Assembly: GCA_963920665.1 (NCBI GenBank)
Contig: OY987266.1
Span: forward strand, 22,866,248 to 22,930,247
DNA from: Straminergon stramineum
Taxonomy: Eukaryota > Streptophyta > Bryopsida > Hypnales > Calliergonaceae
Length of the DNA stretch: 64,000 bases
Direction: 5' to 3'
Of this stretch, positions 1 to 64,000 are shown in pieces. The translations under genes were made by a program, and so were the position numbers. How positions within the stretch are numbered: the first letter of the stretch is position 1; each line of letters begins with the position of its first letter. The notes under the pieces were generated by a model that worked only from the letters and a program-made list of their open reading frames with translations, searched no databases and was not told the origin of the DNA.

Positions 1-3000
1 GAGAGCTCGGAAAAGCCCTGGCAATGACACCAGTCTCTTATCTTGCACCATCACCCAGAGCGCTCCTAAGACCATATTTTGGATGATGAGCAGAGACCTT
101 TAGAGCTATGTATCATCCAAACAACTTCCCATTCAATAAAGGAATACTTGAATCCTTGAAGATAGCATTATTTCTTTATGAATTCGAGGAATTTGAGCAG
201 AATTTTGAATTTTTTGGAACATATATGCATGTGAATAAAAGAAAACATGTGAAAAAATATTCAAAAATGGATTCAGGCGTTGAAGGTTTAAATTGATCAG
301 AGATAATTAGTCATGCGCGAGAGTTCCTGCAAACTTCACATAAAGAAAATAAGTAAACATTTTAATCTCCCATTAGATCATAATTGGTGCACACATTGCA
401 TTGAATTTCGGAAACTTTCTAGATTGCATTTGGTGCTTGACATACAGTGAGTATTAATCTCCAATTTTCTGCGACACAATTAATTAATGTGCTCAATTGG
501 GATGACTCACCTGTTTGATCAAGCAGCGTCTCAAGATCAGCACTGGACGAGCTGTTGCGTCCTCCACATGTGCCACCATTGTTTTGGAATCCTATTAATG
601 TGCGCCATTCAGAAGCTTCGTCAATAGCTCTTTGCAAAACCGTTTCATACCCATAGGTGATGCTCTTTTTATCGTAGAAGATCAGGAGCCCCATTACAGC
701 CCCAATAGTTATCGGCAGCACTAAAATGCTCGCCACAACTGCAGGCGTGACCCACTTCGGATTTTTTTTTCGAAATTTAAGGAAACGCTGCTTCAATCCC
801 GAGGATTTGTACTCCACCTTCAGACTGGAATTTAAACTAGTCAGCAGCAGTTAGAGAATAAAACTATTTCTGGAGAACCTTTCTGGAAATTGTTAAAGAT
901 AGAGTGGTGTGCTAAGTGGGATCTGAAACATGTAAGGAGTTTCTTCACTTGCAGGTTTGGACGTTACAATCCACCTCACCGTCGGTGGTTAATTTGTGGC
1001 ACCCAAAACTAATATTTTCAATTATTTCGTAGGAGTCAAGGCAGCTATTCAAATACAACAATAAAAAGAAATACTCCACTGATTTATCTTACAAGTGAGC
1101 GAGCAGATTTTGTGTCACCCGCAATATTAGTACAATTCAGTAATGTTTCAGCTTGCACTAACATAAAATAGTGTGCTTTTGGTAAATAAGTGTACGTCGC
1201 AGGCACTAATTGGGAATTTACCAGCCACTCTGTGGAGGAATTTGGCCACTAAGTATTGAATGATCAGACTCTCATAGTACATTCGCCAACCCTGGCGGAT
1301 GGGATAATTTTTCTCCCTAGCAAGCGTACAAAGAATTAATTGTGGCTGAAACAGACACCTAGATTAATTGTGCCTTCAAGATCCCCTCAGAACTTGTGTA
1401 ATATTGAGCATTGAAATGAAAATCTGATATGAAAACGTACGTACCAGCTGTTTGAACAGCTTATAACTTGCTTGAACATGTAATTTATGTCTTTAATGTG
1501 ATCTAAAAAATCACCTCCACCGGTGTTGGTGAATGTCGTTATTTGAGTAAGTTTGGGGGACACCCCTTTTCCTTTCAACAAAGGAACACCTGCAAGAATT
1601 TTCCCTCACTGGGTAAGAACTGAGGATCTATTCAAGCTTCGCCATGTAGTAGCCATGGAATCCAGGTGCTTGCACTTTAAGTCTAGGAAATTTTGAAGTG
1701 AAATTTTGACCTGATTAATTACAAGCACAGGTACCACTTAAAATAGAATGGGTTGTATGATTATCGATTTGAATCACAAGAAATTATTGGACGTATACCG
1801 CCGGGTACAGGATGGAAGAGTAAGTTTATCCACAATGCATGGATTAGCTACTTCGTAAATTTTTTATGACAGGACTATTAAATCCATATGACTATTCTTT
1901 TGCAGAATCAGGGATACCTATAGCTAGGCATTTGATATACCAATAGATCAAATTGTACCAATATACCAATAGATCAAATTGTACAGCAATATGTAGGCCT
2001 AACAGCTTCGTCAGCAATATGGGTTGGCACCCTTCCGATCCACACCCACAAGGGGAGGTCTCATGACATGACAGAGTATATTCGCAGGATGAAGCTCTCC
2101 GAAATCGTTTTCAATAGCATTTAAAAGAAAGGAGATTTAAAAGCAATAATCAAGCTTCATTAACACTTAGAGGACGGACCAGTGACCGTAGAAATCATCA
2201 CTTTTGGAACGGTGTGACATCATTTACTTTAAAAAAACAAAAACATACTCATTGGAGGTCAAACTACTGTAGAAGATCTTCCCTTTCCACACAAAATTCC
2301 AAGAATGAATAGTTGCATTTCTGTCCCACACAGAAAGATACTCTGTCATCCATCGGACACTAAACGTCCATGTCGACGTTTATGGGTTAAGGTTAGGAGG
2401 CAATAGATGTACAATCATTAGAAGTTACATGTAACTCACAGTGCATAATGTCGTCCAAACTGGCCATGACGTCGGCATCTGAGTTTGGGTGAATACTCAA
2501 TGGTGGAGTGGCTTTCACCATCAATGACTCAGCAATCTTCTTAAGCATCCTTTGGGCTCCAATTAGCATTCTCTCCTTACCGGGATAATCCTGAAAACAG
2601 ACAATTATTTACATTAATTAGAGCTAAGTAATTAAAGAGCCAATTGCTTACAATCGAGCAGCTGCATAAATAACAAATTCCCTCCCGATTATGTCGACAT
2701 TGAGAACACTGTTATCTGAAATGTCAATCCAAGTTCCTATCTGTAGTTACCTTGAATCAGGTAGGATTAATGCATGAAAATAAACGAGTCACTGCATTTC
2801 TGTTTGAACTTCCATAATTGTTTATTGAAAAAACATGTCTATTCCGTGAAGAGTAAGAAAATTCGCCACTCGATCAGTCTTCGTGTGCTGGAAAATAAAT
2901 CTTCCAAATGTTTCAGAAGCATTATTTAATTCTGTTAGCGGGTACTAGTCAGTCAGATTGAGCCAAGGCACATGGATGGATGAACTGGGATTTTTGTGTT

Positions 3001-6000
3001 TTTAACCTGGAAACGAACCTCAGCATGCACGATGGGATGACTGATTTCTCCAAAAGCCGTTTTGACGATCACCATAGAAATAGCATTGTCGCAACCCTTG
3101 GGTTTTGTACTGGAGTCTTTCGGATCATAGATCAAAAGGAACTTGTCACTTTGCTTCCCGATTTCCCAATCGTCCTGTCCGTGAGCCCCAGTGACACTGA
3201 CAGCTTCTCGAAGAAACAACAGATTCTCGCCCTCCACGATGACGAATCGTTGATCCGAGTCCTGTTCCTCCGCTTTCCATCTTGCTCTGTAGACCTGCAC
3301 TTCAGTGTAAGCGGGTGATCAGCATAATCGATCGATTAAATGCACTAAACAACTTTGGGAACTCAGGCAGACCCCTCAGAGCTATGAACAAAACAGATAG
3401 ATTCTGGTTGCACAGTTTATCACAGGACATTGAGATCGATAACTTTTACAAATTTTCAAGGACAGAGTTTACAATAGGTTTCTACATCCAAGTGTTTATT
3501 TGACTGTATAGGCTGAAACATGTGCACAACAACGTCAATTTCTTTATATCTATCTATATCTATAAAAGCACAAATTTGTTGCAATGCAACATTGAACTGA
3601 GGAGAATATGGACTGGATAGTCGGTTGAAGTCTTACAGAACCGGATCAAAAACATTTGGGATGAAAACGTGACCATATTTGTGACAATGGGTCGTGACAT
3701 GAATCATGACACTCTGTACTTAATATTATATATGTATCTGTGAATCTGTGTGTGTAAACGCGCGAGACGGTCGATAAAGGAAACTAAGTGGTCCTGCGCG
3801 CACGCACGCATCGATCTCACCTTGGGAGCGGGCGTGGTGACAAGGCAAGGATCGAAGAGGTACACCGGAGATGCGGCCTCCCCCGTGCGTGTGGGGCTGT
3901 CGATAAACCCCGCTTCCACCAACGCGCCTCGGTAGCTATTAAGCAGATGCTGCCCCACATTCGCATGGCTGTACTGCACCTTCTCGAGAAAGACTTCCGT
4001 GATTATGTCGCTCCCGCCAGAGTAATGTTTATAGTTCCACTGCCCGCCCTCCCGTTTGATGCACAAGTACTGGCCGATGGGAACGAAATCCGGCGCTTTG
4101 GGGTCAGTGGTCAAATCCTGCGGAGCCGCCTCCCCGAAAGAGCTGTCACGAAACTTGTGCTTGAGCTTCTTGACGTTCTTGAGGAGCGTTCGCCCAGTGA
4201 AGTGCACTGTCTCCGTCACCGCGACTTGCAGCACGCCCAGGGCGCCGGACTCGTCGAAGCCTTCCACACAGCGCGAGGTGAATCCGCCTAGGGACTTGAG
4301 CACCGTGTCGGCCTCCTCCAGCAAGCCGCGAAGGACGTCAAACGTCGTCTTCTTCAGGTCGTGCAGCATGTGCGGCACGGGGTCGTTCTGGTTTACGAAG
4401 TTAATGAATCGCCACTTGAACCGCGGGTTCTCGTTGATGAGGCGGGCGGCCTCCTCGTCGCAAATGTGCGGGGCGCCAAAGGCGATGGAGATCATCGAAT
4501 CCGGGTATTTCTCCTGCAAGCTATGGATTTATCAGATCCAACGGATCCAGGCCAGGGGTAAACTCACCCATGGATAGGGAACCCGCTTTTTATTATGTAG
4601 GTTATAAGGTTATAAGATCACAGTACAAAAGTAGACATTGAGAAGAATCAAATGGTATAATTTTTCAATCAATCATAGTAGTTTGGGGCACTCAAAAGTC
4701 ATTTCAAGAACTTATAAGAAGAAAATTTTCTCAAACTGTGGGAGCAATCAAGTTTCTTAGATATCTTCTACAAAGATCCTTCTAATAATGTTAGTAATCA
4801 AACTTCATTATTGCATTCAGTGCATTCAACTCTTTGTACATTAGGACTTGTGCATAAGTATTTATGACTATTCACCACCCAATTGCTTTAATGAAGCATT
4901 CAATCAATTGACATTCAAGTTGCCTATATATTGCAAGAATTAAACTCTTTGATTACCCTCACAAAGCTAAAATTAGACAATAATAGTATAATGAACACAA
5001 TTATAGACATTCCAAACCTCGATCACATAACTCACATTGTCATTCTTGTAAAACTTACTATGCATCAAAATTGCCTAAAATTCTATTGTGAAAAGTAGTT
5101 GGTAAAATTAGAATGTAATAGAAAGTTTTCACTTTCAAAATTTTAATATTTCTCATATAACATGAAGTGGAAAACATATTGTAGACTAAAAATCTAGAAT
5201 TGGCTATCCTAGACAAGGTATTGAAATTTATTAGAAATCTCAACCCTAGTGCCTCTCATAAAAGCTTTATTATAAAGTTATTATAAATTATCAAAGTTGA
5301 AGTATGTAGTTTAATTTGCTTAAGTTTTCTTAAATTGTTGCTCCTTGCATATTATTTAGGAGTTGCCACCCTAGGACAAAGGGCAATGGTCAACTTAGGA
5401 TACCTAAAAAGGTTGTTCAAACTACAATGTTAGTCCACTCCCACTCCCATGTGTCAAACAACTTCATCTTTTAAATATAATAAAGTATGATTTCACCAAA
5501 TGTAGTTATAACTACCTAGATTGATAATGTACCAAGGGAAAAAAAATTATCACAACCAAAGAAATTTAAGAATTTTTAATGAATTTTTTAATTGAAAAAG
5601 TAAGTTTTGTCCTATGTATATAAAATCTTCAATAACAAGCATTTGGAATATCAAATAATTTTATTTTAATATGATTATTGAATGTGACTTCTATTTAGTG
5701 GTCCAATACATAAAATAATTTTATCAATAACAATTTAATTAATTGTACATTATGATGCTTACAAATCTCCAAATTTTAGCAATTTTTCTCACATCTATGA
5801 ATAGATCCAAAATTTTCAAATTTTAAAAAATGAACTCATTAGGAATACACATTTTGATCTCATTGAGGTGCAAGAATTCTTTTTTTCATTTTAGGGTCTT
5901 CTTAATTAATCAAAATGAACAAATTAGACAAACTTTGGAGGTTTCAAACAAAAATCACCTAATTAGTGTGTCCAAAAGGTGATACCCCAAGTTGACCATT

Positions 6001-7992
6001 GCCCCAAAGGCCAAAAGGTAGAACCTAATTTCAAAACTACGTGCCTGCATTGCATGCATGTTAAGATTATCGTAACTCCAATATAACTTGACCCAAATAA
6101 ACAAAAACACATAATTGCACACAATGTATTGAATGGTGAGAGTGTTCTACAACAACTGTAGCGCACATGAGCTCCATTGTGTCCAACACTGCAACTCTCT
6201 TGTTTACATTCCACTCTCTTTAATTGCAAACTAACGACTAAGAACAGCAATCTTAATAGCTCAAGTGATCAACTGGTTCATAGAATGGCTGGATGACATT
6301 CATCTAATACTGCATGCAAGGATCATTCTCCGCGCACAGACTTGATCTACTTGAGTTGAGCTCCTCTTCAAACCATATGTGTGGCCATGTTAATTTGTTA
6401 GCATACATGACGAAATTTCATGGGGACGTTTCCAGATGCACGTCTAGAACCTCTGATCAATATGAAAATATTTTTACCTATCCTAATTTTCAGAGTTTTG
6501 TGCATTTGCATTTCAATCCTTTGACTTCATAAAACATGCCAATTTGACCAATTTGACCATCTATCGTTCTTTCAATTGTTAGAAATTTGGAACAAGCTGC
6601 TCCAACTCAAGGAGAGGGCAAGGAGAAGGCAAGTCATGCTTGCTTCTTACCGAAATAAAGCCACTCGCTGAGTTGTTGTGAGATGCATTGCACTCCATGA
6701 TATTAAAATTTGTTTCTCCCACGTCCTCAACCTCTTGAAGGATAAGGGCGAGCAGTTCAATCAGTGTTCTAAAGGAAGCGCAAAGTAAGACATTATTTAT
6801 ATATTCAATGTCAAATCTCATTCTATAAAAATGGAGCTATCAGGACAAGAAAATCGATTGAACAAGAAAAATTCAGGATTACAGTGTAAGAATTGAGATG
6901 AGTTAGAGTGGGGTGTACACTGGTCACTTGCTCCGTGTCGATTTGGGTTTGCATCAAGAAGCGAAAAAGCACCATGTGCGCCACAGCACCACCCAGGCTG
7001 TGGCCGCAGAAGATGATGCGCAGGCCCGAGCGTCTCGCGGTGTCCAGCAAATCCGGCAGAGGGTCCCATTTTTTGGACCCCAGGAAAGAATCTGCACGGT
7101 CGTAGAATCCTTTGTGAAAACTGCCCCCAAACCTTCGCTCCGAGTCCGTGCGCAGGTCGCTGGCTACGTCCTTCAAATTCTCCGTGCCTCGAAAAGCTAT
7201 GAAGACACAATCCGCCGTGTATGCCACCAGGAACTTCTGTCCCTGTCTCTGTTTCTTGGAAGGATCCACCGACATGTGCACCTTCGTAAACTTAGGCGAC
7301 GGGTAGACTTGTTGCGCTTTCCCAAACAATACCTCCGCCTTCGCATTGCGCATGTACACGGCCATTGAGCAAATGAGAGCGCCCAATAGATCATCTTTGC
7401 GTAACATATCCTCCGTCGAACCTAGCTCCACGGAAGGCGCCATCAGCACCACACTCTGTAAATCACCCACAAACAATTGACCTTACAAAAAGTTCCATCA
7501 AACCAGGCCAAACCACTTCCAAAACCCCTGTTGGTACATGAACTTCATGACGCGCGACGGAAGTAACCAAACTCTGCCGCGGCTGACGCACGCCACCACT
7601 GGTTTACGTCCCTCCACGTTCAGTATTGACAATTGCGCGGTGGCTGGCTGGCTGCTTGCTACACCGAAATCAAACACGAAACTTGGACAACGATAATTTA
7701 CCAAAGAAAGTACAGCTAGTAAGATGACATCCAGGGGACCGAGAGTCGCAGATCCGTTGTGAGCTGGTACGATGTTGCCCTGATCGAAATTGCTCATCCC
7801 CGGCGTCTGTCGATCTGACAACGTCACGGCCGCACGGACATACTGGAACTTCGTCGCCCAGTGCAGTAGCTCCCGATCGATTCTCCCCGCTGGCAACGCG
7901 GCGACCTGGGAAGACGATGTACGACTTGAAAAGACGTATATTCGGGACTGGTCGAGTATGATTGAAGAGGCGACTTCCGCCAGCACCTTGTG
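1..7992 (-). CDS. Class-3 (fungal-type) lipase with C-terminal membrane anchor, multi-exon, truncated by left window edge
   Basis: Exons read by eye with matching phases: 7702-7992, 6928-7455, 6651-6731, 3821-4513, 3007-3294, 2440-2590, 1445-1589, 511-824, and 65 to the left edge. Introns begin GT and end AG. The second exon carries the nucleophile elbow IIFCGHSLGGAVA (GxSxG). The 693-nt exon carries SIAFGAPHICDE and NQNDPVPHML, where the Asp of a Ser-Asp-His triad is expected, and YSHANVGQHLL, which may supply the His. The exon at 511-824 encodes a basic stretch followed by a hydrophobic segment (VTPAVVASILVLPITIGAVM), so the enzyme is probably membrane-anchored. Class-3 lipases hydrolyse acyl esters of glycerolipids; the substrate here is unknown. 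The frame stays open through about 2.3 kb of coding sequence, unlike the relics around it, so I regard it as functional. The true start codon and the last exon are not certain. The 2.1-kb intron 4514-6650 is AT-rich and may hold old repeats. Confidence 0.85.
1935..1986. repeat. 26-bp tandem duplication in a lipase intron
   Basis: Two adjacent copies of a 26-bp unit containing caatagatcaaattgtac, in the intron between the exons at 1445-1589 and 2440-2590. No coding role. Confidence 0.7.
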
Positions 7993-8300
7993 CTGATGGA
8001 GAAACGACAATTAATCTACCGACAAATAATACAAGTGGACACGCACGACGAACACACCGGCTCACACTCCGACTGGGACGCGTTGCTATTAGTCCTGCTA
8101 TCGATCAGTTGAAAACGAATGTAAATGCTGTTGATTGATCAAGTGAGTTTGTCTATCAATGGCGCTAACTTAGCTACCAGGAAGGTGTTGAGGACGGTGG
8201 AGGTGATTTGCAGAAACGGTATCCACTAAGTTAGAGGCGAGGTGAGAGCAGCGCGCCATTGACCCTCCGACCTGCTCAGCACAGGCACTCCCGAGAATCG
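7993..8300 (-). other. 5' region of the left lipase gene
   Basis: The first confidently phased exon starts after tctccatcag at 7993 and has no in-frame ATG near its 5' end, so an upstream exon is expected. A candidate is the short open frame beginning ATGGCGCGC at about 8262 and running to a possible donor near 8181 (CTG|GTAGCT). Its phase does not join cleanly to the next exon, so the start of the protein is unresolved. The region is GC-richer than its surroundings, as expected for a promoter or first exon. Confidence 0.35.
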
Positions 8301-9526
8301 TTCAGTTAGATTAACGGAGTGGCACTGTTGGTAGATGCTTCACTGGCCGGTTCCAAGAAATGACGGATGCGATTATCGCGGTTAGCTTACCAGTCCTTCA
8401 CCTGGGGATGCAGGCAGCTCCTACCTCGAACCAGGTGGAGCTACTGTAGTTTGATTGTTCATTGGGGCCGGCTTTGGGTGGAAAGATATCCAATTTAACC
8501 TTGGAAGGACAGCAAGGTCAAAAACTGAATTTTGAATGGCGAAATAGACTTCGTGCATATGGATGAAGAGATCATTTTCATCCAATTTTTTGGTGTAATT
8601 TTATTGATGCTTATATCCACATCATTGAGATTTTACAGAGAGTGGTTTATCCAAAAATTAGTTCACCTACGTATACAAAGAATTTCAATACTTTGAGCAC
8701 TTTTACCTTAACACTTGATTTTGACATTCAATTTGATTTATTTCTTTTGATTGAAACTAACAAAATTTTGAAGCTATTGAAGTGCATTTTCTACTCTACT
8801 AGAAATTTTGAAAAATTTCCTAAAAATAATGATTTTCTTGAAGTTTGAATTTGAGGATCTATTATCACTTTTCCAAATTCCATCTTTCAATAGAAGATGC
8901 TACACTCAAATAGTTATTTCATATGGCAACTATGGTCTAAACTATTTTTCACAAGGACATACTAATTAGCATTGGTTGCAGTTGTGGCATTGAAATATTT
9001 GTGTTGTACAGCAGTAGCATTGTTCGACTGGACATCCCATACTCATGCCAGCTAATTATCTATCCTTACGGCCATACTACATAACCATTTCGGTGTAGCA
9101 TCCTACTGGTTTCACAAGTTCACTACTTCACTGTAACCAGCTCTGGTTGTGTGCATCTATTTGCTTGATGGTTTTTCATCCATGAGCAGAATAGTTCGTT
9201 CATAACCACATGATATTCATCCCAAAAGGCAATAGTTACATGAGTTTTCATCCATGAACAATGCTGGTTATGCTTGGTAACCCACTTGCCATTGGGAGGT
9301 GGCTCATAGGTTACCTAGTCCATTGTTTAGGAGAAAGGAATCATTCCACGCTTTTCACAAATGATGACATCAGTGACAACAATAGGCAAATGTAGGCTAC
9401 AAACTTACAAACTTAGGAGTTAGGACTATAAGAAACTATTATTTGGAGTGAATTCGTGGGGTTGCGAGTGTCAAAGTTCATGATTTGAAGATATTTTTTT
9501 TGTTCAAAAGCAGTAGGTCACATGGG

Positions 9527-10320
9527 AGGTCACATTGGTGATATACTCATGACCTTAAGAAAAAAGCGGTACATCCCATTGTAGTTGAAGAATTGATGAA
9601 TCAAGGATATACGGAGAATGAGATCAAGTCTGTACATCAATTGATTTGGCATAATTTGAGACTGAAGAAACAAGCAACCTTTATCTAGCAAATACTCAAT
9701 CAAGGAATAGTCATAGGAGAATGGCTTTCATGGCGGATACCAGGATTGGATGTAAGTTGTTCTATGTGCCCCAATCCAATTGAAACCACCCCACATCTGT
9801 TCTGGGATTGCAGTTGCACCTAGGACTTGTGGAATAAATTTAATGTTTTGTCAAATAACTTTAATGTTCCTAAAGTTGATTCACTTCACATTGCTCTATT
9901 AGGCTTCATTACATCTTCCATTATTGGAACACCAGGAAAGTTTGTCTATAAGTTTCAACCATGGGACATCATGCATAGTTTCCTTCTATGGCACATTTGG
10001 ACTGATAGATGTAATAAAAAATTTAGTGATCAAGATGTTAGTCTCAAAAGGATCCTAGGATGTACTTGGACTTCTACTCTTCATGCAGGAATGGCTATTT
10101 GGAAACATATTCATGTTGTTATTAAAGAAAAAGAAACCTTGACTAGTCTAGAAGATACTTTCAACATGGAATGGGCTCCGTTGTTCTGCTCCATTGGGGA
10201 TGGGATTTGGCACTTCAAAGTGCCTCTCATCTTTTTGTAATTCCTGTTTGTTCCTTTTAATTGAAGGGGGCTTTCGCCCCCTACTAGCCTTCATTGGCTT
10301 TCACCAGGTCACATTGGTGA
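9527..10320 (+). mobile_element. 5'-truncated LINE insertion with 15-bp target-site duplications
   Basis: The sequence aggtcacattggtga occurs at 9527-9541 and 10306-10320 and brackets a body absent from the duplicated copy at 61.8 kb, so the empty site is present in this same window. The body encodes the C-terminal part of a non-LTR reverse transcriptase. The 3' end has no long poly(A); instead a stem-loop gggggctttcgccccc lies at 10265-10280, and a second inverted pair (gctttcacca / tggtgaaagc) surrounds the right target-site duplication. Confidence 0.8.
9545..10240 (+). pseudogene. LINE ORF2 C-terminus (zf-RVT region), interrupted
   Basis: One frame runs from the left target-site duplication to a TAA at 10,240 with two internal TAG codons, at about 9,688 and 9,821. 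The translated motif order CSMCP, IETTPHLFWDC, DLWNKF is the zf-RVT zinc-binding pattern found after the reverse-transcriptase domain of plant L1-type LINEs. The stop after the ATFI motif sits where related proteins usually have Trp, and the second lies in the WDC...LWN spacer. The N-terminal endonuclease and the RT catalytic region are missing, as expected for a 5'-truncated insertion. Not functional. Confidence 0.75.
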
Positions 10321-11118
10321 AAGCGAGGTCCATCCCCGTAAGACCGGAAGCAACCAATTTTATTTCTTTATTTTTTGATGGGAGAACTCCTTGCACCCTG
10401 GAGGATGCAAGGAGAAAAGGGAGAAAAGGGGTAGAATAGGATCCCTCCTCCTCCCAACAGACCCCTCCCTGGTAAATCCTGCCCTAGAAGACAGTTATTG
10501 TGGAAAGCGCGTACCGATGATGCTCCACCGGGAACGCGTGCGGAGGCACGAGCTCCATTGACTGTATTTTAGTCCTGAACCCACTGGATTGGGAGAGGAC
10601 AGTCGACAGCCCATGCAACCGGCGATCCGGAAGAATGCAGAATATCCATTACCGATTTCCCAATAGCCGTTGACTATGCCGGTTTTGAGTTCATTTCTTT
10701 CTGGCACGGTACTGTGCACTGTGCAGACAGCAGCAATGGAGCTACTTTCATATACGAAAAGGCTGAGTGAGGACTTCCTGTCTACAGGACATGGAATTTT
10801 CATTATTTGATTCAAAATTCTGTGCATCCATCCAATACTTGAGGTCGACTCATGTGATAATTCAAACTTTGTTCCTCTATTGGTGGTTGTGGTGGAGGAC
10901 TGAGTGGTGGGGGCTAAAAAATTTTGTTCGTCTTCGCTTGGTTTTCAAACTGTCTTGTCCGTTCTCGCCTGTGAAATGGAATGTTTCTCTGTGTGCCCTG
11001 CGGCCTTGCCCCCCCAAACGAACCCGTCTTGTACGGGTGTATTCTATTCCTCCTGAATACATTGCAAACGACGTTTTGTCATTTGTTGCAGGAGGAAAAA
11101 AACACTTTATTTGTCTCA

Positions 11119-11983
11119 ATGTAGGGGGAGTACCAGCATTTAGTTACGAGCTAGCTAGTTGATTTTGATCATTTCCGAACAAGGTAGAAAAGTTTAGGAA
11201 GTGGTTCAGAATGAAAAAAAGGAGATTTTCGGAAATGGACCGGGTAGGATAAAAAAACTTCGACAATTTTGCTGTCCAACCTAGGAGTATGTAGGAAAAT
11301 TACCGATTTACATGCTTATTTTATGGCGGGTAGCCCACCAGACACATGCTTTCTAGGAAATTAATTTGAGATGTATAGAGAATTTTTTTTGTACTATACT
11401 CAGTGTGTCATACTTTGCTCACAACATCTGATGTACTTGGCCTTAAATACATGGGATTCTCAAACAAGTAAAATAGTTAAGTTGACAAATTTGGAGGCAG
11501 TTGTCTTTTGTTGTTGGGATTTGGAAAAACTTCTCGAATACTAAGTTTATGACACTTGACTTGTAGTACTAACTAACCTCTAGAAAATAATTGGACCCTA
11601 TTTGGATCCTTGTATTTTCCGAAGGCTACATCCTTGACCCTAAGATGATAGGGGCTTTACCAAGTTCAACTCCTACCAAGGATACTTTGAGAAAAAAATT
11701 GGAAGTGAAAGACAATAACACTTTAACCAAAAAAATGGGGAGTGAATAAAAATCCACCACCAAAATGCAAAACCGGACCCATTTTTGACATTTAGGAAAG
11801 CGGCAAATTGAAAAACAAAAATGGTGGCTAATTGCTGAATTCCATTAGGAAATGGGGGATGTCAACCAATAAGATTTACACCCTCTAGGCCAACTTCCGG
11901 GTAAAATTTGAAAAATCTGAGCCACCTTCTAGAAGCTAGGAAATTCTCCAATTTTCCTATAGAACTCCCTAGATTGTGATTCA
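11119..11983. other. Insertion-like AT-rich segment splitting duplicated block copy 1
   Basis: In copy 2 the block continues from the 62,605 region directly into gcctgactgtacgttttggg. In copy 1 the same continuation (gcctgactataccttttggg) appears only at about 11,987, so roughly 865 bp were inserted here or deleted from the other copy. No gene, clear terminal repeat or target-site duplication was seen. From 12,030 onward there is no similarity to copy 2. Confidence 0.55.
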
Positions 11984-12516
11984 TTTGAGCCTGACTATAC
12001 CTTTTGGGGGCCTATCCCATTTTTTCAAAAAACAGGAAAAACTTTGTACATTTAATCTCTAGAGTAAACTTGCCATTTACCACACACATCCAAAAACCAC
12101 ACAACAACCATTGTCATTTACAATATACTAAACGCACAATGCAACTACCAATTCAATTGCCATGGGAATAAAATTTTGTATCATCACCCAATGACCGTAC
12201 ATTGTGCAGTGAAGGGTTGCAAGGTTTTTTTAACTAGATTTTAGTTTCATAGCCTTTAGATTGCAATAAAATTTGTAGAAAGAAATCTTTTTGCATTCTA
12301 TTTTTTGAAGGTAAATCTTAACATAACATTTAATGATCATGCAAAATTTCAAAACAAGAAAGTCTCTATATTTATATGGAGAAGGATTTGAATTTTGTCT
12401 ATGCGGTGATTGACAAGTTTACTGTATAGAAAATAGTCTATAGATTAATGAGAGGCACTCTTAAGTCAAAGCTAACTTACTGTAGTTACATGAACTAGAC
12501 ACCGACGGATTCCACT

Positions 12517-12691
12517 ATAAGGTAAGTTAAACTACCCCATTCTAGACCAAACAGGAGCAAGCCCATTGTGAGCAAAATTTTATTGTTGGTGTACATTTTG
12601 GAACCTGAATGTACACCAATATTCTAGTAATGTATTATTGTCTACAATGGATTTATTCCCATTTTGCCTAGAATGGGATAGTTTACCTTAT
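12517..12691. mobile_element. Small foldback MITE with nested hairpin
   Basis: The left end ataaggtaagttaaactacc is matched in inverted orientation by ggatagtttaccttat at the right end, and both ends include the CCCATTCTAG-like extension. At the centre ttggtgtacatt and aatgtacaccaa form a second stem. Nearly the whole 175 bp can fold on itself. No coding capacity. Confidence 0.65.
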
Positions 12692-13489
12692 TACTTTAGT
12701 AGTGCTACGAGTCTTCTATGGTAGAAATACCCAAAAATGTCAATATAAACAATTCAACATAGTTGGAGGGACCATTTACCAAAAATCATATTTTTGTAGT
12801 ATTAGCAAGTGAAAATCATGAACATTAAAAAAAACTAGATTTTCATTTTTAGTATGTAATTTATATGATTTTTGAAAGTGTTGGCTCCCTAGATCACTGA
12901 AATTGTCACATAAGTAGACCCTAAACTGAAATTTTCAAAAATCAACTATCAACAAATCAAAGTTAGGTATGTGTCTTTCAAATGTATTAGTGAATCAAAG
13001 TTAAAACAATTGGAGGACACATTAACCATAGCCTAGGGACACATTTAGTTGCAGTCTAGGATACAAGAATGGAATAAAGACACTAATGGGTGTTTTTGTC
13101 TTATAGGACATGAAAAATTTGGAACTTCAAATTTTTTCCTCTAGAAAAATTGATGGAACAAATGATTTACCACAAATGATCAAATTTAAAAATTTTGAAT
13201 TCAAATTTTGAATCTTAGCCCACAAATTTGATTGCAAAGCTTACAAAATATAAAATAGATAGTCCAAAATAGGGTGCAAGTTTTTACATATACAACAATT
13301 AAGTGTGGTAAGTAAAATTTTAAAAAATCTCACCCCTCTTTGGAATGCTTGTTGCAATTTTGTAGGCAGATCCAATGCCAACCCACCACATAACTACATG
13401 TTTGTACAAATACAATAAAAATGAATTCTTCTACAATTGATGAGAAATCATCATAGAATATTCTATATCCCAATGAAGTAGGGTTGCAA
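12692..13489. other. AT-rich intergenic sequence, nothing recognised
   Basis: No supportable gene, tandem array or clear terminal repeat on either strand. Likely old transposon sequence. Confidence 0.5.
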
Positions 13490-13612
13490 GGACACCTAGA
13501 CGGACGTCCAGCGTCCGCGTTCTCCACGTCCGGATGTCTAGGGACATAGAAACTAAAAGTTGCACCCTGTCCACTGGACGGGTGGATGGGCCAACGGGGT
13601 GGATGGGCCGAA
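13490..13612. repeat. GC-rich GACGG/GTCC patch
   Basis: An island of GC-rich sequence with repeated gtcc/ggac and ggatgggcc words inside very AT-rich DNA. Similar patches lie at 16,855-16,970, 22,580-22,740, 26,520-26,740 and 49,200-49,270. Three of them sit just upstream of decayed genes. Here the patch replaces the left end of a TTAA-type element, judging from the second copy of that element at 24,530. Confidence 0.5.
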
Positions 13613-14225
13613 ATTTGCTCTAAATTGAACAAGAAGTCAACATTTTCATAAGTTGTACCAATTTCTTTTGAATTGTAACTGTACAAATTCAAACTAGACA
13701 TATTAGAGATCACATCGGAAAAGAAAACATAATAATATCACTTATAGATTGAAAGATTATAATGTTTGATCATAAGGGTGTAAAAACCATGAAAAATTTT
13801 CAATTCACTTTTTGCATGTCAACTCTAAAAAGTTGGTCACTAAAAAAATATGAGGTTATAGGGCCTAGCATGCACAACCCCAATCAATTTATGGTTTTTC
13901 AAAATCTATTCTACAATTTTTTTAAATGAATTTCTAATGTGATTTACTGATTTTGCCTCCAAGATCAAGTATATTTGAGGCTCATTTCCAAGAGCCTTCA
14001 ACGCTACAGGAAGTCAAGATTGCAATGGGAATCCTTGCCCAAAATCTTCAATAGAAAAATCATAATCCTTTATTTTTAAAGATCAACTTTTTGATCCTAA
14101 AACTAGACTTCAAAAAGAGTTCTCCAAAAATATAAACTAATAATAATAGCAATTTGGTTGGGTTTTCTTGAACTTCAAAGTTTTTGAAACACCATAATCT
14201 GGTCCGTTGGGCATTTAAGGGTTAA
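13613..14225. mobile_element. TTAA-type short element, left end replaced
   Basis: Matches the element at 24,530-25,926 (shared start aaatttgctctaaattg and shared internal sequence). The right end reads gggcatttaagggttaa, the family's terminal motif followed by TTAA. The left terminus is missing. Confidence 0.6.
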
Positions 14226-15186
14226 AAAGGAGAATTGACTTAAGGGTCTACAAAAAAAATTAAAAAATTAAAAAAAATCATCTTTCATGAAGATGCTATA
14301 AGTCCTCAAAATGCCTATAACTTCCTCATAAGGAGTCAAAATTAAATGATTTAAAGCTTTTCAAATCAACAAAAGTATATTCTCTGCAAAAAAAGATTAT
14401 ATTTTCCTGCTTTAGAGATTTTCAAATTTGTTTCTCCTGCTTTTGTCCCCTATTTGGAGCTTCTTGGTCACTTTAGTCATAACTTTAGGTTTAAGGCATC
14501 TATTGTGGAAAAAATTATATTCCCACAAAGCTTATGAATTTTTCTATCTTTACAAAATTATTAGAAAGTTACGATAAAAAATGAAAATTCATCTTATATG
14601 TGGCTACATACCTACCTAAAATTTTATAATTCCATTTGAAGCACAACTTCCACAAATTGTAACCAAAAATGGACTTAATTGAAGTCATGGAAACTGCCTC
14701 AATTTACCAAAGCTCATTTTAACACCGAGGGGACCATAGTTCTTTAGAGGCTAACTTGAATTCAACTATTGAAGTGATAAACTTACAAAAGTTTAAGGGT
14801 TCCATTTACATTGCTTTCTTCAATATCTTCAATAATACATGATCGATTTACAAACCATAAAATTTAAAACAAAAACTTTCCAATCCAACAACCATCAACT
14901 CAAAGAATTGCACTTCTCATAATGTCATGATTTAGTGCTTTTCATGCAAGCCAATATTGCCGAACAATGTTGAGGATTTTAACAATTCCAAAATCATTAC
15001 CAATTTGAAGTTTACAACATACTCATCAATTACAAGCACATGTCCAATTCAAATAACATTGCCATTCATTCATCATGAAAGTGGTGCATACATGCTATGT
15101 AATTGTATAATCCGCATACGTACTACTTTGTCTCTACAAAAATGTAAAAACATGAGTTCTATACGACATGGACACATGGTTGAAGT
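14226..15186. other. AT-rich intergenic sequence downstream of the kinase-like relic
   Basis: No supportable gene. The short plus-strand open frame at 14,957-15,304 overlaps the 3' end of the kinase-like relic and looks like chance. Possible 3' flank of that relic. Confidence 0.45.
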
Positions 15187-16666
15187 TCAATATGAATTGC
15201 GGAAGTGTTCATCCGGTATCGGCCAATTAAACAAAGAAGTAAATTTAAAGATGATTTGTGCCAAAGTACTCTCGCCCTTCGAAATTTGCTCTAAGTACCT
15301 CTGAAACACAAGTACAAAGTCTTTATGGGCATACTTCACATGTGAACCGTTGGATTCAAGTTGCAACTTGTGGTACACCTCAGACATGCACTCCTTGTTG
15401 ATCTTCTGTATTAGTTGACCAACAGAAAATTCTTTGGATTTCTTGGAAAGGCTTGGTATATTCTCCACATCTGCATTTCTTCTATGCACATATGTAATGT
15501 TGGGATTCACCCACCACCTTTTCTGCAAAACTTCATCCCGCTTGTCTGTTGAAGTGAATGTATACAACAACTTCTTCAGGTCAATACTAACTGTAGTCAT
15601 CCCCCAATTACAAACTCCAATGTAAACCCGTGACTCATCTTTGGGAAAATGAAACATAATGTTGTCTGGAGAAATGTCATTGTGTAGATGTCCAGTAGCG
15701 TGCACCACACTTATGATATTCAAAAGTGCCCAAGCAAGCTTCGGGTGTTTGTTTCTCTATTGCTTGAGACACCCAGTGGCAAGGATTTCTTCTTCCGTTA
15801 TACAGGGATTATATAACACTTGAATGGATATATTGTTTGGATAATCATTATCCATTCTTAACATTTCACGCAAAGTACTGCCATTCCACCAAAATGAGTA
15901 TCCTTCATTCTTTCTTGTGTGGGCTACAAAGAAGCATATCACTCCATCGTGTGGAATCCTCACAGCTATGGTCTCAATATTGTGTTCCAACTTGGCAAGT
16001 TCTAGACATTGACTTTCTTGGAGAGACATTTTTGTTGCAACTCCCATGATGGATGAATTTGAGTGCATCCTTTAATTTGGACTATAGGAATTGTTGCTTA
16101 GCCACCCCGCATGACTCTATTATCTTGGGCAATGACTATAGTTGTTTCTGGAAGTGCTACTAGAAGGTGACATGTATTTTGTACTTGTGCAATTCCATCA
16201 ATGTTGTTCCACTAATCCACTGACCCTATTCTATTCCGCTTTCTACCAAATGATTTGCACCAATTTGTAAACATGTCCACTTTCATAATGACAAGCTCAA
16301 AAGCTTTATCATTTGCATGGTGCTCCTTCCCCCATTTTTCTATCATAACTTGGCATTCTATAATGCATCATGTGCCCTTTTCTCCAAGTATTGAAGAAAA
16401 TTCTTCTTTTCCGTTTCATGATGCCATTGTGGCACGTTCAAGGCATCTAACATCCTCTGCTTCATGTCCGCCTTGAATTTATCAATGCAGTCCTCTTGAT
16501 ATTGCACATATTTAGTGTCAAGGGACACTATAGTCTCTCTCTCATAGAACACCACAATGCATTTCATCAATAGTGCTTTGCAATTCTCCGAGGGATTGTC
16601 CCTAGTGTATTCACTAAAAGACACCACTTGTTTTCCCTTTGCAGCCTTATTGACCCTCGACAACAT
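15187..16666 (-). pseudogene. Protein-kinase-like gene, decayed
   Basis: A largely open minus-strand region with at least three in-frame stops and one frame change near 16,358. The strongest piece reads HATGHLHNDISPDNIMFHF, which fits a kinase catalytic loop (HxDxxxxN) with Asp and Asn kept and the usual Lys replaced by Ser. It is followed by VYIGVCNWGM where DFG would be expected, with Asn in the metal-binding position. Upstream, AVRIPHDGVICFFVAHTRKN and a segment rich in charged residues may be the N-lobe and an N-terminal helix region. The stop at 15,757 separates two parts of one frame. The altered catalytic residues together with the stops argue against activity. This type of stand-alone kinase resembles transposon- or FunK1-associated kinases more than receptor kinases, but I cannot place the family. 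A TATA-containing patch lies just upstream. Confidence 0.6.
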
Positions 16667-16744
16667 GATGAATTGATAATGTGATTGACGTTACAATTTT
16701 TAGAAGAAAACAATAATAATTACCCCCAAAATTAGACTTTCACC

Positions 16745-16990
16745 CTCCCAAAGAGAGGAGCCAATGGAGGTCAAGCCACCAAGCTCTCCACTCTCATTTG
16801 CAAGCAAGGGGGATGGCAAAAGTGAAGGGTGGATGACTCATCTGCCCCTTTTATATGAGGTGGACGGCTGATTGTCTACCTCATCGAGTCCATCCGATCG
16901 GATGGCCAGCCTGTCCACCCCATCGACTCGCCAATCCATTTGCCAATACTGGTCCATCCGATCGGACGGTCACCTCAACACATTGGGATC
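16745..16990 (-). promoter_or_regulatory. GC-rich promoter patch with TATA box for the kinase-like relic
   Basis: Read on the minus strand, ctcatataaaagggg (16,845-16,858) is a good TATA box about 180 nt upstream of the first open segment. The patch around it carries repeated gatcggac/gtccatccgatc words. Confidence 0.5.
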
Positions 16991-17050
16991 ATTTAATTGG
17001 GAATTCTATAGACAATGTAGTGAACATTTTTTTTTCCATATTTAAAGAAG

Positions 17051-17869
17051 TTAACCTTTAAATGCCCAAGCCTTTCCAAGTGTGTTTTGACTATGAAAAA
17101 AGAGCATTGGCTTGTAGTTATCCTCAATGAAGCAAATTGTGTTTTTTTCAAAATCTAACCATATAGATGTTAATAGGTCTTGTTTATTAGTATGCACACC
17201 AATTTTGAGTGCAAAATTTCCTAAGAGTTGTGATATTATACCAAAAGAAATGTACATTTCCTATTTTTAGTACATTGTCTTTGTACACTATGTTTAAAAA
17301 ATTTGTATATATATGTTTTTTGGGATTGGAGGTAACATGACCAACTTCAAAGAGTGTTAGCACACTAAAATGAACTTCCAAAAAACTTCATTTCACATGA
17401 AAAAAATAAAACTCATTACACAATCCACCTTGCAATTGTTGAAATGTAATTTTTGTTTATAAGTAGAAATTGCAAATAGCTTCTAATAAACACTTGAATG
17501 TTGAAATTTTCAATGGTGAAAATCATGAAAAGAATTTAAACTTTTCATTGGGACCATTCTCAAAGCAAATGGATAAGTAAAATTTCTTAGATTTCAAATC
17601 AAATGAAATTGCCAAGCTTTGCATAAAGCTGGGAAATGAAGTAAAATTAGCAAGCTTTACACTCCACTTTTTGTATACATATGGCTTTGAAGACCTCTCA
17701 ATAATTGAATATGTACTTTTCTCAATGAAAAATGAAAGTTTTCCATAATTAACCCTCAAAACTATCCGAATTTTTTTTAAATCAGTCATAGGAATTTAAC
17801 TGCCTACACAAAAATGGGCCTAAAATTTCAAATCGACCATATATGGTCAATTGGGCAGTTAGGGGTTAA
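17051..17869. mobile_element. TTAA-type short element
   Basis: The left end ttaacctttaaatgcccaag at 17,051 and right end ttgggcagttaggggttaa ending at 17,869 form inverted termini with TTAA on the outside. No transposase inside; open frames here are short and unlike known proteins. Confidence 0.6.
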
Positions 17870-18297
17870 AGCCTTATCATTTAGAAAATAAATTGGATAC
17901 TTCTATGGTATAGCCTCTACAATTATACTCTACAAAATTTCAATGTCCTTATCACATCATTCAATTACTTCATAAATTGATGAAGTTGTGGTTCTTCATG
18001 GACCTCTAGTGATGTAGTTAAGTGAAAAAATTGAAAAGTTCATCTAATTACTTGCATTTATCATGAATTTCTGAGATCCATTTGAGCATTCACCTCCGAA
18101 TGAGAAAACTACACATTTCAAAATCTAACATGCATGCAAGATTTGTATTTGCAGACATTGACATCATTAGATAGTGACATCATTGTCCTATGATTGTCAC
18201 TGTTTACATTGCAACAATATTAGAAAATTTATAACCTACCTCCACATCAAAAAACATCTTATATTGTTCTACCAAAATAATGAAACTACACTATATT
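17870..18297. other. AT-rich spacer, no gene seen
   Basis: No recognisable feature; it is the likely 3' flank of the minus-strand relic that starts at 18,298. Confidence 0.4.
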
Positions 18298-18950
18298 TTA
18301 TCCTGAATCAGAACTATTATCATCGTTTTGATTGTGAGGCGTGGAACCGGAGTCACCATATGGCCCATATCCGCTTGACCCTCCTCCTTGTCCATAATTT
18401 CCAAAGTATGGACCTCCAAATGGTGGAGGAAGAGGTGGTCCATTCTCCTCTGACCCTCTAGTCCCTTGTTGACTTGAACCACTATAGTATGAGCTTCCTG
18501 GAGGCCCATATGAGTCTTGCCCCCTTGTCCCTGGATAATACTGTGAGCCGCCATATTGGGAACCACTATAGTCCATGTACCTTGTACTTCCATGGCCTCC
18601 TACATTTTGAAAGTCATCATAGGGGTCATTGTTGAATTGTGAACTTCGTCCTCCATATTGTGGACAACATGCATCACAATCATGATGGGGTGGTGACGAT
18701 TGTTAACGTGGTTGATCTTGGTCTGCTACACTATTTCTCATTGCCTTTCGCATTTGATTGTGGAAGTTGATGTCTTCACGTTCATCTCGGCATTCGTGCC
18801 TCTTTGGAAGGGGAGGTGGAGGTGGCAAGTCTTCTTCATCATCATCATCGTCATCCTCTGCATCTGGCATTGGTTATGGTGGAAGCCCAAATTGACCACG
18901 ATTAGACTAGGCTGGTAGGCAGTCAGTTAGGCCAATCCAATTGGTGTCTA
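18298..18950 (-). pseudogene. C-terminal part of a BED-like/hAT-like transposon protein
   Basis: Minus-strand frame with an acidic run (DDDDDDEED), then a Pro run and PLPKRH, then a Gly/Tyr/Ser-rich tail (SGSQYGGSQYYPG, GGGSSGYGPYG) ending in a stop at 18,298. Two stops (TAA near 18,700 and 18,873) break the frame. The other part of the gene is at 21,898-22,336, and the LTR element between them inserted in the coding region. No RNase H catalytic core or hAT dimerisation domain is visible in either part, so even before insertion this may have been a shortened derivative. The hAT label rests on the N-terminal zinc-binding segment and the general arrangement. Confidence 0.5.
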
Positions 18951-18956
18951 TTACCG

Positions 18957-19166
18957 TTGTCGTGATTTGTGCCGTTTACTAGCTAAGAGATAGATACCTT
19001 TATACTTCTTTGTTGTTTCCAAATAGTAAGGTAATTAGGCTTGTTGGGTGAAAATTGAAGGTTGGTGACTATTTAAGTTGTTAGTAGGAAGTTAGGGCAT
19101 TTGTCCCATATTGTTTGTAGCTTTGAGTTCCTTCTGTGGATACTTAAAGTGCTTGTTTCATCCATT
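18957..19166 (+). repeat. 5' LTR, truncated
   Basis: Matches the first part of the repeat at 21,244 over about 210 bp and then changes abruptly to Gag coding sequence at catccatta|tgg. Confidence 0.7.
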
Positions 19167-21060
19167 ATGGAAGACTCGGAGAGGGTGACAAAAAGAACAT
19201 TTTTGGAGTGGGTTGCACGTCCAAGTAAAGGTTTGTTAGCAAATAAGCTACTTAGAGAGTTTGAGCACTAGATTGTGCAATTGACGAGGACAGAAAGAGC
19301 AACTTTGGAGGTGGAGAAGATGGAATTATTTATTCAAGCAACAGATCCATGGCTACAAGAGAAGCTTGAACCGCTTTTGGAGGATCGTAATGAAGAGTGT
19401 GGCTTGAAGTTTGAATGGAAGGATGTAGAGGGAGTTGTGTCATTGCTTACGAAAAGGCAATGGCAAAGAGAGAAGACTATGGTGAGTGATGTTAAGATTG
19501 AGGTACTAGCTATGACACACTCTTGTAGCAATCCATTTTGCTCTAAACCTTCTCATGTTCTTGCAAAGATAGAAGATTCAACCATGGATGAATTGGTAAA
19601 GGGTATGTGGGATTTGAAGCTAAAGTTTGCTATGCTTGAAGAGAAAGGTCAAGTTTCAAGTGACCTTGCATTAAAATCAGAAGTAGGGGAGGCAGGAGGA
19701 CAATTACCTCCTCGTTGTATGTGGTGTGACAATTTTGAGCATTCACAGAAGGATTGTCCACACTTCACGGAGGCATTGCGAAACAATATTGTGTTTTTTA
19801 AAGAAGGGCAAATTCATTCAAAGGAGACAAGTCTACCATTAGAGACAAACTTTGGTAAAGGAAGTATAAAGGCATTAGTGGAGGGATTGGCAAAAGAACA
19901 AACAAGTGTGAAGGCAAAGCGAAGCACATATGGGATTTGTCTTGTTCATGATTGTGTAGGTATAAGCATTGACCTACCAAGCCAATTCAATGCGATGTGG
20001 GCAAGAACTATGGAACTTGTTGAGGACAAAGGACCTACAGAAGACAAGTTGCATCTAGCAGGTAATTCTATTTGCCAAGCCACAGGTTGGAATGATGCAG
20101 TTGATAGTTTGTCCATGCATGCATACATTGCTAGAAATCAGCATGAAGTAGTAGTAGAAGAGAAGCGGAGGAGAGATGATGCTAGTGAAGGCACGTCGAA
20201 GAGGGCTAACAAAAAGGAGAAAGCACAACAAGCAAGGCCGGAGCCTGAAGTTCCAATGAAGGGAAAGGGCAAGGCTCCAACTTATAAGTTGCAATCAGAT
20301 ATTGAAGTAGCCACAAACTTGAAGAAGGTGTTGGAGGAGCGCATCTTAAATGGGAAGGTTGAATTTACTTTGGGTGAAGTCCTTGGGATTGCTAAACAAG
20401 AATTCTATGAGGTTATCATGGATATCATCAAGAAGAAATGATAAAGTTTGGGAGACGTTGCAATTCAAGACACACATGGTGTAAAGGTGAATGAGGATAA
20501 AGAAGATGAAGGTGTTGTTGATTATGTATATGTATATGTAGCTAGGATGGGGTCCATTCTAGAAGATGGAGAGATTCAAGCTTCTAGTCACTATTCTCGA
20601 AGTCATTGGGCACGGGCTACTACTGAAACTTTGGTTAAATTAGGGGATTTGGAAGAATCTATTGTTGCATTGGTGGATCACGGCTCAGAGATCAATCTAA
20701 TGTCAAAGGAACTATATGAGCGAGGCAAGTGGCCTATTGACATAGACCACGGTTGGCTAATTAGAGCGGCAAACAATTCACGAGGAGATTTGTATGGGGC
20801 CTGTCCAAATGTAAGTGTGTTGATTGGAGATGTGAGGGATGAGTAGAATTTTTTTGTACAAGTTAATTCTACATACCCTATTATCCTTAGACAACCTTAT
20901 ATTATAGTTACACGGATGGAGACAAAGGTTATGGACAATAGGTCAGCATATGCTAAGATTAGAAGCCAAGATGGAAACCAAACTATGCAATTCCTAATTA
21001 TTTGTGCTAATCATGAGAGAAATTGTAAGAATTTGAGAGTTATCCTTTGCCAAAGATAAG
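19167..21060 (+). pseudogene. Retrotransposon Gag plus aspartic protease, interrupted by stops
   Basis: One frame from ATG at 19,167 with a TAG at 19,269, TGA/TAA at 20,439-20,444, and a TAG at 20,844. The Gag part contains a retroviral-type zinc knuckle CMWCDNFEHSQKDC (C-x2-C-x4-H-x4-C; about residues 175-190), charged helical segments and a Lys/Arg-rich tail. The protease part has VALVDHGSEINLM, where the usual D-T/S-G is DHG, followed by GACPNVSVLIGDV, typical of the retropepsins of plant Gypsy-like elements. There is no polymerase downstream: the frame ends about 185 bp before the 3' LTR. Several stops stand where Gln would be plausible. The element is therefore non-autonomous and now inactive. 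Confidence 0.7.
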
Positions 21061-21227
21061 TAGGGAATTTGGAGGGAATTTCCTTGATCTTAAGAAGGAT
21101 TGCAATGGTATAAGGGGTGGTGAAGTCTTTCATCATAGAAGAAAGGATGAAGATCAAAGGATTGAAGACTAATGAAGGCCCACATCAATTTTTTTCATTA
21201 AACAAGCACATACTGAAGGATGTGCAT

Positions 21228-21243
21228 GTTTATAAGGGGTGGA
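21228..21243 (+). promoter_or_regulatory. Polypurine tract
   Basis: Sequence ataaggggtgga lies immediately before the 3' LTR start, in the position of the plus-strand primer. Confidence 0.6.
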
Positions 21244-21890
21244 TGTCGTGATGTGGGCCGTTTACTAGCTAAGAGATAGACATCTTTCTACTTCTATGTT
21301 GGTTCCAAATAGTAAGGTAATTAGGCTTGTTGGGTGATAATTGAAGGTTGGTGACTATTTAAGTTGTTAGTAGGAAGTTAGGGCATTTTGTCCCATATTG
21401 TGTGTAGGAAGATAGGGCATTTGTTCCATATTGTTTGTAGCTTTGAGTTCCTTCTATGGGTACTTAAATTGCTTGCTTCATCCATTAATTTAATCTTGAA
21501 TCTTTCCTAGGGTGAATATATTTATCATTGAGGGTTGTATTATTGAAAATTATTTTTACTTTTGTACTTTAATGAGAGTTGTTTTTCTTTTTTTGAGTTC
21601 TCCTGAGGGTTGAGGGTAAAAGAAACTTTGCTAAAGCAATAGCAAAGTCTCTTTTAGAAGTTCCATTGAGGGTTGCAAGTGAGAGTGAACTTGCTAAAGC
21701 AATAGTAATTTTATTTTCATCAAAAGCAAGTATTATATATAGGATACATATTGTAATTAGTTATTGTGAGTAGGACTTGGTATTGGATTTAGGGTTTCTT
21801 TATTCATTGGATTTTTTTTTCCTTTTTCAAAAACATCTATTATAGCTAGAAGCCTCGTGCTTTTCCAGATAGGTAGAAATACATCACAAC
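21244..21890 (+). repeat. 3' LTR
   Basis: About 650 bp. Contains an internal partial duplication of ggaag(t/a)tagggcattt around 21,375-21,420 relative to the 5' copy. The end point is inferred from the accg duplication and the resumed coding sequence of the host element. Confidence 0.6.
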
Positions 21891-21897
21891 ACCGCCT

Positions 21898-22336
21898 TAT
21901 TACAAGTCATTTTGGACTTTTTGTCCTTCCCTATAACTGTATGCCAATCAACATCTCTTTGGAGTACAATCTCTACCTAAACCATGGCCATGGTGGAATA
22001 GTTCATGATATTTGGTTTAGAGGCATCTAAATTGCAAGCTACCCAAATCTCCTCATACCTTTGTACAAAATGTACACTCTTGTAGGTATTCATGGGGCCT
22101 TCCCAACATCTCACTTGTTGCTCTAATGCCTCCATGTTATCCATTGGCCAAAGTTTTGCAATGTGTGACATTTTCACATAATGCTTACATGTTGTGCAAG
22201 ACCATACTTTTTTGGGCTCATATTGCCAACCCTCTTCAGCTACCTTGAATTTGTTGAAAAAAGCATCCCAATCCATGTCTTGTGATTTTCCCTTTGTACT
22301 CTTTTTGAAAGGATTGGGAATTCCTTTAGAAGGCAT
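21898..22336 (-). pseudogene. N-terminal part of a BED-like/hAT-like transposon protein
   Basis: Starts MPSKGIPNPFKKS with a basic N-terminus. A zinc-binding-like segment VWSCTTCKHYVKMSH (C-x2-C then H) follows, as in BED or related fingers at the N-terminus of plant hAT-type proteins. After a TAG at 21,977 the same frame continues with DVDWHTVIGKDKK and MTCNKA up to the LTR element. Across the insertion the frame resumes at 18,950 on the minus strand. A promoter patch with TATA box lies about 215 nt upstream. Confidence 0.5.
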
Positions 22337-22479
22337 GGTAATCCGTCTTGTTGTCTCTTAATCCAAAGTTCAAATGAGAAGTTTATAAATTTTAAAATTT
22401 AGAAGGTGATGAAAAAATTATGAGTAAATTAAGTTAATTCATTCACAATTGATTACACTCCAAGTCGGAAGGGGCGCAC

Positions 22480-22760
22480 AAATACCAATTGGCACTGGAT
22501 CAACCCACTTTGGAAGGCAAACAACTGTGTGGACTGTGCCATTCGTGCCTCCCTTTATATCGTCTGCCTAGGTTGATGTCGCCATTTGAATCGGACGGGC
22601 AATGGACGGGAAGATCTAGTAGCCAGAATGCCTTTGCCTGTCACATCACATGGTCTGGATGGCCCACTAGCAGACGGGGGATTGGCGGTGAGGCGGTTGG
22701 TGGACAGGCCGATGGGCGGACAAGCGGATGGGCAGACAACAAACAAGGCTCCCACTTCTA
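22480..22760 (-). promoter_or_regulatory. GC-rich promoter patch with TATA box for the BED-like relic
   Basis: On the minus strand cgatataaaggg (22,551-22,562) is TATA-like. Surrounding sequence has repeated ggacgg/gatgggcgg words like the other GC patches. The open frames on both strands here are low-complexity by-products. Confidence 0.45.
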
Positions 22761-23611
22761 ATGCATAGTTAATGAATCTTCAAAGTTCAAACAGTCAAAC
22801 TATGGAATGAAAGATGGAAAGGAAATTCAACAGAGACTTGACGGATCCAAATTAAATTTTATAAATCCCATTTCAAATTTTTTCATTGAAAATCTAAGGT
22901 GCATCTTCGTTGTAAATCATTTTTTTCCCACAAACATAGAGGTCCATAATACCAAAAACGAAGTATGACTCTATTTGTAACACATAATCCCATTAGTTCA
23001 CAACCCATTGTTTCATAAGAAACCACTCAAAATTGACACTTACATTAGTTACATAGCATTAATAAATAATAATAGTGAAGAGCCAAAGAATTATTTTTTA
23101 AATTTAGGGGCAAGGGAATGTTTAACTATTTGCATCTTATATTATAGTACCGTGACAAACTAAAAATGACAATGTGTGGAAGAATCTTTAAAGCCTTCGA
23201 CAATGTAGATTGCAACATTATAATATGTAAAGTGAACAAAACATGGTTTTCTATTTTTGCATATTTCACTATTATATTTATTAATTATTCAAACTTTGAA
23301 TCCCTTTCACTTCAATTTTTATTTATTATAATGGAGGGCTTCAAATTTATTATTTTTTTAAGAAGGGCTTAGAATTACTAACTTTAAATGAATGCATGAT
23401 CAAACATTGAGTTCAAAGTGTGAATTAAATATATCAACAAAGACACTCAAAGTTTCACTCTTAGAAAATTTGTTCACTACACGTAGGTTAAAGATTCTAG
23501 GACATTCTAACTAATTAACACACGCTAATGTGAATTGTGAGATTGTTATGCCAATGAATGTGGTCTTTTGGGGGAGTGTGAGGATGGAAAATCGTTCATC
23601 CTAAAATGGAG
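22761..23611. other. AT-rich intergenic sequence, nothing recognised
   Basis: No supportable gene or structured repeat. Confidence 0.45.
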
Positions 23612-24195
23612 TTTACCCCTAAAGGACCATTGTCTCCTTAGGGGACAAAATGGATTTTGGGCAAGTTTCTAGGACCTCAATTTTTAGTGAAACTTTTTAA
23701 AACTTTCTTATAAGATGGAAAAAATGATTAGGTTCGTGCCATTGTAGGAATATGATTTTTATTTCAATTGGTGCCCAAGAGCAAAAGTTATGCCATCTTA
23801 AACATAATTTTCATGTTATCGGGCAGAAAAATAAATTCACAAAAATTTGAAATTACATTTTTGATTTTTTTTTCTCTTATAGATTATATTTTTGTCTAGA
23901 TTTCAAGCTTTGATTCATTCCATTTGGATTGGTGATGTGAAAGTTATGAACAATCTTGTTTTCCGGGCAATATGAGCATCTCCTTGAAAAAATAACTTTG
24001 AATGCTGGTATATTTCAATCTGCATGGCCCTAAACCCTGAAATTTTTACCACTTGGTTTGAGACAAGTAAAGTACATGATCGTACCTTTAAATTTTGAAA
24101 AAAAATATTTTCTTAGGTCTTTAGGATGAATGTAGTAGAATGACAGTTTTGAGTGTTTTTTCACAGAAAAATGGCCTTGGTCCTTTAGGGGTTAA
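23612..24195. mobile_element. TTAA-type short element
   Basis: Left end acccctaaaggaccattg and right end cttggtcctttaggggttaa are inverted copies of each other over about 18 bp, with TTTA/TTAA outside. No coding content. Confidence 0.65.
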
Positions 24196-24529
24196 CTAAT
24201 GAATTCTATTAATTATTTAATTCAAAACATGCTCTAATCGCTGAGAAATTAAGGTTCTCTCTAAGTTTCACAGAACAAATCTAAGATGGAATGATTTAAA
24301 GCATTTTATATACGTAAAAATATGTCTTCTTTGAAATCTTTTAGTTTAAATCTAAGGTCTTTTGCAGGGTTTTTTTGTGAATGCCAAACTAAGAGTTTAA
24401 AACCAGGGTTTCTTTAGGTGTTGTGTAGTTGGGTCAATGTGTTATAACTTTCTCTACCGTGTAAGGATTGAAAGAACAATAACATTTTAGATTTCTAGGG
24501 AAGGTGATGCATTTATCGATCATTCTATC

Positions 24530-25926
24530 TTAACCCCTAAATGCCCAAGGCTTGTGTGGAGCTTCTAGAAATTTGCTCTAAATTGGACACAAACTCAACA
24601 TTTTAATAAATTATACCAATTTCATTTGAATTGTAACAGTACAAATTCAAACTAGACATGTTAGAGATCACATAGGAAAAAAAAATAACAATATCACTTT
24701 TAGATTGAAAGATTATAATGTTTGATCATAAGGGTGTAAAAAGTATGAAATTCTTTCATTTCTCTATTTGCATGTAAATTCTCAAAAGTTCATCACTAAA
24801 AAAATTATAGGGCTTAGCATGCACAACCCCAATGAACTTATGTTTTTTCAAAATCTCTTCTTTGATTTTTTTAAATGAATTTCTATTGTGATTTTTCCTC
24901 AAAGGGTGATTGCAAGAAACACTTCATGTTTTTGGCTCAAAAACCCTATTTCTAGCCGTGGGACTGGTAGTACTATAGACTACTATCAATTTCGCACATC
25001 AAACTGTGCCTACGAATCTCAACCGTTGATTTCGGGCGCATGCAGATCTTAACTGTTGATTCTGTACTATAGACTACTATGTAGTACTATAGAAGCCACT
25101 AGCAGTAGAAAATAGCAAAAAAGGAGTCTATGGACCTTTTCATTTTTAGTAATTCAAAAAAAATTCAAAAAATTCCCAGAATTTTTTTTTTGTAGATAAG
25201 CCTGCTCTCACATTGCACCAAAAATTTCTTCAAAATTGTTTTTTCTGCCCAAAAAATGTGCGTGAACAACGGTTACTTTTGCCTCATGTAGATACCTCAT
25301 GCAAAGTTTTTTTGCAAAAGGATCTTCGTCTCTCATTGGAACACAAGTACAACTCCAGCTTCTCCAATTTGTGGCTTCCAATTCGCATTTTGGGATACAA
25401 CTTTGGCTCAAAACCCCCCCAAATGGCCAAGGTAGACACCTAATTGGGGGAACTTTAAAATTAGTAAATTAATTTTCAAAAACCTTCAAAAAAATACAAA
25501 ATGTGTGAAACTTTTTTGTGTACCTTCATTCCAAATTTCAAGACAAATGGATTTACGATGCAAAAGTTATGACCAGAAAAACACATGTCCAAGGGCAAGG
25601 GGACAAAAAATAGGACAAGTGTTTCTTGCAATCACCCCAAAGACCTTAGATCTAGTGTATTTGAAGTTGATTTCCAAGAGCCCTCAATACTACGGGAAGT
25701 GAAGATTGCAATGGGCATCCTTGCACAAAGTCTTCAATAGAAAAAATATAATCATTCATTTTTAAGATAATAAGATCGGCTTGTTGATCCTAAAATGAGA
25801 CTTCAAAAACAATTCTCTACAAATATAAACTAATAATAATAGCAATTTGGTATTTTGGTTGGGTTTTATTTAACTTCAAAGTTTTCGAAACACCTGAATT
25901 TTATGCTTTAAGCATTTAGGGTTTAA
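24530..25926. mobile_element. TTAA-type short element containing a second element
   Basis: Left end ttaacccctaaatgcccaag at 24,530; right end agcatttagggtttaa ending at 25,926. Internal sequence matches 13,613-14,225, except for the nested insertion at 24,904-25,637. Confidence 0.65.
24904..25637. mobile_element. Nested MITE with 20-bp perfect terminal inverted repeats
   Basis: Begins gggtgattgcaagaaacact and ends with its exact reverse complement. Flanked by caaa on both sides. Absent from the related copy near 13,950, which gives the empty-site comparison. Contains a smaller inverted structure with repeated tagtactatagactac at 24,968-25,092. Confidence 0.8.
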
Positions 25927-26500
25927 AAAGAACTTTAAGAAAATCCTATCAAACAATAAATTCATTAAAACATGTCTAAAATCCATTTTGTTAAATGACA
26001 AGACGATGGAACTTTAAGAATTCAGAATACTTAAGTCAATCTCATCCTTAAACCTTATAATCTTTCACTTCATCATTCATCAATGATATTGTGGCTATTT
26101 TGATTTTATGACCTTTGCAATCTCCATTGTCCAACATGTCTAGTTTAAATTTATACGACATAAATCAAATAATTTTGAACCCAAATTTGCAATCTTCTAA
26201 AAATGATGGCATTTGCTAAAATAGAGTAGATAAGGGTTTAAGGGTTAGTAGGGTTTAGGGTTTAGAATTTGTAGAGTCTAGGGTTTCACCCTAAACTTCA
26301 AGCTCTCTAAATGCATACTTGGATTCTTGTAATAACCTCTCTATTTCTATTTCTGATTTGCTTGATTAAAGGCTAAAACATTGGATACTAAAACTTTCTA
26401 ATCTTAGGGTATTAAGAAGAATCTGATTGGCTAGAAAAATGTATTTGAGAGAATCCTATGCCTAGTGGCCTCCCAAATCCCCAAAATTTGAAAAATTTGG
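25927..26500. other. AT-rich spacer with agggttt words
   Basis: Contains ggtttaagggttagtagggtttagggttt-like telomere-type words at 26,226-26,295, degenerate and short. No gene seen. Confidence 0.4.
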
Positions 26501-26519
26501 TGGGAAGGATCGTTGGTCT

Positions 26520-26740
26520 AATGGAAGCAGTCCGCCTGTCTACCTATCAGCTATGGAAGTGAATGGTAGAGGTTCGTTTGGTCGGCCATTTGCTACAGTC
26601 GAGCCATTCGCTAGCTTGAGCCACATCCGCATGGTTTGGGATAGGTCTAGTCCTGGACCTACTCTAGGTTTGGGAGTAGACGGGTATATTGGTGGATGGC
26701 CAATGGCTTTCTCCTCACTTTCACTCTCCCATTCGGGCAT
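26520..26740 (+). promoter_or_regulatory. GC-rich patch upstream of the 26.9-kb relic
   Basis: Locally GC-rich and in the same relative position as the patches upstream of the kinase-like and BED-like relics. No clear TATA box found, so a promoter role is inference. Confidence 0.3.
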
Positions 26741-26936
26741 CATAGCCATGTTGGATGTGCTACTATTACTTCACGCACTAGTTTCTCTTACGTGGTAGAG
26801 AGTGGGGGTCAAATATCTTTCATTATACATTGGATTTACTACCTTGGTTACATATGGACACACAAACCCAATATTCATTTTTTATTTTTGAAGAACCAGT
26901 CAAGGGGTGTGAAGTTGGAAAATGGAAACCTCAAGT

Positions 26937-28654
26937 TCCAAAGGGACGCTCAATGATCAAGCAGTCATGACAAGTGTGGATGGTGTTGTAGTTGAAAGCA
27001 ACAAAAGATCTAAACCAATGGAGGTAGGACAATAGTTGCATTTTGACATTTTGGATGACATCAACATCAAGGCAGAGACCAATTGGGAGACGAAGGACGT
27101 GGAATACTAGACCTTCAAACTGTGCAGAAAATATGTGAAAATGTATCACATTGGGAAGTTGTAGCCTTGAGATTGTGACCCTCTTGACACTTGTGAATAT
27201 TGTTTAAAACCGGCAAATTGTCTTAGTGATCATTTTGTCCATCGCTCAATGGAGGTGTAGCAAACCCTTTTTCCAAACAAGGCTATGAGCAAGGGTAGAA
27301 TTAACTACAACTTGGCAAGCATGGTTTATGTTGAATAGATTTTGGCTCGCAAGGTGGATTGGAGCATGTACCCTATAGTAGCGACAATTCCACTAGCAAT
27401 TGGTTAACATCAGAAAGACATTCCTAATACGTTCAATCCAAAGGCACAATTCCCTAGAGCATATGAAGCAAATGCCACGTCAAAGGATGTCACGGACTAG
27501 ATTCACATCCTTCTTCAATCCCAAGTGTGTAGTGTGGAAGTTATGCATGGAAAAAAAAGGTGGTAGAGCTAGGTGCTACATGTAATACTAAAGCAAGGAA
27601 CACTTCTTCTTCAGTAGGTGTGGAAGGAGAGGGGTTTAGGGCTCCATCAAAAGATTTGAATCCTATACCTAATGTGACAAAAAGAGTGTGGGTGGAAAAC
27701 ACTCCAAAAAAGCCACTTCGTCCCATAGAACATGGGTCAACATCCAAGCCACGAAAGCAAAATGAAGAGGTTTCTGTAGAAGAAATTGCTAAGACACACA
27801 TTTGTATTGATAGGGTTTTGAATAGTAGTGCCAAAGACATCATGTCCAATGTCCCTTTAGTTGTTCACTCGATGAGAAGACTGAGTCCAATTCAGAGCTT
27901 AGTAAATGAAGTGCCAACGTTACCAAACAGGAATGAAGAGTACCCTAGTGAACTGACAAGTGTAGGGATGGACTTGGAGATCGAGGCTATTGTCAACAAC
28001 AACGAAGAGATGCCGAATTTGGAAGACCATCCATTGCTAGCGTTGGTGGGTCCGAAGGATTTAGAGTCATTGTAGAAGATGCCTCCATTGGAAGAGTTGG
28101 AGAACTTGTTGCAATGTACCTTCCAATGGAACCAATTTGAAATTCAACGAGGTGCAACTAACAATGGAAATGAAGGTGGCATGAGTAATGAAGGTGACAC
28201 TACAAATGAAGGGCACAATTCTACTTCAGGCAAGGCAACAATGGGATTTGGTGAGATGTCCGAAACGACTTATTCTCTATTATGTACAGCTAGAGTTGTG
28301 GTTGTATTGACGCGTACCCTCGCAAAAATAATGGATACATTTTCCAAAATGACACCATCCATTTTACTTGGTGCTTTGGCTTTCAAGAAGTTTGTCGAGT
28401 TTGTGGACAAATTGCAAGACAAGAAAATGAAAGAGCTTCAACGTATTGTTCTTCTGGAACAAGAGAATCAAGAATTAACATCATATTCATTAAAATGGGA
28501 GTTTTCCACTGAAATAAGAGTTTTAAAAGTACTATTTATTATAAATGTGAAAAGAATCCGTGGTCCCTTGACACTAGAAAGCACAACAATCACATACAAA
28601 ACCTCTGAAGAAATACAAAATTTCAAAACATCATGCAATAAATGTGAATTGTAA
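26937..28654 (+). pseudogene. Decayed coding unit of unknown function
   Basis: A plus-strand reading of about 570 codons stays recognisably protein-like but is broken by roughly ten stops, mostly TAG, with a frame change near 27,570. The 5' part includes a possible zinc-binding cluster, CDPLDTCEYC followed by NCLSDHFVH. The middle is Pro/Glu/Asn-rich. The 3' part (28,079-28,654) has GDTTNEGHN and a helical, charged segment KLQDKKMKELQR that may form a coiled coil. The open segments 27,560-28,075 and 28,079-28,654 are in one frame separated by a single TAG. I do not recognise the family; it is probably a transposon-encoded protein because of its decay and setting. Confidence 0.45.
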
Positions 28655-28754
28655 TCCAATAAATGAAACATCATAAGCAAATAACTATGTGTTATATGTA
28701 TATTATCAACAAATCCTTGTACACACATGGCCTATTGTAAGTAACATTCCTAGC

Positions 28755-29118
28755 AACTAAGCTCTTCATCTCCATCAAACGTGTTAGGCACTGCAAGTAG
28801 ATTGCTTGAGAAGACAAGAGCATGGTGATTGAAGAATGAAGTGCATGATGAGCTTTGGCAGGATCTAGGCAAGGAATTTGTAGAAAAACAAATATCCAGA
28901 CGCCACTGAGCATTCTCATAAATTGCAATCCTCACAATCTTCTTTAGATTGCCATTTATGAAAATGCTTACAGCGACGCCTACATATTTCTAATTCTACA
29001 ACTTCCTTGCCTAGATCCAGTCAAAGTTCAACATCCGTTTCATTCTTCAATTACCATGCCTTCATCTCCCCAAGCAATCTACTTGCAAGATTAGTACAGC
29101 CAACGAAGATGAGGTCCC
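28755..29118. mobile_element. Foldback element, about 365 bp
   Basis: Two arms of about 180 bp are inverted copies of each other. The left has gcaagtagattgcttg and the right caagcaatctacttgc; aggatctaggcaaggaa is matched by ttccttgcctagatcc. The centre lies near 28,945 and there is almost no loop. No coding content. Confidence 0.75.
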
Positions 29119-29363
29119 TTAATTAGAATATCCAATTTGTAATAGATCAAGGACTGCATTCATTAGTGCAGATACCTTCAACATAGTCTCTAACATCATG
29201 TCCTTGAGTATGAGGATTGCAACAATGTACAAAGTTCTTTCCTAGATTTAGGGTATACGATCCCATGAAGGAAGTCATCCTCGTATCCTACATAGGGTTC
29301 TATGTAGTATCTATCATTGCTATCATTTATTTACAAAAACAAAATTTGTCATATAGACAACTG

Positions 29364-30985
29364 TCATGAGTGTGACTTGCTCTTGATTTCTTGAACTGCC
29401 TTCAAAATCTCTGGTCCTCGACTATACCCTGTTTCCATCTTCTTATACTTCCGCCAATAGTCTTGCCGCTGCGCCTCCAATGACTTCCGCTCCCATGCAT
29501 CCCGAATTGGAGTCGAGTAGCAACTACGAGATACTCCATCGTGCGACCGCTTCATTTGCCCCCCTTCAAACAGTGCGTGGTGTCGTTGAATCCAAGGTGC
29601 TATATTGGGGAGTGAATGGTGTGTTGTAGATGGAACCTCAGACTTCAACACTGCTGGAGCGACTTGACATCCCAAGTCCTCATAAAGCTTCCTCTGAGGG
29701 ACTTTGTCGGAGGGTGTCACTAAGGTAGGATGGCCCATAGGTCACAATGGAGATGGGGAGCATGAGAGTGGTTGTCGTTTCCTTCCATTGGGAGGGCTGT
29801 CAACCACACCATCCTCGACGGGCTTCGGTGAGAAGTCCATTGTGGAATTCGCAGTTGCTACCAATCCCAAGAAGTTTCCAATGCTAAGGATTAAGTACTT
29901 CCCGTAGTCCTAGATGGAGTCTGCGGACGCTTCGCAAGCAAGTCCACTTCCTAGGACATGGGTCGTTGGAGTGCCAAGTATCTTATAAGAACTGAAATTA
30001 AAACAAAGGTCTATCCAAATGCGTAAAAACAAAGAACACACCATGCCTGAGTTTGCTTGGACATGTATCAAAGGACTAACGTCAAACCAATGTAAATGCA
30101 AGAACACTCTTATATACGTGAAACCAAGAAACAATTTCATTCATAACTACGTTAACAAATATGTACAATTCAGGTCGTGCCGAGCTGAAACGAAAGTCTA
30201 ATGAAATCATGCCAATCTGAATTGATCTCTTTAGAAGTTAACCTAATTTACACTAGAAGACGCACGAACTACGTCCATGAGCTTGTTGTATTCTTTTCGA
30301 TTCCTTTCATCGCATAGCATTCGCCGCCCAATTCTTCCTGGACCGTTTTCTCTGAATGACTTCAACCCTTGATCGCGAGCGACATGTAGACGCTTAAACC
30401 AAGGAAGCAATACTTCAAGTAGAAAAGTGTCCCTCGGACCATTTCCCCTATAACTCCAAGAGTCTGGTAGAATGACATTATCAGACTTGTTCATTATATG
30501 TTTTATTGGGCTGTCGTCCACAATGACAGTATTGTCGGCACTAAAGCTTCCTCTTGAGCCATTGAATAACATATCTAGATTTTTCAAGAACAAGTCTTTA
30601 TCTGTCCCTAGCTCCTTCAAGGAAGACAACCTTCCGGCTCTATCTCTGGTCTTAATAGTTTGACAAGAGTCTTGCCCAAGAACAAGAAAGGGTCCCACTA
30701 AGCCTCAAAAAAGATATTCGCAAATCATCTCAGTGGTGGACTTTTTCATAGAACTCCACACTGATATCATTGCAAATTTCCCTAGCTCTGAGAGGAAATC
30801 GGAGCAAGTGGGTTTCACCCACACAGCCTTTGGTCCCACTAAAGCGGGTTCAATGGCTGAGTGCGATCCCGAGGAGTCTCTGAAGTGTTTATGCGACGAT
30901 CCCTTGGACTTCCAATCTTCATAGACACATAGAATGCCATTTAGGTCCAAGATTACATTGATCCACTTCTCTGCCACCCTAGACC
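29364..30985 (-). pseudogene. NIF/FCP1-type HAD phosphatase relic with C-terminal extension
   Basis: Minus-strand frames form a recognisable NLI-interacting-factor phosphatase domain (PF03031 type). They contain VILDLNGILC at motif I (plant members often have DLNG instead of DxDG), KPTCSDFLSELG, ISVWSSMKKST, GPFLVLGQDSCQT and NTVIVDDSPIKH at motif III with the Asp pair. A TGA at 30,705 interrupts one continuous frame. After a likely intron (about 30,240 to 29,991) a tail continues to 29,364 with a TAG at 29,910 and a TGA at about 29,739; it carries a basic GRKRQ stretch and Arg/Lys-rich helices. Such enzymes dephosphorylate Ser/Thr, classically the RNA polymerase II CTD. As a passenger of a transposon its target is unknown. 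It is the left-most minus-strand gene of the proposed 17-kb element, and a palindrome sits in its intron. Confidence 0.7.
30169..30189. repeat. Element palindrome, single copy (HAD intron)
   Basis: ttcaggtcg + tgc + cgagctgaa; eight of nine arm positions pair. Confidence 0.7.
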
Positions 30986-31215
30986 TGAATGGCCAATTGA
31001 CACCCTCCGAAGTTCCTCCACAAGCAGATGGAGGACCGGATTCTTGCTATCAAACGGGTGAATGCATATCTAGTTATAGTACTATACTGTCTCATCCCAG
31101 ACGTACATTGAAATCACATAGAAACTGGTACTCACCAAAGAGTACAAACGGTAGAGCACAGCGGCAATACACACAAGGACCAATTGAAGTGTGAACAGAC
31201 AGAACACCGAAGCTC

Positions 31216-31415
31216 ACCTGTTTTTTAGAGGATCCGTAAGATATTGTGAAGGCATCCTGTATCATTGCTTTCCATTCTTGAACAATATCCACGTTCTGCA
31301 CTTCAACTCTGGGGGCCGTGTTCCGATGGACTTCATCTTCAGTTACAGAGAGAGGATATGATAGAGGATGTGTTTGTACAGTAGGTGCACACGATGATGC
31401 GGAGACAATTGGCAA
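31216..31415 (-). pseudogene. Probable 5' exon of the HAD phosphatase relic
   Basis: Open minus-strand segment ending SYGSSKKQ at a good donor (AACAG|GTGAGC). It contains a Pro/Thr-rich, disordered-looking stretch (CAPTVQTHPLSYPLS). The joining phase to the 30,985 exon was not resolved, so assignment to that gene is by position only. Confidence 0.35.
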
Positions 31416-31613
31416 ACTCAGTGGCCTTGCGATTCACGATTTACGAAATGATACTCTATGTGAGTGCTATATATTACAGGCTCAAGAATTGATTTTGAAT
31501 ATATACAATTAAAATTTAAATCCCGACACTCCATAGTTCATTGGTAAACATGTCTCTCCACTGCAAAAATCCTAAACCTACACTATATCTACATGTAACA
31601 CCCTATGATACAA

Positions 31614-31634
31614 ATCAGCTCGAGTCGAGCTAAA
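31614..31634. repeat. Element palindrome, single copy with paired change
   Basis: cagctcg + agt + cgagcta. Relative to the usual caggtcg/cgacctg, both arms carry the matching change (ggt to gct, acc to agc), so symmetry is kept. Lies just after the stop at 31,653 of the ParB-like relic. Confidence 0.55.
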
Positions 31635-32726
31635 ACAAATGACATCGAGTGATTATTGAGCCGAACCTACTGGTGAACCTTCGTCGGGAACCGTATCCAG
31701 TTCGAGTACTACATTGGCTGGTTCCACGAGTAGGTTCAGCTCGGTGCCGGCATCCTCCGTATCTCTTGGTGTAACTTCGGCCACCTCACGCATAGCAACC
31801 TTTGAATTGGTGGCTTCTGTCTTCTCTGATGGGAGAGATGGACCTGCATCAGTGTCATTGGTAGGAGGAAGAGGGTTAGATTCTTGGGTGCCAGTGGGAA
31901 GCGGTGCAAGCAATGTTGTCGCCTCTTACGGAACAGACACTGCGCTGTCGTTTGATCCAGTGGCTTGATTTTGAATTAGGCGTTGCTGCGAAGTAGAGGC
32001 AGGCTGTAGGGATGCTAATGGCGTGGCTTCATTTTTGTTCAAATATTGTTGCCACATTTCCCAGTTTTGCTTCTGTTCCATAATCATGGTTTTCGTTAAG
32101 GAAGCAAACCTTCGATTCGTCTCCTCTTGGAGCCTTCTACTCTCCGCCCTATCTGTTGCTTGGTCCTGACGCATACTCTCTTGTTGCCTCATTAAAGAAG
32201 CTAGCGTCTCTACAACAGACTTCAAGGGGTCCACCTTCCTCTTCTTCGTCGGGCGCGTATTCGAGGAAGGAGTCAGTGGAGTAGCACACAGTCCTCCTAA
32301 AGCGTGCAATCCTGAAGAGGTAGAAGACCGTGGTGGATCCTGGAAGGCGGATCGACCTAGCGTCAAAATGTCATCGAGACCTGCTTCATCATCCAAGCCC
32401 TCCTCCTCATCGTCTTCTTCCTCTTCTTCATCAAAGATTGCGGCCTTCCTCTTCTCTGCCCGACTGCTCGAGGACCTTGTTGTGGACCTAGTCCTCATCC
32501 TTGTTGAAGATGGTGTCGATTGTGACCCCATCACTGCCAGAAATTGTGTAGCATCAACAGGGTACCGAGTGTCCAGGAAATCGTCTTTGTCGAGCTTCAA
32601 TGCTAGAGTAGCAATGTCGTTCCACAAGTCTGATTCAATGTCTGGAATTGCTGCGTACATATTTACAGAACTCATTTGCAATGTGATCACATCAATGTCT
32701 AGTTTAGAATTACGTGGTTATTGCAT

Positions 32727-32747
32727 TTCAGGTCGAACCGACCTGAA
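32727..32747. repeat. Element palindrome, perfect 9-bp arms
   Basis: ttcaggtcg + aac + its reverse complement, in the intron between the two last exons of the ParB-like relic, near the 3' end of that intron. Confidence 0.85.
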
Positions 32748-32829
32748 TAAGCATGAAGAATAATAAATGGTGACACTCTATGAAAGTTAATTGCTAGACA
32801 AACTAAACAAATTACGTCCAATAGTGCAG

Positions 32830-32850
32830 ATCAGGTCGAACCGATCTGAA
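32830..32850. repeat. Element palindrome beside a splice donor
   Basis: tcaggtcg + aac + cgatctga. Lies 17 nt inside the intron that starts with the donor GCATTG|GTAAGT at 32,869 (minus strand). Confidence 0.8.
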
Positions 32851-34351
32851 TTGCATTTAGTCACTTACCAATGCAACACACGTCAATTTGCCACCAGCAA
32901 AGACAAAGAAGACACTGGTCCTTGGATTGTAGAATTTCTTCACAACCCATAGGTAGAATTCCATTCTGAGCTCCATATTGTACATCCTAAAAGGGAGCTC
33001 ATTGTATCTTCATGGTTCTTTGTACACCAGTGTATCTGGAGCTATGAACTCCAAATATATTCTTGCTTGGTACACATTATCCGGGCTTTGAAGAAACATG
33101 AGCAGAACTTTTTTGAGCGCCTTAACGTTGTTCGCTGGCAAATCCATCAGACGTTCATTCTTTGCCGGATAATAATCCACACATTGCATGTTGAAAGTCT
33201 TAAGAGCTTCATTCCTCTCGACATATGCAAGAACTTGCGCCTGGTCCTTCTCATCGGCACAAATAAATAACCAGGACTTTACTTCCTCCAAGAGAGGCTG
33301 CTTCATTTTCTCCATGGAAGTCAAGACTTCGTAGAAGAATGGCTTCTCTACTGTGAAATTTTCTTTCTACAAAACGCTCGGGATAGTTCTGAAGTCTATG
33401 ACCCCCAACTTCACCTCTTTGGCCGTGGTACTGGTCCATGCCATGCGCGGCCACAACACATGCTTATTCTCCAAAATTCAGTAGGGTCGGAGATAAGCGA
33501 TGCCAGATGGAGGTACAAAAAGATTGCGTTTCTCTAGGAAGACTCTAAAAAACTCTGCTGCTAAAGGTGATATCTCTGCAGCCGTTTTGTTTCTTGTCTT
33601 CACTTGCTTTGCTTGTGCAAAGAATGCTTCACCGGGCCTCTCTAACAACACGTTCATAGTTGCACTTGTAATACTGCGAGTTCTCTTGAATTCCCTCCAG
33701 TTGGCAACTATAAGTTCGTTGTTGGCGTTGGACAGTCCAAGGTCTGGGTCAATTTGGTGAAGCTCTCTCTTCACCAGTTGCTTTCTCTTTCGTCGCTCCA
33801 CCCACTCCTTAGTACTATAATAGCTATCGAGGACCGACAATATCATTTTGATAGTCACCTTCGGATACTTGAGGGTGCGCTTAGCTCCCGACTGATTCAA
33901 AATGTGCTTCGCCAACTTCCCCAAGTCATCATAGTTGAGATTTCCCAATGGCTTGAAATAATCTCGACTCAGAGCACAGCTCTCCAGCTTCCAGTTCTCT
34001 TTCTCGTTGAACTTCATGAGTGTGTCAGGATCGAAGAGCTCTCCGTGCGTAGAGTTAGTGATGACTTCACTCCACAAATTATATACATGGGCAGGTGCAG
34101 TAATAATCTTCAGCTCATTTATAAGTCTCATTTTATCTTCCGCCCCCTTCTTCTTTGATAGCATGTGATTCTCGTTCACATCTATCATAGCAAAGCGTTG
34201 ATGCACCGCTTTCTCAAACTCCTGCATATCATTATTCAAACAACATGTCAAGCTTTGAATAAATGAAGACAATATTCAAAAAATCAATTGTTCAGATGTA
34301 ATATGCTTCCTAGGCAATTGCGCATTGAAGATGGCACCACTACTACTACAG

Positions 34352-34372
34352 TTCAGGTTGACCCGATCTGAA
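34352..34372. repeat. Element palindrome beside a splice donor
   Basis: ttcaggttg + acc + cgatctgaa. Lies 8 nt inside the intron that starts with donor TTTAGG|GTGAGT at 34,381 (minus strand). Confidence 0.8.
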
Positions 34373-35931
34373 TTACTCACCCTAAATTTTGTTGTCTGCT
34401 TCAATGATTCTCTATTCCGTCGAGCCATTTGGACTGTTCCAACAACAACTGCGTCCTTTGGATTCTTTGGGCTACCCATGTTCACCCATACGGTTCTTAC
34501 TCCAAGAATGTTAGTGGCCCAGGATGGTTGTATTGCTTGGAAGTGGTTGACACGATTGTAATAGGCGGAGATGGACTGCAACTTCTCAGCATCATTTGAC
34601 CACACAATAAAACAGTTCCACTTCTCGAACTCCTTTTGGGTGGTCTTGTCAATCCCACTATCATCCTCCATCATCATCTTGCTGGCAGCAACGCTATGTT
34701 GACCGTTGATGATGTAGAACAAGCCATGTTCAACATCCTCCCACTTTGTTGGCCTCTTCGTGGGACCAATTGGCATCACGCAGAGGGTTTGTTTGGTGCT
34801 CTTGTCTGGGATGTTGACAAGCCAATTCATCATGGACTTCACCAAATGGGTCTCTAAGACTCTAATGTTGAATTCAGCGGGTGCTTCAATCAACTGCTCG
34901 AGGGGAAGCACTTTCTTCTCATTCACCCCTAAAAAATAAGCGTCCATGCATGTCTCCCAAAACCTTTTATAGACCGCACTGATAGTTTTGTAGTCCGGTC
35001 TGCGGTCCGTCTACAGCGCTTGGGGCACCATTGCCATCAGATCTGCATAACTCAATTCTCCTAAACCCGACTACTCGGATGCCTTCTCTGCAGGTTTTTT
35101 TGCAGAGGTTGAGCCCAATGGACAGCTTTGTGTCACAGATGTTGGCGTTGGAGGTAGCTTCTTATTCCTCTTCCCTCGACCTTGAGATCCTTGCGTTTGT
35201 GTTCCCATGGATGGTTGACCTTCACCCTGACTACCAAATTCAACAGAGACTGTTCGAGGAGCCATAAACGATTGTTGCATTGCGTGCTTCTCCTTGAGCA
35301 CTTCGAATGAATTGAAAAGGTAGCGCAATTTAGTGCAGAGACGCTTTCCTGTCAATGGTGTACCGTCCGCATTAGTACAATAGTTCTCGTCTACCTTCTT
35401 CTCCAGGTTTTTGATCTCACTCCTATAAGGCGTAGGCTCCAAACTCTGAAGGAAAGGTACCATCGTAAAAGGGATCTTCTCCGAGTTAAAGGTAAGAGTG
35501 AAGTGGTATTGCTTGTCAGCTGCCAATTCACTCTTTGTTGTTACGTAGCATACTTTGATATGTGGGTAGACATCATTAATAACGTCCTTCACCTTCTCAT
35601 CGTAAGAAAGGGGTATAAAGATTTCTGATTTCTTGTATTTCATATTGAAGACCATGTTGTCCGTATGGGGCACCATGGTCAGACTCCAGGTTTTGACTTG
35701 GTCGGGATCACTAAACTCCTAGTAATCTCCTTCGATCATCATCTCGTCATTGTCATACTCGTCCTCGGGTCTTGTAGTTGTCAGACGAGTAAAATAGGCG
35801 TTCAGATTTTATATTTGGTCTTCCATTCTGCATGAACATAGGATCTGTGAGTTCATACAATACTTCAGAGAACTCGTTCAAATCAAAAATAGTGACCAGG
35901 ATCCCAATCCAATTCCTCCGGTTATTAGCAG

Positions 35932-35952
35932 TTCAGGTCGGCCCGACTTGAA
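35932..35952. repeat. Element palindrome upstream of the first recognisable exon of the ParB-like relic
   Basis: ttcaggtcg + gcc + cgacttgaa, about 95 nt upstream of the acceptor catgcag| at 35,837 (minus strand). Confidence 0.8.
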
Positions 35953-36132
35953 CGGTTATTCATTACGATGGATATTCTAGTGTCATTGTTTCTATTTATC
36001 TAAATAGATTCTGTTAAGATTAATTTGGCTAAAATATTCGATAATGGGGATTGATGTTTGTTATCATTTATGTTTTTAGTCAAGATACTGATAGTGATAA
36101 TTCCACTCTATTATTGATATCTAGCATTGTTG

Positions 36133-36758
36133 TTTAGGTCACCCCGACCTAAATTGCACATTAATGTTTTGTTAGACAAATGCTTAATTGTTTTTATTTG
36201 TTCATAGTTTATCGAGTTGATACTTATTTGATGAGTTTATGAATTAGGCACAGTGATGGGGTTTTAGCCATTAGTGATGTTCTTTAACATGATTCTCTGT
36301 GATTTTTTATTTTTTCAATTTCTTAACTGAACTGAATAGAAGTAATGAAAGTATTTGACTAACTGTAAATGAGCTGAATTTCGTTTACCTCTGTGCAATT
36401 CAGGTTGGGACGACTTGAGTTGCACTTTGGTTAATGGTGCTTTACTTGTGACATGGCTTGTCTTTCTTCGGATTGCTTTGCAATTCAAGTCGTCCCAACC
36501 TGAAATGTATGTCGGTAAATTGTGCTTTATGGTTGACACGGCCAGGCTTTTGTGGACTTCTCTGCAATTCAGGTCAGGACGACCTGAATTGCATGCAATT
36601 TAATGGTACTTTATGGGTGACACGGTGAGGCTTTCTTCGGACTTCTCTGCAATTCAGGTTGGGACAACTTGAATTGCACTTATGCTAATGGTCATTTAAA
36701 ATTTGCGGTTCCAGGATTTCTTTTAAGTTTTGTGTTGTTGAGGCCGCCCCAACCTGAA
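36133..36758. repeat. Left palindrome array, about 85-bp period
   Basis: Palindrome cores start at 36,133, 36,399, 36,484, 36,568, 36,653 and 36,738. The last five are spaced 85, 84, 85, 85 bp. The best copies are 29 nt: a 13-nt arm gcaattcaggtcg, three variable bases, and the reverse complement of the arm (36,395-36,423; 36,564-36,592; 36,649-36,677). Sequence between cores is partly repeated (taatggt..ctttatgggtgac and cttcggacttctct), so this is a tandem array whose best-kept part is the palindrome. It lies upstream of the ParB-like relic, which is transcribed leftwards. Confidence 0.9.
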
Positions 36759-36789
36759 CTGAATTATTGTGTTGAATAATACTTTTCGT

Positions 36790-37060
36790 TATCATGTTTT
36801 GTGATACTTATTTGATACCTGTTTGATATCCATTCGATACTCGGTGATACCCTGAGTAAACCCTATGTGACCAATAAGGTAACCCTAATGAACCCTTGCA
36901 CAGACCCTTGCACAGACCCTAAGCGAACCCTAAGAGAACCCTGATCAAACCCTGAGCTCCAAAACTGATTGAAAAAAAAATCAGAATCACAAGAAACCCT
37001 AAACCTGAAACTAGAATAAGCTAAACCCTAAACCATCAAACCACAACTGATGAGAAGCAA
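36790..37060. repeat. Degenerate GATAC and aaccct-rich tract
   Basis: Runs of gatact/gatacc words (36,804-36,855) followed by irregular accct/aaccct words (36,880-37,035). Resembles decayed microsatellite or telomere-type sequence; no gene. Confidence 0.45.
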
Positions 37061-37349
37061 ACATGCTAACCAAGGAACTAAAACGAAAGAATGTGATTCA
37101 AAACTAAATTCACACAAAAGCAAACCGTGAAACAAAAAACACAAGAACAAGTGCCAGTCGCTAAAACTGTAGACCACAATCTGGGGTCTTTTGCAGAACT
37201 AGAAAATTCAAACACAAGACAATTAACCACAATCCTAGAATGAAACCACTGCAAATGAATTAGAAGGTGAAGCACAACAAACACAAAAACTATGACAAAA
37301 CACAGAAGGGAAGTGTAAGTGACATTACCTTTCTAAGATAGAGCTCCAC

Positions 37350-37900
37350 AATTGTGAGAAAATGAGAAGCGCTCCACCTTAGTGAAGCTCATGCCTACAC
37401 CCTAAACCCTGAACATGTTCTCTGTGGAATAAGCACTATGGAAGACAACCAATACTCATAAAATTTCAGAGAAAAACATAGAAATTTGTACAGGGAAGAA
37501 CCCTAAGCCCTAAACCAAAGTCGCAGCAAAGAGAAGACGAAACTATTGAACAAACATGAGCAGCAAAACCGTAAGCACACGGTGAAAGAGAACCGTACCT
37601 GAAGCGAGCGTAAGCACAAAATGGAAAGACGACGGCGCACACAACGAACGAGAAGAGGAGGCGCAGTGCACACAGCGAACGGGATGATGAGGCACAGCAC
37701 ACACAACGAGAGAAGACGAGGCGAGCGCACACAGCAAGAGTACACGAGGCGCAGCGCACACAGCGAACCAAAACACGAGGCGCGACGAGGAGAGGAACGA
37801 GAAGACAAAGCGGAAAACAACTAAAACCCTAAACCTAAGTGAAGCGCACATGTGGTGAATCCCGACCCGCCAGCCGTGCAGACACATGGTGGGGCGTGAT
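37350..37900. repeat. GC-rich minisatellite-like tract between the divergent element genes
   Basis: Irregular repeats of gcgcacacagcgaac, gaggcgca and acgagaagac at 37,610-37,830. It is the GC-richest part of the element and sits between the minus- and plus-strand gene blocks, so it may be the promoter or first-exon region for the minus-strand genes. Overlapping open frames in all phases are low-complexity artefacts. Confidence 0.45.
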
Positions 37901-38108
37901 TGCTTGGCTGAGGCCAACGTGAACTCAATAAAAATGTTTATAACCTCTAAAAGTCCACATTCATCTCCAAAATTAATGATTTCAGAAAAACCTTTATAAA
38001 GTGATATTTGGAAGAGTATTTTGGAATTTCTATACAAATAAAAGTCGTAGACTGTGAGTTGTAGACTCCATCCATACGGTTAGATTCACCAATGCTATTA
38101 CCAATGCT

Positions 38109-38143
38109 ATGTATAACATTTATTACCAATAAATGTTATACAT
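38109..38143. repeat. Perfect 16-bp hairpin
   Basis: atgtataacatttatt + acc + the exact reverse complement. AT-rich; may be the end or remnant of a MITE. Confidence 0.75.
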
Positions 38144-38199
38144 TTTGAAAGTAAATTTCCTAAATTCCTTCTAAATGCAATTTCAAGAAAAATACGATC

Positions 38200-39320
38200 A
38201 CTTTCGGGGTAAATTTTGTTGGAATGGATTTGGAATGAGGTTATTTTCACATGGTGATTTATTGAAATTTGTGTGTTCTTAAGCTCTATGACAGTTTTGG
38301 CAATTTTAGTTTAGAACTACAATCAATGCTAATTTGGCTTGGTTAACCACTTAACATACTCTGACATTTATAATTTTAGAAAAAAATGTACTCTAGTAAA
38401 ACCAAATTCAACCCTTAGATAGGACAACAACTTCATAATGTATTTCTACAAAATTAGGATAACTTTCATCCAAGCAATAAGGAGGATGAAACTTGAGTTT
38501 TCATTTGTCTATTGTCCAGAAAATGGTCATTGGAACACTTATAGGTTAAACTTTTTAGTGCAACATCCTAGCTCCTCCTCTTTGTCTTAAGGAATTCTCA
38601 ATAATTTCAAAGATTTTTTGTCAATTCAAAAGCTAATATCTTGCAATTTTCATAATGGAAATTTCTGATGTTTTTTCCAAAAACTTCTAAAACTAATTGA
38701 CTACAAGATCCTACCATTATATGTGTTCAATAAGTGTTTCTTTCCCTAAAAGGGCACTTTTATAGAGTTTCGGGGGAAAGCATAGTTAAGGAACTTTAGA
38801 AGTTAAGAACCCACTGAGAACACTTACAATTCAGAAGTCACCATGAACCCTAGTCATGATTGATTATCATTTCCTAATCCACTTCATTTTTTTAATGCTA
38901 TAATAGAGTAAGACTTAAAGATACTTGTAAAGAATTAGTAAATTGTAAACATCAAATTAGTCAAGCATGCGCATCATTACCCATTTAACCCCTAAATGCT
39001 CCAATGTCCATTTTATGGATGATGAATACATGGAAATTCAAGTTTCATCATCCATATTGCTTGGATGAAAGTTACCCTAAACTGTGGCTATATTTTATTA
39101 AGTTGTTGTCCTATCTAAGGGTTCGATTTGTTATTTCTAGAGTACATATATTTTTCTAAAATTACAAACGTGCAAGGATGTCAAGTGGTTGACCAAGCCA
39201 AAATTGCATTGACTCTAGTTCAAAATCGGATTTGCCAAAATGAAGTCATAGATTTGGTAAACACAAAAATTTCAAAAGATTACCATGTGAATAGTACCTC
39301 ATTTCAAATCCACTCCAAGA
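38200..39320. mobile_element. Head-to-head pair of TTAA-type elements (inverted repeat)
   Basis: 38,200-38,549 and 38,985-39,320 are inverted copies: cccttagataggacaacaac on one side, ttgttgtcctatctaaggg on the other. One copy ends in aggttaa at 38,549 and the other begins ttaacccctaaatgctcc at 38,985. About 435 bp separate them. Confidence 0.65.
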
Positions 39321-40970
39321 TTTAATTAAAATTAAATTCTTAACATTTTTATATTATGAATCATTCTCTATTTTTTTCCTATATGTTGTAATGCCAAATG
39401 ATTTGAAATTTTTCAAGCATGTAGTAAACTTGCCTTGAAGAATGAATCCAAAGAAGCACCACCATTTTCGACATTTTTTCGTACAAATGCGAGCTTCTAA
39501 AGTGTAGTTGTTTGATCATTCATAGGGCCAAAAAAAAGATTTCTATGAATTTTAAAGCTTATATCTTGCAATCCATGTGGTGAAACTTTCTAAAATGTTT
39601 TCCAAATATTTTCAAACTAGCTTACTTCAAGATCCTACAGTTACCTATGTCCTAAAACGATCATTTTTTTCTAAGAATTGCACTTATGCTAATGGTGATT
39701 TATTATTAATTGTTGGCATTGTAAACTATACAAGCGGGATAGAAGTTTGAATTTGCAAGTACTTTTGCCATTCACTACAAACTAAATTGAGGAAGGTCAT
39801 CAAATTGGTAAGAATACATACTAGAAAGAATACACAAAGGAGCAATAATTATTTATAAAAGCTTGTATAAATTCATAAAACACTTTACTTCTACTATAAT
39901 TTCTAAGAATTGGAGTAAACATTTTTTTTAAAATGTAGGGGGCGTTGGTAATAAAACGGCTTGTAAAACAACTTTTGTAAAAATTACATCAAATGAAAAT
40001 GGCAAGAAAGGTAGGTGAAGACCAAAGTCAACTAAACAAATGAACAAATGTTTTAAAATGTTGGGTCCTATATGTCTTAGACAATATTCACCATATATAT
40101 GAAGAATTTCAACACTATTATGTGATCTTCAAAAACTCATCTGAGAAGAACCCTCCAATTATAACTGTAACATTCATTAATAGTATTCTATTTATAATAA
40201 AAAAAATCTTCAATGTTTACCAAAAAGATTAAAAAGTAAGGTATCTTGCTCCAAGATACATGTATTTTCTAAACTATTATAATTAGGGTTTTAATGTTAT
40301 TATTGCCTTCATTATAATTACATTTATGGATTCCCTCAAAATACTACTATAAGAACTTTCTACATGAAAACTAGATAATCCCCTTAACATTGGACTATAA
40401 TGGATTATAGGTAATTACTATCAGAACCATATAATATGAGAGGTTCCTACCAATTTTTCATCGGTAATGCATTGAAAAAAAAGGAAAAACACTAGTTTAG
40501 TATAGTCATGAACATTGAATACAAAAAATGCTATAAAATAACCAGGACTTCTATTTCTTTAATTTGCCATTGATTCATTTTAGGGTAAGTTCTATATTCT
40601 TTTCCTCATAAATTGTGTTCATAAAACAACATGAACTAGGTCACTTTAGAACTAAATGGCCACACAAATTCAACCCCAAAAAATTCCCAACATTTCTAAT
40701 TCAATATATCCTTCAAATCTTAATTATTGACAACTAGTTCGTTCATTTTATTACCAAACTTTTGGCAAGAATAATAGGATAACTAAACATAAAATGCCCC
40801 AAGACAAAACTCATTTACAACTTTTAAATATTTTGGGCATACAAAATACATATAAGCTTTTAAACAATTGAGAATCAAATTGTATACTAACATTGTCAAT
40901 CATATAAGAAACAAAATAGTTTTATGGTAACAAATCCTTGTTCGGTTTCATCATCTAATTTTCTCCAAAG
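39321..40970. other. AT-rich sequence, no gene recognised
   Basis: Part of 39,530-39,660 resembles 38,610-38,760, and a 22-nt stretch around 39,674 (gcacttatgctaatggt) repeats one beside the last left-array palindromes at about 36,673. Otherwise nothing supportable. Confidence 0.45.
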
Positions 40971-40974
40971 AAAA

Positions 40975-41024
40975 GCCCTAAACCCTAAACGCTAAACCCT
41001 AAACCCTAAACATACCCTAAACCC
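40975..41024. repeat. Interstitial telomere-type repeat (CCCTAAA)n
   Basis: About six CCCTAAA units with small interruptions. This heptamer is the standard land-plant telomere repeat. Confidence 0.8.
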
Positions 41025-41197
41025 AAAGCATGAACGCATCTATCTAATCATGAAAATGTGAGGTCGCGTTTTAGACATTTACATCATTTCTGTAAATGCT
41101 AAGAATATAAATTCATCTGCATGTGACTTATAATTAAAATATTCATTAAACTCTCACCTACCATACTCAACAATTGCCCTTGTTTTAGGTGATTTTT

Positions 41198-41529
41198 TCA
41201 TTTATCCCATAAACGATTCAACAACCATTTATTTGTCAACAATTGGCAAAGAATCCTTCTCTGTAGGACACAAGGGCAAGTAATCATCCCCGAAATTTGT
41301 GTATAAAGGAGAGATCTTTCACTATAGTTTGACCTGCAGCTAGTATTTTTGCTTTGTTTAGAGTAGGTGATCTTAGACGGTTCCAAATAGGAGGATTCCC
41401 ACAATCACTAGCCCATGCTTTAAGGACAAAAGTGCTAAAAAAAAGGAAAGCCCCATCATGTCCTTGTTCCCAAAGATAGCAGATAGGAAAAAATAGACAA
41501 AGGTTTTCCTCGTAATTTTCGTTCCACAT
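41198..41529 (-). pseudogene. LINE ORF2 fragment, possible
   Basis: Minus-strand frame with FFSTFVLKAWASDCGNPP, SPTLNKAKILAAGQTIV and KDLSFIHKFRG, then a frame change and a downstream continuation. The pattern resembles the region after the RT domain in plant LINEs. No flanking duplication was found. Tentative. Confidence 0.3.
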
Positions 41530-41596
41530 TACTCTGTCAGATGGGAGAAGAATCTTTGGGAAAAAATAGACTGCAGACTGCCCCCCCCTAAAACCA

Positions 41597-41894
41597 ATGT
41601 GTAAAGTGCTCCCAAGTGGAAGTGGAATCTTCCCTAGAAGGATGGAAATTCAAAGTCCTTCATTCCCGTTGGCACCTCTTTTCCCCTGCCAGGAAGACCC
41701 GTGGACGTCTAGACATGCTTTAGAGATTATACTCTCATTATCTATTGTCTTCCTGCTGCCTTCCTTCTCTCTCTCTTGTGCTTGGTTTCACGGTTGTGTC
41801 ACGTTGTCGTTGAAGATCTTCGCATCAATCGTGACGAAGGCGTCTTGTGCTTCTAGCTTTTGGTAGTATTCTTCGCATTCCTTATGAATTAGTT
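41597..41894 (+). other. Non-repetitive segment, possible leader of the transposase relic
   Basis: More GC than its surroundings with pyrimidine-rich runs (cctgctgccttccttctctc). Open frame 41,597-41,866 is not recognisable. Could be the 5' leader of the plus-strand gene at 43,575; no direct evidence. Confidence 0.25.
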
Positions 41895-42086
41895 ACAATT
41901 TGTGCCTTTTTGGTTTGCAGTTGCACTTCATATGAAGTAGTTCAAATTTCTGTCATTCTGGTTTGCTATTGCAGATCATGTAAAATAGCTCAAATTTCTG
42001 TCATTCTGGTTTGCTGTTGCAGATCATGTAAAATAGCTCAAATTTCTGTGATTGTTGTTTGCAGCTATACTTCATGCAATATTGTT
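41895..42086 (+). repeat. 48-bp tandem repeat, four copies
   Basis: Copies start at 41,895, 41,943, 41,991 and 42,039 and share caaatttctgtcattctggt. The unit is a multiple of three, so the frame 41,847-42,149 reads a 16-residue repeat (QISVILVC, CRSCKIA), but nothing else supports coding. Each unit contains tttgc(a/t) followed by a pyrimidine-rich run. Confidence 0.8.
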
Positions 42087-42414
42087 GCTTGTTTTTCATT
42101 CCTCATTGGAGCTGCACTGTTGAGAGTGCACCCATGCTTGGATATATGACATTGGGCTCCGTATTTGAAATAAGGTCCACGCATTTTTGTAAAGCGTCCT
42201 TCATTATACGCTTATGTGTATTTCCATGTCTTTTGATGGAGTTGTCTTGTTGAAGGCAATTGCATTCCTGAATTTGTGGAAGAAGTGATGCGTGTGAAAA
42301 GGGCTCCTAATTTGTCGCCGCAAAACCCGGACCCCTTCAATTAGATGGGAAATCAATAGAATTCCTTTAGATCCAGTCAATTCATGATATTCATGGGTTA
42401 TATAAGGCGTGCAA

Positions 42415-43482
42415 TTCAAGTTAGTACGACCTCAATCATTGTTCGGATGAATTTGTAGACATTTATGTTGACTGCAAGCGTACTCAACATAAATTGATAA
42501 ATAATGGAATATGAATTTTCAGGTAGCAATTCAGATCGTACCGACCTAAATCTACATTTACAATAAATCCTGAGCATATATATCAATTTAGTAAATAACT
42601 AAATGGAAATGTAGGTTCGTAAATATTTGAAATGCAATTGCAATTTCAGGTCGGACCGACCTAAATCAACCCGTCATGAATTTACTATATTAAAGAGAAA
42701 CTAACTATTGACCTTTATCAACTTAATGTTGAATTGAAAAGCTTTGACTGCATTTCAGGTCGTATTGATCTAAATTTAGATGTCGTAAATCTATTGACAA
42801 ATTCATAATGCATATCTTATTGAACTAAATATATAAAAGTTTGAAGCTGAAGTCTTCGATTGCAATTCAAGTCGTATCGACCTGAATTGAAATATTATAA
42901 ATCTGTAAGATATATCACAATATCCATTAAGCATACCTACATCGAGAGTTTCTTGATTCTGAAGTATTGGACTGTAAGTCAAGTCATATCAACTTGAATC
43001 ATTATGTACAAAAACTATAGAAGTGAACATACTGCACATCTGATGGACTCAAATGAGGAATGTTTGACTAGAACTAATGTCCAACTAAAGTTAATCGATA
43101 TGGACTCAATCTGTGACCTGAAACGTTAATTCAGGTCGTATTGACCTGAATAGACAGATTCTAAAGCTGTGATTGTAGAACGCCCTTGAAGTCTCATTTA
43201 TTAGAAGTCAAAATATCTTGGTTCTTTAATCATTGTTTATAATTCAAGTCTTGTCGATCTAAATGTTCACTGATTTCCATCTTTCGATTTTCTTTGCAAT
43301 TCGGATTGGGCCAATGAGAATCGACATCTTCCGTAGTGTTTTGGTTTTAATGTCAATTCAAATTGTATCGATGCAAGTCAAGAGTTTAGTTTTGATATAT
43401 TCAATTTTGTTTCTGATAATCTGAATTGATATTTTCAAGATAATGTATCCAATGCGTGCAATTCAGGTCTTGCTGATTTGAA
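42415..43482. repeat. Right palindrome array, about 112-bp period
   Basis: Palindrome cores start at 42,415, 42,530, 42,645, 42,754, 42,866, 42,978, 43,130, 43,243, 43,300, 43,357 and 43,462. Spacings are 115, 115, 109, 112, 112, 152, 113, 57, 57 and 105 bp. The two 57-bp steps add up to one period. Best copies are at 42,866 (ttcaagtcg tat cgacctgaa) and 43,130; copies at 43,300 and 43,357 are weak. Spacer similarity is low, so the palindromes stand out as the conserved part. The array ends about 90 bp before the transposase-type coding region. Confidence 0.85.
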
Positions 43483-43574
43483 TAGGAAGTTTTAAGTATA
43501 ATTGGATGGCAGTTGATGCTTAGTTCTTGTCTACAAGTGAACTCAATGTTGTATTATCTTGATCTATAGGAATT

Positions 43575-46418
43575 ATGGGCTCCCATGTCATTCCTCTTAA
43601 TGCAATGGACTCATCAGATGACGAGTTCCAAGCTCTTGAGGGGATGAATGTGGGCATTCCAGAGTGCGAAGGACTTCCACGTCGCCAATGGAATACAAAG
43701 TGCGTCACTCTCTATAACAATGAAGGCATACTTGTTGGAGAAGGTACTTGCCATAGTGTGAACTCGGATTTGGTTCTTGGTGCCAATGGTCCTCTAGGAG
43801 ATACTCATGTTGCAGTGCACATTTCAAAGATACATTCCGAAGTTGACATTCCTTTGGAGCAGGTGTACTCTTTGATAGCGTGGCCTACTCAGCTTGTTCA
43901 TTGCCACGGGGCAAGCGTGCACGACCATGAGGCTAGGGATAATTTCAATCGAATCCAAGCGAGTTTGTTAAATCCGCCCTCCTTGTCATCTGCACGTCCA
44001 TATACGAGCGTCATCCGAAATCCACCTCGAGAGACTTCTCTGAAATCGAAGGACCTCCTTACACAAGAGTCTATCAATGTAGTGTCCAACAAAGTTTGTT
44101 GCAGCCAAAATTGTGTTGAGCCATTTCCAAGGGAGAAGATTCGAGCCTTTCGTGAATGCATGTACCACAATTCAACGTTCAAACATAGAGCCTTCATGAA
44201 GACGGAGGTGCACAGACAAGTTCATTGGAACTCCCGAGGGAGAAGGATGGTCACGGTTGAGGGGGTTAATGTGTGTATGAAAGCATGGATGCATATTTCC
44301 GAGGTCCTAGAGGCCACATTCTATCGCTACCAGACATATTCAAATAATGGTCGGAAAGCAATGGCACATGGTAATTCAGGGTTGGTGAAGCCAAGGAAAC
44401 ACACTCAACAAGCTACCGCAACGTTGAAGTGCATTCTAGACAAGGAGACAGATCACATGCCACATCGTACTCGAACTCTCAAGTCTGGGGATAAGGTCAT
44501 GTCCATGATTCTTCCGCCTACCTTTCAGTGGAAGGATCAAATTGAAAAAATCAATGAAGCCAATGCCGCCTTCAGATTGAAGGAGGTCTCAACTTCAAAC
44601 TTGAGCAAGATTAGATCATCCAAGTTCCCAAAGTACGATGTGAAAAAGCCAGGAGATAATTTTGCTCAGTGCTCTATTTGTGACAAATTGCAGGAACTAA
44701 GGAAGGGAGCATTTCCTGGGTCTCACAGTGCTTTGAAGTGGTCGCGAAAGTTGGACAAGCATCTTGCCATTGCTTGTGCTCACAGGGAGTTGTACTATGC
44801 AAATCATTACCGATCGCATAATTCCCCACATGAGTGCCTTACGATTATGCATGACAAGATGGATCATGCTAAAACCGCTTCTCCAGTCTTCTCCCACAAG
44901 AGTAAAGAACTTGATGGCCTAGTGAAGTTGCCTGTGTCCGTGACTGGCACGATTGCGCATGGTCATGCTGATGTGCGCTATGCGCATTACGGTTTGGATC
45001 TATTTCCCCACGATTCAAACTACACCATTGGCTCCATGGCCAAACTATTGCAAGATTTGGAAGAGCCACCAAAGTCTTCTTCTCGGCAATTGTTTGTGAG
45101 GTCGGGGTCGACAAATTTGTTTGGTGCAGTGCTTAAGGGAGATGAGATGTGTGAAGCATCCCTTCCTCCTCCACCAATTACCTTAGTTCCAGCGACGCCG
45201 TTGCCACCCATTCTAAATGTGTAGATGGACAATGCCACCGGGGACAACAAGAACAGATATGTTTTCTGTTTTTGGTCTCTACTTGTTGCAAACAAGATCT
45301 TCTGTGAAGTGTATGTGAACTTCATGATTGTGGGTCATACACATGATGACATTGATGCACTATTTGGAAGATGGAGCATGTTGTTGAAGAAGGAAAACTT
45401 CCCTATAGTTCTTGCACTCATGAAGTCATTCATGGATGTGGAATCCATTCCTACTATCCCTCATCTTATAGAAGAGGTGCCTAATTTCAAGGGATTCATT
45501 GCAGGTTCATTTGTGGACAGAGATGAGATACTCATTGAACATATGAAGCCACAACAAGTGAAGTTCTACTTAGATTCAATGGGGTGTCCAGTCATGAAGT
45601 ACAAACTGTTGTGCACCGATGAGAACTGGTTAGGGCATGATGGCAGAGGCATCAAATTGTGGAAAGAAGATGCAGAAGGGCGAAGTTCGTGGCCTCGTGG
45701 AGTGCCATTGCTAGTTCCACAACGTCCTATGAGAGGCGTGGAAGACATTTTGAAAGGGATATCTGGATTTGTCAAATACTGGAAGAAGTTGTGCAATGCA
45801 AATGTCATTGGGGAATACCGAAGGCGCTATGAGCATTTGGTCCACTATTGGCGGGGTGTGAAGGTAACATTATTGGAACCAATAGCTACTTCTAGTGTTC
45901 TAAGGGATGGTTTTTGGCCGGCAACTCGTGTTCAAGCGGCTCGAGAGGATGAAGTAGGAAAAGATGGTGAGGATCATGAAGAGTTTGGAGAGGATGACAC
46001 CTACGTTGGGCCTCTGCGGGGTTGCCCACAACCATCCTTTAGGGTGGGTCGAGATCTCTTTGAAGGCTACTTTGTCGCAATTCGACCCGCTGATGGTGAC
46101 ACTCAACCAGTTTGGATTGCAAGGGCGTTGTCTGATCCGAATTGTAATCCTAAGAAACCAAATTGTGTTCTCATTCAATACTTTCGCCCAACATCGAGGA
46201 GTCAAGATGTTTAGGACTTCTATACTAGATGGGATAGTGAAAGAGGTTTACGTTGGAAGGTTGATATAGCCGATCCACCCATTTGGGAAGAAACAAATGC
46301 TCTCATGACAGCGTGGAAGTCTCAAATTCGAAAGGACACACGCCAATGTTTGCTTAAGATCCCGGCTGCTCAAATTGAAATCATCAACCAGAGTTTGGCT
46401 TCATATACTTTGTCTTAA
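43575..46418 (+). pseudogene. RNase H-like transposase-type protein (HTHDDID family), two in-frame stops
   Basis: One frame runs from ATG at 43,575 to TAA at 46,416 (about 947 codons), broken only by TAG at 45,222 and 46,212. Both TAGs sit where Gln (CAG) is plausible. The N-terminal third is of unknown fold and acidic at the start (SSDDEFQALEG). A finger-like segment FAQCSICDKLQELRKG, then KHLAIACAHRELYY and ECLTIMHDKMDHAK, follow; the last may hold the first catalytic Asp. After the stop come MDNATGDNKNRYVF and VNFMIVGHTHDDIDALFGRW, a pattern I recall from plant and protist proteins labelled DUF7869 and thought to be transposase-like with an RNase H fold. A plausible acceptor (ctatag|g) lies six nt before the ATG, so the palindrome array may be in a leader intron. 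Likely mobilised the proposed element. Confidence 0.65.
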
Positions 46419-46981
46419 GTGTAGCGTTCGATGAGTTGGATCAAGTCCAATATGTTGTTAGCTACATATGGTAGAGTATTATTTGTTTTCTTATATGTCT
46501 ACAATATGCTTTCACATTACTGTGAAGGATATCATTTTGATTTCTTATAAATGAGGGGTAGGAGATTTAGATTCATGAATGTTTAACTATAGCTTACTAC
46601 GAGTAGTATTCAAAGCTTTGGTTTCTTTGTGGGGAGTAATATGTTTGGATGTTACACTTGCAACATTCAAATTGCAAGTGCAATATGTATACCGTATTAA
46701 TATATTTCATATGGCATTTTATATATACTTGTTTGCAAAAGACGTGCAATTGTTGACCATATACAATACGATCTTCTTTTCAAAACATTATATTCATTTC
46801 ATGACTCTCATTTTAATAGAAATTGCTACTTTAATTTAATTAATTAAGTAATCATCAAGCTAAATTACAACTCACTCAATTCACTAATTGTACCTTTGAA
46901 GGCCAAATACTAATATGAGAGGGCGACACTCTCCCATTTTAATGAATATGATGTTAATTGAGGGAGGTGCATTATTCCAAG
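46419..46981. other. AT-rich spacer between two plus-strand relics
   Basis: No gene recognised; short open frame 46,579-46,839 looks like chance. The right end of the proposed element could lie here. Confidence 0.35.
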
Positions 46982-48826
46982 GAAGATCATGATGACCTCA
47001 AGGCAAAGTATGAGATATTATAGAGGCAACATAAAATGGTATTCGATTGTATCTATTAAAGGACCTTGAACAATGATAATAAGAGGTTCAAGAAAGAAAA
47101 CGGGACTTTGAAGCTCACGAATGAAGATCTAAAGGCCTTGCATGAGAAATTGGAATTGGAGTTGAAGACATCTGAGGAGATGTTAGAACGGCATCACGAA
47201 ACATTGTTAATATTGGAGAACGAGAAGGCAGCTGAACAATGGAATGGCAAAGCAAGCCTACTGTAGGCAAGTCAACCAACTCAAGAGAGTGATGAACTCT
47301 CTCTTCTTCTTTACAAGGGCAAAGCCGTGGATGCAATAGTTGAACTCCCATGGCCTATTGAGAGCCCTAAACTTTCAGGTTTTCCCTCTGTCCAAGATGC
47401 TTCTACAAAAACAAAAGACCATGAAGTTGAAGACTTAAAGCATCAATTGAATTTGGCAATTCGAGCAAAGAATGAGGTTGAGACCACAATGAAACAAATG
47501 GAACAAGTAGGGTTACTAAGCGAAATCCTTCCAATGGAAAAGGCAAACTTACGTTGGGTGGTGTGGGTGAGGCAACTACAAGAACAATCCTTTGTATCAT
47601 TTGGACTCATGAAAGGGCTCTTGAGGTATGTACTCAAATTGGACGCAACATACAAGAACATGAAGAGCTTTCATTTACAATTTGCGAAGAAATGGGAGGA
47701 CAAAAGAAAGGACCCTGATTTGAAACTTACGGTTTGGGGGAACATGGATAGAATGTATGAGTGCTTAAACCACGGTAAGACCTATGATATGAATGATATA
47801 GAGAACATCAATTAGGCCTTGGAACCAGAAGAAGGATGGGTCCTTTATAGTACGTTGTCACCTCACTTCCATCAACACAACAAATAGCTTGTGTTGGGTA
47901 GTTTTCCGAATACTCCCATCTTGGAAGGTCATTGTTCTCTTTGCCAAGGTCATTTTAGGTCTGAAGGAGCTATGGCATTGGGTTAGTGTCTACACACTTT
48001 CCATGTCTTTTGCATTCAAAGATCGATGGAATTTCAACGCTGTTGTCTAGAGTGTTGCATTCTTCTAAATCCAAGGTTATATGAAATGCTAGGGATTTTG
48101 CATTGTATGCCATGGGGACACAAATACAATTGGTGGCCCCTGCTACTTGACCAAGGACCATACAAATTCCAAAACTACCTACATTGGGGAAAACCAATGA
48201 AGTAGGATGCTGAAGAACAATTTCATGAGATATTCGATGGCTCTACCTCCCCTAAGGATAAGTTCTTTTGGATGACATGAGATGTGGAGGTGGAGGTGCA
48301 TGCCTTTCGGATCCCTAATAGTGAGTCTCGAGAATTATTCTATCGTAGCATGGGAGGGCATTAGAACTCAGAACACCATAAATTCTTCCAAATTTCCGAA
48401 AAAGAATGGATGAAGTAGGGTCCAAATGACCTCTTAGTGGAGGTGGAGCGAAATCTTGAGGTCATTAAGCAATTGGAGGTCATATTTAGAGGAGGGAAAT
48501 GACCCCTTTTGGCTCCATGTGAAATGTGAGGATGTAATGATAACAAACTAATGGATGATGTAGATTGTGCTGTGATGGCTTTGAAAGCCCACAAAGTAGA
48601 GATAACTCCAAAGAAGAAGAGTAAACGGAAGATTGAAGAGGAGGATGACTACTCTCCGGAAACAATACAATAATTTGAGAGGGTTGACATGGAGGTAGAA
48701 GCTAGCCTTGGAGGGATAAGTGGTAGATGTGGTCCTCACTTGCATCCTTGTCGAACAAGTAGAAGACTCATGGAGAAGGAGGGAACATCTCATGATGCAG
48801 AGGAAAATAATGATGGCCAAAACTAA
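46982..48826 (+). pseudogene. Coiled-coil and RING/zinc-finger-like gene, heavily decayed
   Basis: Read in one frame to about 48,200 and then in a second frame to a TAA at 48,824. At least eight TAG/TAA/TGA stops interrupt it (for example at 47,021, 47,057, 47,264, 47,813, 47,885). The 5' half is helical and charged (ENGTLKLTNEDLKALHEKLE; EDLKHQLNLAIRAKNEVETT), typical of a coiled coil. Around 47,930-48,080 the frame reads GHCSLCQGHF, then CLHTFHVFCIQ and CCLECC, spaced like a RING or related zinc finger. The 3' end has a basic KKKSKRK stretch after acidic segments, suggesting a nuclear protein. Family unknown. It may be a passenger of the adjacent element or a separate transposon gene. Confidence 0.5.
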
Positions 48827-49290
48827 GAAGGAAATGTTGAATTTTATAGCATAGACTTATATAGTTATATTTGTGGCATTGAAAATATAATTTTGCATTG
48901 TGTGGTTTAGAAGTTTTCATGACTAGGACATCATCCACTGTATACGTGGAGACATACTTGTAATGCATATACATGTATGCAAGAAAAATACGTTTTCATT
49001 TCGTTTCGTTTTATATATATGTTTGCTTCATTATTATAATTTCACTTGACTATATTGAATTCAAGGATACATGCTCTATCCAATTTCTAGTTTATTGTTC
49101 ATTCAAAATTCAAATGAGTATTTTATTGTACCACTTTGTACTTGTTTTGTAATCCTTTGATAAATGTTAATCCAATAATCCTTACACCTTGGCCACCCTA
49201 AACTACAAAACTGATTTTGAAGAAGACAACCAGTCTGCGCCGTCTGCCCTGTCCACCCATCCGCTCGTTTGCCTATGAGCACCAAATTAC
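48827..49290. other. AT-rich spacer ending in a GC patch
   Basis: No gene. 49,200-49,270 has the GC-rich gtccacccatccgctcg type of sequence seen in the other patches. Confidence 0.4.
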
Positions 49291-51740
49291 CCACCCTTGG
49301 TAATTTGCGAATACAACTAGGTTCTAGGTTTCGGCTAAGTGACTCCTACTTTTGGGTGTCTAAGCGTGGTCCACTGTGGCTTCTAAGCAATGAATCTTTT
49401 TACTAAGTGCCTACATGCCCCCAAATTTGCAAGATTCGCTTAATCTACTTTCAATGTTTTGGCCGACCAAATGGATGGCTTGCTGTATGATCTAGATGGA
49501 ACCTATGCCAGGGAAAAACTAACCTAAGAAACCTCTATTTCATCTTATGCCATTTCTAAAAACATAAAACTTGACCCTATCCGACTTTCCTAGCCAAAGT
49601 TATGGATGGATGAAGTTTGATTGCTACTAGGTTCCTCAAACTTCATCCATTGATTGGACCTAGCTCCCCAATTCAGAAAGATCCGAAATTTTTAGGAATG
49701 GTTCACAAGAATTGCTCCTACCTAAATCTATAGTTGGGCCTTGATCAGAGACTCCTAAGAAATTTTCATCTAAGCCTTATATAAACTTTATCTACTGATC
49801 TTTCCTAATCTGTAATTCGGAATTAAATTTTTTTCTTTGGCCCTAGACCCTAATTGGTAGCCTCCCCTGAATCTACTTAATTCTTTGTCAAATACAGAGT
49901 TTAGCTATTCTTCATCCAATTTGACCCTAATCTCCATCCGGCAATAATTTTTTCATTTTTGGCCCGATTTGGGCATGCCTTAGGGTTTTGGAAAGCCACG
50001 GTCTCCTTTTTTAAGTTTATGTCCTTGGAAATGACTTGACCTACAATCCTAAAGGTTTGACCTAGGGATAGGCCTTAATTCAAGTTACTAATCTCTAATT
50101 AGGGACCTAAAAAAAGTTTGGAAAGGTTTAATTCATACCTCAAAACTTGAGTCATTGATTGCACCCACCGGAAGCTCTCCCTCCTTTGCCATGAACTCCT
50201 AGGCCGTGAGACAACTAACCATTGTTCTAATCATAAAATAATTTATTTGTTGGCCTCACTCTATTTCTTTTCTCCTCTTCTCTTTTCTTTCCTCCCACAC
50301 TCTAAGGTGACCCAATTACCCTTGCTCCTACCTACTAAGCTAATCTTAAGGACGTGTCATACCATCCTCCAAGGTTGAACTACTTCTTATGTCCTATACT
50401 TACGTCTCACACTTAATCTCATGGTGATCACCTAATTCTAATCTAAGGGCTTAAGTAAGCCTCGAGGATTTCACCTCCTATCTTATCTACTTCCACTCCT
50501 AAACTTCAAATTGTCCTTCCTCTTGTCACTCCCTCATTCTTTTAGCCACTTGGTTGTTGCTTTGGTGATGGTCACAAGAGACAAGGAATTGGATTCCCCG
50601 CCTTAATAGTTTGTTTAGTGTGGTTGGACGCGTCTTGTTGGTGTCCTTTCTTCCTCCTCCCAATTGCTGGACAACCCTTCTCTAATTATTGTAACCCCAC
50701 CCCCTTCCTCCTCCACTCTAGACAGCTCAATGTTGGCCCCAGCTGAATGCCCAGCCTTGCTCCCTACCCTAGACAGCTCTGATGGCTAGCCCTAGCCCTT
50801 CTTAGGTATTGAAGTGGGGGTTTAGGTGTTGGCTAATGCAAATATTGGCTAATGCTTGGTAATGGATGCTAGACCTCATTTTTTACTGATTTTTTGCTAA
50901 CTTCTAAGGGAGGTTTGGGAAACCCACGTCTATAGTTGGAAGGGGGTAAACTAAATTCGTGGGGTGAGGACCTCACTTGGTTTCTCCTAATTACCCTCCA
51001 TTCTCAACTTGACTTCTAATTCCTATTTTGGAGGCCTAAACCTTGGTTTGTTCCCAACACATTTTGGGAATTAAACCTTGTGGGGAGAGGGACCATGTAG
51101 TCTCACAGTTCTCTCATGAGGTGGTTTTAACACATTGCTAAGACTTCGTACCCACAAGGGTTCAAAGCTTCGTTGTCATTCCCCTTTCTAACATACCACC
51201 AAGACTTTTTATCCCAAGGGGGTTCAAAGCTTCACCGTGAGGACAGAACCCACTATCCTCACACCCTTGTGTCTCTCACTAGGGAATACCACGTCAATGT
51301 TAGGAACAAAAGGAAGGTACCTTCAACACTCAAAGGACTAATGACGCGGGGTTAGTATCACAAATGACTTGAATTAAAGTCCCCCCAAAGTGACATCACT
51401 AGTCATATGAGGGGTTGCTCTAGGGTTAGTACAATGATAAGACAAAGAGAGTGACAATAAAGGTCCTCCAAAAGCAACACACACAAAGTTTAGTAACACA
51501 ATAAGGTAAAAAGCCTCCAAGCTCAAGCTTGGAAGAATTAGTACTACACACATTCAAAATGCAAGAGACTCACAAAGACCTCACAAGCTTGGGAAAACAA
51601 CAACAATGGCCAAAAGTGCCCCAAAAACACTGTTGCAAGGTTTGTGACTAAAATGCCACAATTCCAACATAAATTGGACCCAACAAACCCAATGGATCCA
51701 ATTACAGAAAGAGGGGTGGTGAGAGAAGAGAAGGGGTTCT

Positions 51741-51751
51741 TTTTTATACTC
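51741..51751 (-). promoter_or_regulatory. TATA-like box in left arm
   Basis: gagtataaaaa on the minus strand, pointing away from the centre of the inverted repeat. Confidence 0.4.
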
Positions 51752-52245
51752 TTTCCTGGGCACCCACCTCCTCTCATTTATCTAAGTTAACCTTATCTTT
51801 TGGGATTTTCATCCTCATCCTCAAGGTTTTCATCCTATGTTAGCCCATTATGCTAACTTTTAGAGGTTAACTCCGAATCACAAATGGATTGCGCCATTGG
51901 CTTCAGAAGGCCATTTTCAAGCCTAGAGAAATCCCTTTTCCCTCTTCTACCTTCAAAATTGCAACGAAACCTCGCACCAATTTAGCACCAACTTAATGCC
52001 AAAATCAGGAAAAATCCCAACTTTGGGGGTTTGACTTTTCTACCAAAAGTAACTAGCCTAGGCTCTTAAGTAGGTGTGGAGAAGTGAAAAAAAGACCTAT
52101 CTTAGGCCCCATTCCACTTTTGTATGCTCCTGCTCCACTAATCAACTCCGTTGTGGACTTCAAATTCTGTTAATTGTCAGGGAATCTTGCAAGTTCAGGT
52201 ACTTCTGACTATCTGAATGTCTTGAAACTTGTCGAGGTAGCTTAC

Positions 52246-53214
52246 TAACCTATTACCACTCAAATCCTAAACAAATTCAAAAACAATATTTCTTTTGAAG
52301 TATTATAGATATAATTTTCACTGAGTTGTAGAGATCTCAATCGTACAATCTCACAGTGCACTTGTTGTAGATTACATGCACCAAATTTGGTGTCATTTGA
52401 CCACATAGATTGCAATATTATAATGTTTCAATGTAGGAAAAGGATGCTGAATTTTTCCTAAAAATACATTTGGAGGCAAAATTTGGTTTCTAAATCTACT
52501 CAAATGAAGACACTTTAAATTATAAAGTGATTTAAAATCAGCATAAAAACACATTGATGAATAAAATATCATTCAATTGACTCATTATGTTTGCAAAATG
52601 ACTTTCAAATGTCAAAAAATAGCAAGAAAAGTTGCAAAAAATACATCAAAAATTGAACCTCCTTCTACTAAAATGCTTCTTAGTCACTTGTAACTTCTTG
52701 GATTGACATGAAATTTTGTACACACAAACTAGACTAGTATGCGCAACTATTACAAAAACAATTAATGAAAATGAATATTGTATGAAGAAGAAACAAGCCG
52801 ACAAAGTTTAGTGTAATCCAAAAATATTAGGATTTTGAACTTCAAATTGCTCCCAGACATTCAAAACAACTTGGGTTGACATGAAAATTCTACTACAATA
52901 AATATACTTGAAGGGAAACATAACCCAAATATTTTTTTTATTAAAATCTAACTTTGGATGAAGGAGATACAAGCCCCTGAAGTTGAAGCCATCAAATGCA
53001 GTTTGTTGAACTCAAATTGAACTTGCGAACTTCAATTGGCTCTCAAAAATTCAAAAAATCTTGGATTGATCTGAAAGCCTTACCACTCAAACTAGAAGAA
53101 AGAGCGCAAATTTTTCAACAAGTTCTATTGAATTCAAACATTAGATGCAAAAATTACAGCACTTTGAATTTGACGTGAGGACACTTTTGGTCCCCTTGGG
53201 CGGTGAGGGGTTAA
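52246..53214. mobile_element. TTAA-type insertion within the left arm
   Basis: Absent from the right arm, which reads continuously through cttattaacataaatgaagc. The right end has ggcggtgaggggttaa; the left end begins taaccta. A TTA/TTAA target fits the comparison. Confidence 0.65.
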
Positions 53215-54034
53215 CATAAAAGAAGCTATACTAATTTTTAGTGAGATTTTACCGCTACTTGGGAAATTTCTAGGAATTTTCCATCACATGTTTGGCTAGT
53301 TGACCATCTAGAAAGGCATCTTTTGACTATCAAAAAATTCTAAAACTTTTTGTAGAACCTCCCTTGGATTCCCACAATACACGTGTAGGCTCATATTTTT
53401 ACTCTACGCATCGACCTAGGGGGGACAAAATCCACCCTCTTGTTTAATCATCAATGGCCACGGAATCTTCCACACTGGAAGGAACTTGGGTAAACTGACT
53501 TCGCCGTTAGTTCCCGAGCATGATTTTAATCCTAAGTCACCCTCCTTGGACTAGAGTTTCTTCCACAATCCTATCTCGGTATTTTTGACACTTGCAAGCC
53601 TACAAATGGAGTTTCACTATTTCATCGATGAAATGGGGAACCGAAACCTATCTCCATAAATGGACCTATATGCTTCATTAAGGTTCCCTCAACCAATTTT
53701 TGCCTCAAAATGTTCTTTTTGTGTGGGATTTTGAGCTTGGTACATCCATCACTCATAAATGACCAAATTGCCACAATTAGTTGGATTCTAACCTATTTAC
53801 AACTCATGGTTGGGCCATTTTAGCTGTAATATTCTAAAAATAGACCAAATCCTATATTAGTATGTGACACTCCTATTTTTATTCTACACTCTTTTGGGGT
53901 TTTTTTATATATAAAACTATATTAAAAATAAAGAATTATGAAAAAAAAAAAAAAGAGTGAGTCCCTAGTGACAAATGGAAAGCTCATAGGCCACTTAACT
54001 TTTTTGCATGATGTGAGCCCCCAATTCATCACCA

Positions 54035-57000
54035 AGGCTCATTCTTTTTATTTTTTATTTTTTTCATATTTTGTCATTTTAATTGCATTTTATTATACAA
54101 AAAACCCTAAAAAGAATGTAGAACCAAAATAGAAATGTCACATTCCAATATAATATTTGGTCTAGGTTGAGAATATTATAGCTAGAATGGCCCAACCACA
54201 AGTTGTAAATAGGTTAGAATCCAACTAATCGTAGCAATTTGGTCAATTTTGAGTGATGGGTGTATCAGACTCAAAACCCCACATGGAACAGACATCTCTA
54301 AGCTAGATTTGGTCAAGGGAACCTTGGTGAGGCATAAGAATTAGTTCCCAGAAATAGGTTCTAGTTTCCCCATTCCACTAACAAAATAGCAAAAACCCAA
54401 ATTGTTGGCTTGTAGATGTCAAAAATACCAAGGCGGGACCATGGAAGAATCTAAGGTCCAATAAAGGTGGGTTAGAGTTCAATCCATGCTCGGGAAGCAA
54501 CGGCAAAGTTGATTCACCAAGATTCCCCCCGATGTGGAAGATTCTCCAACCACTAATAATTAAACAAAGAGGTGGAAATTGTCCCCCCTGGGCCGATGTG
54601 TAGAGTAAAAATATGAGCCTACACATGTGTTGTGGAATCCCATGGAAGGTTCCACGAAAAGTTTCGGAATTTTCTAATAGTCAGAGGATGTCTTTCCAAA
54701 CAGTCAACTACATAAACATGCATTGGGAAAGACCTGAAAATTCCCCAGGTGGCAGTAAAATCCCACTAAAAATTAGCATAGCTTCATTTATGTTAATAAG
54801 ATGCCCCCGACAAGTTTCACAACATTCCAATAGTCAGAAGTACTCAAACCTACAACATTCTCTGACAATTAACAGAAATTAAAGTCCACAGCAGGTTTGA
54901 CCAGCAGAGTGGGAGCATAAGGAAGTGGAATGGAGTGCAAGATAGGTCTTTCCTCACTCCCCCATACCTACTTAGGAGCCTAGGCTAGTTACTTTTGCTA
55001 GAAAAGTCGACCCCCAAAAGTTGAGATTTTCCCTAGTTTGGGGCATTAAATTGGCACTAGGATTCATTGTGATTCTGAAGATAGAAAAGGGGGAGGGAGT
55101 TTCCTTTGATCTAAAAATGTCCTTTTGAAGCCATTGGCACAATCTGTTTGCGATTTAGAGTTAATCTCCAAAAGTTCTCTTAGTGGACCAACATAGGATG
55201 AAAACCTTGGATTTGGATGAAAATCCAAGAAGATAAGGTTAACTTAGATGAACAAGGAGAGGTGGGTGCCTAGGAAAGAGTATAAAAGGGCACCCCTTCT
55301 CCTCTCTCACCACCTTTTTTTTTGTATAATTGGGTCCGTTGGGTCCAATTTGTATTGGAATTGTGGCATTTTAGCCACAAACTTTGCAACGCTATTTTGG
55401 AGGCACTTTGGGCCATTGTTGTTGTTTTTGGAGCTTGCAAGGTCTTTTGTGGGTCCCTTTCCTTTCCTTTTAATTGAGCGTGGTACAAACTCTTCCAAGT
55501 TTGAGCTTGAAAGCTTTTACTAACTTATTAGGTTGCTAGAGCAAGGATGTGTATCTCTGAGAGACCCTTTTGGTCACCTTCTTTGTCTTGTCATTATACT
55601 AACCCTAGAGCAACCCCCCATATGACTGGCAATGCCGCTTTGAAGGGCCTTTAGTGCAAGTCGTTTATGTTACTAACCTACATCACTAGCCCTTTGAGTG
55701 TCAAGGTCCCTTCCTCTTCTTCCTTTTTTTCCATCTTTGTATCTAATGTTGACGTGGTATTCATTGTTGAGAGACACAAAGGTGTGAAGGTGTGAGGGTA
55801 GAAGGGCCTACCATACGGCGAAGCTTTGAACCTCCTTGGGATAAAAAGTCTTAGTGGTGCGTTAAAACCACCTCATAAGAAAATCATGAAGCCTCGTGGT
55901 CCCTTTTCCCACAAGGTTTAGTTCCCAAAACATATTGGGAACAAACCAAGGTTTAGGCCCCAAAATGTAGGATGTAGATTTCTACATGAGCATGCAGGCC
56001 TGTAGGGTACTCGTAAAAAGTAGAGTAAGTCACAACCACCCCTAGTTTAGCTCACCTTCCACTAAAAAAACAACCCCCCTCCAATTCCCTCTTAGAGTTT
56101 AGTATAGAAAAGGAAGAGGAAGGGAAGAAAAAAACACCCTAAGTCAGCCTACAACCACAAAACACCTCAGGTCAACCTACAACCAAAAAACACCCTAGGC
56201 TAGCCCACAACTCCCCCCCCCTAGACCCCGATAACTGGACAGGGGTTGGAAGTCAGTAGGGTTCGTAGTGAAGACGGGGGTCGGATTGGGATTTGTAGTG
56301 AAGGCAGGGTGCCAAGTGGAGTTCGCAATTAGGCGGAGTTGGGGGGGTCACAATCAGCTAAGGGTTGGGGGGTTCATAGTTCACTGGGGGTTGGGGGTTC
56401 GTAGTCAGTCGAGGGTCAGGTGGATTCGCAGTTAGGTGGAGTGTTGGATTGGGTTCAAAGTTAAAGTAGGGGTTGGAAGGGTTCGTAGTGAAGGCTGGGG
56501 GGGGGGGTAGCCGACTGGGCAGGGGCAAGGGAGGACCAACAACCAAAAGAAAGGGAGGAAGAGGGGCCATCCAACATACAAAAAAGAACCAAGAAGGGAC
56601 CAATGAGGTCTAGGGCCCTTGGAAGTAAGCAAAAGGGAGCAACCCTTGTGTCAATATACCAAGTGGAGTGGGGAGTCCAATGCCCCATCTCCTACAATCA
56701 ACATAGGCAGAGAATATAAGCAAGGAAAGGATGGAGAGAGGTCGGAAGAATGAGAAGGAATGACAAGAGGGAAGACCACTTGAAGGAGGAGAATGAAGGT
56801 AGGTAGGATAGGGCATAATTCTTAAGACTTACTTAGGCCCTTAAATTAGAAGTAGGTAATCACCACGAGATTAAGTGTGAGACATAAGTATAGGATGTAG
56901 GAAGTAGCTCAACTTTGGAGAAAGGTATGACACATACTTAAGATTAGCTTAGTAGGTAAGATCAGGGGTTAGTTGGGCCACCTTAGAGTGTGGGGGGAAA

Positions 57001-58010
57001 TAAAAGAAGGGAGGTGGAAAGAAATAAGACAAATAATCGACAATTAAATCTTTGTACCAATTTATTTTATGATTAGAATGGTGGTTTGTTGTCTCATAGC
57101 ATAGGAGTTCATGGTGGAGGAGGTAGAGCTTCCAGTGGGTGCAAACAATGACTCAAGTTCCGAGGTATGAGTTAACCCTCCCCAAACTTTCCCTAAAACT
57201 CTAACTAGAAATTGGTAGTTTGGGCCGAGGCCTACCCTCAGTCAGACCCTTAGTACTATATGATTGGTCAATTCCATAGATACAAGATTAGAAAGGAAGG
57301 TCAAGGCTTTCCAAAATCCTAAAGCACGCCCAAATTGGGTGAAAATTGACAAAGTTATTGCCAAATGAAGTTTAAGATCAAATTGGGTGAAGAATAGCTA
57401 AATTCCGAGTTAGACAGGGAATTAAACACAGTAGAAGGAGGTTCCCAACTAGGGTCCAGGGCCAAAAAGAAAAGTCAATTCCGAGTTGTACGTTAGGAGA
57501 AATTAGCAGATGAAGTTTGGGTAAGGCTTGGATGAAAATTCAGTAGAAATCCCCAATCAAGGTCCAACTCCAGATTTGGGTAGAAGAAATCTTTGTAAAC
57601 CATACCCCAAAATTTCGGATCTTCCTGAATTAGGGAACTAGGTGTAATAGATGGATGAAGTTTGAGAAACCAAGTAGCGATCAAACTTCATCCATCCATA
57701 ACTTGGGCTAGGAAGGTCGGATAAGGTCAAGTCTTATATTTTTAGAAATTGCACGAGATGAACTAGAGTGTTTTTAGGATAGTTCTGCCCTACTATGGGT
57801 CTCATCCAACTCATCCAGTAGGCCTTCCATCTAGTTTGTCCGAAACATTGGAAGTAGTTTAAGCAAATCTTGCAATTGGGGGTCACTTAGGCACTTAGTA
57901 AAAAGATTTATTGCTTGAAAGGCATAGTAGACCACGCTTAGACACCCAAAAGTAGGAGTCACTTAGTCGAAACCCAGAACCTAGTTGTATTCGCGAATTA
58001 CCAAAGATGG
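54035..58010 (+). repeat. Right arm of giant inverted repeat
   Basis: Inverted copy of the left arm with only about 60 bp between the arms (53,976-54,034). Differences between arms are mainly transitions and small indels. Contains a purine-rich stretch 56,200-56,520 (agggttggggg words) that is much less regular in the left arm. Confidence 0.9.
55281..55288 (+). promoter_or_regulatory. TATA box in right arm
   Basis: gagtataaaagggc on the plus strand, mirror of the left-arm box and also pointing away from the centre. Confidence 0.45.
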
Positions 58011-58689
58011 ATAATCTAGCACTTACACATGACTAACCCCCGTTGGACCTAAGTTTTGGTTGTCATAGCCGAAACTGGCTAGATTTACAAATTTATTGGA
58101 TTTGATTATTTTTTGCTACAAGAAAAGTATGAGTAGGAAACAACAACTAAAGATCCATTGCTTAGAAGGTGTAATTAGATTACACATTGTAGACACCTAT
58201 AGGACATTTTATACAACAAAACCAAACAAGAATCCGGTTGTGCTTACCTTATTCCAAGGGTCGAAATAAAGCACCGACACCTATACTACACGAAGAACCT
58301 AGTTGTGTACATCTAATTACTAAGGGTAGGTGATTAAACATCTACACAGTTGAGGACTAGAAATTTTCAAGGGTATGGAGAAATTCAAAAGTGCATTGTG
58401 CAATTGATAGTTGTCTATAGTAGAAGTTCATATTATGTAGATATCTACAAGCATTGTATAGATATTTCATAGAATTCTATGTTGTACAGTATTTCACACA
58501 CAACTTGTACATTCTTTAGATTAATGATCTTCATTATTAAATTTTAGAAGACTTTGGATTTAGGATGCTATGCCTTTCTGTAGACTGTAGTAAAGAAAAC
58601 AAATGTACATGTTTAGAGTGTAAGCAATAGAAATTTTAAGTTGTTGCATTCCTAATAGCAAAGTACTTTGTAATTGAAAAAGGTGTTGT
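58011..58689. other. AT-rich flank of the inverted repeat
   Basis: Around 58,303 the words aacctagttgt and aattactaagggtagg repeat those at the arm end (57,979-58,010), a partial direct repeat. No gene. Confidence 0.45.
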
Positions 58690-59015
58690 AGACATCACCA
58701 CCATTTTAAGTAGGAGCTTGGAAACATGAAACTATGGTGTCCGAAGAATGAAGTTGATGGCAAGTATTGGTCTAGAATTAAGCACAAAAATTACATAAAC
58801 AAACTTTGGCATTGTCCGTGAGAGAATATTCTCACATATTGTACTTTGAACAGTGTGGTGTATGAAAGTACTTCTCAAAGAGGATGCTAGAGTTAATTTC
58901 TATAATTTCCATAATTAGATAAGACCTATGCTTGCCATCGACTTCACTCCTTGGACACTATGGCCTCTTCTTTTCAAGTAATCGATTTGCAACAATTGGT
59001 GGTAATGTCCCCAAT
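58690..59015. mobile_element. Foldback MITE
   Basis: 58,693-58,790 and 58,895-58,995 are inverted copies (gaagttgatggcaag versus cttgccatcgacttc). The spacer is about 100 bp. No coding content. Confidence 0.6.
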
Positions 59016-60028
59016 ATAGTCTTCAAACATGAGGTAATTTGCTACCAAGAATTTGAGAATTTATCATTTACATTGCTTTTCTAAACCCTTGTTTCATGGT
59101 GAAAAAAATCCAATAGGTGTATATTCAATGATTTTTTTCTATAAAATAAGACATATTCAAAAAATAATGTTTGGTGTTTGGGAATTGGGAATTTGCATAT
59201 GTGCATTTCTTATCATTGTATTGCTTATTTTGGATTTAGATACTACAAATTCTCTTCAATTTATAGATTGTGTTGCTTCTAGCAACTCTCAATTTACTAA
59301 AAAAGTCTCATTTTAATGAATATAGTGTTCCATATGAATCTAACTAAACAAATGTAAATTATAATTCAAAATCTATAACTATTGTTGATAAACCAATATA
59401 AAAATCATTTTTCAAAATTTTGTGGTATTATATTACATCTTTAATACAACATTTTAAATGATGAGATGAGGCTTGGTACTTAGGATTTAAGCATGATTCC
59501 TAATTTTAAAATATATGATTTTTTGTTGGATCTTGTTGAGAGTCAAAAAGAGATTTCAGATTATATTTGCACGCATTTTTCAAACATTGTATTTCTGGAA
59601 AAACTTAGTTGTTAAACTTTATTTGGCCCACTTGACATCCATAATTCAATTCTTGTTGGTATTCATAGCCCCCAAAACTATTATGGTATTGCCCCAAATG
59701 AGGAAATGTTGATGGGTCAATGCCTTTACTTTTCACTGTTGCTGCCACAATGTATTGTGGCAGTGACTGCCACTTTTGGGTGCATTGTGACAAAACTGCC
59801 AGAAGCAATGAAAATGATATATGAATTACAAAAGGGGTACACGTGTCATTTTTCAATTTGTTGTAAAACTTTTATACAAATTCCGTAATGGGTACTTCCT
59901 CCACGCATCCTTCGCATGAATTAGGTCATCGTATAACTACTTGCAAAATGCCGGGTATTCTTTTGTCACCATATTAAAGCAGATTTGAAGGGACAAGTTG
60001 TGTCCAACTCACAATGAGTAATTTGTAC
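59016..60028. other. AT-rich intergenic sequence with one perfect hairpin
   Basis: ctgccacaa + tgta + ttgtggcag at 59,742-59,763 forms a 9-bp stem. Otherwise no supportable gene. Confidence 0.4.
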
Positions 60029-60900
60029 TTAACCATAGTCACACGACAACACAAGTGAAAAGAAATGTCCATACATTCCATTCCATTGCCAAGGCTCAAA
60101 GCTCCCAACACCGATCCCTGAATCGCCCGCATGTCCTGCCAGTACGAGTGGGGGAGCAGTGGAGTGCAAGGTTAGCAATTTGCGTCGAAAATCATACCAA
60201 CCACATAAATCTTTGTAGAAGAATTTCCTGTCGGAATACACAATCCGCTTGAGTCTTTGTTTCTCCAAGTAAGAGAACTGTTGTGTGAGTGCCACAAGTG
60301 GCACAATGCAATGTGGTTCAACGAATAAACTGACTGTTTGAGATGAGCCCTAAGAGTGGAGAATAACAACCCAGCACACTAAACCATACTCAACGGAAAG
60401 GCAAAGCTATCAATGCTGAAGATCATACTCAACGGAAAGGCAAAGCTATCAATGCTGAAGATCAATACTAACGCAATGGCCTCAGACCATCTACTAAGAG
60501 AAGGAACCCTACATAACTGCATGTGAGATACCTACACGCGGGAGTGAACAAAGTTGCGCCTGGCAGATTGATGGAGAACTCCACGAAAGAAAGTGGCCAC
60601 CGGAGAGCCAAATGCGAACAAGAGTTGCATCCAGCAAAGTAAAGGATGCCCGAATTGGGGGAAAACAGCGCGAGAGGAGAGAGACGTAGGAAAGCCGAGC
60701 AACGTAAACCCTAATCTCAGACGATCGACAGCAACAGATTTTTGAACATCGACGGCAGTGACTGGGGGTTCTAATTTTCTGCCGTATGGATCGACGGCGG
60801 GTGGTGTGCATTTTCCTTTTTAAATCGACGGCAGGGGAGGGGGGTGTATTTTTTCGAAACACAGATCAATGGCGGGGGATTTTTTTAGTCGGGGAGGCAG
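60029..60900 (-). other. Gene-like GC-rich region, function unknown
   Basis: On the minus strand the segment 60,900 to 60,500 looks like a plant promoter/5' leader: purine/pyrimidine tracts, gattagggtttacg and cgtcgat words, and locally high GC. The open frame 60,029-60,304 (VYSDRKFFYKDLCGWYDF) is downstream on the same strand but I do not recognise it. Could be a remnant or a short non-coding transcript. Confidence 0.3.
60385..60462. repeat. Perfect 39-bp tandem duplication
   Basis: Two identical adjacent copies beginning catactcaacggaaaggc. The lack of differences suggests a recent event. Confidence 0.9.
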
Positions 60901-61157
60901 GGGCGGGGCTGCCTACCACTTTTGGGTACATTGTTGCTTGGTTGAAGTAGCAAGCCATATGGTCCAAAAATAAAACAAACAAAGTGCACTATGAGAGGCT
61001 TTGTCCTTGTAGAAGTGGACAACCTCACTTTTTGATTAAGGCAGCCAAATCAAAATTCCTCAAGGTACTGAAGGTAGCTTCTGTTGATGCAAACTGTCCC
61101 CTCTAAATCAATCCAAAGCCAATAATCAAGCAACTATGCAAGGCAAAAATTTAGATC

Positions 61158-62640
61158 CATATGGTCTAAATTATTTATCACAAGGACATCTATTATATTA
61201 ACTACAGAGTCAGTGTCACAATCCTTGTCACAACTCCTATTATAAATCCTTCACATTTTCAGCCCCCAAAAATATCATCCAATTATTTCATTCAATGTTC
61301 ATGATGGAAAACTGGAGTGCGATGAGCATTCCTGTGATTTGTCATGCACACATTTCTCCTGTCTCTTGCAAACAAAAATATGCAACAGGAGTGTTGTTGA
61401 AGACTTTTGCAACAATTGTATGACTAGTACTACTCAACACCGGTTGTACTGTTGCAGTTGTGGCGTTGAAATATTTGTGCTGTACAGCGGTAGCATTGTT
61501 CGATTGGACATCCCATACTCATGCCAGCTAATTAACTACCCTTACGGCCATACTACATAACCATTTCGGTGTAGCATCCTACTGGTTTCACAAGTTCACT
61601 ACTTCACCATTGTTGAGGAGAAAGGAATCATTGAACCACGCTTTTCACAAACGATGACGTCAGTGACAACAACAGGCAAATGCAGGCTACAAACTTACAA
61701 ACTTAGGACTGTAAGAAACTATTATTTGGAGTGAATTCATGGAGTTGCGAGTGTCAAAGTTCATGATTTGAAGATATTTTTTTCGTTCAAAAGCAGTACG
61801 TCACACTGGTGAAAGCGAGGTCCATCCCCGTAAGGCCGGAAGCAACCAATTTTATTTCTTTATTTTTTGATGGGAGAACTCCTTGCACCCTGGAGGATGC
61901 AAGGAGAAAAGGGAGAAAAGGGGTAGAATAGGATCCCTCCTCCTCCCAACAGACCCCTCCCTGGTAAATCCTGCCCTAGAAGACAGTTATTGTGGAAAGC
62001 GCGTACCGATGATGCTCCACCGGGAACGCGTGCGGAGGCACGAGCTCCATTGACTGTATTTTAGTCCTGAACCCACTGGATTGGGAGAGGACAGTCGACA
62101 GCCCATGCAACCGGCGATCCGGAAGAATGCAGAATATCCATTACCGATTTCCCAATAGCCGTTGACTATGCCGGTTTTGAGTTCATTTCTTTCTGGCACG
62201 GTACTGTGCACTGTGCAGACAGCAGCAATGGAGCTACTTTCATATACGAAAAGGCTGAGTGAGGACTTCCTGTCTACAGGACATGGAATTTTCATTATTT
62301 GATTCAAAATTCTGTGCATCCATCCAATACTTGAGGTCGACTCATGTGATAATTCAAACTTTGTTCCTCTATTGGTGGTTGTGGTGGAGGACTGAGTGGT
62401 GGGGGCTAAAAAATTTTGTTCGTCTTCGCTTGGTTTTCAAACTGTCTTGTCCGTTCTCGCCTGTGAAATGGAATGTTTCTCTGTGTGCCCTGCGGCCTTG
62501 CCCTCCCAAACGAACCCGTCTTGTACGGGTGTATTCTATTCCTGCTGAATACATTGCAAACGACGTTTCGTCATTTGTTGCAGGAGGAAAAAAACACTTT
62601 ATTCGTCTGAGCCTGACTGTACGTTTTGGGGGCCTGTCTT
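61158..62640. repeat. Duplicated block, copy 2, upstream of the right-hand lipase
   Basis: Same orientation as copy 1. Near-identical from 61,800 to 62,610, more diverged from 61,455 to 61,799. Ends in gcctgactgtacgttttggg, about 490 bp before the lipase coding exon, so it probably includes that gene's promoter. Contains the intact LINE target site (gtcacactggtgaaagc at 61,800). Confidence 0.85.
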
Positions 62641-62822
62641 GTTTTAATTCTCGATATACGCTCCGTGCTTATCTTCATTTCGCATGCGAGCTTACATTAC
62701 ATCTGGTTCCGGCCCTTTCAATTTCATCCCTCCTCGTCGGTCGTGATCGAGATTAGCCACTACGTCGCCGGCAGTGGTGCCGTGGTAGCTTGAATTGCTG
62801 CCTTGCTACTTTCGAATTGAAG
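62640..62822 (+). other. Probable 5' UTR exon of the right-hand lipase
   Basis: Pyrimidine-rich sequence ending at a good donor (TTGAAG|GTAAGAT at 62,822). No long open frame. Assignment is by position and by the donor. Confidence 0.4.
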
Positions 62823-63128
62823 GTAAGATATATGTGCTTGCTTGCTACAACAATAGTATTCTCGATCGCTCTCTAATCATGGTCCGGAGTTCTCGGTACG
62901 TGGTGCAGTACAGTATATAGAAGATCGGTGTATCTTGGCGGCGATGGAGCTTGGGTGCCATGCCGTTCTGGCAATGATTTAGTTGGTGTACTGATGTGAT
63001 TTCTCGTTTTTTGCCGTCGGTGTAGTCGAGGCGGTTCAGTTGCGTACAATTTCTTTGAGCGGCGACTTGAACTGCAATGCGATCGAGCTGGAGGGACGTG
63101 CTCCGGGTGGCCGCGATAGCTCCATTAG

Positions 63129-63629
63129 CTCCATTTTGAGAAGCTGCACGGTTGCGACGACATGAATTACGAGCGTTGTCAGGACCTTCGACCCGCATTT
63201 TTCTGTGCCGAGGCTGTTCTGATTGACAAGAATGCAGACGTTGAGAAGTATCTGAATAAGGCCAGGGAGGACTTTCCCATGGACATTCAGTTTGACAAGG
63301 TGCACGTCTCCGTGGACCAGGAGGATGATCCACGCAGCATGAAGTTTTTGGTGGCGTACGGTAGGGAGACCACTTTCATTGCGTTTCGCGGAGCTCGCGA
63401 TTTTGAATACCTCGGCCGGGACAGGGAGAAACCGTTGACGAGGAGTGACCTGCATGCCACGGTCAAAGAGCTGGCCGGTAGCTTCCTGGGACCCGATTTC
63501 AAATTGCTCGCAGAGTTGTATCGTGCCGGGAAGCGCATCATCTTCTGCGGACACAGATTGGGGGGTGCGGTGGCGCAGATGGTGATCATTCGCTTCTGGA
63601 AGGAGAAAGAAATCGATATTATCAAACCG
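63129..63629 (+). CDS. Class-3 lipase-like gene, first coding exon, catalytic Ser replaced by Arg
   Basis: Homologous to the exon 6928-7455 of the left lipase: shared order FDKVHVSVDQ, KFLVAYG, TTFIAFRGA, KRIIFCGH, LGGAVAQMV. A good donor CCG|GTACGT at 63,629 keeps the same phase (0) as in the left gene. The nucleophile motif reads GHRLGG: codon AGA instead of the AGC seen in the left gene. The stretch between FRG and the elbow lacks the GSFHKGFYD motif. The frame is otherwise open, and the start is taken as ATG 63,162, or an upstream codon after a possible acceptor at 63,128. Later exons lie beyond the window. If expressed the product is unlikely to be a Ser-hydrolase and may act as a non-catalytic lipase-fold protein, or be an early pseudogene. 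Confidence 0.7.
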
Positions 63630-64000
63630 GTACGTACGCCTGGATATATCGAATTTCTTATTGTTGATTCATTTCTTCCTGGTTCTCCCTTCCTTACAGT
63701 CACGCTTTCAATGCTTTGTTTCTTGACTCTTGCGTTGATTATTGTTTCTTTCAAGAAAACTCGATTTATCTAGCAACAAACGCTCACAATTTTTTTTACC
63801 AAACCCATTGAAGACTTGGACCCACCATTGCAGACAATGCAAGCGTTTAAAGTGTCTGCAGGGAATTATGGTTGGGGGTAGATGAAATTCGTCCAAGTGA
63901 GATGGATGAAGTCGTGAAACTTGTGTACCGGCGTCTCCATGCATGTGTATAATTTAATATAGACTATGAGATTATGACGAAGTCCAAAGTTTCCATGTGC
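63630..64000 (+). other. Intron of the right-hand lipase, to window edge
   Basis: Starts gtacgtacg. A possible acceptor ccattgcag lies at 63,832, but the sequence after it does not resemble the next exon of the left gene, so the following coding exon probably lies outside the window. Confidence 0.45.

Follow-up and report, generated by a model that had tools for sequence, protein, structure and literature searches.

The 64-kb window analysed here, the whole stretch of moss DNA given above at C4:22866248–22930247, contains one 18,479-bp DNA transposon at positions 28477–46955, in which two divergent genes and a family of palindromes form a single mobile unit. We assign a probability of about 60% to our main reading, in which a giant transposon of Sola1-like type encodes an accessory protein that recognises sites within its own element and thereby controls the expression or silencing of that element. 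The two genes are a DUF7869 transposase gene on the plus strand and an accessory gene on the minus strand. The original prediction had already joined genes and palindromes into one mobile unit, which is borne out by four other copies with the same order and common ends; its segment of 29364..46418 has to be replaced by the limits given above.

These limits (28477..46955, plus strand) were obtained by alignment with four further copies of about 18.4 kb, whose main pieces share 92.6–95% identity in the same order and whose ends agree within 3 bases, while sharing among the flanks is limited to scattered other repeats. Alignment of copies, the route proposed earlier for finding termini and target duplication, delivered both. 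The terminal inverted repeats (TIRs) are 25 bp long, with the left one, AACATCATATTCATTAAAATGGGAG, at 28477..28501 on the plus strand and the right one at 46931..46955 on the minus strand, and the target-site duplication AATT occupies 28473..28476 and 46956..46959. Target duplications of 4 bp were perfect in three of the five first-aligned copies, and 17 of 20 further opposed TIR pairs, chosen among 100 TIR matches listed, were bordered by perfect 4-bp repeats of differing sequence. Genome-wide, a 21-base TIR pattern with up to 2 mismatches occurred 138 + 143 times (control, 0). At least 79 transposase places, belonging to three related families (A, which includes the window copy, B and C), were identified in the 326-Mb genome (59 contigs). 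Large size and prokaryote-like domains could also suggest an endogenous viral genome; the TIRs with 4-bp duplications, the transposase-like fold and the lack of relatives of either the transposase or the accessory alignment in pattern-based scans of viral contigs make this reading extremely improbable.

The transposase gene (43575..46418, plus strand) is interrupted in the window copy by in-frame stops at 45222–45224 and 46212–46214. The description of the genes as relics is accurate for this copy; an open 947-aa transposase frame (P0001) is retained in another one. DUF7869 (PF25273), the sole Pfam family of the transposase, matches both pieces of 43575–46211 on the plus strand (E 5.4e-6 and 8.8e-25), and the core is probably RNase H-like. 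The protein is 73% identical to a Physcomitrium protein and 66% identical to a Ceratodon protein over nearly its full length. A profile search retrieved 290 proteins, with no further named organism among the 120 matches listed. A 4.3-kb contig filed under a cyanobacterial assembly, which is probably moss DNA, encodes a transposase of 54% identity.

The Sola superfamily is characterized by a 4-bp target-site duplication and a DDD transposase with an RNase H-like fold. Because the moss element shows the 4-bp duplication and Sola1 is listed in Physcomitrella, the element is most likely of the Sola1 kind, homology by sequence aside. The listing is the entry 'Physcomitrella Sola1' in a review table (PMC9033089); taken with the Physcomitrium homolog, this entry constitutes a circumstantial link to Sola1.

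The accessory gene (30243..35826, minus strand) encodes a ParB-like part, a methyltransferase-like part, an acidic linker and a NIF domain, and carries frame shifts and stops in the window copy. Three divergent genes had been proposed; the divergence stands, and the number falls to two, because the ParB-like and NIF pieces, fused in single moss proteins, are exons of one gene. The moss proteins P0113–P0115 and P0119 map in order from 35826 to 30255, and in Physcomitrium and Ceratodon all accessory parts reside in single proteins of about 1,380–1,590 aa. Between families, identities in the accessory piece were 453/900 (B–A), 464/913 (C–A) and 438/941 (B–C), and those in the transposase piece of the same B and C copies were 80% (B–A) and 70% (C–A).

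The ParB-like region (34276..34950, minus strand) was recognized by eye from a box, (F)YIINGQHSVAAS, near 34681–34719. This stretch has homologs in mosses; it gave no ParB match in a Pfam search, and in a ParB profile test against five ParB-like proteins the best alignment was the box itself, at a score equal to the shuffled mean. The methyltransferase-like domain (32863..33520, approximate limits, minus strand) was located through a fold match of the homolog P0112, whose residues ~640–858 resemble CcrM and other N6-adenine methyltransferases in a model of low overall confidence. This low-confidence model supports a DNA N6A/N4C methyltransferase fold in the accessory protein, in keeping with the earlier guess of a methyltransferase-like gene. 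The catalytic DPPY-type motif is absent at the place read by eye, where GVIDFRTILG, GVVDFCILPG, GVIDFRYTPG, GIIDLRELSG and GIIDFRFLPT are found. Comparison of the accessory alignment with E. coli YbdM and YhdJ by hhalign was not significant, although with YhdJ the aligned stretch coincided with the expected motif I.

An acidic, Ser/Pro-rich, coiled linker, located by open reading frames and moss-protein mapping, occupies one or more exons at 31653..32717 (minus strand). It is followed by a NIF/FCP1-like domain at 30255..31046 (minus strand), defined by Pfam and by 59.9% identity to P0113 over 31040–30255. The NIF-type phosphatase predicted on the minus strand was recovered by Pfam NIF (PF03031) at 30243–30698 (minus strand, E 3.7e-7); P0113 and P0119 also exceed the PF03031 cut-off, and 15 of 21 members of the A2 protein set match at a lax limit. 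NIF/FCP1 phosphatases use the catalytic motif DxDxT. This motif is absent from the window copy, P0113 and P0119, which read LDLNGIL instead, so that the second catalytic Asp is replaced. In single-sequence family searches, NIF (Pfam) was the sole match of the accessory protein above cut-off; NCBIfam matches all fell below cut-off and PHROGs matches were weak. The below-cut-off Pfam matches MHCassoc_trimer (9/21 members) and Tugs (6/21) were set aside as weak. Searches of PDB sequences either came back empty or returned a single hit short of significance (E 0.59 and 0.35).

Scanning with TTYAGSTCGNNNCGASCTRAA at up to 3 mismatches detected 18 palindromic sites in the window, all within 28477–46955 and none in the remaining 45.5 kb, in agreement with the earlier observation that the palindrome family is confined to this segment. 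Allowing 2 mismatches at most, we counted 14 (window copy), 19, 19, 17 and 18 sites in the five family-A copies; 30 mononucleotide shuffles per copy gave 0.00. Seven of the 18 window sites lie upstream of the accessory gene (35932..36758; sites 35932, 36133, 36399, 36484, 36568, 36653 and 36738, of which 36399, 36653 and 36738 depart from the scan word at 3 positions) and six upstream of the transposase (42530..43263; sites 42530, 42645, 42754, 42866, 43130 and 43243, the last with 3 mismatches). The other five are in or beside the accessory gene. One, at 34352..34372, falls within a putative intron of the ParB-like part; the borders of this intron, GTGAGTAA and TATGCAG, were recognized by eye in a different copy. 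Two, at 32727..32850 (sites 32727 and 32830), separate the methyltransferase-like and linker exons. The palindrome at 31614..31634 has a family-B type word, as does its equivalent in each of the other four family-A copies. The one at 30169..30189, 3' of the accessory gene, combines an A arm with a B arm, and the right arm at the equivalent site is of B type in all five copies. Overall, 17 of the 18 sites fall outside coding matches to moss proteins, and the remaining one, the site in the putative intron, is inside a match span. At position 16, the 87 family-A sites have C in 59, T in 18 and G in 10; this variation and the B-type words and arms may be ancestral, recombinant or decayed.

The family A word is TTCAGGTCG-N3-CGACCTGAA. 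The B and C words were derived from 1.6-kb stretches lying 5' of the transposase; 20 divergent copies were used, all 20 of which contain palindromes (3 to 9 each; shuffles, 0.000). Family B, with seven copies at 77–80% transposase identity and 49 sites, has the word TTTAGCTCG-N3-CGAGCTAAA; family C, with 13 copies at 68–73% and 61 sites, has TTTAGGTCG-N3-CGACCTAAA. The two differ in both arms: position 6 is C in 49/49 B sites and G in 61/61 C sites, and position 16 is G in 49/49 and C in 60/61, respectively. In the single family-B copy and the single family-C copy examined for this, the word upstream of the accessory gene is the same as that upstream of the transposase. Many B and C words are centred on GANTC, the target of CcrM; nothing is built on this here, because family A lacks it. 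In viral contigs, exact matches to a B/C-type word numbered 0, and three single self-palindromic matches to TTCAGSTCGNNNCGASCTGAA were seen (L094–L096).

Exact genome-wide searches, using one pattern per word (reversed-pattern controls, 0), found 58 distinct places for A (65 rows), 42 for B (84 rows) and 67 for C, of which 49, 21 and 33, respectively, have a listed transposase no more than 15 kb away. The word agrees with the transposase identity class at 103/103 of these nearby sites, in a comparison that is not fully independent because the classes were drawn after the 20 copies had been seen; the other 64 of the 167 places have none of the listed transposases within 15 kb. The 49 of 58 A places fall in zones amounting to ~0.7% of the genome, which ties the palindromes to the element genome-wide.

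The family-specific words strengthen the inference that the palindromes are putative binding sites. Their pattern asks for an element-encoded, dimeric reader that tracks the family and acts in non-coding DNA close to the two genes. For this role the accessory protein suggests itself, with the transposase as its main rival. In CACTA elements, subterminal repeats serve as transposase binding sites, and the word could similarly follow the transposase here; the sites are element-specific, and the 103/103 agreement would be equally expected from a transposase partner. However, the two main blocks lie ~7.5–8.3 kb from the left end and 3.7–4.4 kb from the right end, and so are not subterminal. Moreover, two family-B copies (C2 and C3) have, despite their different word, an exact family-A TIR ~18.6–18.8 kb from the transposase, the distance expected for the far end, with one end per copy. 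Because of this exact A repeat near two B copies, the ends, which the transposase must read, seem to have stayed unchanged while the word changed, as far as one end per copy indicates. We therefore consider a transposase reader unlikely.

The position of the main blocks upstream of both genes would also suit a host transcription factor that drives both, but three words for three families in one nucleus disfavour a single factor, and some sites lie in inferred introns; this explanation is highly improbable. Hardly more credible is the suggestion that the palindromes are functionless and that each family's word was multiplied by tandem duplication and gene conversion. Part of the accessory-side block is indeed an 85-bp tandem array, and conversion can homogenise repeats. 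Against this, the sites occupy several separate non-coding blocks, the two arms change in step from family to family, and similar sites occur again at the 54%-identical relative: its 4.3-kb contig has three palindromes upstream of the transposase (up to 1 mismatch) and two downstream (up to 2 mismatches), plus a third there at 3 mismatches, with B-like or mixed words.

Under the preferred reading, the accessory protein would be a dimeric reader of its own element's palindromes in non-coding DNA and, once bound, would act on the chromatin or transcription of its own family. In the simplest form, it would keep both promoters from being silenced. If word and accessory protein changed together, each family would serve its own copies. 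A fuller version, which we hold tentatively and at somewhat less than even odds, is a system of control or anti-silencing that arose independently in mosses and is addressed family by family, combining a ParB-like and motif-less methyltransferase-like reader with a phosphatase-like domain and a private word that co-changes with the protein as families split.

In bacterial ParB–parS systems, which function in segregation, several palindromic sites lie near the ParB gene. The moss element, which is not known to use its sites for segregation, shows a similar arrangement around the gene for its ParB-like protein, whose ParB homology is proposed from a motif read by eye. The element is not of a wholly undescribed kind, as had been supposed: the published account of its nearest known counterpart, Sola1-1_Ec32 from Ectocarpus, describes a 21.5-kb element with a divergent ParB and methyltransferase gene (PMC12477816). 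Judged by that description, both are giant DNA transposons with an accessory gene that runs against the transposase gene and has ParB-like and methyltransferase-type domains. The Ectocarpus protein, of 1,104 aa, is a predicted 4mC or 6mA maker, whereas the moss protein lacks DPPY and continues into a linker and a NIF domain. Its authors suggested that proteins of this sort may bind the element that encodes them and modify it epigenetically, and cited Iyer 2011 and Petroll 2025 for comparable proteins of green and red algae (PMC12477816). The passages of that account available name no binding sites; the moss element offers candidates (PMC12477816, compared by description). Now that many copies, and three family versions within one genome, display candidate sites, the algal proposal of self-binding accessory proteins becomes directly testable, and nature provides, in the three versions, a swap series for the part that reads DNA. 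A literature search within open-licence papers turned up neither the NIF fusion nor family-specific sites.

Arabidopsis VANDALs are Mutator-like elements with 9-bp target-site duplications. Membership of this group was rejected, given the 4-bp duplication and DUF7869 as the transposase's sole Pfam family. In behaviour, however, the nearest known counterpart is the VANDAL protein VANC, which attaches to motifs in the introns and intergenic DNA of its own family and brings about a loss of DNA methylation (PMC5735166). The moss system as we propose it resembles VANC in being element-encoded, in acting on its own family, in having intronic, intergenic and terminal non-coding sites, and in targets that vary between related elements (PMC5735166). 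The VANC motif is short, YAGTATTAY, whereas the moss sites are long palindromes, and the ParB, methyltransferase and NIF parts of the moss protein go unmentioned for VANC in the available sections of that report (PMC5735166). By this analogy, the best reading is that the accessory protein is VANC-like in behaviour and unrelated to VANC; if true, the problem that VANC handles in Arabidopsis would have been solved a second time in mosses, by unrelated means.

Across the host genome, the transposase is unevenly distributed: host contig C11 holds 38 of the 79 transposase places among the matches listed, compared with 4.2 expected from its length. This excess could mean that C11 is a sex chromosome or one that does not recombine. 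The five Ceratodon relatives of the accessory protein numbered P0120-P0124 all carry U or V locus tags, hinting at an accumulation on moss sex chromosomes. A moss-type transposase is also encoded on contig CADCWO010000071.1 (L093), which is listed under a cyanobacterial assembly and probably represents contamination of that assembly.

Downstream of the accessory gene, an additional minus-strand ORF at 29364-29741 is a candidate third gene or extra exon; among the five element copies compared, two have an equivalent ORF with a length of 258 aa. Elsewhere within the element, an inverted-repeat stretch at 38219-39318, perhaps a nested insert, is also present in the four other copies, and five CCCTAAA repeats of telomere type are located at 40976-41011.

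Several further features were observed in the window outside the element. A 388-aa ORF at 19275-20441, whose DUF4100 match lies only slightly over the cut-off, is perhaps a retroelement. Direct repeats at 8975-10607 and 61451-62099, sharing 95-99% identity and spaced about 52 kb apart, may both derive from the same portion of a retroelement. An interrupted long inverted repeat, with pieces 74-89% complementary, extends over 49286-58028, and parts of it recur next to the element copy on host contig C9.

With respect to the element termini, two opposed TIR pairs, L033/L034 and L037/L038, were found to combine the same TIR with different subterminal sequence. Given this combination, other element families seem to use these ends as well.
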